Assembly: GCF_004345605.1 (NCBI RefSeq)
Contig: NZ_SLVY01000005.1
Coordinates: forward strand, 62,001-126,000
Origin: Rhodococcus sp. SMB37
Lineage (GTDB): Bacteria > Actinomycetota > Actinomycetes > Mycobacteriales > Mycobacteriaceae
DNA length: 64,000 nt
Direction: 5' to 3'
How positions within the stretch are numbered: position 1 is the stretch's first letter; each line of letters opens with the position of its first letter. A model generated the notes under the pieces. That model was not told the DNA's origin and made no database searches. It saw only the letters and a program-made list of their open reading frames with translations. Made by a program: the position numbers and the translations under genes. Shown here piece by piece: positions 1 through 64,000 of this stretch.

Positions 1-1030
1 CCACACCGACCCGGGTGAGGGTCGCCAGCGCGAGGCAGGCAAGCAGAGTCCAGATCGACATCACCATCGGGGGCACCGACCCGGGATGCCGGGCAGCCAA
101 TGGGGCAGCGCCCGTTCCGTAGAACGCCTTGCGGGTGATCCAGTTCCGGAACTTGGTCCGGTGATCGTGCGCGACCCGTGCGATCGGTTCGTATCTCAGC
201 CGCCAACCGTCGGTCTGCAGTCGCCAGCACAGGTCGACATCTTCCGCGACCTGCATCGACTCGTCGAATCCGCCGCACGCTTCGAGCGCGTGACGGCGCA
301 CGAGCAGAGCAGCGCTCGGCACGTAGGAGACGGGGCCGCCGGCGACCACCGCGGACTCGCGTCGCCCCAGGTCCAGCGACGATCGCGCGTGCTCGTACCG
401 TCCGAGCGCGCCGCTGTCCGGATCGAGCGCGACGATGCGCGGGGCCACGAGTGCGACCGCCGGGTCGCTGAAGTGTCCGAGACCCGCCTCGAGCCACCCG
501 AGGCGGGGCACGACATCGGAGTCGAGAAAAGCCACGAATTCCGTTGATGCATCACGTAATCCAGTGTTCCGGGCAGCGGCAGGACCCCGCGACACATCGT
601 GCCGAAGCACACGGACCTTGCCCTTCTCGGGAGTCTTGATCGGAGTGTCGGAGCCGTCGTCGACGACGATGACCTCGTGCCCGTGCAACGCTTCCAGCAG
701 CCGTCGCAGGCCCGCCTCGTTGTTCTTGGTGGGGATCACCACCGTGACGTCGGACGTCGACGGCAGCACGGCGGGTCGGGGGTTCCCCACACCGGAGTCG
801 AGCAGACGCCTCGCCACCACCGCCGTCTGCGAATCGACGACCCTGAGGAAATCTCCGTCGATCATGGACGCGGCCGCGGGCGCGAGTTTGAGCATCCGCG
901 TGGGCGAACCGCCGATCAGGACACGGCCCGCGGCGAACTTGCGTACCCGTGGATCGATACGCACCCCGAAGCCGTCGGGAAGCCTGGCCAGTCGGGTCTG
1001 CGCGACCCGAGGTGATGTCGCCTGACTCAC
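1..1030 (-). CDS. mftF: Mycofactocin glycosyltransferase MftF (3' end beyond window)
   Basis: Family 2 (GT-A) glycosyltransferase that, in the characterised mycobacterial pathway, adds the oligoglucose chain to premycofactocin. About 343 residues are visible and the reading frame runs off the left edge; the family is normally about 470 residues, so the C-terminal part is missing. Visible motifs on the minus strand are [25 protein letters not shown] (nucleotide-sugar aspartates) and [12 protein letters not shown] (the DXD-like metal site). The start is GTG at 1030, overlapping the mftE stop as GTGA, which indicates translational coupling and one transcript. Identity is secure from the motifs plus the mftE neighbour. 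mftD, usually next in the cluster, is about 15 kb away. Confidence 0.93.
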
Positions 1031-1785
1031 CGAAGCCTCCCCTCCGTCCCTGGTTGCCACCGGGCGACCTGTGCGGTCGCACGCTCCACCAGATTCGCGA
1101 ACATGTCGGCCCCGAGTTCGGCGGTCGATCCGGCCGGATCACCCAGCACACCGTTCGCAGACACCGAAACGATACCGGCTTCGCGCAGCCGCGGCATCAA
1201 AGTGCGGAGCGGTTCGGTCGCACCCGCTGCAGCACGGCTCATATCGACCGTGTCGGGGGCTAGATGCAACATCAGGCTCGTCTCGGTGATGCCCGCGTGA
1301 GCGTCGGCCCCGGGGACCGCGCACGGCAACCACGCGACATCCCGGCCCTCGTAGCGCAGCAGCGCGACGGCTTCGGCCAGCGGATACGCATTGCCGCCGT
1401 GCCCGTTGACGAACAGCACCCGATCCGCCCACCGGCACGCCGAGCGGCCGTACTCGACGAACATCGCTTTCGTGACGTCGGCGCCGATCGACACGGTGCC
1501 CGGGAACCCCTCGTGCTCGCCGCTCGCGCCGTAGGCGATCGGCGGGGCGAGCGCGACGTCGGGCAGGGCCTCGGTGACGGCCAGGGCGATGCGGGTGTCG
1601 GTGTCGAGGGGCAGGTGGGGACCGTGCTGTTCGAATGCCCCCACGGGAACCGCGACCGTTACCCCGTGGGTTTCGACATCTGGCCAATAGGCGGCCGCAA
1701 GCTCCCGTTTGACGTCCTCCCGGCCGTGAACGACCGGGATTCCTCCTGCAGCACTACGCGCCACTCCGGTGGGTTCCTGTTTCAC
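1027..1785 (-). CDS. mftE: Mycofactocin precursor peptide peptidase MftE (creatininase family)
   Basis: Creatininase-fold metallopeptidase that cleaves the MftC-modified MftA precursor and releases the C-terminal Val-Tyr derived core (AHDP). It reads as 252 residues from GTG 1785. Metal-site motifs are present: [16 protein letters not shown] near residue 55 and VNGHGGNA further on. The first seven codons are suspicious: GTG-AAA-CAG-GAA lies inside the hairpin end of the neighbouring TnpB element, so the start was probably rebuilt by the insertion. GTG at 1764 is the next in-frame candidate. A GGGAGG at about 1795-1800 could serve as ribosome-binding site for GTG 1785. It is followed directly by mftF with a GTGA overlap. 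The body of the protein looks intact. Confidence 0.93.
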
Positions 1786-1830
1786 AGGGACTTACCTCCC
1801 GCTAGACGGCAGGATTTACGGTCCCTCCGC
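1776..1830 (-). ncRNA. Probable omega-RNA (reRNA) 3' scaffold and right end of TnpB element
   Basis: Directly seen on the minus strand: the last codons of tnpB and the following bases form a nested stem. The outer arms are GGGAC/GTCCC (1787-1825), the inner arms are CCT-G-CCG/CGG-G-AGG with one G-G mismatch, and then comes a small hairpin CCTGT-GAA-ACAGG (1776-1788). Known TnpB systems transcribe an RNA from the 3' end of tnpB through the element's right end, with the guide taken from the flanking DNA. Here that flank is the start of mftE. The exact boundary and 5' end of the RNA are not determined. Confidence 0.55.
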
Positions 1831-2950
1831 AGGCGTTCAACCACTCCGCACGTCCTGCGGCGTGGATGTTCTTCGCAGCGTTGAGGTCGCGGTCGTGGAC
1901 CACCCCGCACGCTGTGCACTGCCACTCCCGAATCGAAAGCGGTTTCGGGCCGTCCCTCTTCCCACACGCCGAGCACAACTGACTCGACGGGAACCAGCGG
2001 TCCACCTTCACGAAGGTCCGCCCGTACCGGGCGGCCTTCTCCTCCACCATGCGAGTGAACATCGCCCACCCGGCATCGTGCACCGACTTCGCCAACCGCG
2101 TCCGCGCCAACCCGGTGACACACAAATCCTCGACGAACACCGCTTGATTCTCGCGGATGATCACCGTGGACTGCTTGTGCGCCCAATCCTTGCGGGCATC
2201 GGCCACCATGGCATGGGCCCGGGCGACACGGATACGCGCCTTGACCCTGTTCTTCGATCCCTTCTGTGTGCGCGACAGACCCTGCTGCGCCTTGCGGAGT
2301 CTGCGTTCGGCGCGACGGAAAAACTTCGGGGACTCGATGACCTTCCCATCCGAGAGCACCGCGAACGTCGCGAGCCCCAGGTCGATCCCCACCTCCGCAT
2401 CGCACTCCGGCAACGGATCGTCGGTCGTCTCGACGACAAAACTGGCGAAGTACCGACCCGCCGCATCCTTGATGATGGACACGCTCGACGGCTCCGACGG
2501 CAACTCCCGCGACCACGCCACCTTCACCTCGCCGACCTTCGCGATATACAGCTTCCGGTTCGGGCGCAGCGAGAACCCGTTGCGGGTCAGCCGGATCGCC
2601 TGCCGGTTGTCCTTGCGGGACCGGAACCGCGGCGCGGCGACCTTGCGGCCCTTGCGCTTGCCTGACATCGAGTCGAACCAATTGCGGTACGCGCGCCGCG
2701 CGTCCTGGCAGGCCTGCACCAACACCATCGACGCCACCTCGGCCAGCCACGCCCGTGGTGGGGTCTTCTTCGCTGCGGTGACCACCTGCTTCTGCACGTC
2801 GGTGTCCGAGAGCGTCACCCCGGCCGCGTACGCGTCCTGCCGTGCCCGCAGCGCATCGTTGAACACCACCCGCGCACACCCGAACGAGCGGGCCAGCATG
2901 TCCTGCTGCCCGGACGTCGGATAGACGCGGTACTGGTATCGAAGCTGCAC
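1802..2950 (-). mobile_element. tnpB: RNA-guided nuclease TnpB (IS200/IS605 or IS1341-type orfB), apparently intact
   Basis: A 382-residue TnpB protein. The split RuvC active site appears complete: D190 in VGIDLGLATF, E274 in VFVEDLCVTG, and the DRDLNAAKNI block (D353/D355). The four zinc ligands sit at C326, C329 (LCSACG) and C345, C348 (QCTACG). The N-terminal helix-turn-helix-like region and the R/K-rich middle are normal. No TnpA transposase (Y1 or serine type) is found beside it, so this is a stand-alone IS1341-like element that would need a helper to move. It lies immediately upstream of mftE on the same strand and is flanked on its 5' side by a subterminal hairpin (2993-3015). It probably acts with the RNA at its 3' end. 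Confidence 0.93.
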
Positions 2951-2992
2951 AGCAAGACCATAACCACGACCACCGACATGATTGATGCGCTG

Positions 2993-3015
2993 AGCCGGCC
3001 CTGAAGGACCGGGCT
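2993..3015. repeat. Subterminal hairpin at the left end of the TnpB element
   Basis: On the minus strand the bases read AGCCCGGTCC-TTCA-GGGCCGGCT, a near-perfect stem with a four-base loop, 43-65 bases 5' of the tnpB start codon. Such hairpins mark the left ends of IS200/IS605-type elements. The outer boundary (TAM side) of the element cannot be fixed from this copy alone. The rest of 2951-3245 shows no gene. Confidence 0.5.
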
Positions 3016-3245
3016 TGCGCGCTACGTTCTCCGGTCACCGCTCCGATGCTAGGGGGTGACACCCCCGGCTGCGTAACCCGGTCATCACCCGCGGCAATAC
3101 CTCCCGGTCCGCCCCACGGTCACCGAGCAGGGCCGACGAGCACCCCCACCAGATGACGAGGGAACGAGCCCCCACCGGACGCGGTGCGCCGCCCGAAACT
3201 CGTAAGCCATTCGGGCTGCTCCGGCGAGTGAGTACGATTCCTCGA

Positions 3246-4226
3246 GTGCAGATCGAACCTCGACCACTCGACGACCCGGAAGTCCAGACGCTCATCGACG
3301 AGGTCCAGCTCGAATACACCCGCCGCTACGGGGGCCCGGACGACACCGTCCTCGAACCGGACGAGTTCACCGAGCCGAACGGACTCTTCCTACTGGCACG
3401 AATCGGCGACGAGCCGGTGGGAATCGGCGGCTGGCGCGCCCACAGTTCCGCGTACCGGGGGCTGCGCGACGGTGATGCCGAGATCAAGCGCATGTACGTG
3501 CGGGCCGATGCACGGCGTCGAGGCATCGCACGGCGGGTACTCCACGCGCTGGAACGCACCGCAGCCGACGCGGGCCGCAGACGCATGGTCCTCGAGACCG
3601 GCATCGAGCAGCCCGAAGCGATCGCGATGTACGCCACCGCCGGATACGACCCGATGCCCGAGCGCTACGGTCAGTATGCCGACACAGAGGTTGCGTTGTA
3701 CTTCTGCAAGGGCCTACCGCCGATCCGCCGTGCAACCGAGCACGAGCTGCCCGTCCTGCAAGACATCGAACGTGCCGCCGGGCAACCGTTCGCCGACATC
3801 GGGATGTCGTTGGTGGCGGACGACGAACCGCCCACGATCGCTGAGCTCCGAACCTATCTCGATGCCGCCCGATGCTGGGTGTACGTCGACGAAAAGAACT
3901 ACCCGATAGGATATCTCGTCGCTGCAGACGTCGACGACGGACTCCACATCGAACAGGTGTCGGTGCACCCGGATGCCGCACGGCGCGGAGTGGGTCGAGC
4001 ACTCATCGACCATGCCGCGGCGGGAGCACGTGATCGCGGTTGCGCCACATTGACACTCACCACATTCCGCGACGTCCCGTGGAACGCGCCGTACTACGAG
4101 CGGCTCGGCTTCGAGACCGTGGACGATACCCGCCTCACCCCCGAATTGGGGGCGATCCTCGCCGACGAGCGGGCCCGCGGCATCGGGCAGTGGCCACGTA
4201 TCGCGATGGTGCGCGCGCTCGACTGA
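3246..4226 (+). CDS. Tandem GNAT-domain N-acetyltransferase
   Basis: A protein of about 326 residues with two GNAT acetyltransferase domains. The first has IGGWRAHSS and RMYVRADARRRGIARRVLHAL, where the RRGIAR stretch is the acetyl-CoA pyrophosphate loop. The second has IEQVSVHPDAARRGVGRALIDHA with the loop RRGVGR, and NAPYYERLGFE near the C-terminus. Both CoA loops look functional, which is typical of two-domain GNATs such as MshD-like enzymes, but the substrate cannot be read from sequence. GTG 3246 is chosen because the conserved fold begins just after it; GTG 3228 is also possible and no clear ribosome-binding site decides. It converges on the TetR gene with a gap of only 6 bases. Confidence 0.8.
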   Translation: MQIEPRPLDDPEVQTLIDEVQLEYTRRYGGPDDTVLEPDEFTEPNGLFLLARIGDEPVGIGGWRAHSSAYRGLRDGDAEIKRMYVRADARRRGIARRVLHALERTAADAGRRRMVLETGIEQPEAIAMYATAGYDPMPERYGQYADTEVALYFCKGLPPIRRATEHELPVLQDIERAAGQPFADIGMSLVADDEPPTIAELRTYLDAARCWVYVDEKNYPIGYLVAADVDDGLHIEQVSVHPDAARRGVGRALIDHAAAGARDRGCATLTLTTFRDVPWNAPYYERLGFETVDDTRLTPELGAILADERARGIGQWPRIAMVRALD

Positions 4227-4232
4227 TCTGCG

Positions 4233-4898
4233 CTACCGCCCCGCCAGTGCCCGAGTTTCGCGAGTCTCCTCGGACGTCGGCGCACAGAGCAATCCCTCCC
4301 ACGCATCGACGAGGGCGGGTAGCTCGGTCGGCGCCAGTTCGGCCCCTGTGCGGGCGTACTGCGCGAGCGTTCCGAGCACACTCGTGTACACCATGATGAC
4401 CCGTTGTTTCCGTGTGTCTTCCGGAATATCGGCGATAACGCCGTGCAGTACGCGGTCGATCTCGAATCCACTCGCGGTGCCACCGGGGTCTGCCGCGATG
4501 AAGGTCTTGCCGATGATCTCCGCCTCCAGGAGCCTGTCGAGCAGGGCCACGTAATACTCGCCACGACGGACGCTGTCCGCCAGAGGCTCGACGAGACACC
4601 ACAATGCATCCCGCGCAGTGAATGTCGCACCGACCGCGACCCACTCACGGATCAATTCGCCGCGATAGGCGCTGATCCGAGGGAGGCGATGATCCAGGAT
4701 CGCGGTGAGCAAACCCTCCTTCGAACCGAAGTAGTACCTGACGACCGACGCGTTGTTCTGCCCCGCGGCAGCCCTGACGTCTGCCAGTGTCACCGGGTGA
4801 TATCCCCGCATCGCGAACAGGCGCTCCGCCGTCTCGACGAGCAGCAGTCGCGTCTCTTGCCCCGAACTGTACCGGCCCCGTCGGCTCGCCACGAGCAT
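4233..4898 (-). CDS. TetR/AcrR family transcriptional regulator
   Basis: A repressor of about 221 residues. The N-terminal helix-turn-helix is visible as ERLFAMRGYHPVTLADVRAAAG followed by VVRYYFGSKEGLLTAIL, the usual recognition-helix and YYFGSKE signature. The C-terminal ligand domain has no recognisable specificity. The start is taken as ATG 4898; a longer reading from TTG 4994 exists but lacks support. It is divergent from the TauD/ABC transporter block that begins at 5086, so it probably controls that block. An inverted repeat TAATT-N6-AATTA (5023-5038) in the shared intergenic region is a weak operator candidate. Confidence 0.82.
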   Translation of the reverse strand: MLVASRRGRYSSGQETRLLLVETAERLFAMRGYHPVTLADVRAAAGQNNASVVRYYFGSKEGLLTAILDHRLPRISAYRGELIREWVAVGATFTARDALWCLVEPLADSVRRGEYYVALLDRLLEAEIIGKTFIAADPGGTASGFEIDRVLHGVIADIPEDTRKQRVIMVYTSVLGTLAQYARTGAELAPTELPALVDAWEGLLCAPTSEETRETRALAGR

Positions 4899-5022
4899 CC
4901 ACCCCGAGTCTGAAGTCGTGCGGCGATGCGCCGCGGAACGGACCTGTCGGGTTCGTAGCTCTACCGGACTACTCGCCCGATGTAAACCCTTCAACGCACA
5001 CCGATCGTATGCGTACCCAACC

Positions 5023-5038
5023 TAATTTTTCGGAATTA
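5023..5038. promoter_or_regulatory. Candidate operator between tetR and the tauD genes
   Basis: Inverted repeat TAATT-N6-AATTA in the divergent intergenic region, directly 5' of a TTGACG hexamer (5041-5046) that could be a -35 element for the rightward genes. The arms are only 5 bases and AT-rich, so chance cannot be excluded. Confidence 0.25.
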
Positions 5039-5085
5039 CTTTGACGCTAGTTGAACCACCCGCCATGCGTCGAGAGGCCCGATCG

Positions 5086-5892
5086 ATGACCACGCTCGAA
5101 CAACCCACTGTGACCGTTGTGCCCCTCGCCGGGGCCATCGGCGCCGAGATCCACGGACTGCGTCTGAACTCGCTGACGGACGCAGACGTCAGCACAGTCA
5201 AGGACGCGCTCACTCGGCACTGTGTGCTGTTCTTCCCGGGCCAGGGAGTCGACCCGGCCGTTCACCGGACCTTCTCGCAGCATTTCGGCGAAATCGTGTA
5301 TCCGCACCAGCATCTGGCAAATCTCGAGTCCGAGGGCTATCGCGAGATCAGCGTCATCGGCACCGACAACGGCAGCGCGTATCAGGCGAACCGCTGGCAT
5401 TGCGATGTGTCGTGGCGGGCCGCGCCGTCGCGGTTCTCCATCCTGCACATGCAGGTGCTGCCCTCTGCAGGTGGTGACACGCTGTGGTCGAACCAGTACG
5501 CCGCGCTCGAGGCGCTGTCCGCCCCGATCCGCGAGGCTCTGTACGGTCTGACCGCAACACATCGGATCTCCCCCCGGCCGGATGCGACCGAAGCAACGCA
5601 CCCCCTGGTGATCCGTCATCCGGAGACCGGCCGCCAGGCGTTGTTCGTCAACGATCTGTTCACCTCGCACATCAACGAGTTGTCGGCAGACGAGAGCGAA
5701 GCACTTCTTCGACTGCTCGTGTCGGTCTCGATCCGCCCGGAACTCACCGTCCGCCGCCGCTGGCAGGTCGGCGACATCGCGATCTGGGACAACCATTTCG
5801 TCCAACACAACGCGATCTACGACTACGGCCACGAGCCGCGCCGCATCCATCGCATCGAGGTGGCCCCCGAGGCCCCCGTCGCCGCCCGCTGA
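5086..5892 (+). CDS. TauD/TfdA family Fe(II)/2-oxoglutarate dioxygenase (first copy)
   Basis: A 268-residue member of the TauD/TfdA/alkylsulfatase group, which hydroxylates a carbon next to sulfonate, sulfate or similar groups with 2-oxoglutarate and O2. The iron triad is visible: H105 and D107 in NRWHCDVSW and H255 near the C-terminus, followed by the 2-oxoglutarate-binding arginine. The start ATG 5086 is preceded by GAGAGG (5072-5077). It is the first gene of a rightward block with a second TauD copy and a complete ABC importer, suggesting uptake and oxidative cleavage of an organosulfur or related compound. The substrate is inference only. Confidence 0.88.
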
Positions 5893-5932
5893 CCCCGTCA
5901 CCGAGTACTTCACATCACACGAGGAGATGCAC

Positions 5933-6892
5933 ATGACCACCGTCGAAACCCGTCCCAGCACCGCCACCGACATCTATGCGGCCGGCGGGATCACCGTCAC
6001 CGAACTCGGTGAGAACATCGGCGCGCTCATCGAAGGCGTACACGTCTCCGGCGACATCTCTGCCGATACTGCATACGCCATCCGCTATGCACTCGCCGCC
6101 AACAAGGTGGTCGTCTTCCGCGGCCAGCATCACCTCACGGACGAGATCCAGTACGAGTTCGCCGGGAAGCTCGGTACGCCGACCACCACGCACCCGACAC
6201 TGACCTCCGACGACAACCGGACCCTGATCCTCGAGGGCGCTGCGAACAGCTGGCACACCGATGTCACCTTCATCGATCGGATCCCGAAGGCCTCGATCCT
6301 CCGTGCCGTCGAGATCCCGCCCTACGGCGGTGCCACCACGTGGGCGTCGACGACCGCCGCGTACGCGCAGCTTCCCGCTCCGCTGAAAGCACTCGTGGAC
6401 AACCTGTGGGCGGTCCACAGCAACGAATACGACTACGCCGGGATCCACGCCGACCAGCGAGGCATCGCCGCACGGACGAAGGAGACGATGCAGAACTTCA
6501 CCCGTACGGTGTTCGAGACGGAACACCCGGTGGTTCGTGTCCACCCCGAGACCGGCGAGAAGTCGCTCGTGCTCGGCCATTTCGTCAAGAGGTTCGTCGG
6601 ACTCAAGAGCTCCGAGTCGACGGCCCTCTACCAGCTCCTGCAGGAGCGGATCATCAAGCTCGAGAACACCCTGCGGTGGGCCTGGACGCCGGGCGACCTC
6701 GTCATCTGGGACAACCGCGCCACCCAGCATTACGGCATCGCGGATTACGGCGACCACAAGCGCAGCGTCCACCGGGTGACCGTGGCCGGTGATGTCCCCG
6801 TCTCGGTCGACGGCGAAACAAGCCGCATCATCACCGGCGACGCCTCGCACTTCTCCGTCGTCGACAGCCCCGACCGCTTCCCCGGCTTCTAA
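5933..6892 (+). CDS. TauD/TfdA family Fe(II)/2-oxoglutarate dioxygenase (second copy, AtsK-like)
   Basis: A 319-residue dioxygenase of the same family as the preceding gene but clearly diverged from it. Iron ligands are H108 and D110 in NSWHTDVTF and H280 in [10 protein letters not shown]. The motif [17 protein letters not shown] is typical of the alkylsulfatase/taurine dioxygenase branch. The start is ATG 5933, six bases after GAGGAG; an ATG two codons earlier lies too close to that site. It follows the first copy by 40 bases and precedes the ABC importer by 79 bases, so one transcript is likely. The pair may act on different substrates or in sequence. Confidence 0.88.
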
Positions 6893-6971
6893 TCCTGATT
6901 CGACTCTCCCCCTTCGGATCCGGTCACTCCCCTTGTCGAGTGGCCGGATCCGCTCCCGAAAGGACCCCTCC

Positions 6972-8549
6972 GTGTTCAGCCGCCCCGCACACCTTCGGCA
7001 CCGCTTCGTGCTCGCAGCGATCGCCCTGTCCCTCGCCGGTGTTCTCGCCGTTGCGGGATGTACCTCGGCGGTCGACCAGGCCGCGACGGAGGCCGGCAGC
7101 GCGGAGGCCACCGAGGGTGGTGTGCTGCGGATCGGAGACGGCGGCGACCTTGTCCCTGCCTCGTTCTACTCCGGTGCCCTGGCGGGAGCAACCATCACCG
7201 GGCTGGTCTACGACACCCTCGTCAGCTACCCACCGGATGGATTGGAGGCGGAACCCGTACTGGCCGAATCCTGGGAGGTCTCTCCCGACGGCACGTCGGT
7301 GACGCTTGCGTTGCGACCCGACGTGACCTTCCACGACGGTAGGCCGTTCACGTCCGAGGATGCCGAGTTCAGCCTGCGTACCTACGCGGATCCCATACGG
7401 GCCGGTCAGCTTGCGAGTACCGCCGCGCTGATCACGGAGTACGACACCTCCGACCCGCACGTCCTCACCCTGACGCTCTCTGAGCCGGCGAGCAACATCC
7501 TCGACCTGCTCGACATCGTGCCGATCATCGACAAGGACACCATCGCCGACTTCGACGCCGGTTCCGGGTACAACGGAACCGGAGCGTTCCGTTTCGTGGA
7601 GTGGAAGCCGAGCGCGTCGATCACCTTCGAGGCCAATGAGGGCTACTGGGGCGGAGCACCCCACCTAGACGGTGTCGAATACCTCGTCATTCCCGACGCC
7701 CAGACGCGGGTCTCGCAGCTGCGCTCCGGTCAGCTCGATCTTCTGCTCTCGATAGCTCCACGCGATGCCGAACAGCTCGAGAGTGACAACCGCTACCAGC
7801 TGGTCGACCAGACAGGAGTGGAACGCAACTGGTATATCGGCGCGAATGTCCAGGCACCCGGGATCAGCGACGTCCGGGTCCGTCAGGCCATCGCCTACGC
7901 GGTGGACAACGATCGCATCCTCGCGGACGTCTACCAGGGATACGGGACCGTCGGCAGTCTGCCCTGGCCGGAATACTCCCCCGCATACGACGCGGACCTC
8001 AACGACACCTACGCCCAGGACGTCGACAAAGCCAAGTCACTGGTTGCGGAAGTCGGCGCCATCCCGGTCATCCCGATCACCTACACGACGGGCTCGAGCG
8101 AGTCCGAGGCCGTTGCGCAGATCGTCCAGGCGGACCTCGCCGCAGCTGGGATCGAGACCAGGCTCGAGCCGGTGGACCAGGCAACCAATCTCAAACACCT
8201 GATCGGCGGAACCTACGGCGGGCTCTGGATCACGGCCCACACCTACACGCAGTACACGCCGGCGACCCTTCCGACCAGCGCCTACCCGTTCAATTCGAAG
8301 AAGAACACGTCGAACTTCATCGATCCGGACTATCAGGCAGCCGTCGCGAACGCGTGGCAGATCATCGATCCGACCAGCGCCGAGGCCGAGGCCGCGTACA
8401 AGGTCCTCAACACCGAGTTGCTCGACAACGCGTTCCTCATCGAGTTGTTCGCCTCCGAGAACTGGCTCGCCATGTCAGGAAACGTCCACGGCGTCGACTG
8501 GTCCAAGAAGGCCGAGCTCGACCTCAGCGACACCTATCTGAGTGAGTGA
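6972..8549 (+). CDS. ABC transporter substrate-binding lipoprotein, family 5 (peptide/nickel type)
   Basis: A 525-residue extracytoplasmic binding protein of the SBP_bac_5 family. It starts at GTG 6972 with a signal peptide of about 29 residues ending in the lipobox LAVAGC, so C30 should carry the lipid anchor. The mature protein has typical family features such as VLAESWEVSPDGTSVTLALRP and FHDGRPFTSEDAEFSLR. It delivers ligand to the permeases encoded directly downstream. Members bind peptides, nickel, opines and many other small compounds, so ligand identity cannot be assigned. The association with two TauD dioxygenases points to a sulfur-containing or carboxylate substrate. Confidence 0.9.
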   Translation: MFSRPAHLRHRFVLAAIALSLAGVLAVAGCTSAVDQAATEAGSAEATEGGVLRIGDGGDLVPASFYSGALAGATITGLVYDTLVSYPPDGLEAEPVLAESWEVSPDGTSVTLALRPDVTFHDGRPFTSEDAEFSLRTYADPIRAGQLASTAALITEYDTSDPHVLTLTLSEPASNILDLLDIVPIIDKDTIADFDAGSGYNGTGAFRFVEWKPSASITFEANEGYWGGAPHLDGVEYLVIPDAQTRVSQLRSGQLDLLLSIAPRDAEQLESDNRYQLVDQTGVERNWYIGANVQAPGISDVRVRQAIAYAVDNDRILADVYQGYGTVGSLPWPEYSPAYDADLNDTYAQDVDKAKSLVAEVGAIPVIPITYTTGSSESEAVAQIVQADLAAAGIETRLEPVDQATNLKHLIGGTYGGLWITAHTYTQYTPATLPTSAYPFNSKKNTSNFIDPDYQAAVANAWQIIDPTSAEAEAAYKVLNTELLDNAFLIELFASENWLAMSGNVHGVDWSKKAELDLSDTYLSE

Positions 8550-8555
8550 CCGAAT

Positions 8556-9515
8556 ATGCTGAACTACGCTCTGCGACGGATTCCCTCCGCGCTCATCGTC
8601 CTCGCCGCCGGATCCGTTCTGGTCTTCGCTCTGCTCCGCTTGGTTCCCGGTGATCCCGCCATGGTCCTCGCAGGACCGGACGCACCCCCGGAAGCGATCG
8701 ACGCATTGCGCGCCGAACTCGGACTCACCGGATCTCCTATTGCACAGTACTTCTCGTGGATATCCGGCATCATCACGTTGAATCCGGGAAGGTCGCTGAT
8801 CCTCGGCGGTGAGATCAGTTCGCTCCTGCTCGATGCACTCGGGAACACCCTCGTTCTCGCGCTGTCGGCCCTGGTCCTCGCTGTTGCCGTAGCGCTCGTC
8901 CTGAGCACCGTGTCGGTGATCGTGGACCGCAAGTGGCTGGGCAGCATCGTGACCACATTCGGCACCGTCGCCGTCGCCATTCCGAACTTCGTCACCGGTG
9001 CGGCCTTGGTGGTTCTCTTCGGTGTCGTGTGGGCCGTCCTACCGGCCGGTGGCACACCCCGCAGGGGATTCCTCGATGACATCGGCATCTCTGCGCAGTA
9101 CCTGATCCTGCCCGCAGTGTGCCTGGCGTTGCCGATCGCCGCCTCACTGACGCGGTTCCTCACCGAATCGCTGCGCACCCAACTTCAGGAACCGTATGTC
9201 ACCACGGCGCGGGCCTTGGGGATCTCTCGCCGTCGGATCGTGCTGACCCAGGCGTTGCCGAATGCGCTGCCCGCCTCGGTCACCGTCCTCGGCATCCAGA
9301 TCGGCCATCTGCTCGGAGGTGCCGTACTGGTGGAAGCGATCTTCGCGTGGCCCGGACTCGGCCATCTCATCGAGCGGGCCATCTCGAGCCGCGACTATCC
9401 GGTGGTGCAGGTGATGCTGCTCTTCTCGGTGGCGTTGTTCGTGGTCATCCAGTTGGTCACCGACCTGATCAACGCGTCACTCGATCCCCGAATCCGGCTG
9501 GGAGACAATGCATGA
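8556..9515 (+). CDS. ABC transporter permease, DppB type
   Basis: A 319-residue inner-membrane permease with about six hydrophobic segments. The N-terminal LNYALRRIPSALIVLAAGSV is typical of DppB/OppB proteins, and the EAA loop for ATPase contact is seen around TARALGISRRRIVLTQALPNALP. It forms the translocation pore with the next gene. It starts 6 bases after the binding protein stop and its own stop overlaps the next start (ATGA at 9512-9515). Confidence 0.92.
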   Translation: MLNYALRRIPSALIVLAAGSVLVFALLRLVPGDPAMVLAGPDAPPEAIDALRAELGLTGSPIAQYFSWISGIITLNPGRSLILGGEISSLLLDALGNTLVLALSALVLAVAVALVLSTVSVIVDRKWLGSIVTTFGTVAVAIPNFVTGAALVVLFGVVWAVLPAGGTPRRGFLDDIGISAQYLILPAVCLALPIAASLTRFLTESLRTQLQEPYVTTARALGISRRRIVLTQALPNALPASVTVLGIQIGHLLGGAVLVEAIFAWPGLGHLIERAISSRDYPVVQVMLLFSVALFVVIQLVTDLINASLDPRIRLGDNA

Positions 9516-10378
9516 GTACCACGATTGTCACCACTGCCCCGATCGCCCCGGTGGGCGCGGATCGCGACAGCGCCTGGAGCGCGCTCGGCCGCGGCCGCGG
9601 TCTGGCCGGTCTGATCCTGGTCGGGATCGTGGTCCTGGCCGGAGTGCTCGCGCCGTGGCTCGCCCCGTTCGCCCCCGACCAGCAGATCCCCGGCGCCACC
9701 CTCCAGCCGCCGGGTGGCGAGCACCTTCTCGGTACGGACTCCGTCGGCCGCGACGTCCTCTCCCGCACCCTGTACGGCATCCGCATCGACCTGCTCGTCG
9801 TGTTCCTGGCAGTTCCGGTGGGTGCGGCGCTCGGTTCACTGCTCGGACTGGCCGCGACCCGGTACTACTGGCTCGACACGCTCGTCCAGCGCGCGTTCGA
9901 TCTGATCCTCGCTTTCCCGACCATCGTGCTGGCCATCGCTCTGGCGATGGTGATCGGCCCGGGGGTATGGACGATCGCCACGGTGATCGTGCTCGCCGAG
10001 ATCCCGGTGTTCGGACGGCTCATGCGGACCTCGGTGCTCACGGTGCGCCAGGCACCCTACGTCGAGGCAGCACGGTCCGTCGGGGCCGATGAGGGCTGGA
10101 TCATGCGCCGGCATATCCTCCCGAATTGCCTCGAACCACTCACGGTGCAGCTCGCGCTCGCGATGTCTGTCGGAGTGTTCATCGAAGGTGCAATGAGTTT
10201 CCTCGGTCTCGGGATCACGCCGCCCACGCCGTCCCTGGGCTCGCTGATCAAGGAGGGAACCCAGAATGCCTATCACTCACCGTTGTTCGTCGTAGGTCCG
10301 CTGGTCGTGGTGGTCGTTCTCGTCCTCGGCCTGCTCCTGATCTCGCAAGCACTGGCCGCCCGTTCGCGTCGCCGGTGA
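9512..10378 (+). CDS. ABC transporter permease, DppC type
   Basis: A 288-residue permease. A cytoplasmic N-terminal tail is followed by the first membrane helix and the conserved DppC segment HLLGTDSVGRDVLSRTLYGI. The EAA loop is EAARSVGADEGWIMRRHILPN. The start ATG 9512 overlaps the stop of the preceding permease (ATGA). It pairs with the DppB-type permease. The ATPase gene downstream has a possible GTGA overlap at 10375 but a better start at 10411. Confidence 0.92.
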   Translation: MSTTIVTTAPIAPVGADRDSAWSALGRGRGLAGLILVGIVVLAGVLAPWLAPFAPDQQIPGATLQPPGGEHLLGTDSVGRDVLSRTLYGIRIDLLVVFLAVPVGAALGSLLGLAATRYYWLDTLVQRAFDLILAFPTIVLAIALAMVIGPGVWTIATVIVLAEIPVFGRLMRTSVLTVRQAPYVEAARSVGADEGWIMRRHILPNCLEPLTVQLALAMSVGVFIEGAMSFLGLGITPPTPSLGSLIKEGTQNAYHSPLFVVGPLVVVVVLVLGLLLISQALAARSRRR

Positions 10379-10410
10379 CCCCCGCCGCACTCACCAGCAA
10401 GGACCTTCCC

Positions 10411-12033
10411 GTGACCACACCACTGCTCACCGTCTCCGGCCTCACCATCGACTTCGGAACCGGGCATCCCGCCGTCGACAATGTCGCGCTCCAGGTCGAG
10501 CGCGGCGAGGTCGTGGCGCTGGTCGGCGAATCCGGATCAGGCAAGTCCATGACCGCGCGGGCGATCCTCGGCCTCCTCCCCGAGACGGCGTCCGCAACGG
10601 GCTCGATCCTCCTGGGTGGAACCGAGATGATCGGCGCCGACGAGAGTGATCTCGAGCGACATCGCGGCTCCGACGTCGCACTGATCTTCCAGGAACCGCA
10701 GAGCGCATTGAATCCCGTGCGCCGCATAGGCTGGCAGTTGCGCGAGGCCATCCGTGCACACCGAAAGGTCTCGAAGGCAGAGTCGAGGAAGCTCGCGATC
10801 TCACTTCTCGAACAGGTCGAGATCCCCGAGCCCGCGAAGCGCGTGGACCACTTTCCCCATCAGCTCTCCGGCGGGCAGAAACAGCGTGTCGCGATCGCTC
10901 TCGCACTCGCGAACGATCCCGAACTGCTCGTCGCCGACGAACCCACGACCGCACTCGACGTCACCGTCCAGGCGGAAATCCTGGCACTGCTCGATCGTAT
11001 TCGTGAGCGCACCGGCATGGGCATCCTGCTCATCACCCACAACATGGGAGTCGTCGCCCAGCACGCCGACCGCGTCGTGGTCATGCGCAATGGAGAGGTC
11101 GTCGAGACCGACACTGCGCACTCGCTCTTCGATGCACCCGCGCACCCGTACACCCGCGCACTGCTCGCCGCTGTCCCGCGGCTGCCCGTACATGCGAGCA
11201 CCACCGTCGTCGAGAAGCCCGCCGGGGACGTCGTCCTCCAACTCGACAAGGTGGGCGTCACCTACCCCGCGCGTCGCGGTACCGAAGCGTTCCGCGCTGT
11301 CGACTCCGTCGACCTGACGGTGCACGTCGGCGAAGTGGTGGGTCTCGTCGGCGAATCCGGTTCCGGCAAGTCCACTCTCGGCCGCGTCGCGATCGGCCTC
11401 GTACAGGCGACCTCCGGGCAGGTATCCGTCGAAGGTCAGGACTTGTCGTCCATCTCCGCCACTCGGCTACGCACACTACGTCGCGACGTGGCGTTCGTGC
11501 AGCAGGATCCCGCTACCTCACTCGATCCACGGCTCTCCGTCGGGGCCAGTGTCCGGGAGCCCCTGGACGTGCATTCCGTCGGTACCCCGGCAGAACGACG
11601 GAAGCGAGTTCTCGATCTGTTCGATGCGGTGCGCCTACCGGCAGCCCTCACCGACCGTTTCCCGCATCAACTCTCCGGCGGACAGCGGCAGCGTGTCGCG
11701 CTGGCCCGCGCCCTGGCACTGACACCGCGTCTGCTCATCGCCGACGAACCCACCAGTGCCCTCGACGTGTCGGTGCAGGCCGAGGTGCTCGACCTGTTCG
11801 CCGAGATCCAGCACGAGCTTCGGTTCGCCTGCCTGTTCATCAGTCATGACCTGGCCGTGGTGCACCGGGTCGCCGATCGCGTCGTGGTGCTGCAATCGGG
11901 ATCGGTCGTCGAGGCCGGTGCGGTCGATTCCGTCTTCACCAAACCGCGCGAGCCGTACACTCGGGCGCTCATCGACGCGGTGCCGATTCCGGATCCTGCC
12001 CGCCGACACGGCGACGCCGTACTTGCCGGCTGA
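10411..12033 (+). CDS. ABC transporter ATPase with two fused nucleotide-binding domains (DppD-DppF type)
   Basis: A 540-residue protein with two ATPase domains in tandem, which energises the importer encoded upstream. Each half has Walker A GESGSGKS, and the signature/Walker B pairs are [11 protein letters not shown]...[12 protein letters not shown] and [11 protein letters not shown]...[12 protein letters not shown]. Fusion of DppD- and DppF-like halves is common in actinobacteria. GTG 10411 is chosen because AAGGA lies 8 bases upstream; GTG 10375 would add 12 residues and overlap the permease stop as GTGA. This is the last gene of the rightward block; it faces the leftward mft operon with 93 bases between. 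Confidence 0.92.
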
Positions 12034-12126
12034 CACCTTCTCAGGACCGCGACGACGTGTAGAGGTCAGAAATAACAGTAGGTGTCGCATATTGTGAATC
12101 ACCAACCGACATTCGCGGCATCTACG

Positions 12127-14094
12127 TCAGACTCCCAACTCCAGCGCCGCACGGTCGCCTTCGAGGATCGCGGCGTGGGCCCGGCGCGGGGTCACGGCGT
12201 CGCCCACTCGCGACACGCGGATCCCGCTCTCCACCAGAGCTGTCCACATTTCGTCGACCGGTTCCTGGTGAGTCGCGACGACCACTCCGTCGACCGTGAG
12301 CACACGGGTTCGTCCGGTGGGGTGATGTGCCAGCGACACGTCGAGCCCTTCGTCGCGGACCGTCAGCCCTGTCACCGTCACGTCGGTGATCCTGTCGATG
12401 CACTTCTCGTGAGCACGACGCAGCCAGCCGTCCATGTCGAGAGTGAGGCCGAGGTCCTGGCCCACGATCATTCCGGGGGTACACACCGTCACGTCGCAGC
12501 CGCGGTCGGCGAGTAGTTCGGCGACCGACGTCGCCTCGTGGAATCCGAGATCGTCCACGACAAGTACCCGGCCCGTCGGCGCTGCACGTCCGTCGAGCAC
12601 ATCTCGCACATCGACGACCCGCGGCGACTCCCCGGCCCAACTCGGACGCTGCGGGCGCGCGCCCGTCGCAATGATCACGGCATCCGGCCGCTGGGCGCGC
12701 ACCTCGTCGGCCGTCGCGGCGACACCGGTCCGAAGATCGACACCTCGCCGACGACACTGCGCTTCGAGACTCTCCACGGCCGCGAGCAATTCGCCACGGT
12801 AGGGGGCAACCGCCGCTGTGCGGATCTGCCCACCGACCGACGTTTCCTTCTCGAACAGCGTCACGGCATGGCCCCGCTCGGCGGCGGTCGCTGCGGCCTG
12901 TAACCCGGCCGGCCCCCCGCCGACCACAAGCACCCGGAGCCCGGGCATCCGCAGCCGGGGCAGCGGCTCCGATTCCAGGCCCGCGCGCGGGTTCACGGTG
13001 CAGCCGATCCACCGCCCCAGCCCGACACGGCCGATGCATTCCTGGTTGCAGCCGATGCACGGGCGCACCTCGTCGTCGCGACCGGAGAGCGTCTTCCGGG
13101 CGAAGTCCGGATCGGCGATCTGTGCTCGCACCGCGCCGACGAGATCACACACACCGCTGGACAGGGCAGCCCGAACCTGGTCCGGTCTCGTGAAACGCCC
13201 GACCCCGACGACCGGCAGAGACACCGCGGCGCGGATCGCGTCGGGCACGAACAGGGAGTAGCCGTGCGGAGTTGCCATGGGCGCTTCGATGAGATGCAGG
13301 GTCTCGGTGGCAACTCCGACGGACGTGTTCAGGTAGTCGATGTGACCGGTGGTCTCGAGCATCCGGGCGACTCGCACGGCATCGTCGATGTCGATGCCGC
13401 CGTGAGTGCCGTCGTGCCCGCTCAATCGCACACCGACTACTGCCTCGCGGCCGACAGCGGCGCGCACTGCAGCCACGACGTCGAGCAGCAATCGCGCCCG
13501 TCCGTGAAGATCGCCGCCGTAGTGGTCGGTGCGCGGGTTGGTACCGGGTGCGAGGAACGCGCGCAGGATCGAGGCCTGCGAGCACTGGATCTCGACGCCG
13601 TCGAATCCGCCGTCGATGCATCGGCGCGCCACGTCGAAGTATCCGTCGACGAGTTCGGCGATCTCGGGTTCACCGATCACCATCGGCACTTCCCGGAACA
13701 GCGGGTCCGGATCCGTTCCCGGCGACCACAGCGGACGTGCGGTGTACATCGAGCTACCTTGTGCGCCGTTGTGATTGAGCTGCGCGAGGATTCGGGTTCC
13801 GTGTCGATGCACTGCGCTGGTGAGTCGTCGGTATCCGGGAAGCACCGCCGGATCCCACCCGCGGATCAGTTTCTCGTAGGGCCGATCCGAGGGGTGCACG
13901 GTGTGTTCCTCGGTGATGATCATGGCCGCACCGCCGCGGGCGCGTGCCTCGTAGTACGCGATGTGCTGCTCGGTAATCGTGCCGCCGGATGAGAAGTTGG
14001 TGAGGTGGGCGGGGAAGATCATTCGGTTGCGCAACGTGAACGGGCCGATCCGCAGGGTGTCCTGCGAATCGGCTCCGCCCACGTCGCGCGGCAC
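12127..14094 (-). CDS. Mycofactocin-system FadH/OYE-family oxidoreductase (first type)
   Basis: A 655-residue flavoenzyme built like 2,4-dienoyl-CoA reductase: an N-terminal OYE/FMN barrel, a 4Fe-4S cysteine cluster CIGCNQECIGRVGLGRWIGC, then an FAD/NAD(P) domain with VLVVGGGPAGLQAA. Such enzymes reduce activated C=C bonds with NAD(P)H. OYE proteins of this architecture recur beside mycofactocin genes and are thought to use or recycle the cofactor, though this is not biochemically settled. It starts at GTG 14094, 3 bases after the SDR stop, and ends the operon that begins at mftA. A paralogue lies two genes upstream (14962-16881). Confidence 0.87.
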   Translation of the reverse strand: MPRDVGGADSQDTLRIGPFTLRNRMIFPAHLTNFSSGGTITEQHIAYYEARARGGAAMIITEEHTVHPSDRPYEKLIRGWDPAVLPGYRRLTSAVHRHGTRILAQLNHNGAQGSSMYTARPLWSPGTDPDPLFREVPMVIGEPEIAELVDGYFDVARRCIDGGFDGVEIQCSQASILRAFLAPGTNPRTDHYGGDLHGRARLLLDVVAAVRAAVGREAVVGVRLSGHDGTHGGIDIDDAVRVARMLETTGHIDYLNTSVGVATETLHLIEAPMATPHGYSLFVPDAIRAAVSLPVVGVGRFTRPDQVRAALSSGVCDLVGAVRAQIADPDFARKTLSGRDDEVRPCIGCNQECIGRVGLGRWIGCTVNPRAGLESEPLPRLRMPGLRVLVVGGGPAGLQAAATAAERGHAVTLFEKETSVGGQIRTAAVAPYRGELLAAVESLEAQCRRRGVDLRTGVAATADEVRAQRPDAVIIATGARPQRPSWAGESPRVVDVRDVLDGRAAPTGRVLVVDDLGFHEATSVAELLADRGCDVTVCTPGMIVGQDLGLTLDMDGWLRRAHEKCIDRITDVTVTGLTVRDEGLDVSLAHHPTGRTRVLTVDGVVVATHQEPVDEMWTALVESGIRVSRVGDAVTPRRAHAAILEGDRAALELGV

Positions 14095-14097
14095 CGG

Positions 14098-14910
14098 TCA
14101 GACCTTCGAATTGCCCTGATCGAGCGCCATCTGGCTTCCGGTGATGGTCTTCGCGCGGTCGCTTGCGAGGAAGAGCACCGAGTCGGAGATGTCGTCGGGA
14201 TCGGCGATGGGCTTTTCGGTGAGGATCGGGACGAAGTTCGGACCCCACGACGGGTACTTCTCGAACAGCTTCAGGACGGCGACGTCGGTACCCATGGGAG
14301 TGTTCACACCGTACGGGTGGATGGAGTTCACGCGGATGTTGAACTCGCCGAGTTCTTTGGCCGCAGCCTGCGTGAGTCCGACGAGTCCGAATTTCGCTGC
14401 CGCATAGTTGATCTGGCCGGGCATCGCCTTGAGTCCTGCGACCGAGCTGACGACGATGACGGAACCGCCGTTGCCCGCCTCGATCATCGCGGGTGCCGCA
14501 GCCTTGAGGGTCTTGAACACGCCCGTGAGGTTGATGTCGATGAGCTCTTCGAACTGGTCGTCGGGCATTTCCCAGAATCGGTTCCACGTGCAGATACCAG
14601 CATTGGCCACCACCACGTCGAGCCTGCCGAACTGCGCCACGCCCTCGTCGACGACGGCTTTCAATGCGGCGCTGTCACGAACGTCGCCGATGCGGGCCAC
14701 GATCTTGCCGCCGGCTTCCTCGACCGACCGGACCGTCTCCTGGAAATCGTCCTCCGTCGCCTGCTCGTAGGTGGCGTACTCCGTGACCGGTTTCGCGACG
14801 TCGATTCCGATGATCGATGCGCCTTCGCGCGCGAACCGCAGGGCATGGTTTCGGCCCTGTCCGCGCGCAATGCCGGTGATGAAGACGACCTTTCCGTCGA
14901 ATTCGCCCAT
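14098..14910 (-). CDS. Mycofactocin-coupled short-chain dehydrogenase/reductase
   Basis: A 270-residue SDR. The cofactor loop VFITGIARGQGRNHA is the variant that marks the mycofactocin-associated SDR subfamily, whose members hold NAD(H) tightly and pass electrons to mycofactocin rather than exchanging free NAD. The catalytic serine lies in VIVVSSVAG and the Y-x3-K pair in NYAAAKFGLVG. Substrates in this family are secondary alcohols and terpenols such as carveol. It sits between the two OYE-type enzymes in the mftABCD transcript. The start ATG 14910 is supported by alignment with family N-termini. Confidence 0.9.
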   Translation of the reverse strand: MGEFDGKVVFITGIARGQGRNHALRFAREGASIIGIDVAKPVTEYATYEQATEDDFQETVRSVEEAGGKIVARIGDVRDSAALKAVVDEGVAQFGRLDVVVANAGICTWNRFWEMPDDQFEELIDINLTGVFKTLKAAAPAMIEAGNGGSVIVVSSVAGLKAMPGQINYAAAKFGLVGLTQAAAKELGEFNIRVNSIHPYGVNTPMGTDVAVLKLFEKYPSWGPNFVPILTEKPIADPDDISDSVLFLASDRAKTITGSQMALDQGNSKV

Positions 14911-14961
14911 TGCAGCCGTTCCCTTCGATGGTCGAGTAGAACCTGTTTCAGTTTCTCCAGG

Positions 14962-16881
14962 CTACAGTGTGCGGCCCAGTTCGTACCCCTCCTCGACCGC
15001 TGATCGGACGGTTCTCGGTGCACCACAGTCGCCGATACGAGGCATCCCCGGCCTAGCCCCCACAGAGCCAGGCCGCAGCGGCGTGCAGTCGACGAGCATC
15101 GCGCCCTTCACCAGGGTCGATCCGCTCGCGTGGCGGTAGTCGAGATGAACACCTTCACCATCGACCGCACACACCGCGACGTCGAGGTGTCGGGTGATCC
15201 CGGCCCGCGCGAACCGAGCATTTGCCGCAACGAGATCGCCGGTGGGTTCCAATCGGGACCCGGCGATCGGGTCGACGGTCGCGTAGTGCACCTCCGCCCC
15301 GAGCTCAGCGAGACGTTCGGCCACCGCAACGGCGATCGGGCCACCGGCCGGGTCCCACACGACCACCCGGCCCGAGGTTCGGCCGAACTTCGTCAGCGCC
15401 TCGGCTGCCGTGAGGTACCGGCCTTCACCTGTGACGGGAAACGCCGGCGGGCGGGGTTCACCACCGGCGGCGAGCACCACCACGACTCCCTGTGCAACTG
15501 CCGATTCGATGTCGGTATCGACGGTCGCCGTGCCGGTCCGAATCTCGACACCGAGGGCCCGACACCGGCCCTCGAGCCAGCTGGTGAGCGCAGCGAAGTC
15601 GGCACGCCCTTGCCCGACCGAGATCAGGCGCGGCAGGCCCCCGACACGTTCGTCCCGTTCGGCCACCACGACCCGGTACCCGCGTTCGGCGAGCATGCGC
15701 GCAGCCTCGAGACCCGCCGGCCCCCCACCGACGACCATCACGTCGCGGGCAGCCCTTGCGGGCCGAACCGGCGGTCGTGCCTCTCGACCTGCCTCGGCAT
15801 TTCCGATGCATCCGACGGTCGGGTTGCGGAAGTCCCGGACGAGGCACGCCTGATTGCATCGCACACACGGTCTCGGCTGTCGACCATCGCGGACCGACCC
15901 CACGAGATCGGGATCGGCGATCTGAGCCCGCGTCATCTCGACCATGTCGCAGATCCCGTCGAGCACGAGTGCCGCACGATCGGGGTCGACGACACTGCCC
16001 TGCAGGACCACCGGCACGGCGCCGTCGACGGCGTGGCGTATCACGCGACACAACTCGTCGTTGAACGCTTCGGGGGTGTGCGCGTCGGGCCGATAGGTCT
16101 CCGGTGTGTACAGGCCACCGCGCACGACGGTGAGCAGGTCGAGATGCGGGGCGAGATCGCGGGCCCACACGGCTGCAACATCCGGGGTGATGCCCGCCCA
16201 AGGAGCGTTCTCATCACACGACAGGCGCAGTGCCACTATTCGTTTCGTCCCGAGTTCGTTGCGAACAACGGTCAGCACCTCGCGCAGCAGGAGCAGCCGA
16301 TCGGCACCGTATGCATCCTCGCGGTGGTTGGTGAGCCCGGACAGGAACTGGCGCAGCAGCGCGGTCGGTCCCGCATCGAGTTCCACACCGTCGACATCCG
16401 CCGCGACGGCGATCGCCGCGGCACGCCGGAATCCCTCGATGAGGGCATCGATGTCCGCGCCGGTCATCTCGGCAGGAAGTTCACGGGTGGACGGATCGGG
16501 TACTCGGGACGGCGCCCAGAGAACCGACTGAGACCAGGCGCTCGACCCCTGCAGGCCACAATGCCCGAGGCCGGCGAGGACGAGAGAGCCGTGAGGCCTG
16601 CACGCAGCGACGATCCGTGCCCATCCGTCACCGCTGGCTTCCGCGAGGGGTGCGCGTTCGTAGGGGTGGTCGAGCCGGTGGACCGACGCGACCTCGGTGA
16701 CGACGATCCCGGCACCGCCACGTGCCCGCCGCTCGTAGTAGGCGACGTGACGGCCTGAGAACGACCTTTCCTCACCGAGATTCGTCTCGTGCGGGCCGAA
16801 GATCACCCTCGCCGGGGCGGTGCGTCCGGCGAGGGTGATCGGATCGGTGAGCCTGGTCGGACCGTCGAAGCCAGCGCTCAT
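14962..16881 (-). CDS. Mycofactocin-system FadH/OYE-family oxidoreductase (second type)
   Basis: A 639-residue enzyme with the same layout as the gene at 12127-14094: OYE barrel, Fe-S cysteines in CVRCNQACLVRDF...GC, and an FAD/NAD(P) domain with VMVVGGGPAGLEAARMLAERGY. Sequence identity to its paralogue looks modest, and its barrel lacks parts of the usual OYE active-site pattern, so it belongs to a distinct subfamily. It starts at ATG 16881, 23 bases after the mftD stop, and is probably co-transcribed with it. The frame is open further upstream but that part lies inside mftD. Its substrate is unknown. Confidence 0.85.
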   Translation of the reverse strand: MSAGFDGPTRLTDPITLAGRTAPARVIFGPHETNLGEERSFSGRHVAYYERRARGGAGIVVTEVASVHRLDHPYERAPLAEASGDGWARIVAACRPHGSLVLAGLGHCGLQGSSAWSQSVLWAPSRVPDPSTRELPAEMTGADIDALIEGFRRAAAIAVAADVDGVELDAGPTALLRQFLSGLTNHREDAYGADRLLLLREVLTVVRNELGTKRIVALRLSCDENAPWAGITPDVAAVWARDLAPHLDLLTVVRGGLYTPETYRPDAHTPEAFNDELCRVIRHAVDGAVPVVLQGSVVDPDRAALVLDGICDMVEMTRAQIADPDLVGSVRDGRQPRPCVRCNQACLVRDFRNPTVGCIGNAEAGREARPPVRPARAARDVMVVGGGPAGLEAARMLAERGYRVVVAERDERVGGLPRLISVGQGRADFAALTSWLEGRCRALGVEIRTGTATVDTDIESAVAQGVVVVLAAGGEPRPPAFPVTGEGRYLTAAEALTKFGRTSGRVVVWDPAGGPIAVAVAERLAELGAEVHYATVDPIAGSRLEPTGDLVAANARFARAGITRHLDVAVCAVDGEGVHLDYRHASGSTLVKGAMLVDCTPLRPGSVGARPGMPRIGDCGAPRTVRSAVEEGYELGRTL

Positions 16882-16904
16882 CTGTGTCGGGCCGAGGTGG
16901 GCGG

Positions 16905-18113
16905 TCAGATACCGAGGTCCCGGCGGAAACCCTCGGGGACGAACACGTCGTCCGGGGTGAGCTCGTGGATGGAGTTCTTCCCGAGACCCATCAGGGCGGA
17001 ACCGATTCCGCCGCTGAGGATATCGAGGACGTTCTCCACACCCGCCTGACCGTTCGCGGCGAGACCCCACAGGTAGGCGCGTCCGATGAGGACCCCCTTG
17101 GCCCCCAGCGCGAGCGCCTTGACGACGTCGCTACCGCGGCGGATACCGCCGTCGAGCAGCACCTCGACGTCCTTGCCCACTGCCTCGGCGATGGCCGGCA
17201 GCGCACGGATCGGCGCCGGGGTGCCATCGAGGTTGTTGCCACCGTGGTTGGACACCGAGATCGCGGTGACTCCGGCGTCGACGGCACGTTTGGCGTCGTC
17301 GACACGCATGACGCCCTTGAGCACGAACGGGGCGTCACCCCACTGCTCACGCAGCCAGGCGACGTCCTCCCACGTGGGCAGTGGCGTGGTCATCCACTGG
17401 CCGTACGCCCCGAAGAACGTCGGTGCGTCCCCGCCTGGGAGCGTGAGGTTCGGGGTGGTCAGGTCGGGAACAGCGCCCGTCTTGGCCCACTCGAGCAGCC
17501 ACTTGGGACGGAGGACGCCCTCGGGGCCGAACTTGACCATCGCGCCGAGGTCCATCTTCTCGGGGATCGCAGGGCTGCCCCAGTCACGTCCGTTGGAGAA
17601 CGACCAGTCGAGGGTCATGATCAGGCCCTTTGCCCCGGCTGCACGGGCACGCTCCATACGCTGGACGAGCACCTCGCGGCTGCCCACCCAGTACATCTGG
17701 AAGAACGTCTTGTCGTTGACCGCGGCGACGTCCTCGATGGATTTGCTCGCGAAGGAGCTCAGCCCCATCGCGACACCGCGGGCAGCAGCGGCCCGCGCCA
17801 CCGCGACCTCACCGTCGGGGTGCACGGCCTGCACACCGGTCGGGGAGATCATCACGGGCAGCGACACGTCCTGCCCCAGGAGGTGGGTGCCCATCTCACG
17901 TTTGTCGGACAACCCGGCAACGTGCGGAGCGAAGCCGAGTTCGCGGAACGCGGCCGTGTTGTCGTCCACCGTGAGACCGGCTTCCGACCCGGCGACCAAT
18001 GCGCCGTAGACGGACTTGGGCAGTCGTTTGCGGGCGCGCTCCTGCGCGATCGCGACCGTTTCGAACCACGGGTCCTGGGCCCACGGGTTCTTCAGCCAGG
18101 AAGGCTTGGCCAT
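16905..18113 (-). CDS. mftD: Pre-mycofactocin synthase MftD
   Basis: A 402-residue FMN-dependent alpha-hydroxy-acid-dehydrogenase-fold enzyme that oxidatively deaminates AHDP to pre-mycofactocin, creating the redox-active dicarbonyl. Visible FMN-site motifs are SPTGVQAVHPDGE, the active-site SNHGGNNLDGTPAPI, and the phosphate-binding stretch LLDGGIRRGSDVVKALALGAKGVLIGRA. Length matches the family. It lies 21 bases after mftC and is followed by OYE and SDR genes rather than by mftE. Confidence 0.97.
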   Translation of the reverse strand: MAKPSWLKNPWAQDPWFETVAIAQERARKRLPKSVYGALVAGSEAGLTVDDNTAAFRELGFAPHVAGLSDKREMGTHLLGQDVSLPVMISPTGVQAVHPDGEVAVARAAAARGVAMGLSSFASKSIEDVAAVNDKTFFQMYWVGSREVLVQRMERARAAGAKGLIMTLDWSFSNGRDWGSPAIPEKMDLGAMVKFGPEGVLRPKWLLEWAKTGAVPDLTTPNLTLPGGDAPTFFGAYGQWMTTPLPTWEDVAWLREQWGDAPFVLKGVMRVDDAKRAVDAGVTAISVSNHGGNNLDGTPAPIRALPAIAEAVGKDVEVLLDGGIRRGSDVVKALALGAKGVLIGRAYLWGLAANGQAGVENVLDILSGGIGSALMGLGKNSIHELTPDDVFVPEGFRRDLGI

Positions 18114-18134
18114 CTGAAGTGGTCTCCTCGGGAT

Positions 18135-19379
18135 CTACAGGCCTGCGAGCGGATTCTCGTCGCAGAACTTGGCTGGGGGTTTGGTGAGCAGGGTCAGGGG
18201 CACCGGCGCTGCCGGGGTGCGACGCTCGGCGCGCTTACCGGTACGTGAGTGGTCGACGCTCGACTGCGGCACGGTGCGGTCCCCTTCGAGGGCCGACTGT
18301 CCGTATCCCTGAACACATTCGGGGTCCGGTCCGTCCATGGGCAGACCCGTGAAGAACTTCGCGGCCATGCAGCCGCCGCGGCACGAATCGTAGAAGTTGC
18401 ACGACGCGCACGCGCCGGCCGACTGCGGCTCACGCAGTGAACGGAACAGCTCGGAGGTCTTCCAGACCTGCGAGAAACCACCGTCGGTGAGGATGTTTCC
18501 GGCGAGGAAGTTGTCGTGGATCGCGAACGGGCAGGCATACACGTCGCCGACCGGGTCGATCAGGCACACCACACGACCCGCACCGCACAGGTTCAGCCCG
18601 GGCAGGCCACCCCCACCGTCGGAGCCGCCGAAGGCCGACAGGTGGAAGAACGAGTCGCCGGTGAGCACTCCCTCACCGTGCGCGACAAGCCAGTCGTAGA
18701 GCTGCCGCTGCTGTTCATGGGTGGGGTGGAGGTCGTCCCACACGTCGACCGCACGACCCGACGGACGCAGACGCGTGATCCGCAGTGTCGCACCGTATTG
18801 ATCGGCGAGGGCTTTGAACTCGTCGAGCTGATCGACGTTCTGGCGGGTGACGACCACGGAGATCTTCGCGTCGCGGAAACCTGCCTCGGAGAGGTTCTCG
18901 AGGGCTCGCACGGCCATCGCGAACGACCCCGGACCGCGCACCGCGTCGTTGACCTCGGCGGTCGCGCCGTCGAGGGAGATCTGCACGTCGACGTAGTCGG
19001 ACGCGGCCAGTCGCGCGGCCACCTTCTTGTCGATCTTGACGCCGTTGGTGGAGAACTTCACGCCCACCTGGTGTGCAGTGGCGTAGTCGACGAGCTCCCA
19101 GAAATCGGAGCGCACGGTGGGTTCGCCACCCCCGATGTTGACGTAGAACACCTGCATGCGCTGCAGTTCGTCGATGATCGACTTGCATTGTTCGGTGCTC
19201 AGTTCGCGCGGATCGCGCTTACCCGACGACGACAGGCAGTGCACGCACGACAGGTTGCAGGCGTAGGTCAGTTCCCAGGTCAGGCAGATCGGGGCATCGA
19301 GGCCCTTCTCGAACTGGTCGACGAGACGACCCACCTTCGGTGGAGCAGCGGTAACGGGCGGTTCGAGCAGAGACGTCAT
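18135..19379 (-). CDS. mftC: Mycofactocin radical SAM maturase MftC
   Basis: A 414-residue radical SAM/SPASM protein that decarboxylates and cross-links the C-terminal Val-Tyr of MftA. The SAM cluster cysteines are C41, C45 and C48 in LTYACNLSCVHC. The GGGEPT SAM-binding motif follows, and the C-terminal SPASM domain contains GACASCNFYDSCRGGC for auxiliary Fe-S clusters. It is 25 bases downstream of mftB. All catalytic features expected for an active enzyme are present. Confidence 0.97.
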   Translation of the reverse strand: MTSLLEPPVTAAPPKVGRLVDQFEKGLDAPICLTWELTYACNLSCVHCLSSSGKRDPRELSTEQCKSIIDELQRMQVFYVNIGGGEPTVRSDFWELVDYATAHQVGVKFSTNGVKIDKKVAARLAASDYVDVQISLDGATAEVNDAVRGPGSFAMAVRALENLSEAGFRDAKISVVVTRQNVDQLDEFKALADQYGATLRITRLRPSGRAVDVWDDLHPTHEQQRQLYDWLVAHGEGVLTGDSFFHLSAFGGSDGGGGLPGLNLCGAGRVVCLIDPVGDVYACPFAIHDNFLAGNILTDGGFSQVWKTSELFRSLREPQSAGACASCNFYDSCRGGCMAAKFFTGLPMDGPDPECVQGYGQSALEGDRTVPQSSVDHSRTGKRAERRTPAAPVPLTLLTKPPAKFCDENPLAGL

Positions 19380-19404
19380 GGCGAATCCTTGCTGGGTCGG
19401 AACG

Positions 19405-19719
19405 TCAGGCGGGAACGATCATGTGAGAAGCGGCCAGCGTGCCGAAGGCACGCACGTAAGGCCCCTCGGCGCTCTCGTCGATCCCGCGGGCGCGCAACGC
19501 GTCTCGCACCGAGTCATGGTCGGCGAGAGTCTTGACGACATCGACGATGACGGTGTTCTTCAGGAACGACAACTTGCGGGTGCCGAAGTGGTAGAGCAAC
19601 GCCCCGAAAGGTTCGGGGCGAAGCGCTACCTGCGGATGGAGCCGCCAGGTGGCACCCGGATCGAACGCATCGGTGCTCATTTTCTCGGGGGACACGTCGG
19701 TGGCTCCAGGCGCGGTCAT
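19405..19719 (-). CDS. mftB: Mycofactocin RiPP chaperone MftB
   Basis: A 104-residue PqqD-like peptide chaperone that binds the MftA leader and presents it to MftC. The conserved core is WRLHPQVALRPEPFGALLYHF followed by LSFLKN. The ATG at 19719 comes one base after the mftA stop, so translation is coupled. Length and position between mftA and mftC are as expected. Confidence 0.95.
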   Translation of the reverse strand: MTAPGATDVSPEKMSTDAFDPGATWRLHPQVALRPEPFGALLYHFGTRKLSFLKNTVIVDVVKTLADHDSVRDALRARGIDESAEGPYVRAFGTLAASHMIVPA

Positions 19720-19720
19720 G

Positions 19721-19816
19721 TCAGTACACGCCGCACATACCGTCGATGGACACCTCTTCGACGAGGGATTCCTCGATCAGGTCGGACTCGATCACCGCGT
19801 TGTCACGATCGGACAT
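19721..19816 (-). CDS. mftA: Mycofactocin precursor peptide MftA
   Basis: A 31-residue precursor too short for usual gene finders. The minus strand reads MSDRDNAVIESDLIEESLVE and ends EVSIDGMCGVY-stop. The invariant C-terminal IDGMCGVY supplies the Val-Tyr pair that MftC, MftE and MftD turn into the redox cofactor; the acidic leader is recognised by MftB. GAGGAGG sits a few bases before the ATG at 19816. It is the first gene of the leftward mft operon and diverges from mftR. Confidence 0.97.
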   Translation of the reverse strand: MSDRDNAVIESDLIEESLVEEVSIDGMCGVY

Positions 19817-19857
19817 GCTTCCTCCTCGGGTTCGTTCACGCTCCAGGGGTGGAGCCG

Positions 19858-19883
19858 GTGTCACAAGACACTTGCGCTGTGAC
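19858..19883. promoter_or_regulatory. Candidate MftR operator in the mftA-mftR intergenic region
   Basis: Two overlapping inverted repeats lie between the divergent mftA and mftR genes: GTGTC-ACAA-GACAC (19858-19871) and GTCACA-N12-TGTGAC (19860-19865 with 19878-19883). They sit 40-70 bases from the mftA start and about 60-85 from mftR, a suitable place for a TetR-type repressor. MftR is known to repress mft genes and to respond to long-chain acyl-CoA in mycobacteria. The match to its actual site was not checked. Confidence 0.45.
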
Positions 19884-19941
19884 CCGATTCACCACTCTAA
19901 TGGCATTGAGTGCAGAATGTCACGCAAGGAGGGAAACAACG

Positions 19942-20586
19942 ATGCGAAGCCGACGAAAACCGTCCGCTCGGGTAGGGCGACGCCCGTCCACCACGAAGGA
20001 GAGCCTGTCCGCAATCGGCATCGAGCTGTTCCAGAAGGCCGGCTTCGACGAGACCAGCGTCGACGACATCGCCGAGGAGGCGGGCATCGCGCGGCGGACC
20101 TTCTTCCGCTACTTCCCCTCGAAGAACGCTCTGGCCTGGGGCGATTTCGATGCACACCTCGACCACATGCGGGATCTCCTCGCAGCGATCCCCGACGACG
20201 TCCCGCTGACCGAAGCACTCACCACCGCAATACTCGACTTCAACACCTTCCCGGATTCGGAAGCCGATCGCCATCGCGCACGGATGAGCCTGATCCTGCG
20301 CACGCCGGCACTCCAGGGGTACTCGTCGGTGATGTACGAAGGGTGGCGCCGCGTCGTCGCCGAGTTCACCGCGCGTCGCACCGGCGCGTCTCCGGACGAC
20401 CACCTGCCACGCACGTACGGATACCTGCTCCTCGGCGTGGCTCTCGCCTCCTACGAGGCGTGGCTCGACGACCCCGCGGCGAATCTCCGAGAGCTACTCG
20501 CCACCGGAATGCGTCCCCTCACAGCAGGACTCGACTACAGTGGTCTCACTGTCGCTCCACACCCCACCGAGGTTGGCCTGTCATGA
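19942..20586 (+). CDS. mftR: Mycofactocin system TetR-family regulator MftR
   Basis: A 214-residue TetR protein. The DNA-binding domain is IGIELFQKAGFDETSVDDIA then EEAGIARRTFFRYFPSKNAL. In M. smegmatis the orthologue represses mycofactocin genes and is released by long-chain acyl-CoA. The start is ATG 19942, eight bases after AAGGAGGG; an upstream ATG at 19900 has no such site. It is divergent from mftA and its stop overlaps the mftM start (ATGA), so the two are co-translated. Confidence 0.93.
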   Translation: MRSRRKPSARVGRRPSTTKESLSAIGIELFQKAGFDETSVDDIAEEAGIARRTFFRYFPSKNALAWGDFDAHLDHMRDLLAAIPDDVPLTEALTTAILDFNTFPDSEADRHRARMSLILRTPALQGYSSVMYEGWRRVVAEFTARRTGASPDDHLPRTYGYLLLGVALASYEAWLDDPAANLRELLATGMRPLTAGLDYSGLTVAPHPTEVGLS

Positions 20587-21392
20587 CCGTGCTCGATTCC
20601 CTCGCCCCCTGCCCTCCCGGACGCTGGACGCACGACCACGTCACGGTCGAGCACGTTCCGTCCGGCGATCTCACTCTGCACCGCGGCGACGACCGGTTGC
20701 ACGTGACGCACTCACTCACCGCGGACCAGCTCAGCGAACGACTCGTCGCCGAAGTCACCGCGTCGGTACAGGACGCCGCGTTCGGACAGGACGAGTTCGA
20801 ACTGACCATGGTCGGGCTCGTCCGCTCCACCATCCCCGGCGCCCTCGATGCGTGGGTCACCTACTACCGCAATTCGCTGGGCGAACTACTCGACGGCACA
20901 GCCGATTTCGCCCCGATCCACGACAAGGCCGAAGAACTCGTCCGGGGCCACGTGCTCGACCTCGGGTCGTGCTTCGGTTTCCTCCCGCTCCGCCTTGCCC
21001 GCGCCGGTACGCGCGTGACGGCCACCGACATTCTGCCCGGAACCATGCGCCTGCTCGACGCCGTCGCGCCCGAGCTCGGCATCGAACTCGAGACGATCGT
21101 GTGCGACGCCGCGCACGTGCCCGTCCCCGACAACAGCTCCGACACCGTCACCGCCGTCCACCTGCTCGAACACGTCGACGACGAGATAGGCGACGCCGTG
21201 CTGCGCGAGGCCCTGCGGGTCGCACGTGAACGCGTCGTGGTTGCCGTGCCGTTCGAGGACGAGGCAACAGCGTGCCACGGGCACATCCGGACGTTCGATC
21301 TCGCCGCGCTCGAGGCACTGGGCCACAGCACAGGACTGCCCTACGAGGTGTTCGAGCACCACGGTGGCTGGCTGGTGATCGACGCCGGCTGA
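20583..21392 (+). CDS. mftM: Mycofactocin oligosaccharide methyltransferase MftM
   Basis: A 269-residue class I SAM-dependent methyltransferase. The SAM-binding loop is HVLDLGSCFGFLPLRLA with the acidic residue in VTATDILPGT and motif VPVPDNSSDTVTAVHLLEH. In mycobacteria this gene product methylates the glucose chain added by MftF. It is coupled to mftR by an ATGA overlap. Its last 52 bases overlap the 3' end of the convergent flavoprotein gene. Confidence 0.9.
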   Translation: MTVLDSLAPCPPGRWTHDHVTVEHVPSGDLTLHRGDDRLHVTHSLTADQLSERLVAEVTASVQDAAFGQDEFELTMVGLVRSTIPGALDAWVTYYRNSLGELLDGTADFAPIHDKAEELVRGHVLDLGSCFGFLPLRLARAGTRVTATDILPGTMRLLDAVAPELGIELETIVCDAAHVPVPDNSSDTVTAVHLLEHVDDEIGDAVLREALRVARERVVVAVPFEDEATACHGHIRTFDLAALEALGHSTGLPYEVFEHHGGWLVIDAG

Positions 21393-22159
21393 CGCACATG
21401 GATGCCCGGCCCACCTTCGCCGGCAGGGATGTGCGGCAACAGCACGTGATCGGCGTCGTAGTCACCGGAACGTAGCGCCCGGAAGTCGATTGCCGGTGCG
21501 GTGTCGAGCTCGTCGAGCCGGGCGTGCAACCGCTTCTCCTCCACGTCGAAACCCTGCGCGTCGATGAAGTTCGCACTCGCGATCAGATGCGGTCGCAGCA
21601 CCCGCATTCCGGTGTAGAAGCCGGTGCCGTGGAGCAACGGCCACAGGACGTGATCGATGGAACCGCTGATTCCTCTCGGACCCAGCGCCGACTCCCGGTC
21701 ACCCGCGGTCACGACGACGAGCAGTGTCTTGCCCGCGAGGCCACCGTCCCCGTACTTGACGACGCGTCCGTGCTCGTCGTGCACTCCGAACGCGAACCCG
21801 TTGGTGAACACGCGGTCGAACCAGCCTTTGAGTATCGCGGGCATGCCGTACCACCACAGCGGGAACTGCACGACGATGTACCGGGCCACCCGCACGGCGT
21901 CCTGTTCACGACGAATGTCGGCAGCGAGCCCTCCCGTTGCGGTGGCATGCTTCTGCTGCGCCGACAAGGTGTCGCCCACCGGATCGACGAAATCTGCGCC
22001 GGAGAGTACCGGATTCCAGTTCTGCGCATACAGATCCGAAATCATCACATCATGGCCGACGCACCGCAATCGATCCGTACCGGACCGGAACAGGGCGTGA
22101 TTCAACGAGGTTCGATCGGGATGCGCGTGCACCCACAGCACGCTTTCTTTCGACGTCAT
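21341..22159 (-). CDS. NAD(P)H dehydrogenase (quinone), flavodoxin-like fold
   Basis: A 272-residue member of the NQO1/KefF/MdaB group. Motifs are VLWVHAHPDRTSLNHAL, VVQFPLWWYGMPAILKGWFDRVF and GKTLLVVVTAGDR, which form the FMN pocket and active site of two-electron quinone reductases. The start is ATG 22159. The C-terminus extends about 50 bases into the convergent mftM, and that tail is probably not part of the fold. It is divergent from a HxlR-type regulator 47 bases away, the common arrangement for redox-responsive control of such reductases. Confidence 0.88.
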   Translation of the reverse strand: MTSKESVLWVHAHPDRTSLNHALFRSGTDRLRCVGHDVMISDLYAQNWNPVLSGADFVDPVGDTLSAQQKHATATGGLAADIRREQDAVRVARYIVVQFPLWWYGMPAILKGWFDRVFTNGFAFGVHDEHGRVVKYGDGGLAGKTLLVVVTAGDRESALGPRGISGSIDHVLWPLLHGTGFYTGMRVLRPHLIASANFIDAQGFDVEEKRLHARLDELDTAPAIDFRALRSGDYDADHVLLPHIPAGEGGPGIHVRQPASITSQPPWCSNTS

Positions 22160-22206
22160 ACTCCCATAGTCTGATGCTCCAGCCCTGTTGTGAAGTATGC
22201 ACATTC

Positions 22207-22587
22207 ATGTCCGATAGTGACAGAAACGTAAGCATTGGAGGTCCCGTGCACAGGAAAGCGGTGGAAACTGCGCTGCAGGTATGTCCGGTCGAGGTGGCGG
22301 TCGCGGTCCTCGGCGGGGCGTGGAAGCTGACGATCGTCAAGCATCTGCTCGACGGACCACGTCGTTTCGGGGAACTCGGACGGCTCGTCGGACCCGTCAG
22401 TCCGCGGGTCCTCACCCGGCAACTCCGCGACCTCGAAACCGACGGTATCGTCTCGCGCACCGTCTTCGCCGAGGTGCCGCCGCGGGTGGAATACGATTTG
22501 ACCGACCTCGGGCGGACACTCGACATCGCGGTCGCCTGGCTCGACGAGTGGGGCAAGAACTTCGAGGAGCAGCTGCCCTCACTCTGA
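22207..22587 (+). CDS. HxlR-family winged-helix transcriptional regulator
   Basis: A 126-residue HxlR/YodB-type regulator. A conserved cysteine lies in LQVCPVEVAVAVLGGAWK, the usual redox-sensing position, and the winged helix is RFGELGRLVGPVSPRVLTRQ. Family members respond to quinones or aldehydes through that cysteine. It probably controls the divergent quinone reductase. Its 3' end is 5 bases from the end of the convergent response regulator gene. Confidence 0.88.
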   Translation: MSDSDRNVSIGGPVHRKAVETALQVCPVEVAVAVLGGAWKLTIVKHLLDGPRRFGELGRLVGPVSPRVLTRQLRDLETDGIVSRTVFAEVPPRVEYDLTDLGRTLDIAVAWLDEWGKNFEEQLPSL

Positions 22588-22592
22588 CGAGG

Positions 22593-23267
22593 TCAGATCA
22601 GGCCCTGCTTGCTCGCCGCATACACTGCCTCCGCACGCCGGCTGACTCCGAGCTTGCGCATGATGTTGCTGACGTGGAACTTCACGGTGGTCGCCGAAAT
22701 ATACAGCTGCTCACCGATCTTCGCGTTCGACAGACCACCCGCGAGCAGTTGCAGCACCTCGAGTTCACGCCCCGTGAGTTGTTCGGCCGAGACGCCCTGC
22801 CCGTTGAGGGACCGCACCACCGCCGCCGCACTGCGCGAATCGAATGCGCTCTCCCCACGCGACACCGCGCGAATGGCACGAACGAGTTCGGTGGTGTCGG
22901 CGTCCTTGACGACGTAGCCGCGCGCACCTGCATGCACCGCACGGACGACGATCTGCTCGTCGAGGAAGGTGGTGAGGACGAGCAGACCGATCCCGGGGTG
23001 GGATGCGGACAGCTGCCCGCACAGGGCGAGGCCTTCGAAATCGGATCCTGCCGACAACTTCAGATCGAGCAGGACGATGTCCGGACGCATCCGTTCGACG
23101 AGCGCCACCGCCTCCACGTCGGTGGACGCCTCCCCCACGACTTCGAGGTCGGGTTCCCGATCGAGGATCGACCGCAATCCCTGACGGAGGATCGCATGAT
23201 CATCGACCAGGGCGATCCGGATCGTGCCGGAATGGGCACGCTGTGTTTGCTGTTGCGGCAAGGTCAT
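22593..23267 (-). CDS. LuxR/NarL-type response regulator
   Basis: A 224-residue two-component regulator. The receiver domain has D22/D23 (VDDH) and the phospho-acceptor D68 in IVLLDLKLSAG. The output domain is a LuxR helix-turn-helix: LTGRELEVLQLLAGGLSNAK then IGEQLYISATTVKFHVSNI. The start ATG 23267 overlaps the kinase stop (ATGA), marking them as a cognate pair. Its likely targets include the alcohol dehydrogenase gene at the head of the same operon. Confidence 0.93.
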   Translation of the reverse strand: MTLPQQQTQRAHSGTIRIALVDDHAILRQGLRSILDREPDLEVVGEASTDVEAVALVERMRPDIVLLDLKLSAGSDFEGLALCGQLSASHPGIGLLVLTTFLDEQIVVRAVHAGARGYVVKDADTTELVRAIRAVSRGESAFDSRSAAAVVRSLNGQGVSAEQLTGRELEVLQLLAGGLSNAKIGEQLYISATTVKFHVSNIMRKLGVSRRAEAVYAASKQGLI

Positions 23268-24640
23268 TGCAGTTCTCCCGTCGTGGCCGGTGCAGCCGGG
23301 CTGCGAACCGGGATCCGGACGGCGACGCGAACCCCGCCGATCCTGGCTCGGCGCACCTCGAGGGTGCCGCCGAGTTCGTGTGCGCGGGTCTTCATGTTGG
23401 CCAGCCCGCGATGACGGCCGTCGAGGTCGTTGCCGTCTGCCAGTTTCAACATCAGCCGCATGCGTGCGGGATCGCCGTCGCCGTCGTCGGCGACGGACAG
23501 CAGCACCGAGTCGGGGCTGTAGGTCAGGCGCAGGATCGCCCGGGTCGCGTTGGCGTGTACGGCGACGTTGAACAGGGCCTCACCCGCGATGCGGAGAAGC
23601 GAGTGTTCGGCGTCGCCGGACAGCTCGACGGGAGTGCCGCCCACCCGTACCGCGATGTCGAGTTCCGCGGGCGTGTGGGCGACTCGCAGTTGCTCGAGCA
23701 TCTCGGGAAGCGACGAGCGATCGGCGTCGGAGGTGCGGTTGAGGGCGTAGATGGCAGACCGGAGTTGTTCGACGGCGCGGCGGGTCAACTCCTTGGCGAG
23801 ATCGAGCCGCTCACTGCGTTCCTCGGCGGGAATGTCGCTGCGACACACCTCTATCTGCATGCCGGCGGACAACACGGCCTGGGTGACGCTGTCATGGAGT
23901 TCGCGTGCGATACGGTGGCGTTCCTCGTCGAGCGCCTGATGTCGATGCGCCGCGCCGAGCCTGCGTTGGGTCAGCGCCAACTCGCGCAGCGTCGCCTCGA
24001 GTTCTTCGTTGCGCGCTTGCAGGTCCGCCGCCGAACGATTCGCTTCCTGGTACGCCTGCTCGGCGCGGTGGAGCAGCAACTGCCCTCGTTGGTACAGCGC
24101 CGAGTTCTGGAGCGCGACTGCGGTCTGGCTCGCCAGGATCGACAGCACCGCCCGATCCGTGCTGTCGAGGACGCGGTGCTCGGGTGTCCACGCCGCGATC
24201 GCTCCGGCCACACCCCCGTCGAGGACGATCGGTACGAACGCACGATGCGGCGCGACCTCAGCGTCCTGCTCTATCGATCCGCGGCGGATATCGGCGAGGA
24301 CGGAGACCACCTCGTCCGGCAGCGGCGGCCCTTCGACGTTGTCGACCAGGAACGGGGTGGCGTCGGGCCCGAGCACGAGTCGGCGCGGCCCCGCATCCGG
24401 CAGGGTGCCGTCGGTGAGCGCGAACGCCACCCAGCGGGCACTCAGATGTGCGCGAGCAGCCTCCGCAACGGCGCAGATCAGTGTCTCGGGGCCCTCGACG
24501 GTGCGGACCAGGGCTCGGGATACCAATTCGAGCGCGTACACGACCCGTTCGAGACGTTCTGCCGCACCGCGATATTGAGGATAGAACGTCGGCTTTCCCG
24601 ACCTGAGGCCGGTGAGTGCCGAGAGGTCCGGCGCGCTCAC
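23264..24640 (-). CDS. GAF-domain sensor histidine kinase (NarX/DegS type)
   Basis: A 458-residue soluble kinase. A GAF sensor domain spans about residues 50-180, a coiled coil about 180-235, then the HisKA_3 dimerisation helix with phospho-acceptor H249 in RHRIARELHDSVTQAVL, and a HATPase domain with VADDGDGDPARM. No membrane segments are visible, so it senses an internal signal. The start GTG 24640 overlaps the dehydrogenase stop (GTGA) and its end overlaps the response regulator start, so all three are co-translated. Confidence 0.92.
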   Translation of the reverse strand: MSAPDLSALTGLRSGKPTFYPQYRGAAERLERVVYALELVSRALVRTVEGPETLICAVAEAARAHLSARWVAFALTDGTLPDAGPRRLVLGPDATPFLVDNVEGPPLPDEVVSVLADIRRGSIEQDAEVAPHRAFVPIVLDGGVAGAIAAWTPEHRVLDSTDRAVLSILASQTAVALQNSALYQRGQLLLHRAEQAYQEANRSAADLQARNEELEATLRELALTQRRLGAAHRHQALDEERHRIARELHDSVTQAVLSAGMQIEVCRSDIPAEERSERLDLAKELTRRAVEQLRSAIYALNRTSDADRSSLPEMLEQLRVAHTPAELDIAVRVGGTPVELSGDAEHSLLRIAGEALFNVAVHANATRAILRLTYSPDSVLLSVADDGDGDPARMRLMLKLADGNDLDGRHRGLANMKTRAHELGGTLEVRRARIGGVRVAVRIPVRSPAAPATTGELQ

Positions 24641-25851
24641 AGCGCCGTCCGGAACAGTTCGATCATCTGCGCGTGGGTTGCGGTGCGCGGATTGGTGGAC
24701 ATGCAGGCGTCGCGGAGTGCCCCCTCGGCGAGCCGCGGGAGGTCGCTCTCGGTGACTCCGAGTTGCTTCAACCCTCGCGGCACACCCACCCGGCGGGAGA
24801 GGTCGTCGATCCGCGCGGCCACTGCTTCGACCGCGTCGGCTGCGGGTCCACGTGCTTCGTCGAGTCCGAGTGTCGCGGCGATCGTGACGTACGGGTCGGG
24901 ATCGGCCGCGCCGTTGAATCGGATGACATGCGGGAGCAATACACCGTTGATGACGCCGTGAGGCTGATCGAGGAGACCGCCTACCTGATGGCTCATCGCA
25001 TGAGTGGCACCCAGAATCGCGTTGGTGAAGGCCAGCCCGGCCTCCAGGCTCGCCTGTGCCATCGCCGCGCGCGCCTCCATGTGGAGTGGGTCGTCGATCG
25101 TGCGGACGAGCGTGCCGGTGACCATGTCGATCGCCCGCAGCGCGTGATGGTCGGTGAGGGGATTGTGTGCGAGGGAGACGAATGCCTCCACGCCGTGCGT
25201 CAGCGCGTCGAGGCCGGTTGCCGCGTTGAGGTCGTCGGGCATGGTGGTGAGCAGTCGCGGGTCGATCACCGTGAGATCCGGCACCAGGGACCGCCCGATG
25301 ATGGTGATCTTGCTGCCGCGTGCGGTGTCGGTGACCACACAGAACTGGGACACGTCGGCACCGGTACCGGACGTCGACGGCACCATCACCATCGGCGGGA
25401 TCGGCAGGCTCGCGCGGTCGACGCCCTCGTAGTCGAGGATGCTGCCGCCGTTCGCGGCGAGGATCGCGATACCCTTCGCGGCGTCGATCACGGAGCCTCC
25501 GCCGAGCGCCACGAGCACGTCGCAGCCGGCCTCCCGGTACACCTCGTGACCTGCCGTGACCTCGTAGTCCTTGGGGTTCGGAGTCAGGTCCGACCAGACG
25601 GTGGGGCTCAGGCCCCGGTCGAGGAGGTGACGTCGCAACTCGTCGACCCAGCCGGCTGCCGTCAGCCCTGGGTCTGTGACAAGCATCGGCCGGACCCCAC
25701 CGAGGCGCGCCGTGGCGTGTGCCGCCTCGACCAGCGACCCCTCCCCGAACACGATCTCGGGGGCGTGGAACTTCACGACCCCGGGGCGGCTCCCCTCGCC
25801 GATGTGGTGGCCCATCCCTGCATACCCGGGCTCCGGCACGACGACGGCCAC
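24637..25851 (-). CDS. Iron-containing (group III) alcohol dehydrogenase
   Basis: A 404-residue dehydrogenase of the Fe-ADH family. The NAD-binding loop is VALGGGSVIDAAKGIA. Metal ligands are the aspartate in DLNAATGLDALTHGVEAF and histidines in ATHAMSHQVGGLLDQPHGVI. It oxidises or reduces an alcohol/aldehyde pair; the exact substrate is unknown. Its linkage to a GAF kinase and NarL regulator resembles the ErcA/ErcS/ErcR group of ethanol oxidation control in Pseudomonas, where the ADH-like protein acts in signalling. It is distinct from the ThcE-type enzyme at 31748-33019. Confidence 0.9.
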   Translation of the reverse strand: MAVVVPEPGYAGMGHHIGEGSRPGVVKFHAPEIVFGEGSLVEAAHATARLGGVRPMLVTDPGLTAAGWVDELRRHLLDRGLSPTVWSDLTPNPKDYEVTAGHEVYREAGCDVLVALGGGSVIDAAKGIAILAANGGSILDYEGVDRASLPIPPMVMVPSTSGTGADVSQFCVVTDTARGSKITIIGRSLVPDLTVIDPRLLTTMPDDLNAATGLDALTHGVEAFVSLAHNPLTDHHALRAIDMVTGTLVRTIDDPLHMEARAAMAQASLEAGLAFTNAILGATHAMSHQVGGLLDQPHGVINGVLLPHVIRFNGAADPDPYVTIAATLGLDEARGPAADAVEAVAARIDDLSRRVGVPRGLKQLGVTESDLPRLAEGALRDACMSTNPRTATHAQMIELFRTAL

Positions 25852-26017
25852 GGCTCACTCCTGACGATCCTGACGAAATTTCTGTGATCCAGCTTACGTG
25901 TAATTCCTCGAGCTTATGCCGCTGAGGACAGGTGCGCACCGGACCGGCGGGCGGGGGGCTCGACCTACCCGATCGGGTGGGCCCGGTCGCGGCAGATCTC
26001 GTCCGGGCAAGCTGTGG

Positions 26018-27997
26018 TCACTGCCCCGTGTCTCCCATGACGGCGCCCTCACGGCGCGGATCGGCGCCGCCGATCCAGCCGTCGCCGTCGCGCTGGAGCG
26101 CACTGAGCCCGCTGGATTGCGGGGCGACGGACACTTCGTGCCCCATGTCGCGGAGCTGTTGCACCAGGGGGTCGTGTGCGCCGTCGTCGGACGCATCGAT
26201 CGCGGGGTGTTCCCCACCCACCCCGGTGACCGGGGTGTTCGCGGCCCCGAAAGACACCGCGGAGATGGCCTGCTGCGGGTCGAGTCCCCAATCGAGCGAG
26301 TTGACGAGGGTCTTGACCACGAACTGGATGATCACCGCGCCACCGGGCGATCCGACGACCATCTGCAGATCGCCGCGTTCGCCGTCGGGCGTGCGGTCGA
26401 ACACGAGAGTCGGGGCCATCGAGCTGCGCGGCCGTTTGCCGGGGTCTACGCGGTTGGCGACGGGCAGGCCCTCCTCGTCGACCGGCTCGGCGGAGAAGTC
26501 GGTCAGCTGGTTGTTCAAGAGGAATCCGTCGGTCATGTGGAACGACCCGAATGCCGATTCGATGGTGGTCGTCATGGATGCGACGTTGCCGTAGCTGTCG
26601 GCAACCGAGATGTGGCTGGTTCCGTGTTCGGGGCTCTGCGCGGGAACGCCGAGTGGTACGGGGCCGAAGTCGCCGGGCTGCGCCTCACCCATGCTCTTAC
26701 CCGGATCGATCAGGGCGGCACGTTCTGCGAGGTACTCCGGGTTCACGAGGGTGTCGAGCGAACCGCCGGGTAGGGGAACGAAATCGGAATCGGCGACGTA
26801 CTTGTCGCGATCCGCGTAGGCGAGTCGCTCGGCCTCCGAGACCAGGTGGACGGCATCGGCGTTCGGTACACCACCGTCGGCATCGACGTCGCTGGGCGGC
26901 AACCCGGCGAGGTCGAAGTTCTCGAGGATGCCGAGAGTTGCGGCCACCGCCGTACCACCGGACGACGGATTCGGCATCCCACAGATCTCGTAGTCGCGGT
27001 ACGGGGTACACAAGGGTGTGCGCACCTTCGCCTCGTATCCGGCGAGATCGTCGAGGGTCATCGTGCCGGGCGTGCGCCCACCCGAGTCGGTCGCCGTCGC
27101 GTCGACGACGGCCTGCGCGATGCCGCCTGTGTAGAAGGCGTCGGCGCCGCCCGTGGCGATCGCACCGAGGGTCTTGGCCATGGCCGGGTTGGTGAGCGTC
27201 TCCCCCGCCGGTTTGGGGCTCCCGTCCGGGAGCAGGAAATACGCGCGGGCGTCGTCGTCGACCGCGAGCTGCGCTGCGGAGTCGGCGATCGAATCAGCCA
27301 TGCGATCGCTGATCACGACTCCCTGGTCGGCGAGTTCGATGGCGGGACCGAACAGGTCCGCCCAGCCCGTCGAGCCGTGTTCGGCGTGCACCATCTCGAG
27401 CATGCGCAGCACGCCCGGCACACCGATCGACCGGCCGCTGGCGCGCGCGTCGGGCTTGGGTTCCGTGCGGTCGGTGTCGCTGATCCACCGCAGATAGTTC
27501 TCGGTCGCGGACATGGGGGCCGTCTCGCGACCGTCGTAGGCCTGGACCTCGCCGGATTCGGCGTCGTAGTACACCAGGAACGCGCCACCACCGATTCCGG
27601 ACGATTGGGGTTCGACGAGTCCGAGCACCATCTGCGCCGCCACCAGTGCGTCTGCCGCGGTGCCACCATCGCGGAGGACCGCGCACGCCACCTCGGTGGA
27701 GACGGGATTCGCGGTCGAGACCGCATACGAATCGGCGGTCACCGCGGTCATGCCCGTGCGATAGCCGGTGGCGATCTCCGGATTCGTCGAGATGTCGCGG
27801 TCACCGGTCTCCGGCGACGGTGGTGCGCCTGTCAGCGGCGTGCCGTTGGGCGCCGCGGTACAGGTCGCGGCGGCACCCTGCGTGTCGTCACCCCCCTCGC
27901 CCTCGGATCCCGACGCGCACGCGCCGACGAGCGCGAGCGACACCGCCGCTGCAGCAGCGACCCTGATTCCCGACCGAATTCTCGCCCCCGAGATCAT
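26018..27997 (-). CDS. Gamma-glutamyltransferase lipoprotein (GGT)
   Basis: A 659-residue gamma-glutamyltranspeptidase proenzyme that hydrolyses or transfers gamma-glutamyl groups outside the membrane. It starts at ATG 27997 with GGAGG close upstream. The signal peptide ends in the lipobox LVGAC (C27), so it is probably anchored on the cell surface. The autoprocessing site and catalytic threonine are in HGTSHISVADSYGN, near two thirds of the length as usual. The substrate-binding YDGRETAP motif is also present. The frame is open far upstream, but only this start fits the signal peptide. It diverges from the ArsR gene. Confidence 0.9.
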   Translation of the reverse strand: MISGARIRSGIRVAAAAAVSLALVGACASGSEGEGGDDTQGAAATCTAAPNGTPLTGAPPSPETGDRDISTNPEIATGYRTGMTAVTADSYAVSTANPVSTEVACAVLRDGGTAADALVAAQMVLGLVEPQSSGIGGGAFLVYYDAESGEVQAYDGRETAPMSATENYLRWISDTDRTEPKPDARASGRSIGVPGVLRMLEMVHAEHGSTGWADLFGPAIELADQGVVISDRMADSIADSAAQLAVDDDARAYFLLPDGSPKPAGETLTNPAMAKTLGAIATGGADAFYTGGIAQAVVDATATDSGGRTPGTMTLDDLAGYEAKVRTPLCTPYRDYEICGMPNPSSGGTAVAATLGILENFDLAGLPPSDVDADGGVPNADAVHLVSEAERLAYADRDKYVADSDFVPLPGGSLDTLVNPEYLAERAALIDPGKSMGEAQPGDFGPVPLGVPAQSPEHGTSHISVADSYGNVASMTTTIESAFGSFHMTDGFLLNNQLTDFSAEPVDEEGLPVANRVDPGKRPRSSMAPTLVFDRTPDGERGDLQMVVGSPGGAVIIQFVVKTLVNSLDWGLDPQQAISAVSFGAANTPVTGVGGEHPAIDASDDGAHDPLVQQLRDMGHEVSVAPQSSGLSALQRDGDGWIGGADPRREGAVMGDTGQ

Positions 27998-28102
27998 CCT
28001 CCGACGGTAACCGGGCGATCGCAGCTGCGCGGGCATTCGAACTACACGGCAATTCGAACTTCTCCGAACGGCCTTGACAGGAGGCGCGTACGAGCGCATC
28101 CT

Positions 28103-28126
28103 TTTATCAACTGGATGGTTGATAAA
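28103..28126. promoter_or_regulatory. Probable operator of the ArsR-family regulator
   Basis: A perfect 9-base inverted repeat TTTATCAAC-TGGATG-GTTGATAAA, 31 bases before the arsR start. A TTGACA hexamer lies just upstream at 28074-28079 and could be the -35 element. ArsR proteins linked to AHSA1/SRPBCC genes usually bind such a site and repress their own operon. Confidence 0.65.
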
Positions 28127-28156
28127 CCAAAAGGTTGCCAAGATGGAGGCCCAACC

Positions 28157-28504
28157 GTGTACGACGACGCGAACGACAACCAACTCGACCTGGCGTTCAC
28201 TGCCCTGGCCGACCCGGTCCGCCGCCGCATCGTCGCCCGGCTCAGCCGCGGGCCCGCCACCGTCAACGAACTCGCGGAACCGTTCGCGATCACCAAACAG
28301 GCGATCTCGAAGCACATTCAGGTTCTGGAACACGCCGGACTCGTCACGCGCACACGCGACGCCCAGCGCCGTCCCGTCCATCTGAATCCCGCGCGGCTGG
28401 AGATGCTGACCGCCTGGATCGACCGCTACCGGTTGGTCAAGGAACAGCAGTTCCGCGATCTCGACGCCGTGCTGGCCGGGGAATCGGCCGACCCGAAACC
28501 ATAG
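28157..28504 (+). CDS. ArsR-family (SmtB-like) transcriptional regulator
   Basis: A 115-residue winged-helix repressor. The recognition region is ALADPVRRRIVARLSRGPAT followed by FAITKQAISKHIQVLEHAG. It has no cysteine-rich metal site and belongs to the subgroup paired with SRPBCC/AHSA1 proteins. GTG 28157 is chosen because GGAGG lies 7 bases upstream. The gene follows a perfect inverted repeat and precedes the AHSA1 gene by 36 bases. Confidence 0.88.
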   Translation: MYDDANDNQLDLAFTALADPVRRRIVARLSRGPATVNELAEPFAITKQAISKHIQVLEHAGLVTRTRDAQRRPVHLNPARLEMLTAWIDRYRLVKEQQFRDLDAVLAGESADPKP

Positions 28505-28540
28505 AGGTTCCCCGAGGAACCTCCCTCGGAAAGGTTCGTC

Positions 28541-29023
28541 ATGAGCAACGCCCTGAACGTCACTGTCCCCGAAGGTGTCCCCTTCATCGACTACGAGCGC
28601 GAATTCGACTTTCCTGTCGCCGACGTGTTCCGCGCCCACAAAGACCCTGATCTCATCGCGCAGTGGCTCGGCCCGCGGGGCATGGAGATGACGATCGACC
28701 ACTACGATTTCCGCACCGGCGGCAGCTACCGGTACACCCATACCGACAACGATGGTTCGTACACCTTCACGGGAGTCTTCCACACCGTGCGCGAGAACGA
28801 ATTCGCCGTTCAGACATTCGAATTCGACGGTTTCTCCGATGTGGTGAGCATCGAGTTCCTCACCTTCACCGATCTCGGCGGCGGGCGCTGCAAGCTCAGC
28901 GGCCACGCTGTGTACCCGAGCATGGAAGCACGCGACGGAATGGCATCGTCCGGCATGGAGACCGGCCTGAACCAGGGCTACGAGCAACTCGAAGAAATAC
29001 TGGCACGCGTGTCCGCGTCGTGA
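28541..29023 (+). CDS. SRPBCC/AHSA1-domain protein
   Basis: A 160-residue START-like fold protein of the AHSA1 (activator of Hsp90 ATPase homologue 1-like) family. Typical elements are the opening IDYEREFDFPVADVFRAHKD, WLGPRGMEM, and the C-terminal helix GMETGLNQGYEQLEEIL. These proteins bind small hydrophobic ligands; none can be named here. Cotranscribed with the upstream ArsR regulator and convergent with the VWA gene. Confidence 0.87.
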   Translation: MSNALNVTVPEGVPFIDYEREFDFPVADVFRAHKDPDLIAQWLGPRGMEMTIDHYDFRTGGSYRYTHTDNDGSYTFTGVFHTVRENEFAVQTFEFDGFSDVVSIEFLTFTDLGGGRCKLSGHAVYPSMEARDGMASSGMETGLNQGYEQLEEILARVSAS

Positions 29024-29048
29024 ACAGCCAGGCTCGGCCATGCACGGA

Positions 29049-30572
29049 TCACCGAAGTGCGTGGCCGAGTTCTGCTGCGTGCGAGAGCAATTGTTCGCCA
29101 TCACGCGCAACGACCACGTGATCGCACACGTCCGCATAGTCGGGCATCGCACACGTCGCCTGCGCCCAGTACCGTTCCGGCTCAGGCGTGATCCACGCCA
29201 GGCGGTGGACCCGTCGCCGCAGTTCTTCGAGCTGATCGACCCGCGCCGGCAACCCGTTGCACCGCCCGTCCCCCACGACCAGAACCGAGGTCCGATTGTC
29301 GATCGAGCCCGCGTGGTCGGCGAGCAGTTCGTCGAACATCCTGCCGTAATCGCTGCTGGCCTCGAGATCCACGCCGGGGTGCGCGAGCACCGCCGCGAGC
29401 GCACCGTCTCCGTCGGCAGCGAGCAACCGCTGTGTCACGTCCACCGGGCGATCCACGAACGCGACCACCCGGCAGCGATGCGCGCGACCATGCATCGCCT
29501 GTGCAAGACGTAGCGTGAACGCAGTGATCGGGCGGACCGACAGCGACACGTCGGCGAGCACGAGCAACCTCACGCGATCCGGTCGCGGGGCGCGGACGAC
29601 GAGGTGGAACGGCACTCCGTCGGTGCGCATCCCGGCGCGCGCGGTGCGGCGCATGTCGAGCCGGCCGCGGGCCAGTTCACGAGGGCGTGGCCGCGCGGGA
29701 CCGCGCATCCGTCGCAACACTTCGTGGCACGCGAGCTCGATCTCGGCGCGATCCACACCCGCAGCGTCACGTGATTCCGGAGCGTCGATCTCCTCGGTGC
29801 CGGACGGGCTCGCGCCGGCCAGCGACGCCACGAACGCCTCGACCGCGTCGACGAGACGGCTCAGTTGCGCCTCGGTGAGCGGCTCGTCGAGGACGTCACC
29901 GCCGTACATTCGGTGCGGATCGTATGCATCGAGCCACGCGAGGATGGTCGCCGGGTCGTCCCACGACAACGACCCGACGACCGCGGCACCAGGATCAGCG
30001 GACAGTTCGCCGACCGTCGTCGAACCTGCCCGCTCGACGTCGACCGTGTAGGTCACGCCCCGCCGGCCCGAGTCCGCACCGGTGTCGACAGACAGCTCGG
30101 CATCGGACGACGTCATCGACACATCGTCGTCGTCCTTGTGCGGATTGAAGCCCTTCTCGGCCTCTGGAGTATCGAAGTGGTCGCCGACTTCTGCAGCACG
30201 CTCGTTGTATTCGGCGTAACGGGCGATACTCGGATCGTCGTCGATCTCGAGGGCCGTGGGAAGGGAGTCGGCGAACTGGGCACGCAACGGGTCGTGAGCG
30301 TCGGCCTTTGCCGCGTCCACCGCACCGAACAGCTCGTCGAAAGCACGCTCGAAGCCGGCACGTTCGTGCGGGTACTTCGCGCACGCCGCGCGCAGGCAGG
30401 ACCGCAGCGCCACGCGATCACGGGCGCCCACAATGCCGAGCACCCTCCGCACTTCGATGGTTTCGGCGGGTGAAGCCGCGACACCGTGCTTACGCAACAG
30501 CAGACCGAACACCGCAGACACCACGTCCAGCGGATATCCCGCACGCCGCCGCTCAGGGGCACTCACATGCAT
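29049..30572 (-). CDS. CoxE-like VWA-domain protein, partner of MoxR
   Basis: A protein of about 507 residues with a C-terminal von Willebrand A domain. The metal-ion-dependent adhesion site appears as LLVLADVSLSV (DxSxS), with later motif VLVVGDGRCNG. The middle is acidic and low in complexity. VWA proteins of this type pair with MoxR ATPases to insert metals into, or activate, a partner enzyme. ATG 30572, 7 bases after the MoxR stop, is preferred over an earlier in-frame start that would overlap. Third gene of the thcE-moxR-VWA run, so a role in maturing the alcohol dehydrogenase is likely. Confidence 0.85.
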   Translation of the reverse strand: MHVSAPERRRAGYPLDVVSAVFGLLLRKHGVAASPAETIEVRRVLGIVGARDRVALRSCLRAACAKYPHERAGFERAFDELFGAVDAAKADAHDPLRAQFADSLPTALEIDDDPSIARYAEYNERAAEVGDHFDTPEAEKGFNPHKDDDDVSMTSSDAELSVDTGADSGRRGVTYTVDVERAGSTTVGELSADPGAAVVGSLSWDDPATILAWLDAYDPHRMYGGDVLDEPLTEAQLSRLVDAVEAFVASLAGASPSGTEEIDAPESRDAAGVDRAEIELACHEVLRRMRGPARPRPRELARGRLDMRRTARAGMRTDGVPFHLVVRAPRPDRVRLLVLADVSLSVRPITAFTLRLAQAMHGRAHRCRVVAFVDRPVDVTQRLLAADGDGALAAVLAHPGVDLEASSDYGRMFDELLADHAGSIDNRTSVLVVGDGRCNGLPARVDQLEELRRRVHRLAWITPEPERYWAQATCAMPDYADVCDHVVVARDGEQLLSHAAELGHALR

Positions 30573-30579
30573 GACGCGG

Positions 30580-31638
30580 TCACCGCCGCGCACCACTGGC
30601 GGCCGCGGCGCGACCGCCACCACCACGACCCCGGAACACCGCAGTGGTGGTGTTCGCAGGATTCGACGCCACGGTCACACGTTCCGCGGGCACCGTCGCC
30701 GCAGCGGGTACCGGTACGGAAGCTGAACCGTCGAGGCGATTCTTGACGAGGTCCACATCACCGGTGTATTTGAGCAACGTCGACAACAGTACGTCGCGCA
30801 TATCTATGACCGGATTCGACTCGGGTGCAACGCCTTCCATCACCGATGCGGCACGAGCCGCATCGATCACCTCGGAGATGGACGGGCTTTTCCGCAATGG
30901 CAGATCGCGCAGTGTGCGGGCCAGTTCAACGACCTGCCCCGCAGTACCCGAGGACACCTCGGGTGCGCGGGCGGTCACGATCTCACGTTCGCGCTCGAGG
31001 GTGGGGTAACCCACGTGATAATGCAGACACCGGCGCTTGAGCGCCGGGGACAGCTCTCGGGTGTCGTTGGATGTGAGGATCACCCACGGCATCGAACGGG
31101 CGGTGAACGTACCGACCTCGGGAATCGTGACCTGACGCTCGGCGAGAACCTCGAGCAGCAACGCCTCCATGGACTCCTCGGTGCGGTCCACCTCGTCGAC
31201 GAGAAGCACCACCGGCTCCGGCGACAGCACGGCATCGAGCAGCGGACGGACCGAGAGGAACGCCTCGGAGTAGAGGCCGAAATCCTGTTCGGCGAGGAAT
31301 CGGGACGCGTCGGCAACGTCGGGGTACTGGCCGAGAAGTTCGCCGATACGGTCGCGGAGCATCTGCACGTGCAGCAACTGTTTGGCGTAATCCCACTCGT
31401 ACAGCGCGCGACTGTCGTCGAGACCCTCGTAGCACTGGAGCCGAACGAGCCTGCGACCTCCTACCGCTGCGAGCGCCTTGGCGAGCTCCGTCTTACCCAC
31501 ACCGGCCGGACCTTCGAGCAGCAGCGGTCGCTCGAGCGCGGTGGCGAGGTGAACGACGGTCGCGAATTCGTCGTCGGCGATGTAGTCGTGCCGACGCAGT
31601 GCGTCCTGCAGTTCGGCGCCGTTGGAGAAGGTGGTCAT
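30580..31638 (-). CDS. MoxR-family AAA+ ATPase
   Basis: A 352-residue AAA+ ATPase. Walker A is GPAGVGKT at residues 43-50, Walker B VVLLVDEVD at 143-151, and the sensor-1 region is VILTSNDTRELSPALKRR. MoxR proteins act as chaperones with VWA partners, for example in methanol dehydrogenase and CO dehydrogenase assembly. The C-terminus has a Pro/Ala/Gly-rich tail of about 50 residues. It lies between the ThcE-type dehydrogenase and the VWA gene on the same strand. Confidence 0.92.
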   Translation of the reverse strand: MTTFSNGAELQDALRRHDYIADDEFATVVHLATALERPLLLEGPAGVGKTELAKALAAVGGRRLVRLQCYEGLDDSRALYEWDYAKQLLHVQMLRDRIGELLGQYPDVADASRFLAEQDFGLYSEAFLSVRPLLDAVLSPEPVVLLVDEVDRTEESMEALLLEVLAERQVTIPEVGTFTARSMPWVILTSNDTRELSPALKRRCLHYHVGYPTLEREREIVTARAPEVSSGTAGQVVELARTLRDLPLRKSPSISEVIDAARAASVMEGVAPESNPVIDMRDVLLSTLLKYTGDVDLVKNRLDGSASVPVPAAATVPAERVTVASNPANTTTAVFRGRGGGGRAAAASGARR

Positions 31639-31710
31639 GGGTCCTCCGGTGCGTGCGGGCTCGGGCCCGGGATCGGGCGGTGCTCGGGATCGCGCCCGGG
31701 AGCGGGCAGG

Positions 31711-31727
31711 GGGGGCGAACCGCCCCC
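31711..31727. terminator. GC-rich hairpin between thcE and moxR
   Basis: Perfect stem GGGGGCG-AAC-CGCCCCC, 20 bases after the thcE stop. There is no T-run, so it may be a weak terminator or an RNA-stabilising processing element that gives thcE more transcript than moxR and the VWA gene. Confidence 0.45.
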
Positions 31728-31747
31728 GGGCGCGGGGTCTGGTCGGG

Positions 31748-33019
31748 TCAGTACGACCGATTGATGCAGTGATCGACGACGGGGATCATCGACTCGACTG
31801 TGACCTCACGGGGGTTGCCCGGGGTGCACCAGTCGCCTTGGATGTGCTCCGAGATCGCCCGCACGGTCTTCTCGTCGCCCGGGATCGTCTCGCCACGGCC
31901 GGCGTACTTGCCGGTGTTCATCCGGTTCTTGTCGTACGAGTCGGTGCGGACCTGGCCGAAGTTGTCGGGAATCCCGACGTCCTGCGCTAGCCGGATCGCG
32001 GCCTCGACTGCAGCATCGGCAGCCTGCACGGTCGTCATGTTGCGGGTATCGACACCCATCGCCGTCGCAATGCGCGCGTAGCTCTCGTACCGCGACGGCA
32101 GGTTGTACTCCCACACCCGGGGAAGCGCGATCGCGTTGTTGAGACCGTGGTGGCTGTCGAAGAACGCCGACGTCGCGTGCGAGATGGAGTGCACGATGCC
32201 GAGACCACCGGAGTTGAACGCCTGTGCGGCGATGTACTGGGCATTCATCATGCCCTCACGCGCCTTGAGATTGCGGGGCTCGTACACCGCCTCCCGCAGG
32301 TTCTTCGCGACGAGTTCGATCGAGTACAGGGCGTTACCGAGCGACGGTGCGAAGTCCAGGCGTGAGACATAGGGCTCCGAACCGTGAGCAAGGACGTCGA
32401 ACCCGCAGTACGCCGTGAAGTGTTGCGGGCAGGTGTAGTAGAGCAGCGGATCGTCGATGGCCAGGGTGACGATCGTCGCCTCGTCGAAGCCGACCCACTT
32501 GTGGGGGTGATCCATGTCGGAGGTGTCGGTGATGACGTACGCCCAGGAGGTTTCCGAGCCGGTGCCTGCCGTGGTGGACACCGCGATGTGGGGCGGGTTC
32601 TCCTTGTTGGTGGACTTCGCGAAGCCCTCGAACTCATTGATGTTGCGGCCGTCGTGCGCGATGACGACGCGCGCGCCCTTCGCAGCGTCGTGGCTCGAAC
32701 CGCCGCCGATGGAGATGATCGAGTCGCACTTCTCCTTCTGATACAGCGCCGCTGCTTCCATGACGTTGTAGTCCTTGGGGTTGGACTCGACCTTGTCGTA
32801 GAGGACGACCTCGACACCCTGGTACTCGATCTTGCCCACGAGTTCTTCGATGATCCCGGAACCTCGCAGGCCGGTGGTCATGAGAAGGGTGCGCTTGAAC
32901 CCGAGATTCTTGGCCTCGACACCGATGATGTCGTGCGCCCCGACTCCCATGAGAGCGCGCGGGAAGGGGTGGAACTCCTTGATGGGAAAGTCCCAGATCT
33001 GGTTGAGCTCGATTGCCAT
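31748..33019 (-). CDS. thcE: NDMA-dependent methanol/alcohol dehydrogenase (ThcE/Mno type)
   Basis: A 423-residue group III iron-type alcohol dehydrogenase, the nicotinoprotein class known as ThcE or Mno/Mdo in Rhodococcus, Amycolatopsis and mycobacteria. It binds NAD(H) tightly and needs an artificial acceptor (NDMA) in vitro; genetic work in mycobacteria shows it depends on mycofactocin in vivo. Motifs include IISIGGGSSHDAAKGA and the metal region GIVHSISHATSAFFDSHHGL. The start ATG 33019 has GAGGAG just upstream. It heads a leftward unit with MoxR and VWA genes and diverges from kshB. Confidence 0.93.
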   Translation of the reverse strand: MAIELNQIWDFPIKEFHPFPRALMGVGAHDIIGVEAKNLGFKRTLLMTTGLRGSGIIEELVGKIEYQGVEVVLYDKVESNPKDYNVMEAAALYQKEKCDSIISIGGGSSHDAAKGARVVIAHDGRNINEFEGFAKSTNKENPPHIAVSTTAGTGSETSWAYVITDTSDMDHPHKWVGFDEATIVTLAIDDPLLYYTCPQHFTAYCGFDVLAHGSEPYVSRLDFAPSLGNALYSIELVAKNLREAVYEPRNLKAREGMMNAQYIAAQAFNSGGLGIVHSISHATSAFFDSHHGLNNAIALPRVWEYNLPSRYESYARIATAMGVDTRNMTTVQAADAAVEAAIRLAQDVGIPDNFGQVRTDSYDKNRMNTGKYAGRGETIPGDEKTVRAISEHIQGDWCTPGNPREVTVESMIPVVDHCINRSY

Positions 33020-33325
33020 CGTGTTCTCCTCGATTATCGGCGGGGATGATCGGCGGGTGTGACGTACGCCTCATGCATGACCAACAATCGACGAGGGAGT
33101 TCGCCCGGAGAAGGGCTGCGCACGGAAACTGTCCGGTCGCGGCGGCAGGACCGTCCGATCGGGCAGGCGGGCCGGGACCGAACGGGTGGGCAGCGCATCC
33201 CGGCCCCACTCCCGGTAGCGTGTCGGTGCCGCCTTCCGGCTGGTATTCTCAAACTAGAACATGTTCTAGAAATTGTGGTGAGCAGCACACTGCGGCCCCA
33301 CGCTTGCACGAGAGGTGACATACCG
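33020..33325. other. Divergent promoter region thcE / kshB
   Basis: 306 bases without a gene. It contains the thcE ribosome-binding site GAGGAG on the left, the KstR box at 33255-33268 and the kshB ribosome-binding site AGAGGTGA (33311-33318). No other motif was recognised. Confidence 0.7.
33255..33268. promoter_or_regulatory. KstR-box operator
   Basis: TAGAACATGTTCTA, a perfect match to the published KstR consensus TNNAACNNGTTNNA, and part of a 16-base perfect palindrome CTAGAACATGTTCTAG. It lies 57 bases upstream of the kshB start. KstR is the TetR-type repressor of cholesterol catabolism in Rhodococcus and mycobacteria, so kshB is expected to be derepressed on steroids. Confidence 0.85.
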
Positions 33326-34381
33326 ATGACGACAGTCGAGGTGCCGCACGGATCGCGATCGGTGATTCTCACCGTGTCTGCCGTTATCGAGGAGACGTCC
33401 GACAGCCGCTCGATCGTCTTCGCCGTGCCCGAGGACCTGCGCGACAAGTTCGAGTACAAGCCCGGCCAGTTCCTGACACTGCGCATCCCGAGCGACCGCA
33501 CCGGCTCGGTCGCGCGCTGCTACTCGCTGGCGAGTTCACCGTTCAGCGATGACGCCCCCAAGGTGACGATCAAGCGCACCGCGGACGGGTACGGCTCCAA
33601 TTGGTTGTGCGACCGCATCTCCGCCGGCGACAGCCTCGAGGTCCTTCCCCCGTCCGGTGTGTTCACCCCGAAGTCCTTCGACCACGACTTCCTGCTCTTC
33701 GCGGCGGGCAGCGGCATCACCCCGGTCATCTCGATCCTCAAGTCCGCGCTGTCCCAGGGATCCGGCAAGGTCACGCTCGTCTACGCCAACCGCGACGAGA
33801 AGTCGGTCATCTTCGCCGAGGAACTGCGCGCACTCGGCGAGAAGCACGCCGACCGGCTCACGATCGTCCACTGGCTCGAGTCGGTGCAGGGCCTGCCCAC
33901 GGCAACACAGCTCGCCACCGTCGCAGCGCCGTTCGCCGACCGTGAAGCATTCATGTGCGGCCCCGGCCCGTTCATGGACGCGGTGCACCAGGCGCTCCAC
34001 GATGCCGGAATGCCACGCACCAGCGTGCACGCCGAGGTGTTCAACTCGCTCGCCGGCGATCCGTTCGCCGACCACAAACCCGTCGAGATCAGCGACGACG
34101 AGGCCGCCGATGCAGCGACCGTCGAGGTCGAACTCGACGGCGAGGTGCACACCCTGTCGTGGCCGCGCAAGCAGACGCTCGTCGACATCATGCTCGCCAA
34201 GGGCATCGACGTGCCGTATTCATGCCAGGAAGGTGAGTGCGGCTCGTGCGCGTGCACGGTGCTCGAAGGCAAGGTCGAGATGGAACACTGCGATGTCCTC
34301 GATCCCGAGGACATCGAGGCGGGATACATCCTGGGCTGCCAGGCGCGTCCCGTCACGGACACACTCAAGATCGAGTTCTGA
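33326..34381 (+). CDS. kshB: 3-ketosteroid 9-alpha-hydroxylase reductase component KshB
   Basis: A 351-residue flavodoxin-reductase-type electron carrier. An FAD domain has RCYSL (64-68), an NAD domain follows with AAGSGITPVISI, and a C-terminal plant-type 2Fe-2S domain has C300, C305, C308 and C338 (SCQEGECGSCAC...GCQ). It passes electrons from NADH to the Rieske oxygenase KshA, which opens the steroid nucleus; kshA is not in this window. The start ATG 33326 has AGAGGTGA upstream. A KstR box precedes it. Resemblance to M. tuberculosis Rv3571 is strong across the whole length. Confidence 0.92.
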   Translation: MTTVEVPHGSRSVILTVSAVIEETSDSRSIVFAVPEDLRDKFEYKPGQFLTLRIPSDRTGSVARCYSLASSPFSDDAPKVTIKRTADGYGSNWLCDRISAGDSLEVLPPSGVFTPKSFDHDFLLFAAGSGITPVISILKSALSQGSGKVTLVYANRDEKSVIFAEELRALGEKHADRLTIVHWLESVQGLPTATQLATVAAPFADREAFMCGPGPFMDAVHQALHDAGMPRTSVHAEVFNSLAGDPFADHKPVEISDDEAADAATVEVELDGEVHTLSWPRKQTLVDIMLAKGIDVPYSCQEGECGSCACTVLEGKVEMEHCDVLDPEDIEAGYILGCQARPVTDTLKIEF

Positions 34382-34386
34382 CGACT

Positions 34387-35646
34387 TCAGCCTGCCTGCC
34401 GCTCCGGCACCGGCGTGACCTCCTCGAGACGCACCGGCTCCGGCTTCGGGCGACGTAGCACCAGCACGACCCCGGAGGCGAGCGCGAGCATGGCGACGAT
34501 CGCGCTGTAACCGACCGCTGTGGCGGTGAGACCGAACCGTCCTGTGGCCACGCCTGCACCGATCGCTGGAACCGAGAACGCGATGTAGCAAACCACAAAT
34601 GTGGTCGCGAAGACCTGTGCGCGTTGGTTGGGGCGGCCCAGGCCGGCGACGATGCCCATGGCACCCAAGAACGTCGATCCCCAGCCGAACCCAGCGATCG
34701 CCGTGCCCACGAAATACAGCACCACCACGCCGGACAACAGCGCACCCGCCACCACGACGACACCGGTCGCGAGCAGGACCACGCCCGTCACCACGACGCG
34801 AAGTTCGGCGAAGCGGCGCATGACCACTGCCGCGACCGAACCCGACGTGAACATGGTCGCGACGGCGAGCCCGGCAACAAGCCGATCGTCGATGCCGAAC
34901 ACCACATCGACGATCGACGTCCCCAACGACATGTACAGGCCGCCGAGCGCCCATGCCGACATCAAGCACGGCAATACCAAGAAGAACTGTGCACGCACGT
35001 CCTGGGGTAACGCCACGCTCGGTTTCAGCGCACGCAGTGCGTCTCTCCGGGAGGAGAACCCCGTGGGCTGCGAATTCTCCGGCACGAACAGGAGAGCGAT
35101 GACGATTCCGATCGCGAGGACCGCGATGAGCGCATAGCTCGACACCGTCGGGAACGGCGCGAACTGAACCAGCAGACCGGCGCCCGCCGCGCCCAGCCCC
35201 AACCCCAACGACGGCGCGATGCTGTTGATCAGCGGACCGACCCGAGGGTTGGGTTGCAGATCGATCATCCCCGCGGCGACTGCTCCCGTGGCAGTGCCCA
35301 CCGCCAACCCCTGGATGATGCGCGCCGCGATCAACCACCCGACACTGTCGGCGAAGATGAACACGACCATCGAGATCACGAGAATCACCATCGCTGCCCC
35401 GATGATCGGTCGACGACCGATGCGGTCGGACAACGCACCGACGGTGAGCAGTGTCGCGAGGAGAGAAACGACGTAGATCGCGAAGACCACGGTGAGCACC
35501 GCCGCCGAGAATCCCCACATCTCCTGGTAGACGGGATACAGAGGCGACGGCACCGACGACGATCCGGTGAGGGTGAACGCCCCCACCCCCATGACCGCGA
35601 ATCCGAACACACGAGACCCGGTATCGGATGGGGCGGGCGAGACCAT
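34387..35646 (-). CDS. MFS transporter
   Basis: A 419-residue permease with about 12 hydrophobic helices. The motif A-like loop is ALSDRIGRRPIIGAAMVIL, characteristic of the major facilitator superfamily drug/metabolite exporters. The start ATG 35646 has GGAGG seven bases upstream; the longer open frame upstream is not membrane-like. Substrate unknown. It ends 5 bases from the kshB stop, convergently. Confidence 0.88.
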   Translation of the reverse strand: MVSPAPSDTGSRVFGFAVMGVGAFTLTGSSSVPSPLYPVYQEMWGFSAAVLTVVFAIYVVSLLATLLTVGALSDRIGRRPIIGAAMVILVISMVVFIFADSVGWLIAARIIQGLAVGTATGAVAAGMIDLQPNPRVGPLINSIAPSLGLGLGAAGAGLLVQFAPFPTVSSYALIAVLAIGIVIALLFVPENSQPTGFSSRRDALRALKPSVALPQDVRAQFFLVLPCLMSAWALGGLYMSLGTSIVDVVFGIDDRLVAGLAVATMFTSGSVAAVVMRRFAELRVVVTGVVLLATGVVVVAGALLSGVVVLYFVGTAIAGFGWGSTFLGAMGIVAGLGRPNQRAQVFATTFVVCYIAFSVPAIGAGVATGRFGLTATAVGYSAIVAMLALASGVVLVLRRPKPEPVRLEEVTPVPERQAG

Positions 35647-35834
35647 CGAACCTCCAGCAGGGAAACAGCGAATAGGAACCAAAGCTACGAGTACACGAGC
35701 AGCAGCGCCGCATCGCGGCGCTGCTGCTCCTGAAACATCCTCCACGGAGGAAATATTTCGCCTACGTCACGATCAACATCGAAAAGGTCACTCCACCTGC
35801 AGAAAGATTTATCACTTAGCAACTCTCCTCGACA

Positions 35835-35863
35835 TTGACCGACCGGTCGATCAGGCCTATACC
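35835..35863 (+). promoter_or_regulatory. Promoter with TetR-type operator for the SPW protein/TetR pair
   Basis: A sigma70-like promoter TTGACC (35835-35840), 17-base spacer, TATACC (35858-35863). The palindrome TGACCGACCGGTCGATCA (35836-35853) covers the -35 hexamer and most of the spacer. The core CGACCGGTCG is perfect. It lies 50 bases before the SPW gene and about 490 bases before the TetR gene, suggesting autoregulation by that TetR. Confidence 0.65.
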
Positions 35864-35912
35864 GAGTAGAGGGGACACATTCTCACGAACCATCACCCGA
35901 AGGAGGCTCACC

Positions 35913-36275
35913 ATGTTCTCCGACAGCCGGCTTCAGGATTACGTAGCCGTCGTCCTGGGCGTCTTCGCCGCCCTGTCTCCGCTCTGGTTGGACACCAACA
36001 CCAACGCAATGTGGTCGCTCATCGTCCTCGGCGTGCTCGTCGCTCTGTGTGGCATCGCGCAGATCGCGCGCCCCACGATGGCCGGGATCGACTATGCGAT
36101 GGGCCTCTTCGGCGCACTGCTGTTCATCTCGCCGTGGGTCATGAGCTACACCGCCTTCAGCGGCGCGTCGTGGACCGCGTGGATCGTCGGCGTACTGAGC
36201 GTGGTGGTCGCCGTCGCGGCACTGCCCGCCATGAACACCCGCATGCACGGAGGCGGCCTGGCAACACATCACTGA
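35913..36275 (+). CDS. SPW-repeat membrane protein
   Basis: A 120-residue membrane protein with four hydrophobic helices and two copies of the SPW repeat: DYVAVVLGVFAALSPLWL and DYAMGLFGALLFISPWVM. Function of the family is unknown. The ATG at 35913 follows AGGAGG (35901-35906). It is preceded by a promoter with a TetR-type operator and followed, 76 bases on, by a TetR gene. Confidence 0.88.
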   Translation: MFSDSRLQDYVAVVLGVFAALSPLWLDTNTNAMWSLIVLGVLVALCGIAQIARPTMAGIDYAMGLFGALLFISPWVMSYTAFSGASWTAWIVGVLSVVVAVAALPAMNTRMHGGGLATHH

Positions 36276-36351
36276 TCCGATCACCGTCCCGCCGGTGAGG
36301 CCGAGCCGTCCCGGCCGACTTCACCGGCATTCTCCTACCCGGAGGTGATCA

Positions 36352-36987
36352 GTGAGCAGGCACCCCGATCTCGGTACAGCGCAAGCTGCGCGCACCCGCA
36401 TCCTCGATGCAGCCGAGGCACTGTTCGCGGAGCAAGGATTCGACTCGACCGCCACCACTGCCATCGCGACGGCAGCGCACGTACCGAAGGGCCTGATCTT
36501 CTACTACTTCCCCACCAAGGAGGCGATCCTCGACGCGTTGATCGCCGAACGACTCCCCACCGAACCGATCTCCGACGTCTTCGCGCTCGTCGCACCGGGC
36601 GATCCGGCAACGAGCCTGGTCAATCTGGACACCGCGCTGAACCTCGGGCAGAACGATTCCTCGGTGCTCCGCGTGATCATCTGGCGGGAGGCGGAAACAC
36701 ACACCGACGTGCGCACCCACGTGCGGACCCTCCGCGCGCACCTCCACGACACGACGATGCGCGTGCTCCAGGCGAGTTCACCGGTACCCGTGTCCATCGG
36801 CGCCGTGCGCACTGCGGCAACGGCATGGGTGTCGGCGATGCTCTCCGCCGCCACCACCGACCGCCTGTTCGGACGCGACGGACTACCGCGGGCACACGAG
36901 GAACTGCAGAACGTTGCACGCCTGATCGCGGCGGGCATGTCGGGGATGACGCCGATGCCGAGGATGCTGGCCCGCGCGTGGACGTGA
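36352..36987 (+). CDS. TetR/AcrR family transcriptional regulator
   Basis: A 211-residue TetR protein. The helix-turn-helix is AEALFAEQGFDSTATTAIATAA followed by GLIFYYFPTKEAILDAL. The start is GTG 36352 with GGAGGTGATC just upstream. It probably binds the palindrome at 35836-35853 and controls the SPW membrane protein. Effector unknown. Confidence 0.87.
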   Translation: MSRHPDLGTAQAARTRILDAAEALFAEQGFDSTATTAIATAAHVPKGLIFYYFPTKEAILDALIAERLPTEPISDVFALVAPGDPATSLVNLDTALNLGQNDSSVLRVIIWREAETHTDVRTHVRTLRAHLHDTTMRVLQASSPVPVSIGAVRTAATAWVSAMLSAATTDRLFGRDGLPRAHEELQNVARLIAAGMSGMTPMPRMLARAWT

Positions 36988-37010
36988 CGAGGCATCGGGC
37001 ACGAAATGAG

Positions 37011-37787
37011 TCAACCGATCGGGTTCGGTGCCGTCCCCAGCAACTCACGACCGGCCGCGAAGGCGCGGGCGCCGGCCGGAAGGGACCCGCGCTCGCCGCT
37101 GAGGACCACCTCGACACGCCCCGATCCCGTCGACGCACGGCCGAGTGCGTCGATGCGTCGGAGCGTCTGCTGCGCAACCGCTTCGGCGCTGTCGAACAGA
37201 CGCACCCCCGCCGGCAGCTGCGCGGCAATCGTGTCCGCGACGAGCGGATAGTGCGTGCACCCGAGGACGACACCCTGGACATCGTCGGGTGTGCGCTCGA
37301 CGGCCGACGCGATCGCAGCGGATGCGCCGGCGCGGTCGCCGCGGTCGATCGCATCGGCGAGACCGTGGCACGCGACCCCGACGACCTCGCTGCCGTTCGC
37401 GAACTGTGCGATCAGATCTGCCTGGTACCGGCTCGCGGTTGTCGCCGCGGTCGCCCAGATCGCGACCGATTCACACGCGGCAGCCGCCGGTTTGATCGCG
37501 GGAACCGTGCCCACGACGGGTACACCGTCGCCGAGGTCGGCGCGCACATGGTCGAGGGCAGTGACGGATGCGGTATTGCACGGCAGCACCACGACGTCGG
37601 CGCCCCGATCCACTGCCCGCCGCGCAGTCGTGACCACACGCTCGATCACCCAATCGGACGGCTTCGGCCCCCACGGGGAGCCCGCGGGATCCATCGACAA
37701 CATCAGATCGAGGTCGGGGCGCAGGCGCCGCAGCCACGCGGACGTCGGAAGCAGCCCGAAACCCGAGTCGATGAGAGCAACGATCAC
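37011..37787 (-). CDS. Glutamate racemase-like Asp/Glu racemase family protein
   Basis: A 258-residue protein. Both catalytic cysteines of glutamate racemase are present, in VVLPCNTAS and VLGCTHYPLVAD, as is the N-terminal DSG. The usual DSGVGG loop is altered to DSGFGLLP and the next helix is divergent, so this may be a paralogue rather than the housekeeping MurI. It lies outside the usual murI context. If active it would supply D-glutamate or racemise a related amino acid. 32 bases downstream of the reductase gene on the same strand, it may share its transcript. Confidence 0.78.
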   Translation of the reverse strand: MIVALIDSGFGLLPTSAWLRRLRPDLDLMLSMDPAGSPWGPKPSDWVIERVVTTARRAVDRGADVVVLPCNTASVTALDHVRADLGDGVPVVGTVPAIKPAAAACESVAIWATAATTASRYQADLIAQFANGSEVVGVACHGLADAIDRGDRAGASAAIASAVERTPDDVQGVVLGCTHYPLVADTIAAQLPAGVRLFDSAEAVAQQTLRRIDALGRASTGSGRVEVVLSGERGSLPAGARAFAAGRELLGTAPNPIG

Positions 37788-37819
37788 CCCACGAATCTAT
37801 CGGGTCCGGGCCATCGGGC

Positions 37820-39001
37820 TCACGCCATGGTGGCCAAGAGCTCCTCGATGGGTGCGCCCGCCGCGATCTTCATCCGGTTCTTCATGACCTGAGCAGGCAT
37901 ACCACCGCCGACGACACCGACCAGTCGGCCATCACGTTCGTAGAAGGCCAGGAACTTACGACCGTCGTCACGCACCACGTGCACGGTGTCGTCGCCGCGT
38001 ACCGCACCGAGCCCCTGGATCTTGATCTCGTACTGGTCGCTCCAGAAGTAGGGCACCGCAGACGCGACACCCACATCTCCCGAGACCAGGGCCTTCACGA
38101 GCACGGTGGCCTGCTCACCCGCGTTGGTCCAGTGCTCGATGCGCTTACGCCCTCCGTCCGGAAGCTGCCAGGACGCGACGTCGCCGACCGCCCAGACGTG
38201 CGACGCCGACGCACGACCCACCTCGTCGCACACGACACCGTTGTCGAGTTCGATGCCCGAACCGTCGAGCCACTCGGTGACCGGAATCGATCCGATACCG
38301 AGCACCACCAGATCGACGTCGACCTCGGAACCGTCGCCGAGCACCGCGGAGGTGACGTGCTCGCCGCCACGCAGTTCGGTAAGGCCGACTCCTGCCCGCA
38401 CATCGACACCCTCTTCGGTGTGCAGCCGCGAGACCAACGAACCGACCTCGGTGCCGAGAACGGACGCGAGCGGGGTCTCCTGGGGCTCGACGAGCACGAC
38501 CTCGACGCCCTTCGCACGCAGGCTCGCCGCCACCTCGCACCCGATGAACCCGGCCCCCACCACGAGAGCACGTGCGCCCGACACGACCTCGCCACGCAGC
38601 GCACGGCTGTCGTCCATCGACCGCAGGACGTGCACGCCGGCGAGTTCCTTCAGACCCGGGATCCGGCGCGGGCGCAGACCCGTCGCGATCACCAGCTCGT
38701 CGTACCTCAGCTCCGTACCGTCGGCCAACGTGACCGTCTGCGTACCCGTGTCCACGGACGCAGCCGGGCTGTCGAGCCGCAGATCGATCGCCTGCTCCTC
38801 GAAGAACTCCCGCGGGCGCAGCGTGGTGTCGTCGCGGTCGCCACGGAGGACATCCTTCGACAGCGGAGGACGGTCGTACGGCAGGTGCGCCTCGTCGCCC
38901 ACCAGGACCAGCTCCCCCTCGAACCCTGCGCGGCGCAATTCCTCCGCAGTTCGCACACCGGCGAGCCCCGCTCCGACAACGACGATCCGATCAACTGCCA
39001 C
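37820..39001 (-). CDS. FAD-dependent ferredoxin-reductase-like NAD(P)/FAD oxidoreductase
   Basis: A 393-residue flavoprotein of the rubredoxin/ferredoxin reductase family. Two dinucleotide folds are seen: IVVVGAGLAGVRTAEELRRA for FAD and ALVVGAGFIGCEVAASLRAKG for NAD(P)H. The motif VWAVGDVASW binds FAD. The start is GTG 39001 with AGGAGG upstream; the longer open frame has no such site. Position between tuf and the mft cluster matches M. tuberculosis Rv0688, so it is probably part of the ancestral locus. A role in reoxidising mycofactocin is only a suggestion from context. Confidence 0.87.
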   Translation of the reverse strand: MAVDRIVVVGAGLAGVRTAEELRRAGFEGELVLVGDEAHLPYDRPPLSKDVLRGDRDDTTLRPREFFEEQAIDLRLDSPAASVDTGTQTVTLADGTELRYDELVIATGLRPRRIPGLKELAGVHVLRSMDDSRALRGEVVSGARALVVGAGFIGCEVAASLRAKGVEVVLVEPQETPLASVLGTEVGSLVSRLHTEEGVDVRAGVGLTELRGGEHVTSAVLGDGSEVDVDLVVLGIGSIPVTEWLDGSGIELDNGVVCDEVGRASASHVWAVGDVASWQLPDGGRKRIEHWTNAGEQATVLVKALVSGDVGVASAVPYFWSDQYEIKIQGLGAVRGDDTVHVVRDDGRKFLAFYERDGRLVGVVGGGMPAQVMKNRMKIAAGAPIEELLATMA

Positions 39002-39207
39002 GTGAGTCCATCCTCCTGATTTCGTGACATGTGCCACGCGAGTGCTTCGGGTCTTCATACCAAATACAGGTGGCGGTGAACAGAGCGTCGATCCTTCTGC
39101 GCGGCACATCACGTCCGGCCCGGCGGATAATTAGAGTCGAACGTACAACGCAGACCCCCACACGCGACCGGCACAGCCCCACGCGATACAGCCACGAGGG
39201 AGTTTTC

Positions 39208-39669
39208 ATGACAAGTGACAGCGGCGCAGGACTCAGCCGCGTGCAATTCGGGGTCGGTTCGTCTCCGGGCCCCGTCGATACCCAAGGGCGCACGATCATC
39301 GCGGACGCCGTCGTCGCAAAGATCGCGGGAATCGCGACCCGCGAGATCAGCGGAGTGTTCGACGTCGGCGCCGGTACCGCACGCGTCGTCGGTGCCCTTC
39401 GCGACCGGATTCCGGGCGCCCGGATCAACCACGGACAGGGAGTCGCAGTCGAGGTCGGTGAGAAGCAAGCCGCGATCGACATCGGCATCGTCGCCGAGTA
39501 CGGCGTCGCACTCCACGAACTGGCCGTCGCCATCCGCCACAACGTGATCGTGGCCGTCGAGCGCATGACCGGACTCGAAGTCACCGAAGTCAACATCACC
39601 GTGTTCGACGTCGTCCTCCCGGACGAGGCAGCGGACACCGCAGCGGAACAGAAACCGCGTGTGCAGTGA
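39208..39669 (+). CDS. Asp23/Gls24 family envelope stress protein
   Basis: A 153-residue Asp23/Gls24 (DUF322) protein. The domain starts at GRTIIADAVVAKIAGIATRE and ends LEVTEVNITVFDVVLP. In Gram-positive bacteria these are abundant cell-envelope-associated stress proteins anchored by AmaP. First gene of a five-gene operon; the start ATG 39208 follows GAGGGAG. Its stop overlaps the next start (GTGA). Confidence 0.9.
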   Translation: MTSDSGAGLSRVQFGVGSSPGPVDTQGRTIIADAVVAKIAGIATREISGVFDVGAGTARVVGALRDRIPGARINHGQGVAVEVGEKQAAIDIGIVAEYGVALHELAVAIRHNVIVAVERMTGLEVTEVNITVFDVVLPDEAADTAAEQKPRVQ

Positions 39670-40049
39670 CACTTGACGGCGGGACTTCGAACGGCGGGAC
39701 CTCTCACCGTGAGGCCCCTGTCCGCACCGACCGCACCCCAGCCGATCTCGTCGACGACGTCGCGAGCACGGTGTTGAGCATCTCCGGAATCGCAGGTCTG
39801 CACGGTGGTGAGTTCGGTGAGATCGCCACATATCTGCCGGGCCGGCGTGTCGCCGGTATCCGACTGGGCGGCCCCGCCGGGTGCGAAATCCACGTGATCG
39901 CCCTCTACCCCGCCGACCTTCCCGCGCTCGGAGAAGCTGTGCGGCGATACGTCGAACCCATCGTCGACGGTCCGGTCCGCGTGGTGTTCCAGGACATCCG
40001 ACACCCCCTTGCCGACCAGGTCTCCGCAGAGAAACAGGTGCCATCGTGA
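39666..40049 (+). CDS. Conserved hypothetical protein of the Asp23 operon
   Basis: A 127-residue soluble protein, LVDDVASTVLSISGIAGLHG then GCEIHVIALYPADLPALGEAVRR. It resembles a shortened, diverged Asp23-like domain, but no family can be named with certainty. GTG start overlapping the upstream stop; its own stop overlaps the next GTG. Position implies a role with the Asp23/AmaP proteins. Confidence 0.78.
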   Translation: MTLDGGTSNGGTSHREAPVRTDRTPADLVDDVASTVLSISGIAGLHGGEFGEIATYLPGRRVAGIRLGGPAGCEIHVIALYPADLPALGEAVRRYVEPIVDGPVRVVFQDIRHPLADQVSAEKQVPS

Positions 40050-40240
40050 ACCACAACCCAACAACAAACACCGTTGTCGGACTCATCGCGGGCCTGCTGC
40101 TCGCCTTGGCGGGAATTCTGGGCGGATTCAGCGGGCTGCTGTTCGCGGTACTGCTGGGCGCCCTCGGCGCTGCCATCGGCGCGCACCGCGACGGCATCCT
40201 CGACCTGGGTGCGCTGTTGCGAAGCCGTGGCCGTGGCTGA
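40046..40240 (+). CDS. Small two-helix membrane protein (DUF2273-like)
   Basis: A 64-residue protein with two hydrophobic helices: VVGLIAGLLLALAGILGGF and GLLFAVLLGALGAAIGAHR. Small DUF2273 proteins of this kind occur with Asp23 and AmaP in many Gram-positive bacteria. GTG 40046 overlaps the previous stop (GTGA). The family assignment is by size, topology and context. Confidence 0.78.
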   Translation: MNHNPTTNTVVGLIAGLLLALAGILGGFSGLLFAVLLGALGAAIGAHRDGILDLGALLRSRGRG

Positions 40241-41270
40241 ACCTGCAACACCGACCGCGCCCTCCGACCCGGAATCGGTCGATCTCGCAGGATCACGCGG
40301 CAGTCTCACCATCAAGGACCGTGCCATCGAGCGGATTGCCGCGGCCGCCGCACTGCAGGTACCCCACGTCGTCCGGCAGAGCAGCAACCTGAGCCTGCTC
40401 ACGGGCCGCGAACTACCCCGCGCCGAGGTGATCACCGCGGGCAGTGCCGTGGCGGTCAACCTCTACATCGCGGCAGAATGGCCCTACGACGCCGCTGCGC
40501 TCACGCGTCGGGTGCACGACGCCGTCGCCTGGCATCTGCACGAGTACACCGGTCTCGTGGTGCACGAACTCAACGTGCTGATCGTCTCGACCGCGCGAGC
40601 GGTCGAAGACGAGCAGGCGGAGCAGTCCGTACCCGTCGAATATCTGGAGTCCGACATCGTCGGCGGACACACCGGGCCCCGCTCCGACATTCCCGTGGTG
40701 TCGCCGCTTCCGCCGCTCGCCACACCTGCCGCGGCGCCCGCGGCGGCCTTGATCGCGATCGGGGCGCTCGGTCTCGCGTTCGTCGCGGCACGGGAACTGC
40801 TCATCGTCCGCGGCACCTACGACGGAGCGCCGTGGATCCGCAACTCGTTCGAATGGTTCGGCCGGCTGCACTGGCATCCGTGGATCGCGCCCATCGCAGT
40901 GGTACTCGTCGTGCTCGGTCTCGCCTCGATCGTGGTGGCATTGAAGCCACGCAGGCGCACCCATCTGCCCCTCAGGCTGTCCGGCGCGGTTCCGACCGTC
41001 TGGATGCGGCGGACCGACGTCGCCCGCATGTGCAGCGCACGCACATCCGCATTGCCCGGTGTGCTCAGCGCCCGGACCGTCGTCGACCGCAGGCGCGCGC
41101 TGATCCGTGTGGTCGCGGCGTCCGACAGCTCGATCGACGATCTGAGCACCACCATCCGCGCCGAAGTGGAACCGCGGCTGGCGCTGCTGGCAGATCCGAT
41201 TCCGCTGGTTCTGAAGGTGTCGCGCCACGAGCCTCACACCCCCACCACCGAGACGGGAACCCTGCCGTGA
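40233..41270 (+). CDS. Asp23/Gls24-domain protein with membrane segments (DUF6286-like)
   Basis: A 345-residue protein. The N-terminal third looks like an Asp23 domain (LTIKDRAIERIAAAAALQVP ... VVHELNVLIVSTARAV). Two hydrophobic helices follow around AAPAAALIAIGALGLAFVAA and PWIAPIAVVLVVLGLASIVV, then a C-terminal alpha/beta segment. It appears to couple the Asp23 fold to the membrane in one chain. GTG 40233 overlaps the small protein's stop by 8 bases; GTG 40227 is an alternative. Its stop overlaps the AmaP start (GTGA). Confidence 0.75.
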   Translation: MAEPATPTAPSDPESVDLAGSRGSLTIKDRAIERIAAAAALQVPHVVRQSSNLSLLTGRELPRAEVITAGSAVAVNLYIAAEWPYDAAALTRRVHDAVAWHLHEYTGLVVHELNVLIVSTARAVEDEQAEQSVPVEYLESDIVGGHTGPRSDIPVVSPLPPLATPAAAPAAALIAIGALGLAFVAARELLIVRGTYDGAPWIRNSFEWFGRLHWHPWIAPIAVVLVVLGLASIVVALKPRRRTHLPLRLSGAVPTVWMRRTDVARMCSARTSALPGVLSARTVVDRRRALIRVVAASDSSIDDLSTTIRAEVEPRLALLADPIPLVLKVSRHEPHTPTTETGTLP

Positions 41271-41830
41271 AGCTCCGTACCGTACTCGTCAATCGGTTCT
41301 TCGCATTGGTAGTGGGGTGTGCGCTCCTCGGCTCGGGTGCGTTCGCATTGGCGTGGGTGTGGCGGGTGCCGTTCGCACGCGAGCGACTCGCCGACCTCGA
41401 CCGGCCACTCATCATGGACCTGCCCGATCAGCCGTGGTGGACGCCGGCATTGTGGACGGTCCTGGCCGCGGGGTGCGCAATCGGGATCGTGCTTCTGGTC
41501 GTGAATCTGTCGCGAAGACGGACCTCCACCGTGGAGCTGTACGACGAGGTGACCGACGCGACGCTCGGCGTCGACCTCGGCCCGGTCGCCACCGGAGTAG
41601 CGAGAGAACTCGAAACGTTTCCCGGCGTCCGGTCCGTACGTGGCCGTGCGGTCGTGGAACGCCACCTGCCGACACTCTCGGTGACCGTCCACGCCGAGCC
41701 CGGAATCGACGTCCCCGAGTTCACGGCCGCCGCTGAGGACGCCGCGCGTCGTGCCGCCGCCGCGGTCGGTGGTGCCCGTGTCGCGACCCAGGTGCTGCTA
41801 CATCTGGACCCCGCCGGTGAGGTTCGCTGA
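41267..41830 (+). CDS. amaP: Alkaline shock response membrane anchor protein AmaP
   Basis: A 187-residue membrane protein with two N-terminal helices (VNRFFALVVGCALLGSGAFA and ALWTVLAAGCAIGIVLLVVN) and a cytoplasmic domain. AmaP anchors Asp23 to the membrane. GTG 41267 overlaps the preceding stop. Last gene of the operon; assigned from topology, size and context rather than a strong motif. Confidence 0.78.
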   Translation: MKLRTVLVNRFFALVVGCALLGSGAFALAWVWRVPFARERLADLDRPLIMDLPDQPWWTPALWTVLAAGCAIGIVLLVVNLSRRRTSTVELYDEVTDATLGVDLGPVATGVARELETFPGVRSVRGRAVVERHLPTLSVTVHAEPGIDVPEFTAAAEDAARRAAAAVGGARVATQVLLHLDPAGEVR

Positions 41831-41856
41831 TCCGCGACCGGTTTCCGGACGTCCGG

Positions 41857-42621
41857 TCAGAACGGAACCTGCACGGCGAGGATGCCTGTGGCCGGACCAC
41901 GCCCCGACAGAATCCGGCAGAACTCCACCGCATCGAGTTCGGTGGGACGCGCACCTGTTCCGGTGCTCCACCTCCCACCCGCCGGGCCGGTCAGGTGCAG
42001 ATCGATCGGCTGCCGGTGGCGGATCTTCCACTCGTCGACCACATCGGCCACCAGCGCTCCGTCATGGTCGGCCGTCAGGACCATCGACTCACCGGTCGCC
42101 CTGCAGATGTCAACCCTGTGCATCCAAGGGTCGCGGGTGAGAATTATGTCGAGCAGGTACCCGACCGTCCACCGCTCCTCGACCTCACCGACCTTTTGGA
42201 CCTCCGGCATCGCGCGCGATCGCACGAACGACGGGGTTCGAGCACGAGCTCGTGCCGCCCTCATACCGGAAGTCCTGTAGTCCGAACACAGCCGTTCTGT
42301 GTCGCGACCCGAGAACTTCTCGACCTGGTGGGCGGTGAGCGCATCGAGGAATTCACCGTCGGCGTGTCTCGCAGCGGAGAGTTGCCGCCCCATTTCGATG
42401 AGCGATTCGGCCATGCGGGCCATGCCGAAGGCATGCGCGGCGATGGCGCGCACGTCCCAACCCGGGCAGTCGGTCGGCCGACTCCAGCCTTCGGGTGGAA
42501 GTCTGTCCAGCAGGTCGGCGAACCTGCCGTACTCGGTCGCAGCGAGGCGCATCGCAAGATCCCGCTCCATCATCGGCCGCCGGGGTCGCATCGAGGTCTT
42601 CGGTGTGGTTGTTGCAGCCAT
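41857..42621 (-). CDS. Maleylpyruvate isomerase-type, DinB/mycothiol-dependent enzyme
   Basis: A 254-residue four-helix-bundle protein of the mycothiol-dependent maleylpyruvate isomerase family. The opening DLLDRLPPEGWSRPTDCPGW and WDVRAIAAHAFGMARM carry the first metal-binding histidine. RDPWMHRVDICRATG carries the later one. Such proteins use mycothiol or bacillithiol in thiol-transfer or isomerase reactions; the substrate is not known. It follows a TetR gene by 10 bases on the same strand and is probably controlled by it. Confidence 0.82.
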   Translation of the reverse strand: MAATTTPKTSMRPRRPMMERDLAMRLAATEYGRFADLLDRLPPEGWSRPTDCPGWDVRAIAAHAFGMARMAESLIEMGRQLSAARHADGEFLDALTAHQVEKFSGRDTERLCSDYRTSGMRAARARARTPSFVRSRAMPEVQKVGEVEERWTVGYLLDIILTRDPWMHRVDICRATGESMVLTADHDGALVADVVDEWKIRHRQPIDLHLTGPAGGRWSTGTGARPTELDAVEFCRILSGRGPATGILAVQVPF

Positions 42622-42631
42622 CGGACACTCC

Positions 42632-43222
42632 TTACAGTCCTACGTTGTCCGCATACATGTCCACTGCCCGGTCGAGCAACCGACGCCAGCGGTCGCCGCC
42701 GGGATCGTTCGCAAACTGAGCGTCGATCAACCCACCGACGAGTGCGACAGCGAGATCCACGCTAGGTGCGTCGTGGACACCCAGGTCGTTCAGCACATTC
42801 CGCAACAGATCCAGTGCCTGGACGGACGGCGCGTACGACTCGGCGCTCGGTTGGAAATCGCTGATGATCCGCTGGTTCATCAGCTGGTGCCGGGCAAGGT
42901 CTTCGACACAGAAGTCGAAGAAGGTGGCTGCGACGGAACGCAGCGCACCCCGGGGTGTGTCGGGCAATCGTTCTGCGCATTCCGTCATCGCGATCAGGCA
43001 TTCGTTCCAGGCCTGGCCGAACATCGCGTCGTAGAGTTCGTTCTTCGATGCGATGTAGCTGTACAACGACGGTGGTCGCATGCCCACCCTGTCCGCCACG
43101 TCCCGAAGGGTCATAGTGGCCAGGCCTCGTTCGCGGGCGATGTCCCACGCGGCGGCGAGAATCTCGGACCGAGTTGCCGAACGGCGTTCGGAAACCCTAT
43201 CGCGATTCGATTTCCCTAACAC
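42632..43222 (-). CDS. TetR/AcrR family transcriptional regulator
   Basis: A TetR protein of about 196 residues with the helix-turn-helix GLATMTLRDVADRVGMRPPS and LYSYIASKNELYDAMF. The open frame extends up to 43294, but that region contains the tuf terminator, so GTG 43222 (VLGKSNRD) is preferred. It has a C-terminal TetR_C-like domain. It probably regulates the adjacent DinB-type gene. Confidence 0.83.
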   Translation of the reverse strand: MLGKSNRDRVSERRSATRSEILAAAWDIARERGLATMTLRDVADRVGMRPPSLYSYIASKNELYDAMFGQAWNECLIAMTECAERLPDTPRGALRSVAATFFDFCVEDLARHQLMNQRIISDFQPSAESYAPSVQALDLLRNVLNDLGVHDAPSVDLAVALVGGLIDAQFANDPGGDRWRRLLDRAVDMYADNVGL

Positions 43223-43280
43223 AATAAGGACGATCCTCGGGTGGGAGCCGGCTGTCAATGGATCCCGGAGACGAAAACGC

Positions 43281-43316
43281 CGAACGGCGCCCACCCCGGA
43301 GGGTGGACGCCGTTCG
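43281..43316 (-). terminator. Rho-independent terminator of the str operon
   Basis: A strong stem 19 bases after the tuf stop: CGAACGGCG-C-CCACCC then CGGA then GGGTGG-A-CGCCGTTCG, one C-A mismatch. Read leftward it is followed by CGTTTTCGT. Confidence 0.9.
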
Positions 43317-43335
43317 AGCGTCAGTGAGTACTAAC

Positions 43336-44526
<1,191 letters not shown>

Positions 44527-44618
44527 TGGAATGTCCTCCTGGACTGTTGTTGCGTGCAGTATGCAGCAGTGCGGTTTGTATTACTTGGTCGTGCAGGCGA
44601 CCGGTTCCAACCCGAAGG

Positions 44619-46721
44619 TTACTCGCCGGTGGCCTTGGCGATGATTTCCTTCGAGACGTTCGACGGAACCTCTGCGTAGGAATCGAACACCATGGAGAAG
44701 TTCGCGCGGCCCTGGGTCTTCGACCGCAGGTCCCCGATGTAACCGAACATCTCCGAGAGCGGAACCAGCGCCTTCACGACACGGGCACCACTGCGTTCCT
44801 CCATGGCCTGGATCTGGCCACGGCGGGAGTTGAGGTCGCCGATCACGTCACCCATGTACTCCTCGGGTGTCGTGACCTCGACGGCCATGAGCGGCTCGAG
44901 GATCACCGGGGCAGCCTTGCGGGCCGCTTCCTTCAGTGCCTGAGAGCCGGCAATCTTGAACGCCATTTCGGACGAGTCGACGTCGTGGTACGCACCGTCG
45001 AGGAGCGTGACCTTGACGTTGACCAGCGGGTAACCCGCGAGCACGCCGTACTGCAGGGCGTCCTGCGCACCGGCGTCGACCGACGGGATGTACTCGCGCG
45101 GCACGCGGCCGCCGGTGACCTTGTTCTCGAACTCGTAGGTCGCGCCGTCCTCGCCCGTGAACGGGTGGAGGGCGATGATGACCTTCGCGAACTGGCCGGA
45201 GCCACCGGTCTGCTTCTTGTGTGTGAACTCGTGCTTCTCGACAGGCTTGGTGATGGTCTCGCGGTACGCGACCTGCGGCTTGCCGACGTTGGCCTCGACC
45301 TTGAACTCGCGACGCATGCGGTCGACGAGGATGTCGAGGTGGAGCTCGCCCATGCCGCCGATGACGGTCTGGCCGGTCTCCTCGTCGAGCTCGACGGAGA
45401 ACGTCGGGTCCTCTTCCGCGAGCTTCTGGATCGCGGTGCCCAGCTTCTCCTGGTCGGACTTGGTCTTCGGCTCGATGGAGACCTGGATGACCGGGTCCGG
45501 GAACGTCATCGACTCGAGGACGATCGGAGCGTCCTGCGCGCACAGGGTGTCGCCGGTCGTGGTGTCCTTCAGTCCGATCATCGCGTAGATGTGGCCGGCC
45601 ACGGCCTCGTCGACCGGGTTCTCCTTGTTGGCGTGCATCTGGAAGAGCTTGCCGATGCGCTCCTTCTTGCCCTTGGTGGCGTTGAGCACCTGGGCGCCCG
45701 GCTCGACCCGGCCGGAGTACACGCGGACGAAGGTCAGCTTGCCGAAGAACGGGTGCGCAGCGATCTTGAAGGCGAGGGCCGAGAACGGCTCTTCCTTGCT
45801 CGGCTTGCGCGTGAGGACGGTTTCCTCGTCGTTCAGCTTGTGGCCGATGACCTCACCGATGTCCAGCGGAGTGGGCAGGTAGTCGATGACGGCGTCGAGC
45901 ATGGGCTGAATGCCCTTGTTCTTGAACGCGGTGCCACAGAGCACGGGGTACAGCTCGGAGTTGACGGTCAGCTTGCGGATGGCGCCCTTGATCTCGGCGA
46001 CCGTGAGCTCCTCACCGCCGAAGTACTTCTCCATGAGCTCTTCGTCGGACTCGGCGACGGTCTCGAGCAGCTTCTCGCGGTACTCGGCGGCCTTGTCGGC
46101 GAGCTCGGCGGGGATCTCCTCGACCGTGGCCGCCGTGCCGATCGGGGTGACGCCGCGCCAGGTGAGCGCCTTCATCTCGACGAGGTCGACGACACCTTCG
46201 AAGTCGTCCTCGGCACCGATCGGAATCTGCAGGACCAGTGGCTTGGCGCCGAGACGGTCGATGATGGTCTGCACGGTGAAGAAGAAGTCCGCGCCCATCT
46301 TGTCCATCTTGTTGACGAAGCAGATGCGGGGGACGTCGTACTTGGCAGCCTGGCGCCAGACCTGCTCGGACTGGGGCTCGACGCCCTCCTTGCCGTCGAA
46401 CACGGCAACGGCGCCGTCGAGGACGCGCAGCGACCGCTCGACCTCGACCGTGAAGTCGACGTGGCCGGGTGTGTCGATGATGTTGATCTGGTTGTTGTTC
46501 CAGAAACAGGTGACCGCAGCGGAGGTGATGGTGATACCACGCTCCTTCTCCTGCTCCATCCAGTCGGTGGTGGAAGCACCGTCGTGGGTCTCACCGATCT
46601 TGTAGTTCACACCGGTGTAGAAGAGGATGCGCTCGGTCGTCGTGGTTTTGCCGGCATCGATGTGCGCCATGATGCCGATGTTGCGGACCTTGTTCAGGTC
46701 GGTCAGCACTTCCTGTGCCAC
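44619..46721 (-). CDS. fusA: Translation elongation factor EF-G
   Basis: A 700-residue translocase. GTPase motifs are [32 protein letters not shown] and NKMDKMGAD. The C-terminal domain [19 protein letters not shown] is conserved. Located between rpsG and tuf as in all str operons. A 2.2-kb open frame on the opposite strand is an antisense artefact. Confidence 0.99.
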
Positions 46722-46864
46722 AGGTAAACCCCGCTCGTAGCTCGTGTCGGCCCTTGGGTGCGGACCACATTTCTTATGATGTCAGCCGGCCTTTACGGGA
46801 CCGACACAGATGTGCGAGCAGCCGGTCGGGGGAACATTCGATGATCCACCCGACCGGCGTCGAC

Positions 46865-47335
46865 TCACCAGCGGTAGTGCGCGAACGCCTTGTTGGCTTC
46901 AGCCATCTTGTGCGTGTCCTCGCGACGCTTCACAGCGGCACCGAGGCCGTTGCTCGCGTCGAGAAGCTCGTTGGCGAGACGCTCGACCATGGTCTTCTCA
47001 CGACGCTGACGCGAGAAGGTGACGAGCCAGCGCAGCGCCAGCGTGGTGGAACGGCCGGGGCGAACCTCGACCGGCACCTGGTAGGTGGCGCCACCGACAC
47101 GACGGCTACGCACCTCGAGTGCGGGCTTGACGTTGTCGAGCGCGCGCTTGAGCGTGACGACCGGATCGGTGCCGGTCTTCTCGCGAGCCTGCTCGAGTGC
47201 CTGGTAGACGATGCGCTCGGCGGTGGACTTCTTGCCATCCAGCAGGATCTTGTTCACGAGCTGGGTGACCAGCGGCGAACCGTAGACCGGGTCGGCGATG
47301 AGGGGGCGCTTCGGAGCGGGTCCTTTACGTGGCAT
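46865..47335 (-). CDS. rpsG: 30S ribosomal protein S7
   Basis: A 156-residue primary 16S rRNA-binding protein of the small-subunit head. Typical segments are [20 protein letters not shown] and [13 protein letters not shown] at the C-terminus. Its start and the rpsL stop overlap as TGATG. Confidence 0.99.
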
Positions 47336-47709
47336 CAGCCCTTCTCCTTCTTCGCTCCGTAGCGGCTACGTGCCTGCTTGCGGCCCTTGACACCCTGGGT
47401 GTCGAGGGAGCCACGGATGATCTTGTAACGAACACCGGGGAGGTCCTTCACACGACCGCCACGCACGAGCACCATCGAGTGCTCCTGGAGGTTGTGGCCC
47501 TCGCCGGGAATGTAAGCGGTGACCTCGACTGAACTGGTCAGGCGCACGCGAGCGACCTTACGAAGCGCCGAGTTCGGCTTCTTCGGGGTGGTGGTGTACA
47601 CGCGGGTGCACACGCCACGACGCTGCGGGCTGCCCTTCAGGGCCGCGCTCTTGACCTTGGCGGTCTTGTCGCGGCGACCCTTGCGGACCAGCTGATTGAT
47701 AGTTGGCAT
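47335..47709 (-). CDS. rpsL: 30S ribosomal protein S12
   Basis: A 124-residue decoding-centre protein. The sites where streptomycin resistance arises carry the wild-type lysines, [12 protein letters not shown] (K43) and [11 protein letters not shown] (K88), so the copy looks streptomycin-sensitive. First gene of the str operon. Confidence 0.99.
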
Positions 47710-48040
47710 CTATCGGCTTTCTCGTTGTCTGGAGCTGCTCAGGCGAGCAACACTGGCTGTTCTGAAATTAGGGATCCATCGGTTGGGGCAAGGAAGCAAC
47801 TGCCCCGCACTCGCACCCCGTGCGCACACGAGGTCGGGTGTGTCGCGTACCCCCACACAGGCAGCCGGGGACTCGCACCTGCAGATAACTACAGACCGCG
47901 CGTACGGCATCGCCTCGCATAGGCACACAGATCGGTCCGGGCATGCCGGACACGACCCACAACGATACCCGGCGGCGGCGCATGCGGTCAAAGCGAGACG
48001 CGACGAATGACCGCGCACGTCGCGCGGCGAGAGCGAGAAG
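47710..48040. other. Intergenic region upstream of rpsL
   Basis: 331 bases without a convincing gene. It should contain the str operon promoter on the minus strand; TTGCCC with TAATTT 15 bases on is a poor candidate. A small hairpin TGCTC-N4-GAGCA (47736-47749) lies in the rpsL leader. The remainder, towards the lipoprotein gene end, shows nothing recognisable. Confidence 0.5.
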
Positions 48041-48631
48041 TCAACTGCTGAGGTTGAGGGTGAGCCGTGCCAACGTAGCAGCAGCCTCACACGGGTCCGC
48101 TCCACCGGCCGTGTACTGCACCCACCATCCGAAGATCCCCGTGGTCGCTGCGCCGGCGGAAACACCACAGGACATCGGGTCGTTCGGCCTGCGCATCTGC
48201 AGGGCTCGTCTACCTTCGACGGTGGTGTTCTCGACCGTGTAGCCGAGCTCTTCCCCCGCCTTGCGCTCATGATCGAGTGATCCGGTCTCGAACCAGTTGA
48301 ACGTGACTTTCACTACGCCCGTCGGACCGCCCCCCTCCCAGCGGCAGATGGCGCCGAAGAACCCTCGGTACACCGCTGCCGCACCCACCGTCTCCGCGAT
48401 CTTCTCGTCGGCGACGGCGTCGCACTCGGTGAGCAACTTCGTGAACTCCGCCGACAGCCCCGGCCCGCCTCCCGCACCCTGCGGCACCGCGCGGCCTTCG
48501 ATGCTGCGCGCGCACCCGGCGACCAACAGCAGGGTGGTGCAGAGCATGACGACGCCCAGGACCATCCGACGAGACCTGGGGTACACGGAGGCTGTGTGCG
48601 AGCCGCCGGTCGTGTGCGGGTCCGCTCTCAT
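48041..48631 (-). CDS. DUF3558 family lipoprotein
   Basis: A 196-residue exported lipoprotein with lipobox LLVAGC (C40) and a DUF3558 domain containing several cysteines (LLTECDAVAD, AICRWEGG, MSCGVSAG, DPCEAA). The family is common in actinobacterial envelopes and its function is unknown. The start ATG 48631 overlaps the stop of the neighbouring DUF3558 gene (ATGA), so the two are a translationally coupled, probably duplicated, pair. Confidence 0.85.
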   Translation of the reverse strand: MRADPHTTGGSHTASVYPRSRRMVLGVVMLCTTLLLVAGCARSIEGRAVPQGAGGGPGLSAEFTKLLTECDAVADEKIAETVGAAAVYRGFFGAICRWEGGGPTGVVKVTFNWFETGSLDHERKAGEELGYTVENTTVEGRRALQMRRPNDPMSCGVSAGAATTGIFGWWVQYTAGGADPCEAAATLARLTLNLSS

Positions 48632-49197
48632 GACTGCGCCCTCTCCACGCTCAGTTCGGCGAGGTCCCGCGCGACGGCGCACGAGTCGGCCGTAGGCGTG
48701 AAGTTCGCGTACGTCACGGACCAGTGGATGAAATCGCCACCGAAATCCACACCGATCTCGCACAGGACGGTCTGGCCCAATTCGTTCTGAGCGGACCCCA
48801 TGAATCCGGGACGGCCGCCGACCTCGACGTCCGCCGCAGGCCGGCCGATCAGATCCGAACCCGCACGCTCTCGGCCGATCGGGCTGCCCCGATACCACGA
48901 GAAGCTCACGCTCGGGCCACCGACGTAGGTCTCCCACTCGCATCCCACAGAGTTTCGGGTGACCGCGGAGAATTCCCCCAGCGCGAACGCCGCTTCGACT
49001 TCGTCGTCCGAGATCGAACCGCACTCGCCGAAGAATGGCCCGGGCTCGGTGACCTGCAGCGCAGTGGTCTCGGGGGCACCACCGCGCCCATCATCGTCCG
49101 ATGATCCACACCCCGTCACGAACACTGCGGCGAGCGCGGCCATCGCCACGATCGTCGGCATCCTCCCGTTCCCCTCGACAGGCATGTGCACAGACAC
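48628..49197 (-). CDS. DUF3558 family lipoprotein
   Basis: A lipoprotein of up to 189 residues. The lipobox is VFVTGC (C30), followed by a low-complexity linker and a DUF3558 domain (FGECGSISDDEVEAAF, VGCEWETY, ADSCAVARDLAELS). GTG 49197 shares its G with the TetR stop (TAGTG); ATG 49185 (MPVEGN) is an equally plausible start. It pairs with the next DUF3558 gene and may form a complex with it. Confidence 0.83.
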   Translation of the reverse strand: MSVHMPVEGNGRMPTIVAMAALAAVFVTGCGSSDDDGRGGAPETTALQVTEPGPFFGECGSISDDEVEAAFALGEFSAVTRNSVGCEWETYVGGPSVSFSWYRGSPIGRERAGSDLIGRPAADVEVGGRPGFMGSAQNELGQTVLCEIGVDFGGDFIHWSVTYANFTPTADSCAVARDLAELSVERAQS

Positions 49198-49826
49198 TAC
49201 CCAGCCGTACGTCCGCTCGCTTGTCGACCTCGCGCATCGACCAGGATGGCGTCGAGCTGAGCTGCCCAGTGCCGCACGATTTCGGCGCGTCGGCGCGAAT
49301 CATCGGTCAGCACATCCGCGAGACCCAGTCCACGTGCCAGGTCGAGGGTCGCCTGGACCATGCGGTGGACGACGGGGTCGGAATCATCGGCTCCGAGTTG
49401 TTCGATCGCGGCACGGTGCGCGACCCGCCCGAACCGTTCTTCGAGGGGAACGATGCGTTCACGCAGAGCGGGATCGGCGGCGGCCGCCGTCCACACCTGC
49501 AACGCCGCCTTGAACAGGGTTCCGGAGTACTGCTCGATGATGCCCGCGACCACCCGCTCGGTGTGCGCGACGCCGGAGGCGACGTCGAGGTTCTCATCGC
49601 AGACCTGATCCATACGACTGTCGAACATGAACTCGAGCGCCGCGGTGATGAGGTCCTCCCGGGTCCGGAAATGGTGTTGCGTTGCGCCGCGTGAGACACC
49701 CGCGCGCTGCGCGACGACTCCGACCGTCGTCGCAGCCCAGCCGGATTCGGCCAGAGTGTCGATGGTGGCCTCGAGCAGACGTAGACGTGTCGCTCTGCTT
49801 CGGTCCTGCTTCGGTTCGCGCGTCAT
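49197..49826 (-). CDS. TetR/AcrR family transcriptional regulator
   Basis: A 209-residue TetR protein. The helix-turn-helix is LAESGWAATTVGVVAQRAGV followed by RGATQHHFRTREDLITAAL. Position upstream of rpsL matches M. tuberculosis Rv0681, suggesting orthology. It precedes the DUF3558 pair on the same strand and may control it, and it diverges from a second TetR-type gene. Confidence 0.87.
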   Translation of the reverse strand: MTREPKQDRSRATRLRLLEATIDTLAESGWAATTVGVVAQRAGVSRGATQHHFRTREDLITAALEFMFDSRMDQVCDENLDVASGVAHTERVVAGIIEQYSGTLFKAALQVWTAAAADPALRERIVPLEERFGRVAHRAAIEQLGADDSDPVVHRMVQATLDLARGLGLADVLTDDSRRRAEIVRHWAAQLDAILVDARGRQASGRTAG

Positions 49827-49917
49827 CGAAGTGCATTCTCCTGGTCCCGAGACCGTCTGTGGCTATCACGGCTCCGTACACTCGTACCCCAGGACGAGAC
49901 AGAAGGGCAGTTTCACT

Positions 49918-50466
49918 GTGGCAACGTTGGTGAGACGCGAGGACTATTTCGACGCTGCGATCGAACTTCTCTCGTCGAACGATTACGGGGCGCTCAAGCA
50001 GGCGCAATTGTGTGCACACCTCGACGTCACAACGGGGTCGTTCTACAACTACTTCGCCAGCTGGGCGCAGTTCCGCAAGGAGTTTCTCGAGAACTGGCTC
50101 GAACGGCAGACGATCCGGCTCGTCGCGACAGCGCGCCTCGAAGCCTCCCCGGTCCGACGCCTCGAGATGCTGATCGAATTCGCGTGTGGGCTCCCCCACA
50201 GCGCCGAATCGTCGATCCGAGGATGGGCGCATACCGACGCGGAAGTGCGTTCGGTGCAGGCCACCGTCGATTACCAGCGGTATCTGGTGGTGGTGGAGGC
50301 CACGTCGGCGATCCTGGGCGCAGGTGAGGTCGCCGAGGGCTTCGCTCGCACGGCGCTCTACTGCCTCGTCGGTTACCAGCAGACGGTCCCGCTGCCCGAA
50401 CCGGACACGCTGGGGTGGGGACTCCAACGAATTCTGCGCGAACTGCTGGCTACCGCGGAGCGCTGA
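49918..50466 (+). CDS. TetR-type transcriptional regulator
   Basis: A protein of 182 residues with a TetR-like N-terminus: LVRREDYFDAAIELLSSNDY, QAQLCAHLDVTTGSFYNYFA. The turn after the recognition helix (SFYNYFASW) is typical, although the usual G(SK)KE is changed. GTG 49918 is the only start consistent with the fold. It converges with the enoyl-CoA hydratase gene, 62 bases away, and may regulate the acyl-CoA operon to the right. Confidence 0.8.
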   Translation: MATLVRREDYFDAAIELLSSNDYGALKQAQLCAHLDVTTGSFYNYFASWAQFRKEFLENWLERQTIRLVATARLEASPVRRLEMLIEFACGLPHSAESSIRGWAHTDAEVRSVQATVDYQRYLVVVEATSAILGAGEVAEGFARTALYCLVGYQQTVPLPEPDTLGWGLQRILRELLATAER

Positions 50467-50528
50467 GTCCGACAGGCCCAGGCCCTGCGGCCCCAGCGGC
50501 CCAGCCGAGCGACCCCGCGACCGGTTCG

Positions 50529-51329
50529 TCACGGCCGGGCCCACGACGGTGGTCTCCGCTGAAGGAAGGCCGTCATCCCCTCGACCGCCTCATCCGAACC
50601 GAACAGCCGGGCCGATTGTGCGGCGAGGTCGCCGCTGTGCCGATCGAACTCCTCGAGGATCTGCCGGGTGAGCAGCCGCTTCGACTCCGCGAGCCCCTGT
50701 GGTGAGCACTCGCGGAACTCGGCGAGCAGTTCCGCGACGGTGTCGGCAGGGTCGTCGGCGGCGATCGTCACCAGCCCATGTGCGAGCGCCACTTCCGGAC
50801 CGAAGCGCTCCCCGGTGAGGAAATACCGCGAGGCGGCCCGCGGTGACAGTCGCGGTAACACCGTGAGGGAGATGATCGAAGCCGCCAGCCCCAGGCGCGC
50901 CTCGGTGAGCGCGAAAGTGGTGCGCGGACCCGCGACCACGACGTCGCACGCACCGACGATCCCCATCCCACCGGCCCGGACATGGCCGTCGATCTGCCCG
51001 ACAACGGGTTTGGGTGTTTCGAGGATCTGTCGCAGCAGGTCGGTCATCGCATGGGTGCGGTCTGCTGCCACCGCTGCGGGCGTCCCTCCCGAACCTGTCC
51101 GGCCGGCCTCACGAAGATCCGCTCCGGCACAGAATGTTCCGCCGGCGTGTGTGAGGACGATCGAGCGCACGTGAGGGTCCGTGGCCGCGTCGTCGAGTCC
51201 TTGCCGCAGTTGACGCATCAGGGTCGACGACAGGGCGTTGCGGTTGTGCGGCGAGTCCAATGTCAGTGTCGCGACACCGTGCGCGACGTCGTAGCGAACG
51301 AACGGCTCCGCGGGTTCGGTGGACGTCAT
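50529..51329 (-). CDS. Enoyl-CoA hydratase/isomerase family protein (EchA7-like)
   Basis: A 266-residue crotonase-fold protein. The oxyanion-hole motifs are AGGTFCAGADLREA and HVRAGGMGIVGACDVVVAG. It hydrates unsaturated acyl-CoA or the methylglutaconyl-type product of a carboxylase pathway. Last gene of a seven-gene operon whose order matches M. tuberculosis Rv0971c-Rv0976c, where the corresponding gene is echA7. Confidence 0.85.
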   Translation of the reverse strand: MTSTEPAEPFVRYDVAHGVATLTLDSPHNRNALSSTLMRQLRQGLDDAATDPHVRSIVLTHAGGTFCAGADLREAGRTGSGGTPAAVAADRTHAMTDLLRQILETPKPVVGQIDGHVRAGGMGIVGACDVVVAGPRTTFALTEARLGLAASIISLTVLPRLSPRAASRYFLTGERFGPEVALAHGLVTIAADDPADTVAELLAEFRECSPQGLAESKRLLTRQILEEFDRHSGDLAAQSARLFGSDEAVEGMTAFLQRRPPSWARP

Positions 51330-51343
51330 CGAATTCCCCTGTC

Positions 51344-52504
51344 TCAGTATGAGCGTGGCAGTCCCAGCGTGTGCTGCGACACGAAATTCAGGATCATCTC
51401 GCGACTGACGGGGGCCACCCGTGCAATCCTGGCGGCGCCGAGCATCGCCGCTAGGCCGTACTCCTGGGTGAGCCCTCCTCCGCCATGAGTCTGGATGGCC
51501 TGGTCCAGGCTTGCGATCGCGGCCTCACCCGCAGCGTATTTGGCCATGTTCGCGGCCTCCGCTGCACCGAAGTCGTCACCACTGTCGTAGAGCGACGCGG
51601 CCTTCTGCATCATCAACTTGGCGAGTTCGACCTCTATCTTGCGCTGCGCCAGTGGATGTGCGATGCCCTGATGCGCACCGATCGGTTCCTTCCACACGGT
51701 GCGTTCGTTGGCGTACTTCACTGCAGCATCGAGCGCGTAGCGACCCATACCGACGGCCATTGCGGCACCGAGGATGCGTTCGGGATTGAGTCCGGCGAAC
51801 AACTGCGCGAGCGCCGCATCGGGTTCACCCACGAGTGCGTCCGCGGGAAGGCGGACGTCGTCGAGGAAGAGCGCGAACTGCCGGTCGGGTTCGATGATGT
51901 CCATCTCCATCGGGGTCTTGACGAACCCGGCGGTCTCGGTGGGCACGATGAACAGTGCGGGACGAAGCTTTCCACTGGCGGCATCCTCGGTGCGAGCGAC
52001 GATGAGTACGGCGTCCGCCTGGTCGACGCCGGAGATGAACACCTTGTTGCCCGACAGGATCCAGTCGTCGCCGTCACGCTTGGCGACGGTGCCGATCTTG
52101 TGGGAGTTGGAACCCGCGTCGGCTTCGGTGATTCCGAACGCCATGATCTTCGATCCGTCGGCGAGCCCGGGCAACCACTGCTGCTTCTGGCCGGAGGTTC
52201 CGTACTTGGAGATGATGGTTCCGCAGATGGCCGGCGACACCACCACGAGCAGGAGGCCGCATCCGTGCGCGGCGAGTTCCTCCTGCACCAGGGCCAATTC
52301 GTAGATTCCGGCACCGCCGCCACCGTACTCCTCGGGAAGGTTCACGCCGAGGAATCCGAGTTTCGATGCCTCCGACCACAATTCGGTCAGAGGCTCGTGT
52401 CTGCGCGATTTCGGCAGCACATAGTCGACGTAGTTGTAGCGCTGCGCCAGAGCCGCCACGGACGATCGGAGTGCCTGCTGTTCTTCGGATTCGGTGACGA
52501 TCAT
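51344..52504 (-). CDS. Acyl-CoA dehydrogenase (FadE12-like)
   Basis: A 386-residue acyl-CoA dehydrogenase. N-terminal domain GFLGVNLPEEYGGGGAGIYE, FAD-site MAFGITEADAGSNSHKIGT and FISGVDQADAV, and C-terminal helical domain HGGGGLTQEYGLAAMLG. The start ATG 52504 overlaps the carboxylase stop (ATGA). By synteny it corresponds to fadE12. The substrate is a branched or terpenoid acyl-CoA by inference from the pathway. Confidence 0.9.
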   Translation of the reverse strand: MIVTESEEQQALRSSVAALAQRYNYVDYVLPKSRRHEPLTELWSEASKLGFLGVNLPEEYGGGGAGIYELALVQEELAAHGCGLLLVVVSPAICGTIISKYGTSGQKQQWLPGLADGSKIMAFGITEADAGSNSHKIGTVAKRDGDDWILSGNKVFISGVDQADAVLIVARTEDAASGKLRPALFIVPTETAGFVKTPMEMDIIEPDRQFALFLDDVRLPADALVGEPDAALAQLFAGLNPERILGAAMAVGMGRYALDAAVKYANERTVWKEPIGAHQGIAHPLAQRKIEVELAKLMMQKAASLYDSGDDFGAAEAANMAKYAAGEAAIASLDQAIQTHGGGGLTQEYGLAAMLGAARIARVAPVSREMILNFVSQHTLGLPRSY

Positions 52505-54525
52505 TCGCCTACTCCTGAGGTTACGGATTGTTCTTCGTCCGACGGCTGATCTTCGCTGGACACCACGGCCAGCACTGTGCCTACATCGACCTGTGAACCG
52601 ACGTCGACGTTGAGTTCGGTGAGTGTCCCGGCTCCGGGCGCGGTGACGGTGTGCTCCATCTTCATCGCCTCGAGCCACAGAACGGGCTGGCCTACGGCGA
52701 CGGTGTCGCCGAGAGCCGCACCGAGTCTGATCACCGATCCCGGCATCGGAGCGAGCAGTGAGCCCACCGCGCGATGCGATGCGGGGTCGGTGAATCGGGG
52801 CACCACGTCCAGTCGCACCGGCCCGAGGGACGAGTCGACGTACACGGTGTCGCCGTACCGAGCGACGGCAAACACACGGCGCACGCCGCCTCGGTCGAGG
52901 ACAACACGGTTCGGAGCGCATTCGACGGCGACGACGTCGGTGAAATCTTCGGCTACCAGCCCGTTCCGAGTACGGCGGTAGCGGATCTCGTGCTCGCCGT
53001 GGATCCCGCCGAACGTCTTGACCTGCGGCGCCGACGTCAGATTTCGCCATCCGGTGGGCAGTCCCGCATCGACAGTTGCGGCGGCGCGGTTGCGTTCGGA
53101 GTCCGCGAGAGTGGCGGCCAGAGCCGAGATCGCCTCCGTCTCCGGGCCCGCGACCGGTTCCGACAACGCGGGGAGACCGTAGGTGGTGAAAAACGCGGTG
53201 TCTGTGTCGCCCGCGCTGAACGCGGGATGCCGCAGGACGTTGACCAGCAGGTCTCGGTTCGTGCGGACGCCGTGGATCTCGGCCCCCACGAGGGCCTTGG
53301 CAAGCAGCCGCGCAGCCTGAGTCCGCGTCGGTGCGTAAGAGATCACCTTGGCGAGCATCGCGTCGTAGTGGATCCCCACGTGCGATCCGTCGACGACGCC
53401 CGAGTCCAGACGGATCCCGGTGCTGCGCAGTACCTCGAATTCGATGTCCGTTCCCGGCACCGCGATCCGGTGAACGACACCGGTCTGCGGCTGCCAGTCG
53501 TGGGCGGGGTCCTCGGCGTAGAGCCGGACCTCGATCGAATGGCCCCGGACCGGGGGCGCTTCGGGGGTGAGTCGACCTCCTGCGCCGATATGCAGTTGCA
53601 GATCGACCAGGTCGAGGCCGGTCACGCATTCTGTGACGGGGTGCTCGACCTGCAGGCGGGTGTTCATCTCGAGGAAGTAGAACTCCCCCGATTCACCGGA
53701 TGCGAGGAACTCGACGGTGCCCGCGCCTTCGTAGCCGATGGCTTCGGCGGCGCGGCGGGCAGCGTCGAACAGGTGCTCACGCATGCCGGGAACCGACTCG
53801 ACCAGAGGAGAGGGTGCTTCCTCGACCACCTTCTGGTGCCTGCGCTGAATCGAGCATTCTCGCTCGCCGACGGTCCACACGGTGCCGTGCCGATCGGCGA
53901 GGACCTGCACCTCGATGTGCCGTCCGGTTTCGAGATAGCGCTCGCAGAACACCGTCGGATCGCCGAATGCCGATTCCGCTTCACGGCGGGCGGCGTCGAG
54001 TTGCGCAGGCAGTTCGTCCGCCGACCGCACGATCCGCATGCCGCGTCCACCACCACCGGCGGAGGCCTTGATGAGCACCGGCAGATCGGCGTCGGTGACT
54101 CGGGCGGGGTCGAGTTCCGCAAGGACAGGGACCCCGGCGTCGGCCATGAGCTTCTTCGCCTCGACCTTCGACCCCATTCGGGAAATGGAGTCGGGACGCG
54201 GTCCGATCCACACCAGACCTGCGTCGACGACCGACTGTGCGAAATCAGCGTTCTCGGAGAGGAATCCGTATCCGGGATGGATCGCGTCCGCTCCCGCTGC
54301 GTGCGCGGCGGCGATGACGGCGTCTGACCTCAGGTACGTCTCGGACGGTGCGACGCCCGGCAACCGGACGGCAGCGTCGGCATCAGCGACGTGCGGACTC
54401 CCGGAGTCTGCGTCGGAGAACACCGCGACGGTGCCGAGACCCGCGCGACGGCACGAAGCGAACACCCGGCGGGCGATCTCTCCTCGGTTGGCTACGAGCA
54501 CGGTGTCGAAGGTCGTGTCGTTCAC
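52501..54525 (-). CDS. accA2: Acyl-CoA carboxylase alpha subunit: biotin carboxylase plus biotin carrier (AccA2-like)
   Basis: A 674-residue subunit. The biotin carboxylase domain begins LVANRGEIARRVFASCRRAG with ATP-grasp motif SAGGGGRGMRIVRS and active-site IEVQVLADRHG. The C-terminal biotin carrier has the biotinylation site LEAMKMEHT. It carboxylates biotin, then the beta subunit transfers the group to acyl-CoA. GTG 54525 has GAGG six bases upstream; GTG 54537 is a 4-residue longer alternative overlapping the upstream stop. Position matches accA2 of M. tuberculosis. Confidence 0.92.
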   Translation of the reverse strand: MNDTTFDTVLVANRGEIARRVFASCRRAGLGTVAVFSDADSGSPHVADADAAVRLPGVAPSETYLRSDAVIAAAHAAGADAIHPGYGFLSENADFAQSVVDAGLVWIGPRPDSISRMGSKVEAKKLMADAGVPVLAELDPARVTDADLPVLIKASAGGGGRGMRIVRSADELPAQLDAARREAESAFGDPTVFCERYLETGRHIEVQVLADRHGTVWTVGERECSIQRRHQKVVEEAPSPLVESVPGMREHLFDAARRAAEAIGYEGAGTVEFLASGESGEFYFLEMNTRLQVEHPVTECVTGLDLVDLQLHIGAGGRLTPEAPPVRGHSIEVRLYAEDPAHDWQPQTGVVHRIAVPGTDIEFEVLRSTGIRLDSGVVDGSHVGIHYDAMLAKVISYAPTRTQAARLLAKALVGAEIHGVRTNRDLLVNVLRHPAFSAGDTDTAFFTTYGLPALSEPVAGPETEAISALAATLADSERNRAAATVDAGLPTGWRNLTSAPQVKTFGGIHGEHEIRYRRTRNGLVAEDFTDVVAVECAPNRVVLDRGGVRRVFAVARYGDTVYVDSSLGPVRLDVVPRFTDPASHRAVGSLLAPMPGSVIRLGAALGDTVAVGQPVLWLEAMKMEHTVTAPGAGTLTELNVDVGSQVDVGTVLAVVSSEDQPSDEEQSVTSGVGE

Positions 54526-54533
54526 TGTCTGCC

Positions 54534-56132
54534 TCACATCCGGAAGACGCCGAAGCCGCCGGCGCCTTCGATCGGTGCGGTGGCGATGGCCGAGAGGCAC
54601 ATGCCCACCACGGTGCGGGTGTCTCGGGGATCGATGATCCCGTCGTCGTACAGGCGTCCCGACAGGAACATCGGTAGCGATTCGGCCTCGATCTGGTTCT
54701 CGATCGCGGCGCGCATCGCGTCGTCCGCCGCTTCGTCGAACGCCTGGCCGCGGGCCTCGGCGGCGGCGCGGCCGACGATCGAGATGACACCGGCGAGTTG
54801 TGCGCCACCCATCACCGCGGATCGCGCGCTCGGCCATGCGAAGAGGAACCGCGGGTCGAAGGCGCGTCCGCACATCCCGTAGTGACCCGCGCCGTACGAG
54901 GCACCGAGCAGGATCGAGATATGCGGCACGGTCGAGTTGGCGACCGCGTTGATCATCATCGCGCCGTGTTTGATCATCCCGCGTTCCTCGTACTCCCGGC
55001 CCACCATATAACCGGTAGTGTTGTGCAGGAACAACAGTGGCGTGTTCGCACGATTGGCGAGTTGGATGAACTGCGCGGCCTTCTGCGATTCCTCACTGAA
55101 CAGCACTCCGCGGGCATTGGCGAGGATGCCCACAGGGAATCCGTGCAGTTGCGCCCACCCTGTCACGAGCGACGACCCGTACAGGGGTTTGAATTCGTCG
55201 AAGTCGGAGTCGTCGACGATCCTGGCGATCACCTCGCGCGGATCGAAGGGGCGCTTGAGGTCGTCGGGGACGATCCCGAGCAGTTCCTCGGCGTCGTATC
55301 GGGGTTCGGGCACGTTCGGCACGGCCGCGGGGCCCTGCTTGCGGTGGTTGAGCCGCCGCACGATACTGCGCCCGATTCGTAGCGCGTCGTGTTCGTCGAT
55401 CGCGAAGTAGTCGGCGAGGCCGGACGTGCGGGCGTGCATCTCGGCGCCGCCGAGTGCCTCGTCGTCCGACTCCTCGCCCGTGGCCATCTTCACGAGCGGG
55501 GGCCCCGCCAGGAACACCTTCGAGCGTTCCTTGATCATGACGACGTGATCCGACATGCCCGGTATGTAGGCACCGCCCGCAGTGGAGTTGCCGAAGACCA
55601 GGGCGACGGTCGGGATACCGGCGGCAGACAGCCGGGTGAGATCACGGAAGAGGCGTCCGCCGGGGATGAACACCTCCTTCTGCGTGGGCAGATCGGCACC
55701 ACCCGATTCCACCAGCGAAATCAGCGGAATCCGGTTCTGCAGCGCGATATCGTTGGCACGCAAGCTCTTCCGAAGGGTCCATGGGTTGCTGGTGCCGCCG
55801 CGCACGGTCGGGTCGTTGGCGACGATCACACATTCGACACCCTCCACGACGCCGATACCCGTGACCACGCCGGCGCCCACGGGAAATTCGGTTCCCCAGG
55901 CCGCGAGTGGCGAGAGTTCGAGGAACGGCGAGTCGGGGTCGATCAGCAGCTCGATCCGCTCTCGCGCCAGGAGCTTGCCACGATCGTGGTGGCGCCGGAC
56001 GTACTTCTCGCCACCACCCGCGAGCGCCTTGGCATGTTCGCCATCGATCTCGGCGAGGCGGGCGCGCATCGCGTCGGCGGCAGCACCGTAGTCGGCGGAT
56101 CCGGGGTCGACAATGGAGGCCAATGTACTCAT
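54534..56132 (-). CDS. accD2: Acyl-CoA carboxylase beta subunit (carboxyltransferase, AccD2-like)
   Basis: A 532-residue carboxyltransferase of the methylcrotonyl/geranyl-CoA carboxylase type. It contains both lobes: the first with ISLVESGGADLPTQKEVFIP and VFGNSTAGGAYIPGMSDHVV, the second with LFLHNTTGYMVGREYEERG and LGASYGAGHYGMCGRAFDPR. It works with the alpha subunit encoded downstream. The start ATG 56132 overlaps the preceding stop (ATGA). Substrate type is by family and context. Confidence 0.92.
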   Translation of the reverse strand: MSTLASIVDPGSADYGAAADAMRARLAEIDGEHAKALAGGGEKYVRRHHDRGKLLARERIELLIDPDSPFLELSPLAAWGTEFPVGAGVVTGIGVVEGVECVIVANDPTVRGGTSNPWTLRKSLRANDIALQNRIPLISLVESGGADLPTQKEVFIPGGRLFRDLTRLSAAGIPTVALVFGNSTAGGAYIPGMSDHVVMIKERSKVFLAGPPLVKMATGEESDDEALGGAEMHARTSGLADYFAIDEHDALRIGRSIVRRLNHRKQGPAAVPNVPEPRYDAEELLGIVPDDLKRPFDPREVIARIVDDSDFDEFKPLYGSSLVTGWAQLHGFPVGILANARGVLFSEESQKAAQFIQLANRANTPLLFLHNTTGYMVGREYEERGMIKHGAMMINAVANSTVPHISILLGASYGAGHYGMCGRAFDPRFLFAWPSARSAVMGGAQLAGVISIVGRAAAEARGQAFDEAADDAMRAAIENQIEAESLPMFLSGRLYDDGIIDPRDTRTVVGMCLSAIATAPIEGAGGFGVFRM

Positions 56133-57277
56133 CCGTGGTACCCCAATCGCTTCGCGGCGAGTTCGATGAGGATCTCGCTGGTGCCACCGCCGATGCCGAG
56201 AATACGCATGTCGCGGTATTGGCGTTCCACTTCGGACTCGGCCATGTAGCCGAGCCCGCCGAACAGCTGGACCGCCTGGTGTGCCACCCACTCCCCTGCT
56301 TCGACCGCGGTGTTCTTCGCGAAGCACACCTCGGCGATGAGGTCCTGGTCTCCTCCTAGCGCCCGCTCCGCGACTACCCGTGAATAGACCCGGGCGACGT
56401 CGATCCGGCGCGTCATGTCGGACAGGGTGCGCTGCACTGCTTGCCGGGTGATCAACGGTCGACCGAACGTCTCCCGGTCGCGGCACCACGCGACCGTGAG
56501 GTCGAGGCACCTCTGAGCACCCGAGTACGCCTGGGCGGCAAGCGCGATGCGCTCGGACACGAAGCCCTGGGCGATCTGGACGAAGCCCGAGTTCTCGGCG
56601 CCCACGAGGTTGGTAGCCGGTACGCGAACGTCGACGAAGGACAGTTCGGCCGTGTCGGATGCGCGCCAGCCCATCTTGTCGAGTTTGCGGGAGACCGTGA
56701 AGCCCGGTGTTCCCTTTTCGACCACGAGCAGCGAGACGCCACCTGCGCCCGACCCACCGGTCCGGACGGCGGTGACGACGAAATCGGCGCGGCAGCCCGA
56801 CGTGATGTACGTCTTCGCACCGTTGACGATGTAATGGTCGCCGTCGCGCACCGCGGTGGTGGTCAGGTTCCCGACGTCGGAGCCGCCGCCGGGCTCGGTG
56901 ATTGCGAGCGACCCGATGAGCTCACCCGCGAGCGTGGGCTTCACCCATCGGTCGATCTGGTCCGGGTCCCCCGCGGCGATCAGGTGGGGAAGAGCGATAC
57001 CACAGGTGAACAACGACGCGAATGCGCCGCCGGAGGCTCCGGCCTCGTGGAATGCTTCGCAGACGGTGAGGGTGTCGGCGCCGTCTCCGCCGGAGCCACC
57101 GACCTCTTCGGGAAAGCCCACTCCGAGCAGCCCGAGCGCAGCCGTCTTCTTGTGGAGTTCACGCGGAAGTTCACCGTCGCGCTCCCATTCGTCGAGATAC
57201 GGCAGGACGTCGCGTTCGACGAAGCCGGTGACGGTCTCGCGCAATGCACGGCGCTCGGGACTGTTCCAGATGCTCAC
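56129..57277 (-). CDS. Acyl-CoA dehydrogenase (FadE13-like)
   Basis: A 382-residue acyl-CoA dehydrogenase, different from the one at 51344-52504. Motifs are GFPEEVGGSGGDGADTLTVC, SLAITEPGGGSDVGNLTTTA and the C-terminal FGGLGYMAESEVERQYRDMR with the terminal GGTSEI stretch. The start GTG 57277 has GGAGG upstream and overlaps the AtuA-like stop (GTGA). By synteny it corresponds to fadE13. It may oxidise isovaleryl- or citronellyl-type CoA. Confidence 0.9.
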   Translation of the reverse strand: MSIWNSPERRALRETVTGFVERDVLPYLDEWERDGELPRELHKKTAALGLLGVGFPEEVGGSGGDGADTLTVCEAFHEAGASGGAFASLFTCGIALPHLIAAGDPDQIDRWVKPTLAGELIGSLAITEPGGGSDVGNLTTTAVRDGDHYIVNGAKTYITSGCRADFVVTAVRTGGSGAGGVSLLVVEKGTPGFTVSRKLDKMGWRASDTAELSFVDVRVPATNLVGAENSGFVQIAQGFVSERIALAAQAYSGAQRCLDLTVAWCRDRETFGRPLITRQAVQRTLSDMTRRIDVARVYSRVVAERALGGDQDLIAEVCFAKNTAVEAGEWVAHQAVQLFGGLGYMAESEVERQYRDMRILGIGGGTSEILIELAAKRLGYHG

Positions 57278-59001
57278 GTGTGTTCCTCCAGGAAGGCAAT
57301 CGGGATTTCGAGGTGACGGGCTCGCAACCATTCGCCGAGACCCTTGGCCTGCGGGTCGAATCTCGCGCGGGATGCCACACCGCGGCCGAGGATGCCTTCG
57401 ATCACGAAATTGACGGCCCGCAGATTCGGCAGCAGGTGGCGCGTGACCTTCAGTGGTGCGGTTTCGGGAAGTAGAGTCTTGATGAGGTCGACGGTGAGAG
57501 CGTGTGCCAACCAACGCCATTCGTCGTCGCTGCGTACCCACACGCCGATGTTGGCGTCGCCGCCCTTGTCTCCGCTGCGCGCACCCGCCACCGCTCCGAG
57601 CGGACCGCGACGCGTGGGGCCCTCCGGCCAGGGGGCGGGCAGGTCGGGGGCGCCGAGTGCGTCGAGTGCCCCGGTCCGGCCGGCCTGCGGCACCTCGACT
57701 CGGGCGCCGTCCGGTAGCACGGCGACATGCGGAACATCTCCGGCATCGACGAACCCCGCGGTGTACACGCCGTAGGCGCTTCCGGAGCCGGGGGGCGCGG
57801 TCAGCGACAACCCGGGATATCCGGCGAGTGCGAACTCCACAGCAGTGGCAGTGAATCCGCGTCCGACGACCTTCGGGTCGGGATCACGCACCGTGCAGCG
57901 CAGCAGCGCACTCGCAGCTTCCTCGGTGTCGGCATCGGGGTGGTCGGTGCGGGCGAGTGTCCATTCCAATTCAGCTGGGCGGGTCGGCAGATTCGCCTCC
58001 ACCTGGCGCTGCATGAGTTGCGCCTTGGCCTCGATGTCGAGGCCGGTGAGAACGAATTCGACCTGGTTGTGAAATCCCGCGAGCGCGTTGAGGCACACCT
58101 TGAGTGCGGGAGGCGGCGCCTCGCCCCGCACTCCCGTGAGCTTCACGCGGTCGGATCCGACCTGTTCGAGGTAGACGGTGTCGATCCGCGTGGTGACATC
58201 CGGACCCGCATAGCGTCCGCCCGTGACCTCGTACAGCAGTTGCGCTGTCACCGTTCCCACAGTGACAGCGCCACCGGTTCCGGGGTGTTTGGTGATCGTC
58301 GACGAGCCGTCTGCCTCGATCTCGGCGATCGGGAATCCCGGGCGGTCGAGGTTGTCGAGTTCGGCGAAGAAGGCGTAGTTACCGCCTGTCGCCTGGGTAC
58401 CGCATTCGATGACGTGCCCCGCAGCAACAGCACCCGCGAGCGCATCGAAATCGTCTCGTGCCCAACCGAAGTGAGCCGCGGCGGGACCGACGATGACGGA
58501 GGCGTCGGTGACACGTCCGGTGACGACGATGTCGGCGCCCGCGTTCAGGCATTCCACGATTCCCCACGCACCGAGATACGCGTTCGCAGTGAGCGGCGGG
58601 GGGTCGGTGGTCAGGCCGAGTTCGTCGACTCGGGCGATGAGGTCGTCACCTTCGACGTGGGCGATGCGCGGAGTGAGACCGACCGTGCCTGCGAGATCTC
58701 GCAGCGCGGCAGCGAGACCCGCGGGGTTGAGGCCGCCGGCATTCGCGACGAGGCGCACTCCCTTGTCCAGTGCGAGACCCATGCACTCCTCGGCTTGGCG
58801 CAGGAAGGTCTTGGCGTAGCCCGCCGCGGGATCCTTCATGCGATCGCGGCCGAGAATCAGCATGGTCAGTTCCGCGAGATAGTCGCCGGTGAGATAGTCG
58901 AGTTCGCCGCCCTCGAGCATTTCGCGCATCGCCGACAGGCGGTCTCCGTAGAAACCGGAGCAGTTACCGATCCGGACCACGGCGGGTCGCTGCCGATTCA
59001 T
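57274..59001 (-). CDS. AtuA-like acyclic terpene utilisation family protein (DUF1446)
   Basis: A 575-residue protein opening [20 protein letters not shown] with [20 protein letters not shown], the signature of the DUF1446/AtuA family. Members are needed for growth on citronellol and geraniol in Pseudomonas but their reaction is not established. The C-terminal 100 residues match the AtuA C-terminal domain ([19 protein letters not shown]). It overlaps the genes on both sides, so it is part of one operon. The counterpart in M. tuberculosis is Rv0976c. Confidence 0.88.
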
Positions 59002-59789
59002 TGCGCTCCCCCACCCTGTTCGCGTCCGGACCCGGGCGGCCCTGCGAATGCCTGCGCGATGTCGAGCCAGGCGTCGGCGTCCGGCCCGTGCGCGATGAGC
59101 GCGGTGTCGGCGCGGTGCACGCGCTGCGTGACGAGCAGGCAGAAGTCCTCAGCGGACCCGGTCACCGATTGCGCGGCATCGGCAGGCCCCCACTCCCAGG
59201 TGCCGCCGTCGGGTGCGGCGAGTTCGACGTGGAACGACTCGACCGGAACCGCACGATCGTTGATCACGAAGGCGAAGTCGCGGGTACGGACACCGAGGTG
59301 CGCGACGTGTCGCAGGCGCTGCGTCGGCCGGGGTACCAACCCGACCGCCGCCGCGACGTCACCTGCGTGTGCCCAGGTTTCCATGAGCCGCGCGGTCGCC
59401 ATCGAGGCCGCGGACATGGGTGGTCCGTACCACGGGATCTTCACCCCTGTCGGGACCTCGGCGAGAGCACGGCCGAGGGATTCGCGACAGTGCCGCCAGT
59501 CGGCGAGTAACTCCTGCGGCGGCAGCGCCGCATACTCGGCGGCACCTTCGTCCACGAATGTGGTGGGGTCGGCGACGTTTTCGAGTTCGGCGACGAAGGA
59601 GTCCGGGGCGTCGACGGCGGTGAGTGCCGCACGGTCGGTCCACAGCAGGTGGCCTATCTGGTGCGCCACGGTCCATCCGGCAGCCGGAGTGGGGCGCCGC
59701 CAGTCGTCGTCGGACAGGTCGGTCACGAGAGCGTCGAGGGCATCGCCTTCGGCGCGCAGATCGTCGAAAAGCTCGGGCAGGTCCGCCAT
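58998..59789 (-). CDS. DinB/mycothiol-type metal-binding protein (TIGR03084-like)
   Basis: A 263-residue DinB-fold protein. Metal-binding histidines are in [15 protein letters not shown] and [15 protein letters not shown]. The family often accompanies acyl-CoA pathways in actinobacteria; its reaction is unknown. First gene of the leftward operon. An AT-rich stretch upstream (about 59815-59840) holds an imperfect inverted repeat that could carry the promoter or operator. Confidence 0.82.
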
Positions 59790-59868
59790 GCGATCAGCGT
59801 CACATGCCGCGTCCGCAAAATCAAGCAGTCATGATTGTTTTATCGGGAGCGCTCACCGCCGGCCACCG

Positions 59869-60639
59869 TCAGACTCCGTAGCCGCCGTCCACGTCGAGCT
59901 TCTGACCGGTGATGAACCCCGCCTTCTCCGACGCGAGGAACAGCACCGCCTCGGCGATGTCGATGGCCGTCCCGAATCTGCGCAGCGGGATGTTTGCCTT
60001 GGTCACCTCGAGGGCGCGGTCGTCGAGCTCGCCGGACGAGATGAGTCGATCGGCCATCCCGTCGACCAGCATGCCCGGCCCGACGCAGTTGAAGCGGACT
60101 CCGAAGCGCCCCTCCTCGGCGGCAAATCCGCGTGCGAGCGACTCGACCGCGGCCTTCGGCCCCGCGGACAACCCATCGCGCACCGGATATCGGGTCGTCG
60201 CCGCGGTCGTCACCGCGACGACGGATCCGGACGACCGACGGAGTTCGGGCAGGCCCGCGGAGATCAGGTTGAAGAAGGCCTTCGCCTCGGCATCGACGGC
60301 CCCGCCGAACCGAGCAGGTGACACCGCGGACAAGTGCACCATCGGAACCTGCGGTCCCGCACTGTGCACGATCGTGCCGAATCCGCCGAATTTCTCCGTC
60401 GCGGAACCGATCCACCGGGCAGTTGCGTCCGGATCCGTCAGATCGAGCGTGTCGTATGCGACCGTTGCTCCGAGATCGGTGAGGTCTCCGGCCAGCTGCT
60501 CGGCGACCTGTGCCCGACTACGAAATGTGAATGCGACGTCGTACCCATCGGCGGCGAACGAGCGGCAGATCTCCGCGCCGATCCCACCCGTCCCGCCGGT
60601 CACCAGCACGGTCCTCCGAGAACTCTCGCTGTTCTCCAT
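59869..60639 (-). CDS. Short-chain dehydrogenase/reductase (SDR)
   Basis: A 256-residue SDR. The NAD(P) motif is VLVTGGTGGIGAEICRSFAA. The active-site tyrosine is not in the usual Y-x3-K context: the segment reads PVRDGLSAGPKAAVESLARG, with S-A-G-P-K in place of YxxxK, so the enzyme may be catalytically altered. The start ATG 60639 follows AGAGGATG. It ends with the usual GQKLDVDGGYGV. Function unknown. Confidence 0.82.
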   Translation of the reverse strand: MENSESSRRTVLVTGGTGGIGAEICRSFAADGYDVAFTFRSRAQVAEQLAGDLTDLGATVAYDTLDLTDPDATARWIGSATEKFGGFGTIVHSAGPQVPMVHLSAVSPARFGGAVDAEAKAFFNLISAGLPELRRSSGSVVAVTTAATTRYPVRDGLSAGPKAAVESLARGFAAEEGRFGVRFNCVGPGMLVDGMADRLISSGELDDRALEVTKANIPLRRFGTAIDIAEAVLFLASEKAGFITGQKLDVDGGYGV

Positions 60640-60759
60640 GCAGCATCCTCTCGATGGCGGTCGATGCGAGCTGCGGTGACCGTACCGACCGGCCAACGGG
60701 TGTCGAGAGCGAGTCCCGCACAGCGGTCATTCCTGCCGACGGTCCGGAACGGCCGCGCG

Positions 60760-61689
60760 TCACGATCCGGTGGTGCGACCCCGAACCGGTCCGGCCTGCC
60801 GAGACCGGACGATCATACGCAGGAGTTCGCCGGCGAGTCCCTCGAGCACGCGTGGAGGCCGCCACACCGCACGCAGTACCCGGGACAGGTCGAGTTCCTC
60901 GACCGCCACCACCCGCAGTTGGCCCGACTCGACATGGTCGGCGACGGCAAGGTTGCTGAGCACCGCGGGCCCGACGCCGCCGAGCGCACTCGTCCGCACC
61001 GCTGCGCCGCTGCCGAGTTCGAGCAGCGGGGCCGGTCGTGAGTACTCCTGCAGTGCGAGATCGAGTGTGCGGCGCGTCCCGGATCCCTCTTCACGGACCA
61101 CCAACGGTGTTGCGGCGAGTTCGGCCACGGTGAGCGGTCGACGGCGACGCGCCCACGGATGGCCCGGTGCCACCACGACGACCAGCTCGTCGCGCGCGAC
61201 TTCCACCCTCTGCAGACCGGTGGGGACGCTGGGCCCCTCTACGAACCCGACGTCGCATCCCCCGGCCGCCGCGATGTCGCACACCTGCATCGAGTTGTGC
61301 ACCTGCAGTTGGATCTGGGCGTCATCGTGGACCGCGCGGAACGCACCGAGCCATCGTGGGATCAGGTGTTCCGCGACGGTCATCGAGGACGCGACCACGA
61401 GTTCGGGATGATGCTCGGCGCTCAAGGCGGCGGCCGCGTCGAGCAGTCGGTGCGCGTCGGCGAGAACCTCCCTGGCCCAGTGCGCGACCACCGTGCCCTC
61501 CGGGGTGAGGACCGATCCGGACCGGCCGCGCTTCACGAGCGCGGCACCCAGTTGCTTCTCGAGGCGCCGGACCGATCGTGTGGCATTCGGTTGTGCAATC
61601 CCCACCATTCTGGCCGCGGCCCCGAGGCCTCCGTGGTCGTCGATGCCGACGAGAAGCTCCAGTGCTGCGAGATCCGGCCATTCGGTCAT
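60760..61689 (-). CDS. LysR-family transcriptional regulator
   Basis: A 309-residue LysR regulator. The N-terminal helix-turn-helix is LGAAARMVGIAQPNATRSVRR; the effector domain follows. Start ATG 61689. It is divergent from the thioesterase gene, 46 bases away, and probably controls it. Confidence 0.88.
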   Translation of the reverse strand: MTEWPDLAALELLVGIDDHGGLGAAARMVGIAQPNATRSVRRLEKQLGAALVKRGRSGSVLTPEGTVVAHWAREVLADAHRLLDAAAALSAEHHPELVVASSMTVAEHLIPRWLGAFRAVHDDAQIQLQVHNSMQVCDIAAAGGCDVGFVEGPSVPTGLQRVEVARDELVVVVAPGHPWARRRRPLTVAELAATPLVVREEGSGTRRTLDLALQEYSRPAPLLELGSGAAVRTSALGGVGPAVLSNLAVADHVESGQLRVVAVEELDLSRVLRAVWRPPRVLEGLAGELLRMIVRSRQAGPVRGRTTGS

Positions 61690-61735
61690 GCAGGAACGAT
61701 ATGTCAGGACTCGGCCGCTGAGGCAGAATGCGGGC

Positions 61736-62158
61736 ATGTCGTCATTCGGTATCGATCAGGCCCGGGACGTTCTCGCCGCGCAACCGTTCAGCACGCTGAT
61801 CGGCGCACGCCTGTCGGCCTACGGCCCGGACGGAGTGTCGCTCGAGATACCGCTGCGATCCGAACTGCTTCAGCAGTTCGGGTTCGCGCACGGCGGGGTC
61901 CTGTCGTATGCCGCGGACAACGCGATCACGTTCGCCGCCGGCACCGCACTCGGACCGTCGATCGTCACGACAGGCTTCACCATCGACTATCTGCGGCCCG
62001 CGCAGGGCACTCTGCTGCGCGCCCGCGCCCACGTCGTGGAATCCACGAAACGCCAGGCACTGTGCCGATGCGAGATCGTCGTGGTCGCAGAGGACGGCTC
62101 CGAGAAGGTGTGCGCGGCGGCCCAGGGCGGCGCCCGGCTGATCGAGGTTTCACGCTGA
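61736..62158 (+). CDS. PaaI-type hotdog-fold thioesterase
   Basis: A 140-residue hotdog thioesterase. The central helix HGGVLSYAADNAITFAAGTA carries the catalytic region and VTTGFTIDYLRPAQG the strand after it. It hydrolyses acyl-CoA thioesters, chain specificity unknown. Divergent from a LysR gene. Its last 9 bases overlap the convergent DUF202 gene. Confidence 0.86.
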   Translation: MSSFGIDQARDVLAAQPFSTLIGARLSAYGPDGVSLEIPLRSELLQQFGFAHGGVLSYAADNAITFAAGTALGPSIVTTGFTIDYLRPAQGTLLRARAHVVESTKRQALCRCEIVVVAEDGSEKVCAAAQGGARLIEVSR

Positions 62159-62467
62159 GAGCAGTATCAGAACCAGAGCACAGCTCCCGAGCACCGCAAC
62201 GGTGCCGGCGAGCAGCAGGTTGCGCCACAAGAAATAGGTGCCGCTGCCGCGCTCCATTCCGCGCACTCGCGCGCGGTGCCCTTCCCGGGCAGTGAACAAC
62301 AGCACCAGCACCGGGACCAGGCATACCAGCCCGATCGCGGCCACGACTGACCTCGGCCCCGGAGCCAGTCGCATGAAACCCAGGATGATCGCACCGAGGA
62401 CGACCTCCGTGCGTAGCCACGCGAGTGAACTGCGTTCGGGCTGCAGGCCGGGATCACCGTGCCGCAC
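62150..62467 (-). CDS. DUF202 family membrane protein
   Basis: A 105-residue membrane protein with three hydrophobic helices. The opening LQPERSSLAWLRTEVVLGAI is the DUF202 signature. GTG start at 62467. Six bases after the neighbouring DUF202 gene, so both are likely co-expressed. Function unknown. Confidence 0.82.
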   Translation of the reverse strand: MRHGDPGLQPERSSLAWLRTEVVLGAIILGFMRLAPGPRSVVAAIGLVCLVPVLVLLFTAREGHRARVRGMERGSGTYFLWRNLLLAGTVAVLGSCALVLILLSA

Positions 62468-62473
62468 GCGCGA

Positions 62474-62842
62474 TCACACCACGATCGCCACGGCCAGAAC
62501 GATCCCGGCAACTGCGAGCGACCCGGCAAGCAGATACGCGATCCAGGGGAACGGCAATGGCAGGCCCGAGCGCATCGCGCTCTCCACGCTGATCCAACGC
62601 ATCACCGCGGCCACGACGAGCACGACGGCGAACACCAGCAACACGCACGTGAGCACCGTGCGCAGAACCGGATCGATGACTTCGCCGGCGAAGGTCTCGA
62701 GCGCCACCGCCGCGGCAATGAGGCCGAGGGCGGTCCGAATCCACGCGAGAAAGGTGCGTTCGTTGGCCAGTGTGAACCGCGGGTCCGGATCGATACCCTC
62801 GCGCAGGGCCCGCGGCCTTCGGTCTCGTCGTATCGGCCTCAC
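62474..62842 (-). CDS. DUF202 family membrane protein (YidH-like)
   Basis: A 122-residue membrane protein: LANERTFLAWIRTALGLIAA is the DUF202/YidH signature, followed by two more helices. GTG start at 62842. Pairs with the next DUF202 gene, an arrangement common in actinobacteria. Confidence 0.84.
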   Translation of the reverse strand: MRPIRRDRRPRALREGIDPDPRFTLANERTFLAWIRTALGLIAAAVALETFAGEVIDPVLRTVLTCVLLVFAVVLVVAAVMRWISVESAMRSGLPLPFPWIAYLLAGSLAVAGIVLAVAIVV

Positions 62843-62889
62843 ACGGCGGACTCTAGCCGGTTCGGTTCACCGGGCCTCGCGGCGACCCG

Positions 62890-63330
62890 TCAGCCGACGA
62901 CCACATCCGTGCCACGCATCTGCGCGGGACGCGACTTCAACGGTTTCTGTGCGGGCCCCGCTACCGGGACCCCGTCGAGCGCGAATTTGCTGCCGTGACA
63001 TCGGCACACGATCAGGTCGTCCTCGACATCGGTGATGTTGCACCCCTGATGGGTACAGATGGCGACGAACGCGTGGAAGTCGCCTGCCGTCGGCTGGGTG
63101 ACGACGAGCCGCTTCCCTTCCAGGAACACACCACTACCGACGGGCACGTCGGCCGCGGCGGCGACGACCTCCGCGTCCGGTCCGGGCGGCACGGTCGTGG
63201 TGGCGACAGGCTCCGACACCGGCGCCTGCGGCGTCGATGCGCCGCACGCGACCAGCGCTCCCGCCGCCGCCGCGGTACCTGCGCTCGACAATACGGCTCG
63301 CCGGGACACCGGGGCGAGGTCGCTACTCAT
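62890..63330 (-). CDS. Rieske 2Fe-2S protein with Tat/lipoprotein signal
   Basis: A 146-residue exported Rieske protein. A twin-arginine signal SRRAVLSSAG leads to a lipobox-like LVAC (C29). Cluster ligands are C92 and H94 in CTHQGC, and C109 and H112 in CRCHGSKF; C97 and C111 can form the usual disulfide. It probably carries electrons on the outer face of the membrane. Its partner is not in this window. Confidence 0.9.
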   Translation of the reverse strand: MSSDLAPVSRRAVLSSAGTAAAAGALVACGASTPQAPVSEPVATTTVPPGPDAEVVAAAADVPVGSGVFLEGKRLVVTQPTAGDFHAFVAICTHQGCNITDVEDDLIVCRCHGSKFALDGVPVAGPAQKPLKSRPAQMRGTDVVVG

Positions 63331-63389
63331 TCACACTGTCCGTTCCGATCGCTGACATGTCCCGGCTCAGGGTAGTCCTGCGACAGCGA

Positions 63390-63419
63390 CGGGGGCCGCG
63401 ACGTGCGTCACGGCCCCCG
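63390..63419 (-). terminator. Hairpin between the MFS gene and the Rieske gene
   Basis: Stem CGGGGGCCG/CGGCCCCCG with a 12-base loop, 44 bases after the MFS stop. No T-run in the leftward direction; weak or processing element. Confidence 0.5.
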
Positions 63420-63463
63420 TACTTTTCGTACGCGGTGCGTCGAGTACTCGGCGCATCCGGTAC

Positions 63464-64000
63464 TCAGTGCACCGAGACGGCCGTCGGATCGGTCGGCTGC
63501 GCCGACTTCGTTCGCGGCAGGAACGCCGCGGGAATCAACGCAACCACCATGACGAGCATCGCCACCAGGAAGGTGTCGCCGAACGCATCGGCGAGTGAAC
63601 CGAGGACGGTCTGCTGCACCTCCGGCGGAAGCTGCGCGAGCATCTCTGCGTCGGGCTGACCGGTCGTCCCTTCCGGTGCCCCCTCAGGGGCGATGATCCG
63701 ACTGGTGAGGATCACGGACATCGTGGCCGTACCGATCGACCCCGCCGCCTGCTGGACGATGTTCATCAACGTCGAACCACGCGCGATGCTGTGATCGGTG
63801 AGCGTCTGCAGGGCCGCTGTCATCGTCGGCATCATGGTGCAGCCCATTCCCATACCCATGACGAACAGTGCGCCGAGCAGAAGCGGATAGCCGGTGTCGA
63901 CGCCGACCTGCGTGAACACCGACATGCCCGCGATGATGAGCACGAGACCGACGAGCACGATCTTGCCCGGCCCGATGCGGTCGACGAGCTGTCCCGCGAT
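63464..64000 (-). CDS. DHA2-type MFS drug exporter, C-terminal part (start beyond window)
   Basis: Visible C-terminal 178 residues of a 14-helix MFS exporter (EmrB/QacA-like). The visible part opens GQLVDRIGPGKIVLVGLVLI and shows PLLLGALFVMGMGMGCTMMP, IVQQAAGSIGTATMSVIL and a terminal helix FLVAMLVMVVALIPAAFLPR. The frame continues off the right edge, so the length is unknown. Probable efflux pump; substrate unknown. Confidence 0.86.
   Translation of the reverse strand: MAGQLVDRIGPGKIVLVGLVLIIAGMSVFTQVGVDTGYPLLLGALFVMGMGMGCTMMPTMTAALQTLTDHSIARGSTLMNIVQQAAGSIGTATMSVILTSRIIAPEGAPEGTTGQPDAEMLAQLPPEVQQTVLGSLADAFGDTFLVAMLVMVVALIPAAFLPRTKSAQPTDPTAVSVH

Follow-up and report, generated by a model that had tools for sequence, protein, structure and literature searches.

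A tnpB-only transposon inserted at the start of mftE in Rhodococcus sp. SMB37, and the replacement translation start that its right end probably provides

How does a gene begin once a transposon has come between its start codon and the rest of its reading frame? The question is raised by the mycofactocin gene mftE in a stretch of 64,000 nucleotides of the Rhodococcus sp. SMB37 genome (hereafter the window; contig NZ_SLVY01000005.1, positions 62,001 to 126,000), in which the open reading frame of mftE starts inside the end of an insertion sequence. The initial annotation saw there an intact TnpB gene and proposed that the insertion had rebuilt the mftE start. The element and its nuclease gene are the following.

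1709..3033, minus strand: IS200/IS605-type element of 1325 bp whose only gene is tnpB; its left end is 3033 and its right end is the TCAA of 1712-1709
1802..2950, minus strand: tnpB, coding for an RNA-guided endonuclease of 382 aa, intact, identified by NF040570 and Pfam domains

The integrity of tnpB is borne out. The protein scores 326 bits against NF040570 (cutoff 100), contains the Pfam domains OrfB_IS605, Cas12f1-like_TNB, and HTH, and gives 237.6 bits to the solved TnpB 8bf8 in a comparison with the PDB. The motif letters DLG, VEDL, and DRD, which we take to be the RuvC catalytic motifs, are kept in the one printed alignment with 9yyg, the best PDB match. Both the RuvC and the zinc-ribbon domains typical of TnpB in IS200/IS605 elements are present, and the loss of RuvC catalytic residues that marks TldR proteins is not seen. 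Judged by its sequence, the protein is probably an active nuclease.

The genome, a draft assembly in 52 contigs, has seven close full tnpB copies (the window copy included) that are 83-100% identical, the window copy differing from the next closest by 6% in protein. The right ends of these copies are alike through the tnpB stop, the region of a palindrome (CCTGT-GAA-ACAGG), and further bases down to GGGAGGACGTCAA, after which they diverge, which sets the element end at 1709. The initial annotation had let the right end stop at the palindrome, whereas the element extends 67 bases beyond it, to a TCAA that is presumably the right-end cleavage site as in IS608. The left ends of the close copies are alike from CGGAGAAC. 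As the element outside tnpB consists only of 3033-2951 and 1801-1709, there is no room for tnpA; the HUH transposase of autonomous IS200/IS605 elements is thus missing, and mobility would need TnpA in trans. In other respects the family traits are found. The element follows a fixed short target at its 5′ side, TGAC, in 30 of 33 frame-keeping copies, and comparison of the flanks with the empty sites of relatives reveals no target duplication either at mftE or at a second site, L004. Subterminal hairpins occur at both ends, the right one being helix 5 of a conserved fold (see below) and the left one, GCCCGGTCCTTCAGGGCCGG, being read from the sequence and not from covariation. The element itself is of a known kind, a tnpB-only IS200/IS605 element, for which IS1341-like is, we assume, the subgroup name.

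The place of insertion is given by the left flank and by the relatives that lack the element.

3036..3038, minus strand: original mftE start GTG, stranded at the left flank, with the context ATCGGnnCG-GTG of 17/17 relatives
3034..3037, minus strand: TGAC, target site and presumed TAM, recurrent in other copies, overlapping the original start codon

The insertion lies between bases 5 and 6 of the native gene (GTG AC|A CGG). We found mftE in all 17 other same-genus genomes searched and the element right end at none of these loci; in all of them the mftE frame opens, uninterrupted, with GTG directly after ATCGGnnCG. The window flanks read ATCGGAGCG-GTGAC on the left and ACGGGAGCTT on the right or, at greater length, CTAGCATCGGAGCG-GTGAC and ACGGGAGCTTGCGG, and the start region of the nearest relative, which is 90% identical, reads CTAGCATCGGAGCG-GTGACACGGGACCTTGCC. 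Matches of the 17 relatives to the window MftE protein start at residue 5 to 25. The search was extended to the 80 best of 157 further mftE relatives, most of them from Rhodococcus, Gordonia, and other Actinomycetota; none contains the right end at a credible score, with one weak match (E 0.26). The proposal that the insertion rebuilt the mftE start is thus supported, all 17 relatives having a different, element-free N-terminus; what would have spoken against it, the same N-terminus in relatives without a nearby TnpB, is not what the relatives show. Of the 33 frame-keeping copies whose two ends are both resolved, 30 have TGAC directly at the predicted left end or no more than about 10 bases from it, and this TGAC probably acts as the TAM. 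In a 52-contig draft with many copies of the element, one might suspect that two distant places were joined through the repeat; yet the two flanks together restore, in register, the uninterrupted start context of the relatives, and the window tnpB is 6% off its closest copy in protein, so that an assembly artefact is highly improbable.

What remains of mftE downstream of the element is an open frame whose beginning is provided by the right end.

1027..1785, minus strand: mftE open reading frame, the first 25 codons from the element and the remainder MftE (TIGR03964)
1783..1785, minus strand: replacement start GTG from the right end, its TG shared with the stop TGA (1784-1782) of the frame of the old start
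1795..1800, minus strand: Shine-Dalgarno GGGAGG, 9 bases before the GTG at 1785, pairing with CCTGCC at the end of tnpB

The product belongs to the MftE family (329 bits against TIGR03964, cutoff 172), the match covering residues 29-251 only, and mftF comes next on the minus strand, within 1-3100. The original GTG now lies 1.3 kb upstream of the interrupted gene. In the mftE frame there is a stop TAA at 1794-1792. The NTG codons that follow it ahead of the enzyme core number just two, both GTG and both in the right end; downstream of the element, one has to go into the enzyme core to meet another in-frame NTG. Hence MftE, if begun at a usual start codon, begins in the transposon. The open frame of the right end has 25 codons and ends two bases into a codon, the register needed for rejoining a gene opened at NTG-AC. 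Codon 26 is made of AA (1710-1709) and A (1708), changing ACA to AAA, after which the native mftE frame goes on. Of 38 distinct right ends, 28 offer GTG as the new start and 10 offer ATG. The tail peptide varies among copies in its middle part, and its frame may be a by-product of RNA structure.

From these data one can propose a course of events. A tnpB-only element would have entered 3′ of TGAC at the mftE start and parted the start codon from the gene, its right end bringing a Shine-Dalgarno, a GTG, and an open frame of 25 codons in the needed register. MftE would then most likely be a fusion with a 25-residue tail coded by the omega-RNA scaffold, and ribosomes finishing TnpB, whose stop is 16 bases upstream, could start it. 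The best explanation overall, with a probability of about two in three, is that the right end gives the split mftE a replacement start, that the fusion is made, and that the guide RNA favours retention of the element.

The stretch that would carry this start is also the presumed scaffold of the guide RNA.

1709..1860, minus strand: conserved RNA fold, presumed omega-RNA scaffold, which consists of five covarying helices and extends over both the 3′ end of tnpB and the 5′ end of mftE

In the 38 right ends, 94.8% of the cells of the five-helix fold are paired, a figure somewhat favoured by the naming of the fold from the window-sequence fold and the RNAalifold result, and 13 of 31 pairs are changed on both sides. 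None of 500 shuffles is as good, and slid versions reach 32-48%. Helix 3 has one pair that fails to form in 23 of the 38 right ends, and the single-sequence fold of 192 nt has a z of -2.0. The nested stem that had been noticed at the tnpB 3′ end is real: CCTGCCG:CGGGAGG within GGGAC:GTCCC, taking up the Shine-Dalgarno. In helix 3 the Shine-Dalgarno is paired with the last tnpB codons and the TnpB stop codon (TAG, 1804-1802) is in the loop, so a ribosome finishing TnpB would be expected to open the helix.

The palindrome, at 1788-1776, had been read as a hairpin covering the mftE start codon. It is there and does cover the GTG at 1785-1783 that opens the mftE frame, but its pairing is not conserved. 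CCTGT:ACAGG was accordingly rejected as a conserved element, since 9 of 38 right ends can form its middle pair and two-sided changes occur in none of its pairs. The invariant CAGG pairs instead with a CCTG inside tnpB (99.3% of cells) as part of the five-helix fold. Other copies do share the right end, but most variants have lost the exact hairpin, whose absence elsewhere had been named as grounds for doubt. A 13-base palindrome alone means little by chance, and the element boundary, the empty site, and the covariation are independent of it. The right end thus has the conserved structured RNA of an OMEGA system followed by a presumed flank guide, the guide being assigned by position only.

There may be an alternative supply of ribosomes. 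In the window element, the frame of the old start is open for 418 codons, running through tnpB in another frame, to the stop TGA at 1784-1782, which overlaps the GTG at 1785-1783 (GTGA); ribosomes in this frame could thus stop on the replacement start. The frame is open to GTGA in seven of the eight copies at start codons (the exception is L100), compared with 7 of the 23 other copies that have TGAC (Fisher P 0.008); when TGAC is strictly required and each site is counted once, the figures are 5/6 and 6/22 (P 0.022). The eight start-codon copies had been listed before the comparison, from which L005 and L072, lacking TGAC, were left out. The first version, with 27 copies and without the plasmid copies L281-L283 and L093, gave 6/7 versus 4/20 (P 0.004). 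The frame is also open in each of the three plasmid copies, none of which is located at a start, and in L093, which is. An open frame of this sort fits the idea that ribosomes from the host start may be handed back to the host gene, as far as a small sample of related copies goes. Synonymous shuffling was dropped as a proof concerning the second frame: of 5000 shuffled versions of the window tnpB only 3 keep it open, but ordinary genes also fall below their own shuffles (mean z -1.6), and 9 of 95 of them (over 330 codons) have zero stops in that shifted frame.

Is mftE a single case? Right ends were surveyed in 18 genomes of the genus, 401 of the family (the best two per genome being scored), and 397 of the order, these sets overlapping, and 24 of the 401 family genomes were searched again more deeply. 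Together with fetched loci, this gave 101 distinct copies. A right-end start can be recognised in 82 of them, of which 55 have the phase of mftE, 20 have phase 0, and 7 have phase 1. With three plasmid copies and L052 added, 33 mftE-phase copies have both ends resolved (another 10 with both ends are in other phases and stand outside the 33); removing three without TGAC and merging two same-site pairs leaves 28 sites. Six of these distinct sites are at gene starts and 22 elsewhere. Apart from mftE, with gene names from reading of the translations, the six are L004 (TadE-like), L006/L052 (ABC ATPase), L100 (adenosine-kinase-like), L132, and L126 (small, HTH-like). Including the three copies without TGAC, 7 of 31 are on starts, the additional one being L093 (GTGGC). 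L087, L099, L103, and L107 resemble start fusions and were left uncounted, their left ends being unresolved. Empty orthologues give the start at two of the sites besides mftE. For L004, GTGAC stands at this point in the two closest of 17 relatives, most of the more distant ones having other starts; for L126, for which 29 other genomes have a match, 12 of the 14 orthologues looked at read ATGAC and 2 ATGAGT. The calls for L006/L052, L100, L132, and L093 are based on Shine-Dalgarno and frame.

In 400 kb of the Rhodococcus sp. SMB37 genome, analysed with our own gene caller, 69 of 2830 TGAC sites (2.4%) are on gene starts, and 69 of 336 called genes start with NTGAC. Against 2.4%, 6/28 is an excess (binomial P 5e-5), the copies being related and the counts thus not fully independent; L126 was added by hand with a partial left-end match, and without it one obtains 5/27 (P 4e-4). 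If every gene opened with NTGAC, an extreme bound that raises the expectation to 11.9%, the excess would not reach significance (P 0.11). Nor does the excess have to reflect targeting, since insertions within genes are weeded out. Survival at starts is what a working replacement start predicts. The right flanks of the 55 frame-keeping copies are coding in the right-end frame in 15 cases, in another frame of the same strand in 9, antisense in 15, and unclear in 16; this is no more than suggestive, since a TGAC within a gene cannot have the in-frame reading TGA-C, which yields part of the phase match for free. Right-end length variants keep the phase in 11 of 19 cases, which is no strong sign of selection.

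Several other features of these copies may be mentioned. L006 (G000) and L052 (G010) are of two subtypes, with left ends CGGAGAAC and CGCACTAT, and come from two species, and both have inserted at one and the same ATGAC start, that of an ABC-transporter ATPase gene. In L048/L165 (G011) the right end is 46 bases upstream of, and in frame with, a gene that by eye is aroC-like. The right ends of L077 and L080 (G000) are at contig ends C30 and C7; the flank of L077, in frame, corresponds by eye to the inner part of a LipB-like protein, so the element may interrupt lipB. A related group (L102, L106, L118, L119, L121, L123, L124, and L128) has a left flank like TGATC or GATC, not TGAC, and the right-end phase is 0 in seven of these eight copies and 1 in the remaining one. 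In the window, the very tip of the element, GGGAGGACGTCAA (1709-1721), also forms a Shine-Dalgarno of its own, at a distance of 7 bases from the junction, and in 6 of the 101 copies (L088, L059, L154, L148, L144, and L159) the flank starts directly with ATG or GTG.

If the fusion were not made, the insertion would have silenced mftE, the in-phase frame being an accident of RNA structure and GC-rich sequence, and the strain would have little or no MftE, with mycofactocin reduced or lacking. There are reasons to consider this: the native start is severed from the gene, a covarying stem encloses the Shine-Dalgarno, and no second mftE was found in the genome. The mftE frame is, however, intact, and its differences from the nearest named relative, L201, are mostly at third positions (17, 6, and 49 at codon positions 1, 2, and 3), though most of these may predate the insertion, which may itself be too recent for decay, as another copy has exactly the same 97-base right end. 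Start-codon sites are also over-represented among surviving insertions. Loss of MftE, with its consequence for mycofactocin, therefore seems to us unlikely, if far from negligible, and the replacement start is the preferred reading.

The guide is the remaining part of this reading.

1689..1708, minus strand: presumed guide of 16-20 nt, mftE sequence from the third base of codon 2, directly 3′ of TCAA

In the text available for ISDra2, the RNA carries about 16 nt of flank as guide (PMC8612924). That the guide is mftE sequence, as initially annotated, holds by position, but the bases concerned follow TCAA at 1709 and not the hairpin. With TGAC plus 14 guide bases and up to 2 mismatches, the sole genomic match is the locus itself, where TCAA replaces TGAC, and five more places appear at 3 mismatches; the expected target is therefore the element-free mftE allele. 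Cutting of the empty allele is expected here as for other TnpB elements, and an omega-RNA with the mftE guide, if made, would in this way favour retention of the element. It had also been suggested that the nuclease stands in the expression path of mftE, but nothing ties it to control of the gene. A domesticated, TldR-like TnpB regulating mftE through its guide would agree with a guide that by position is mftE sequence. One would then expect neither the kept RuvC motif letters nor six other close copies in the genome; moreover, no TAM plus guide target with up to 2 mismatches occurs in the genome besides the locus itself, and the arrangement is in none of the 17 relatives or the 80 further loci (best 80 of 157). 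Such regulation is thus very hard to credit.

To the extent covered by the available text of PMC8612924, ISDra2/IS608-type elements agree with the window element in inserting 3′ of a short target without duplication, in making a right-end RNA from the tnpB 3′ end plus flank, and in having TnpB as a nuclease. The window element differs in that its TGAC target overlaps start codons and its right-end frame is in register; the words "start codon" do not occur in the main text of PMC8612924. AmaTnpB processes its own mRNA into omega-RNA (available text of PMC10278001), and here too the scaffold overlaps the end of the tnpB mRNA. Unlike that of AmaTnpB, the window RNA would in addition contain the beginning of a host gene. 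IStrons rescue the host gene by splicing. Group I introns and IStrons, in the accessible parts of PMC3984707 and PMC3073962, are likewise elements limiting harm to a host gene, the rescue here being by a new start codon and not by splicing. Among the matches listed from open-access PMC, by titles and abstract openings, no paper deals with start-codon replacement by IS605-type elements, and, within the reach of this search, the precise use of start codons together with an in-register right-end frame seems to be a variant not described before.

More generally, and tentatively, this actinobacterial TnpB group might carry a portable translation start, a generalisation for which the odds are slightly short of even. 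Its TGAC target would meet NTG-AC starts, its right end would provide a Shine-Dalgarno, an RTG, and a frame in register, and its second frame would end in the RTGA overlap; it could thus insert without killing the gene, the omega-RNA scaffold becoming an N-terminal coding exon. If so, an insertion sequence would have a cheap route to occupy gene starts, one RNA would be both guide scaffold and 5′ coding end of a host gene, odd element-derived N-termini would be predicted in actinobacterial proteins, and the guides of such elements would be predicted to be 5′ ends of host genes.

As for the mft neighbourhood, the idea that the element splits an mftD-to-mftE operon was rejected, mftC/mftD being at 16.9-19.4 kb and mftE/F at 0-1.8 kb. 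The start of a divergent GNAT gene upstream of mftE is the same in 10 of 17 relatives (by eye), so that mftE has its own upstream region in much of the genus. Between mftC/mftD and mftE/F (window 3153-18113) lie two mycofactocin OYE enzymes and a mycofactocin-coupled SDR, then a block of ABC transporter and dioxygenase genes, a gene that by eye is TetR-like, and the GNAT gene.
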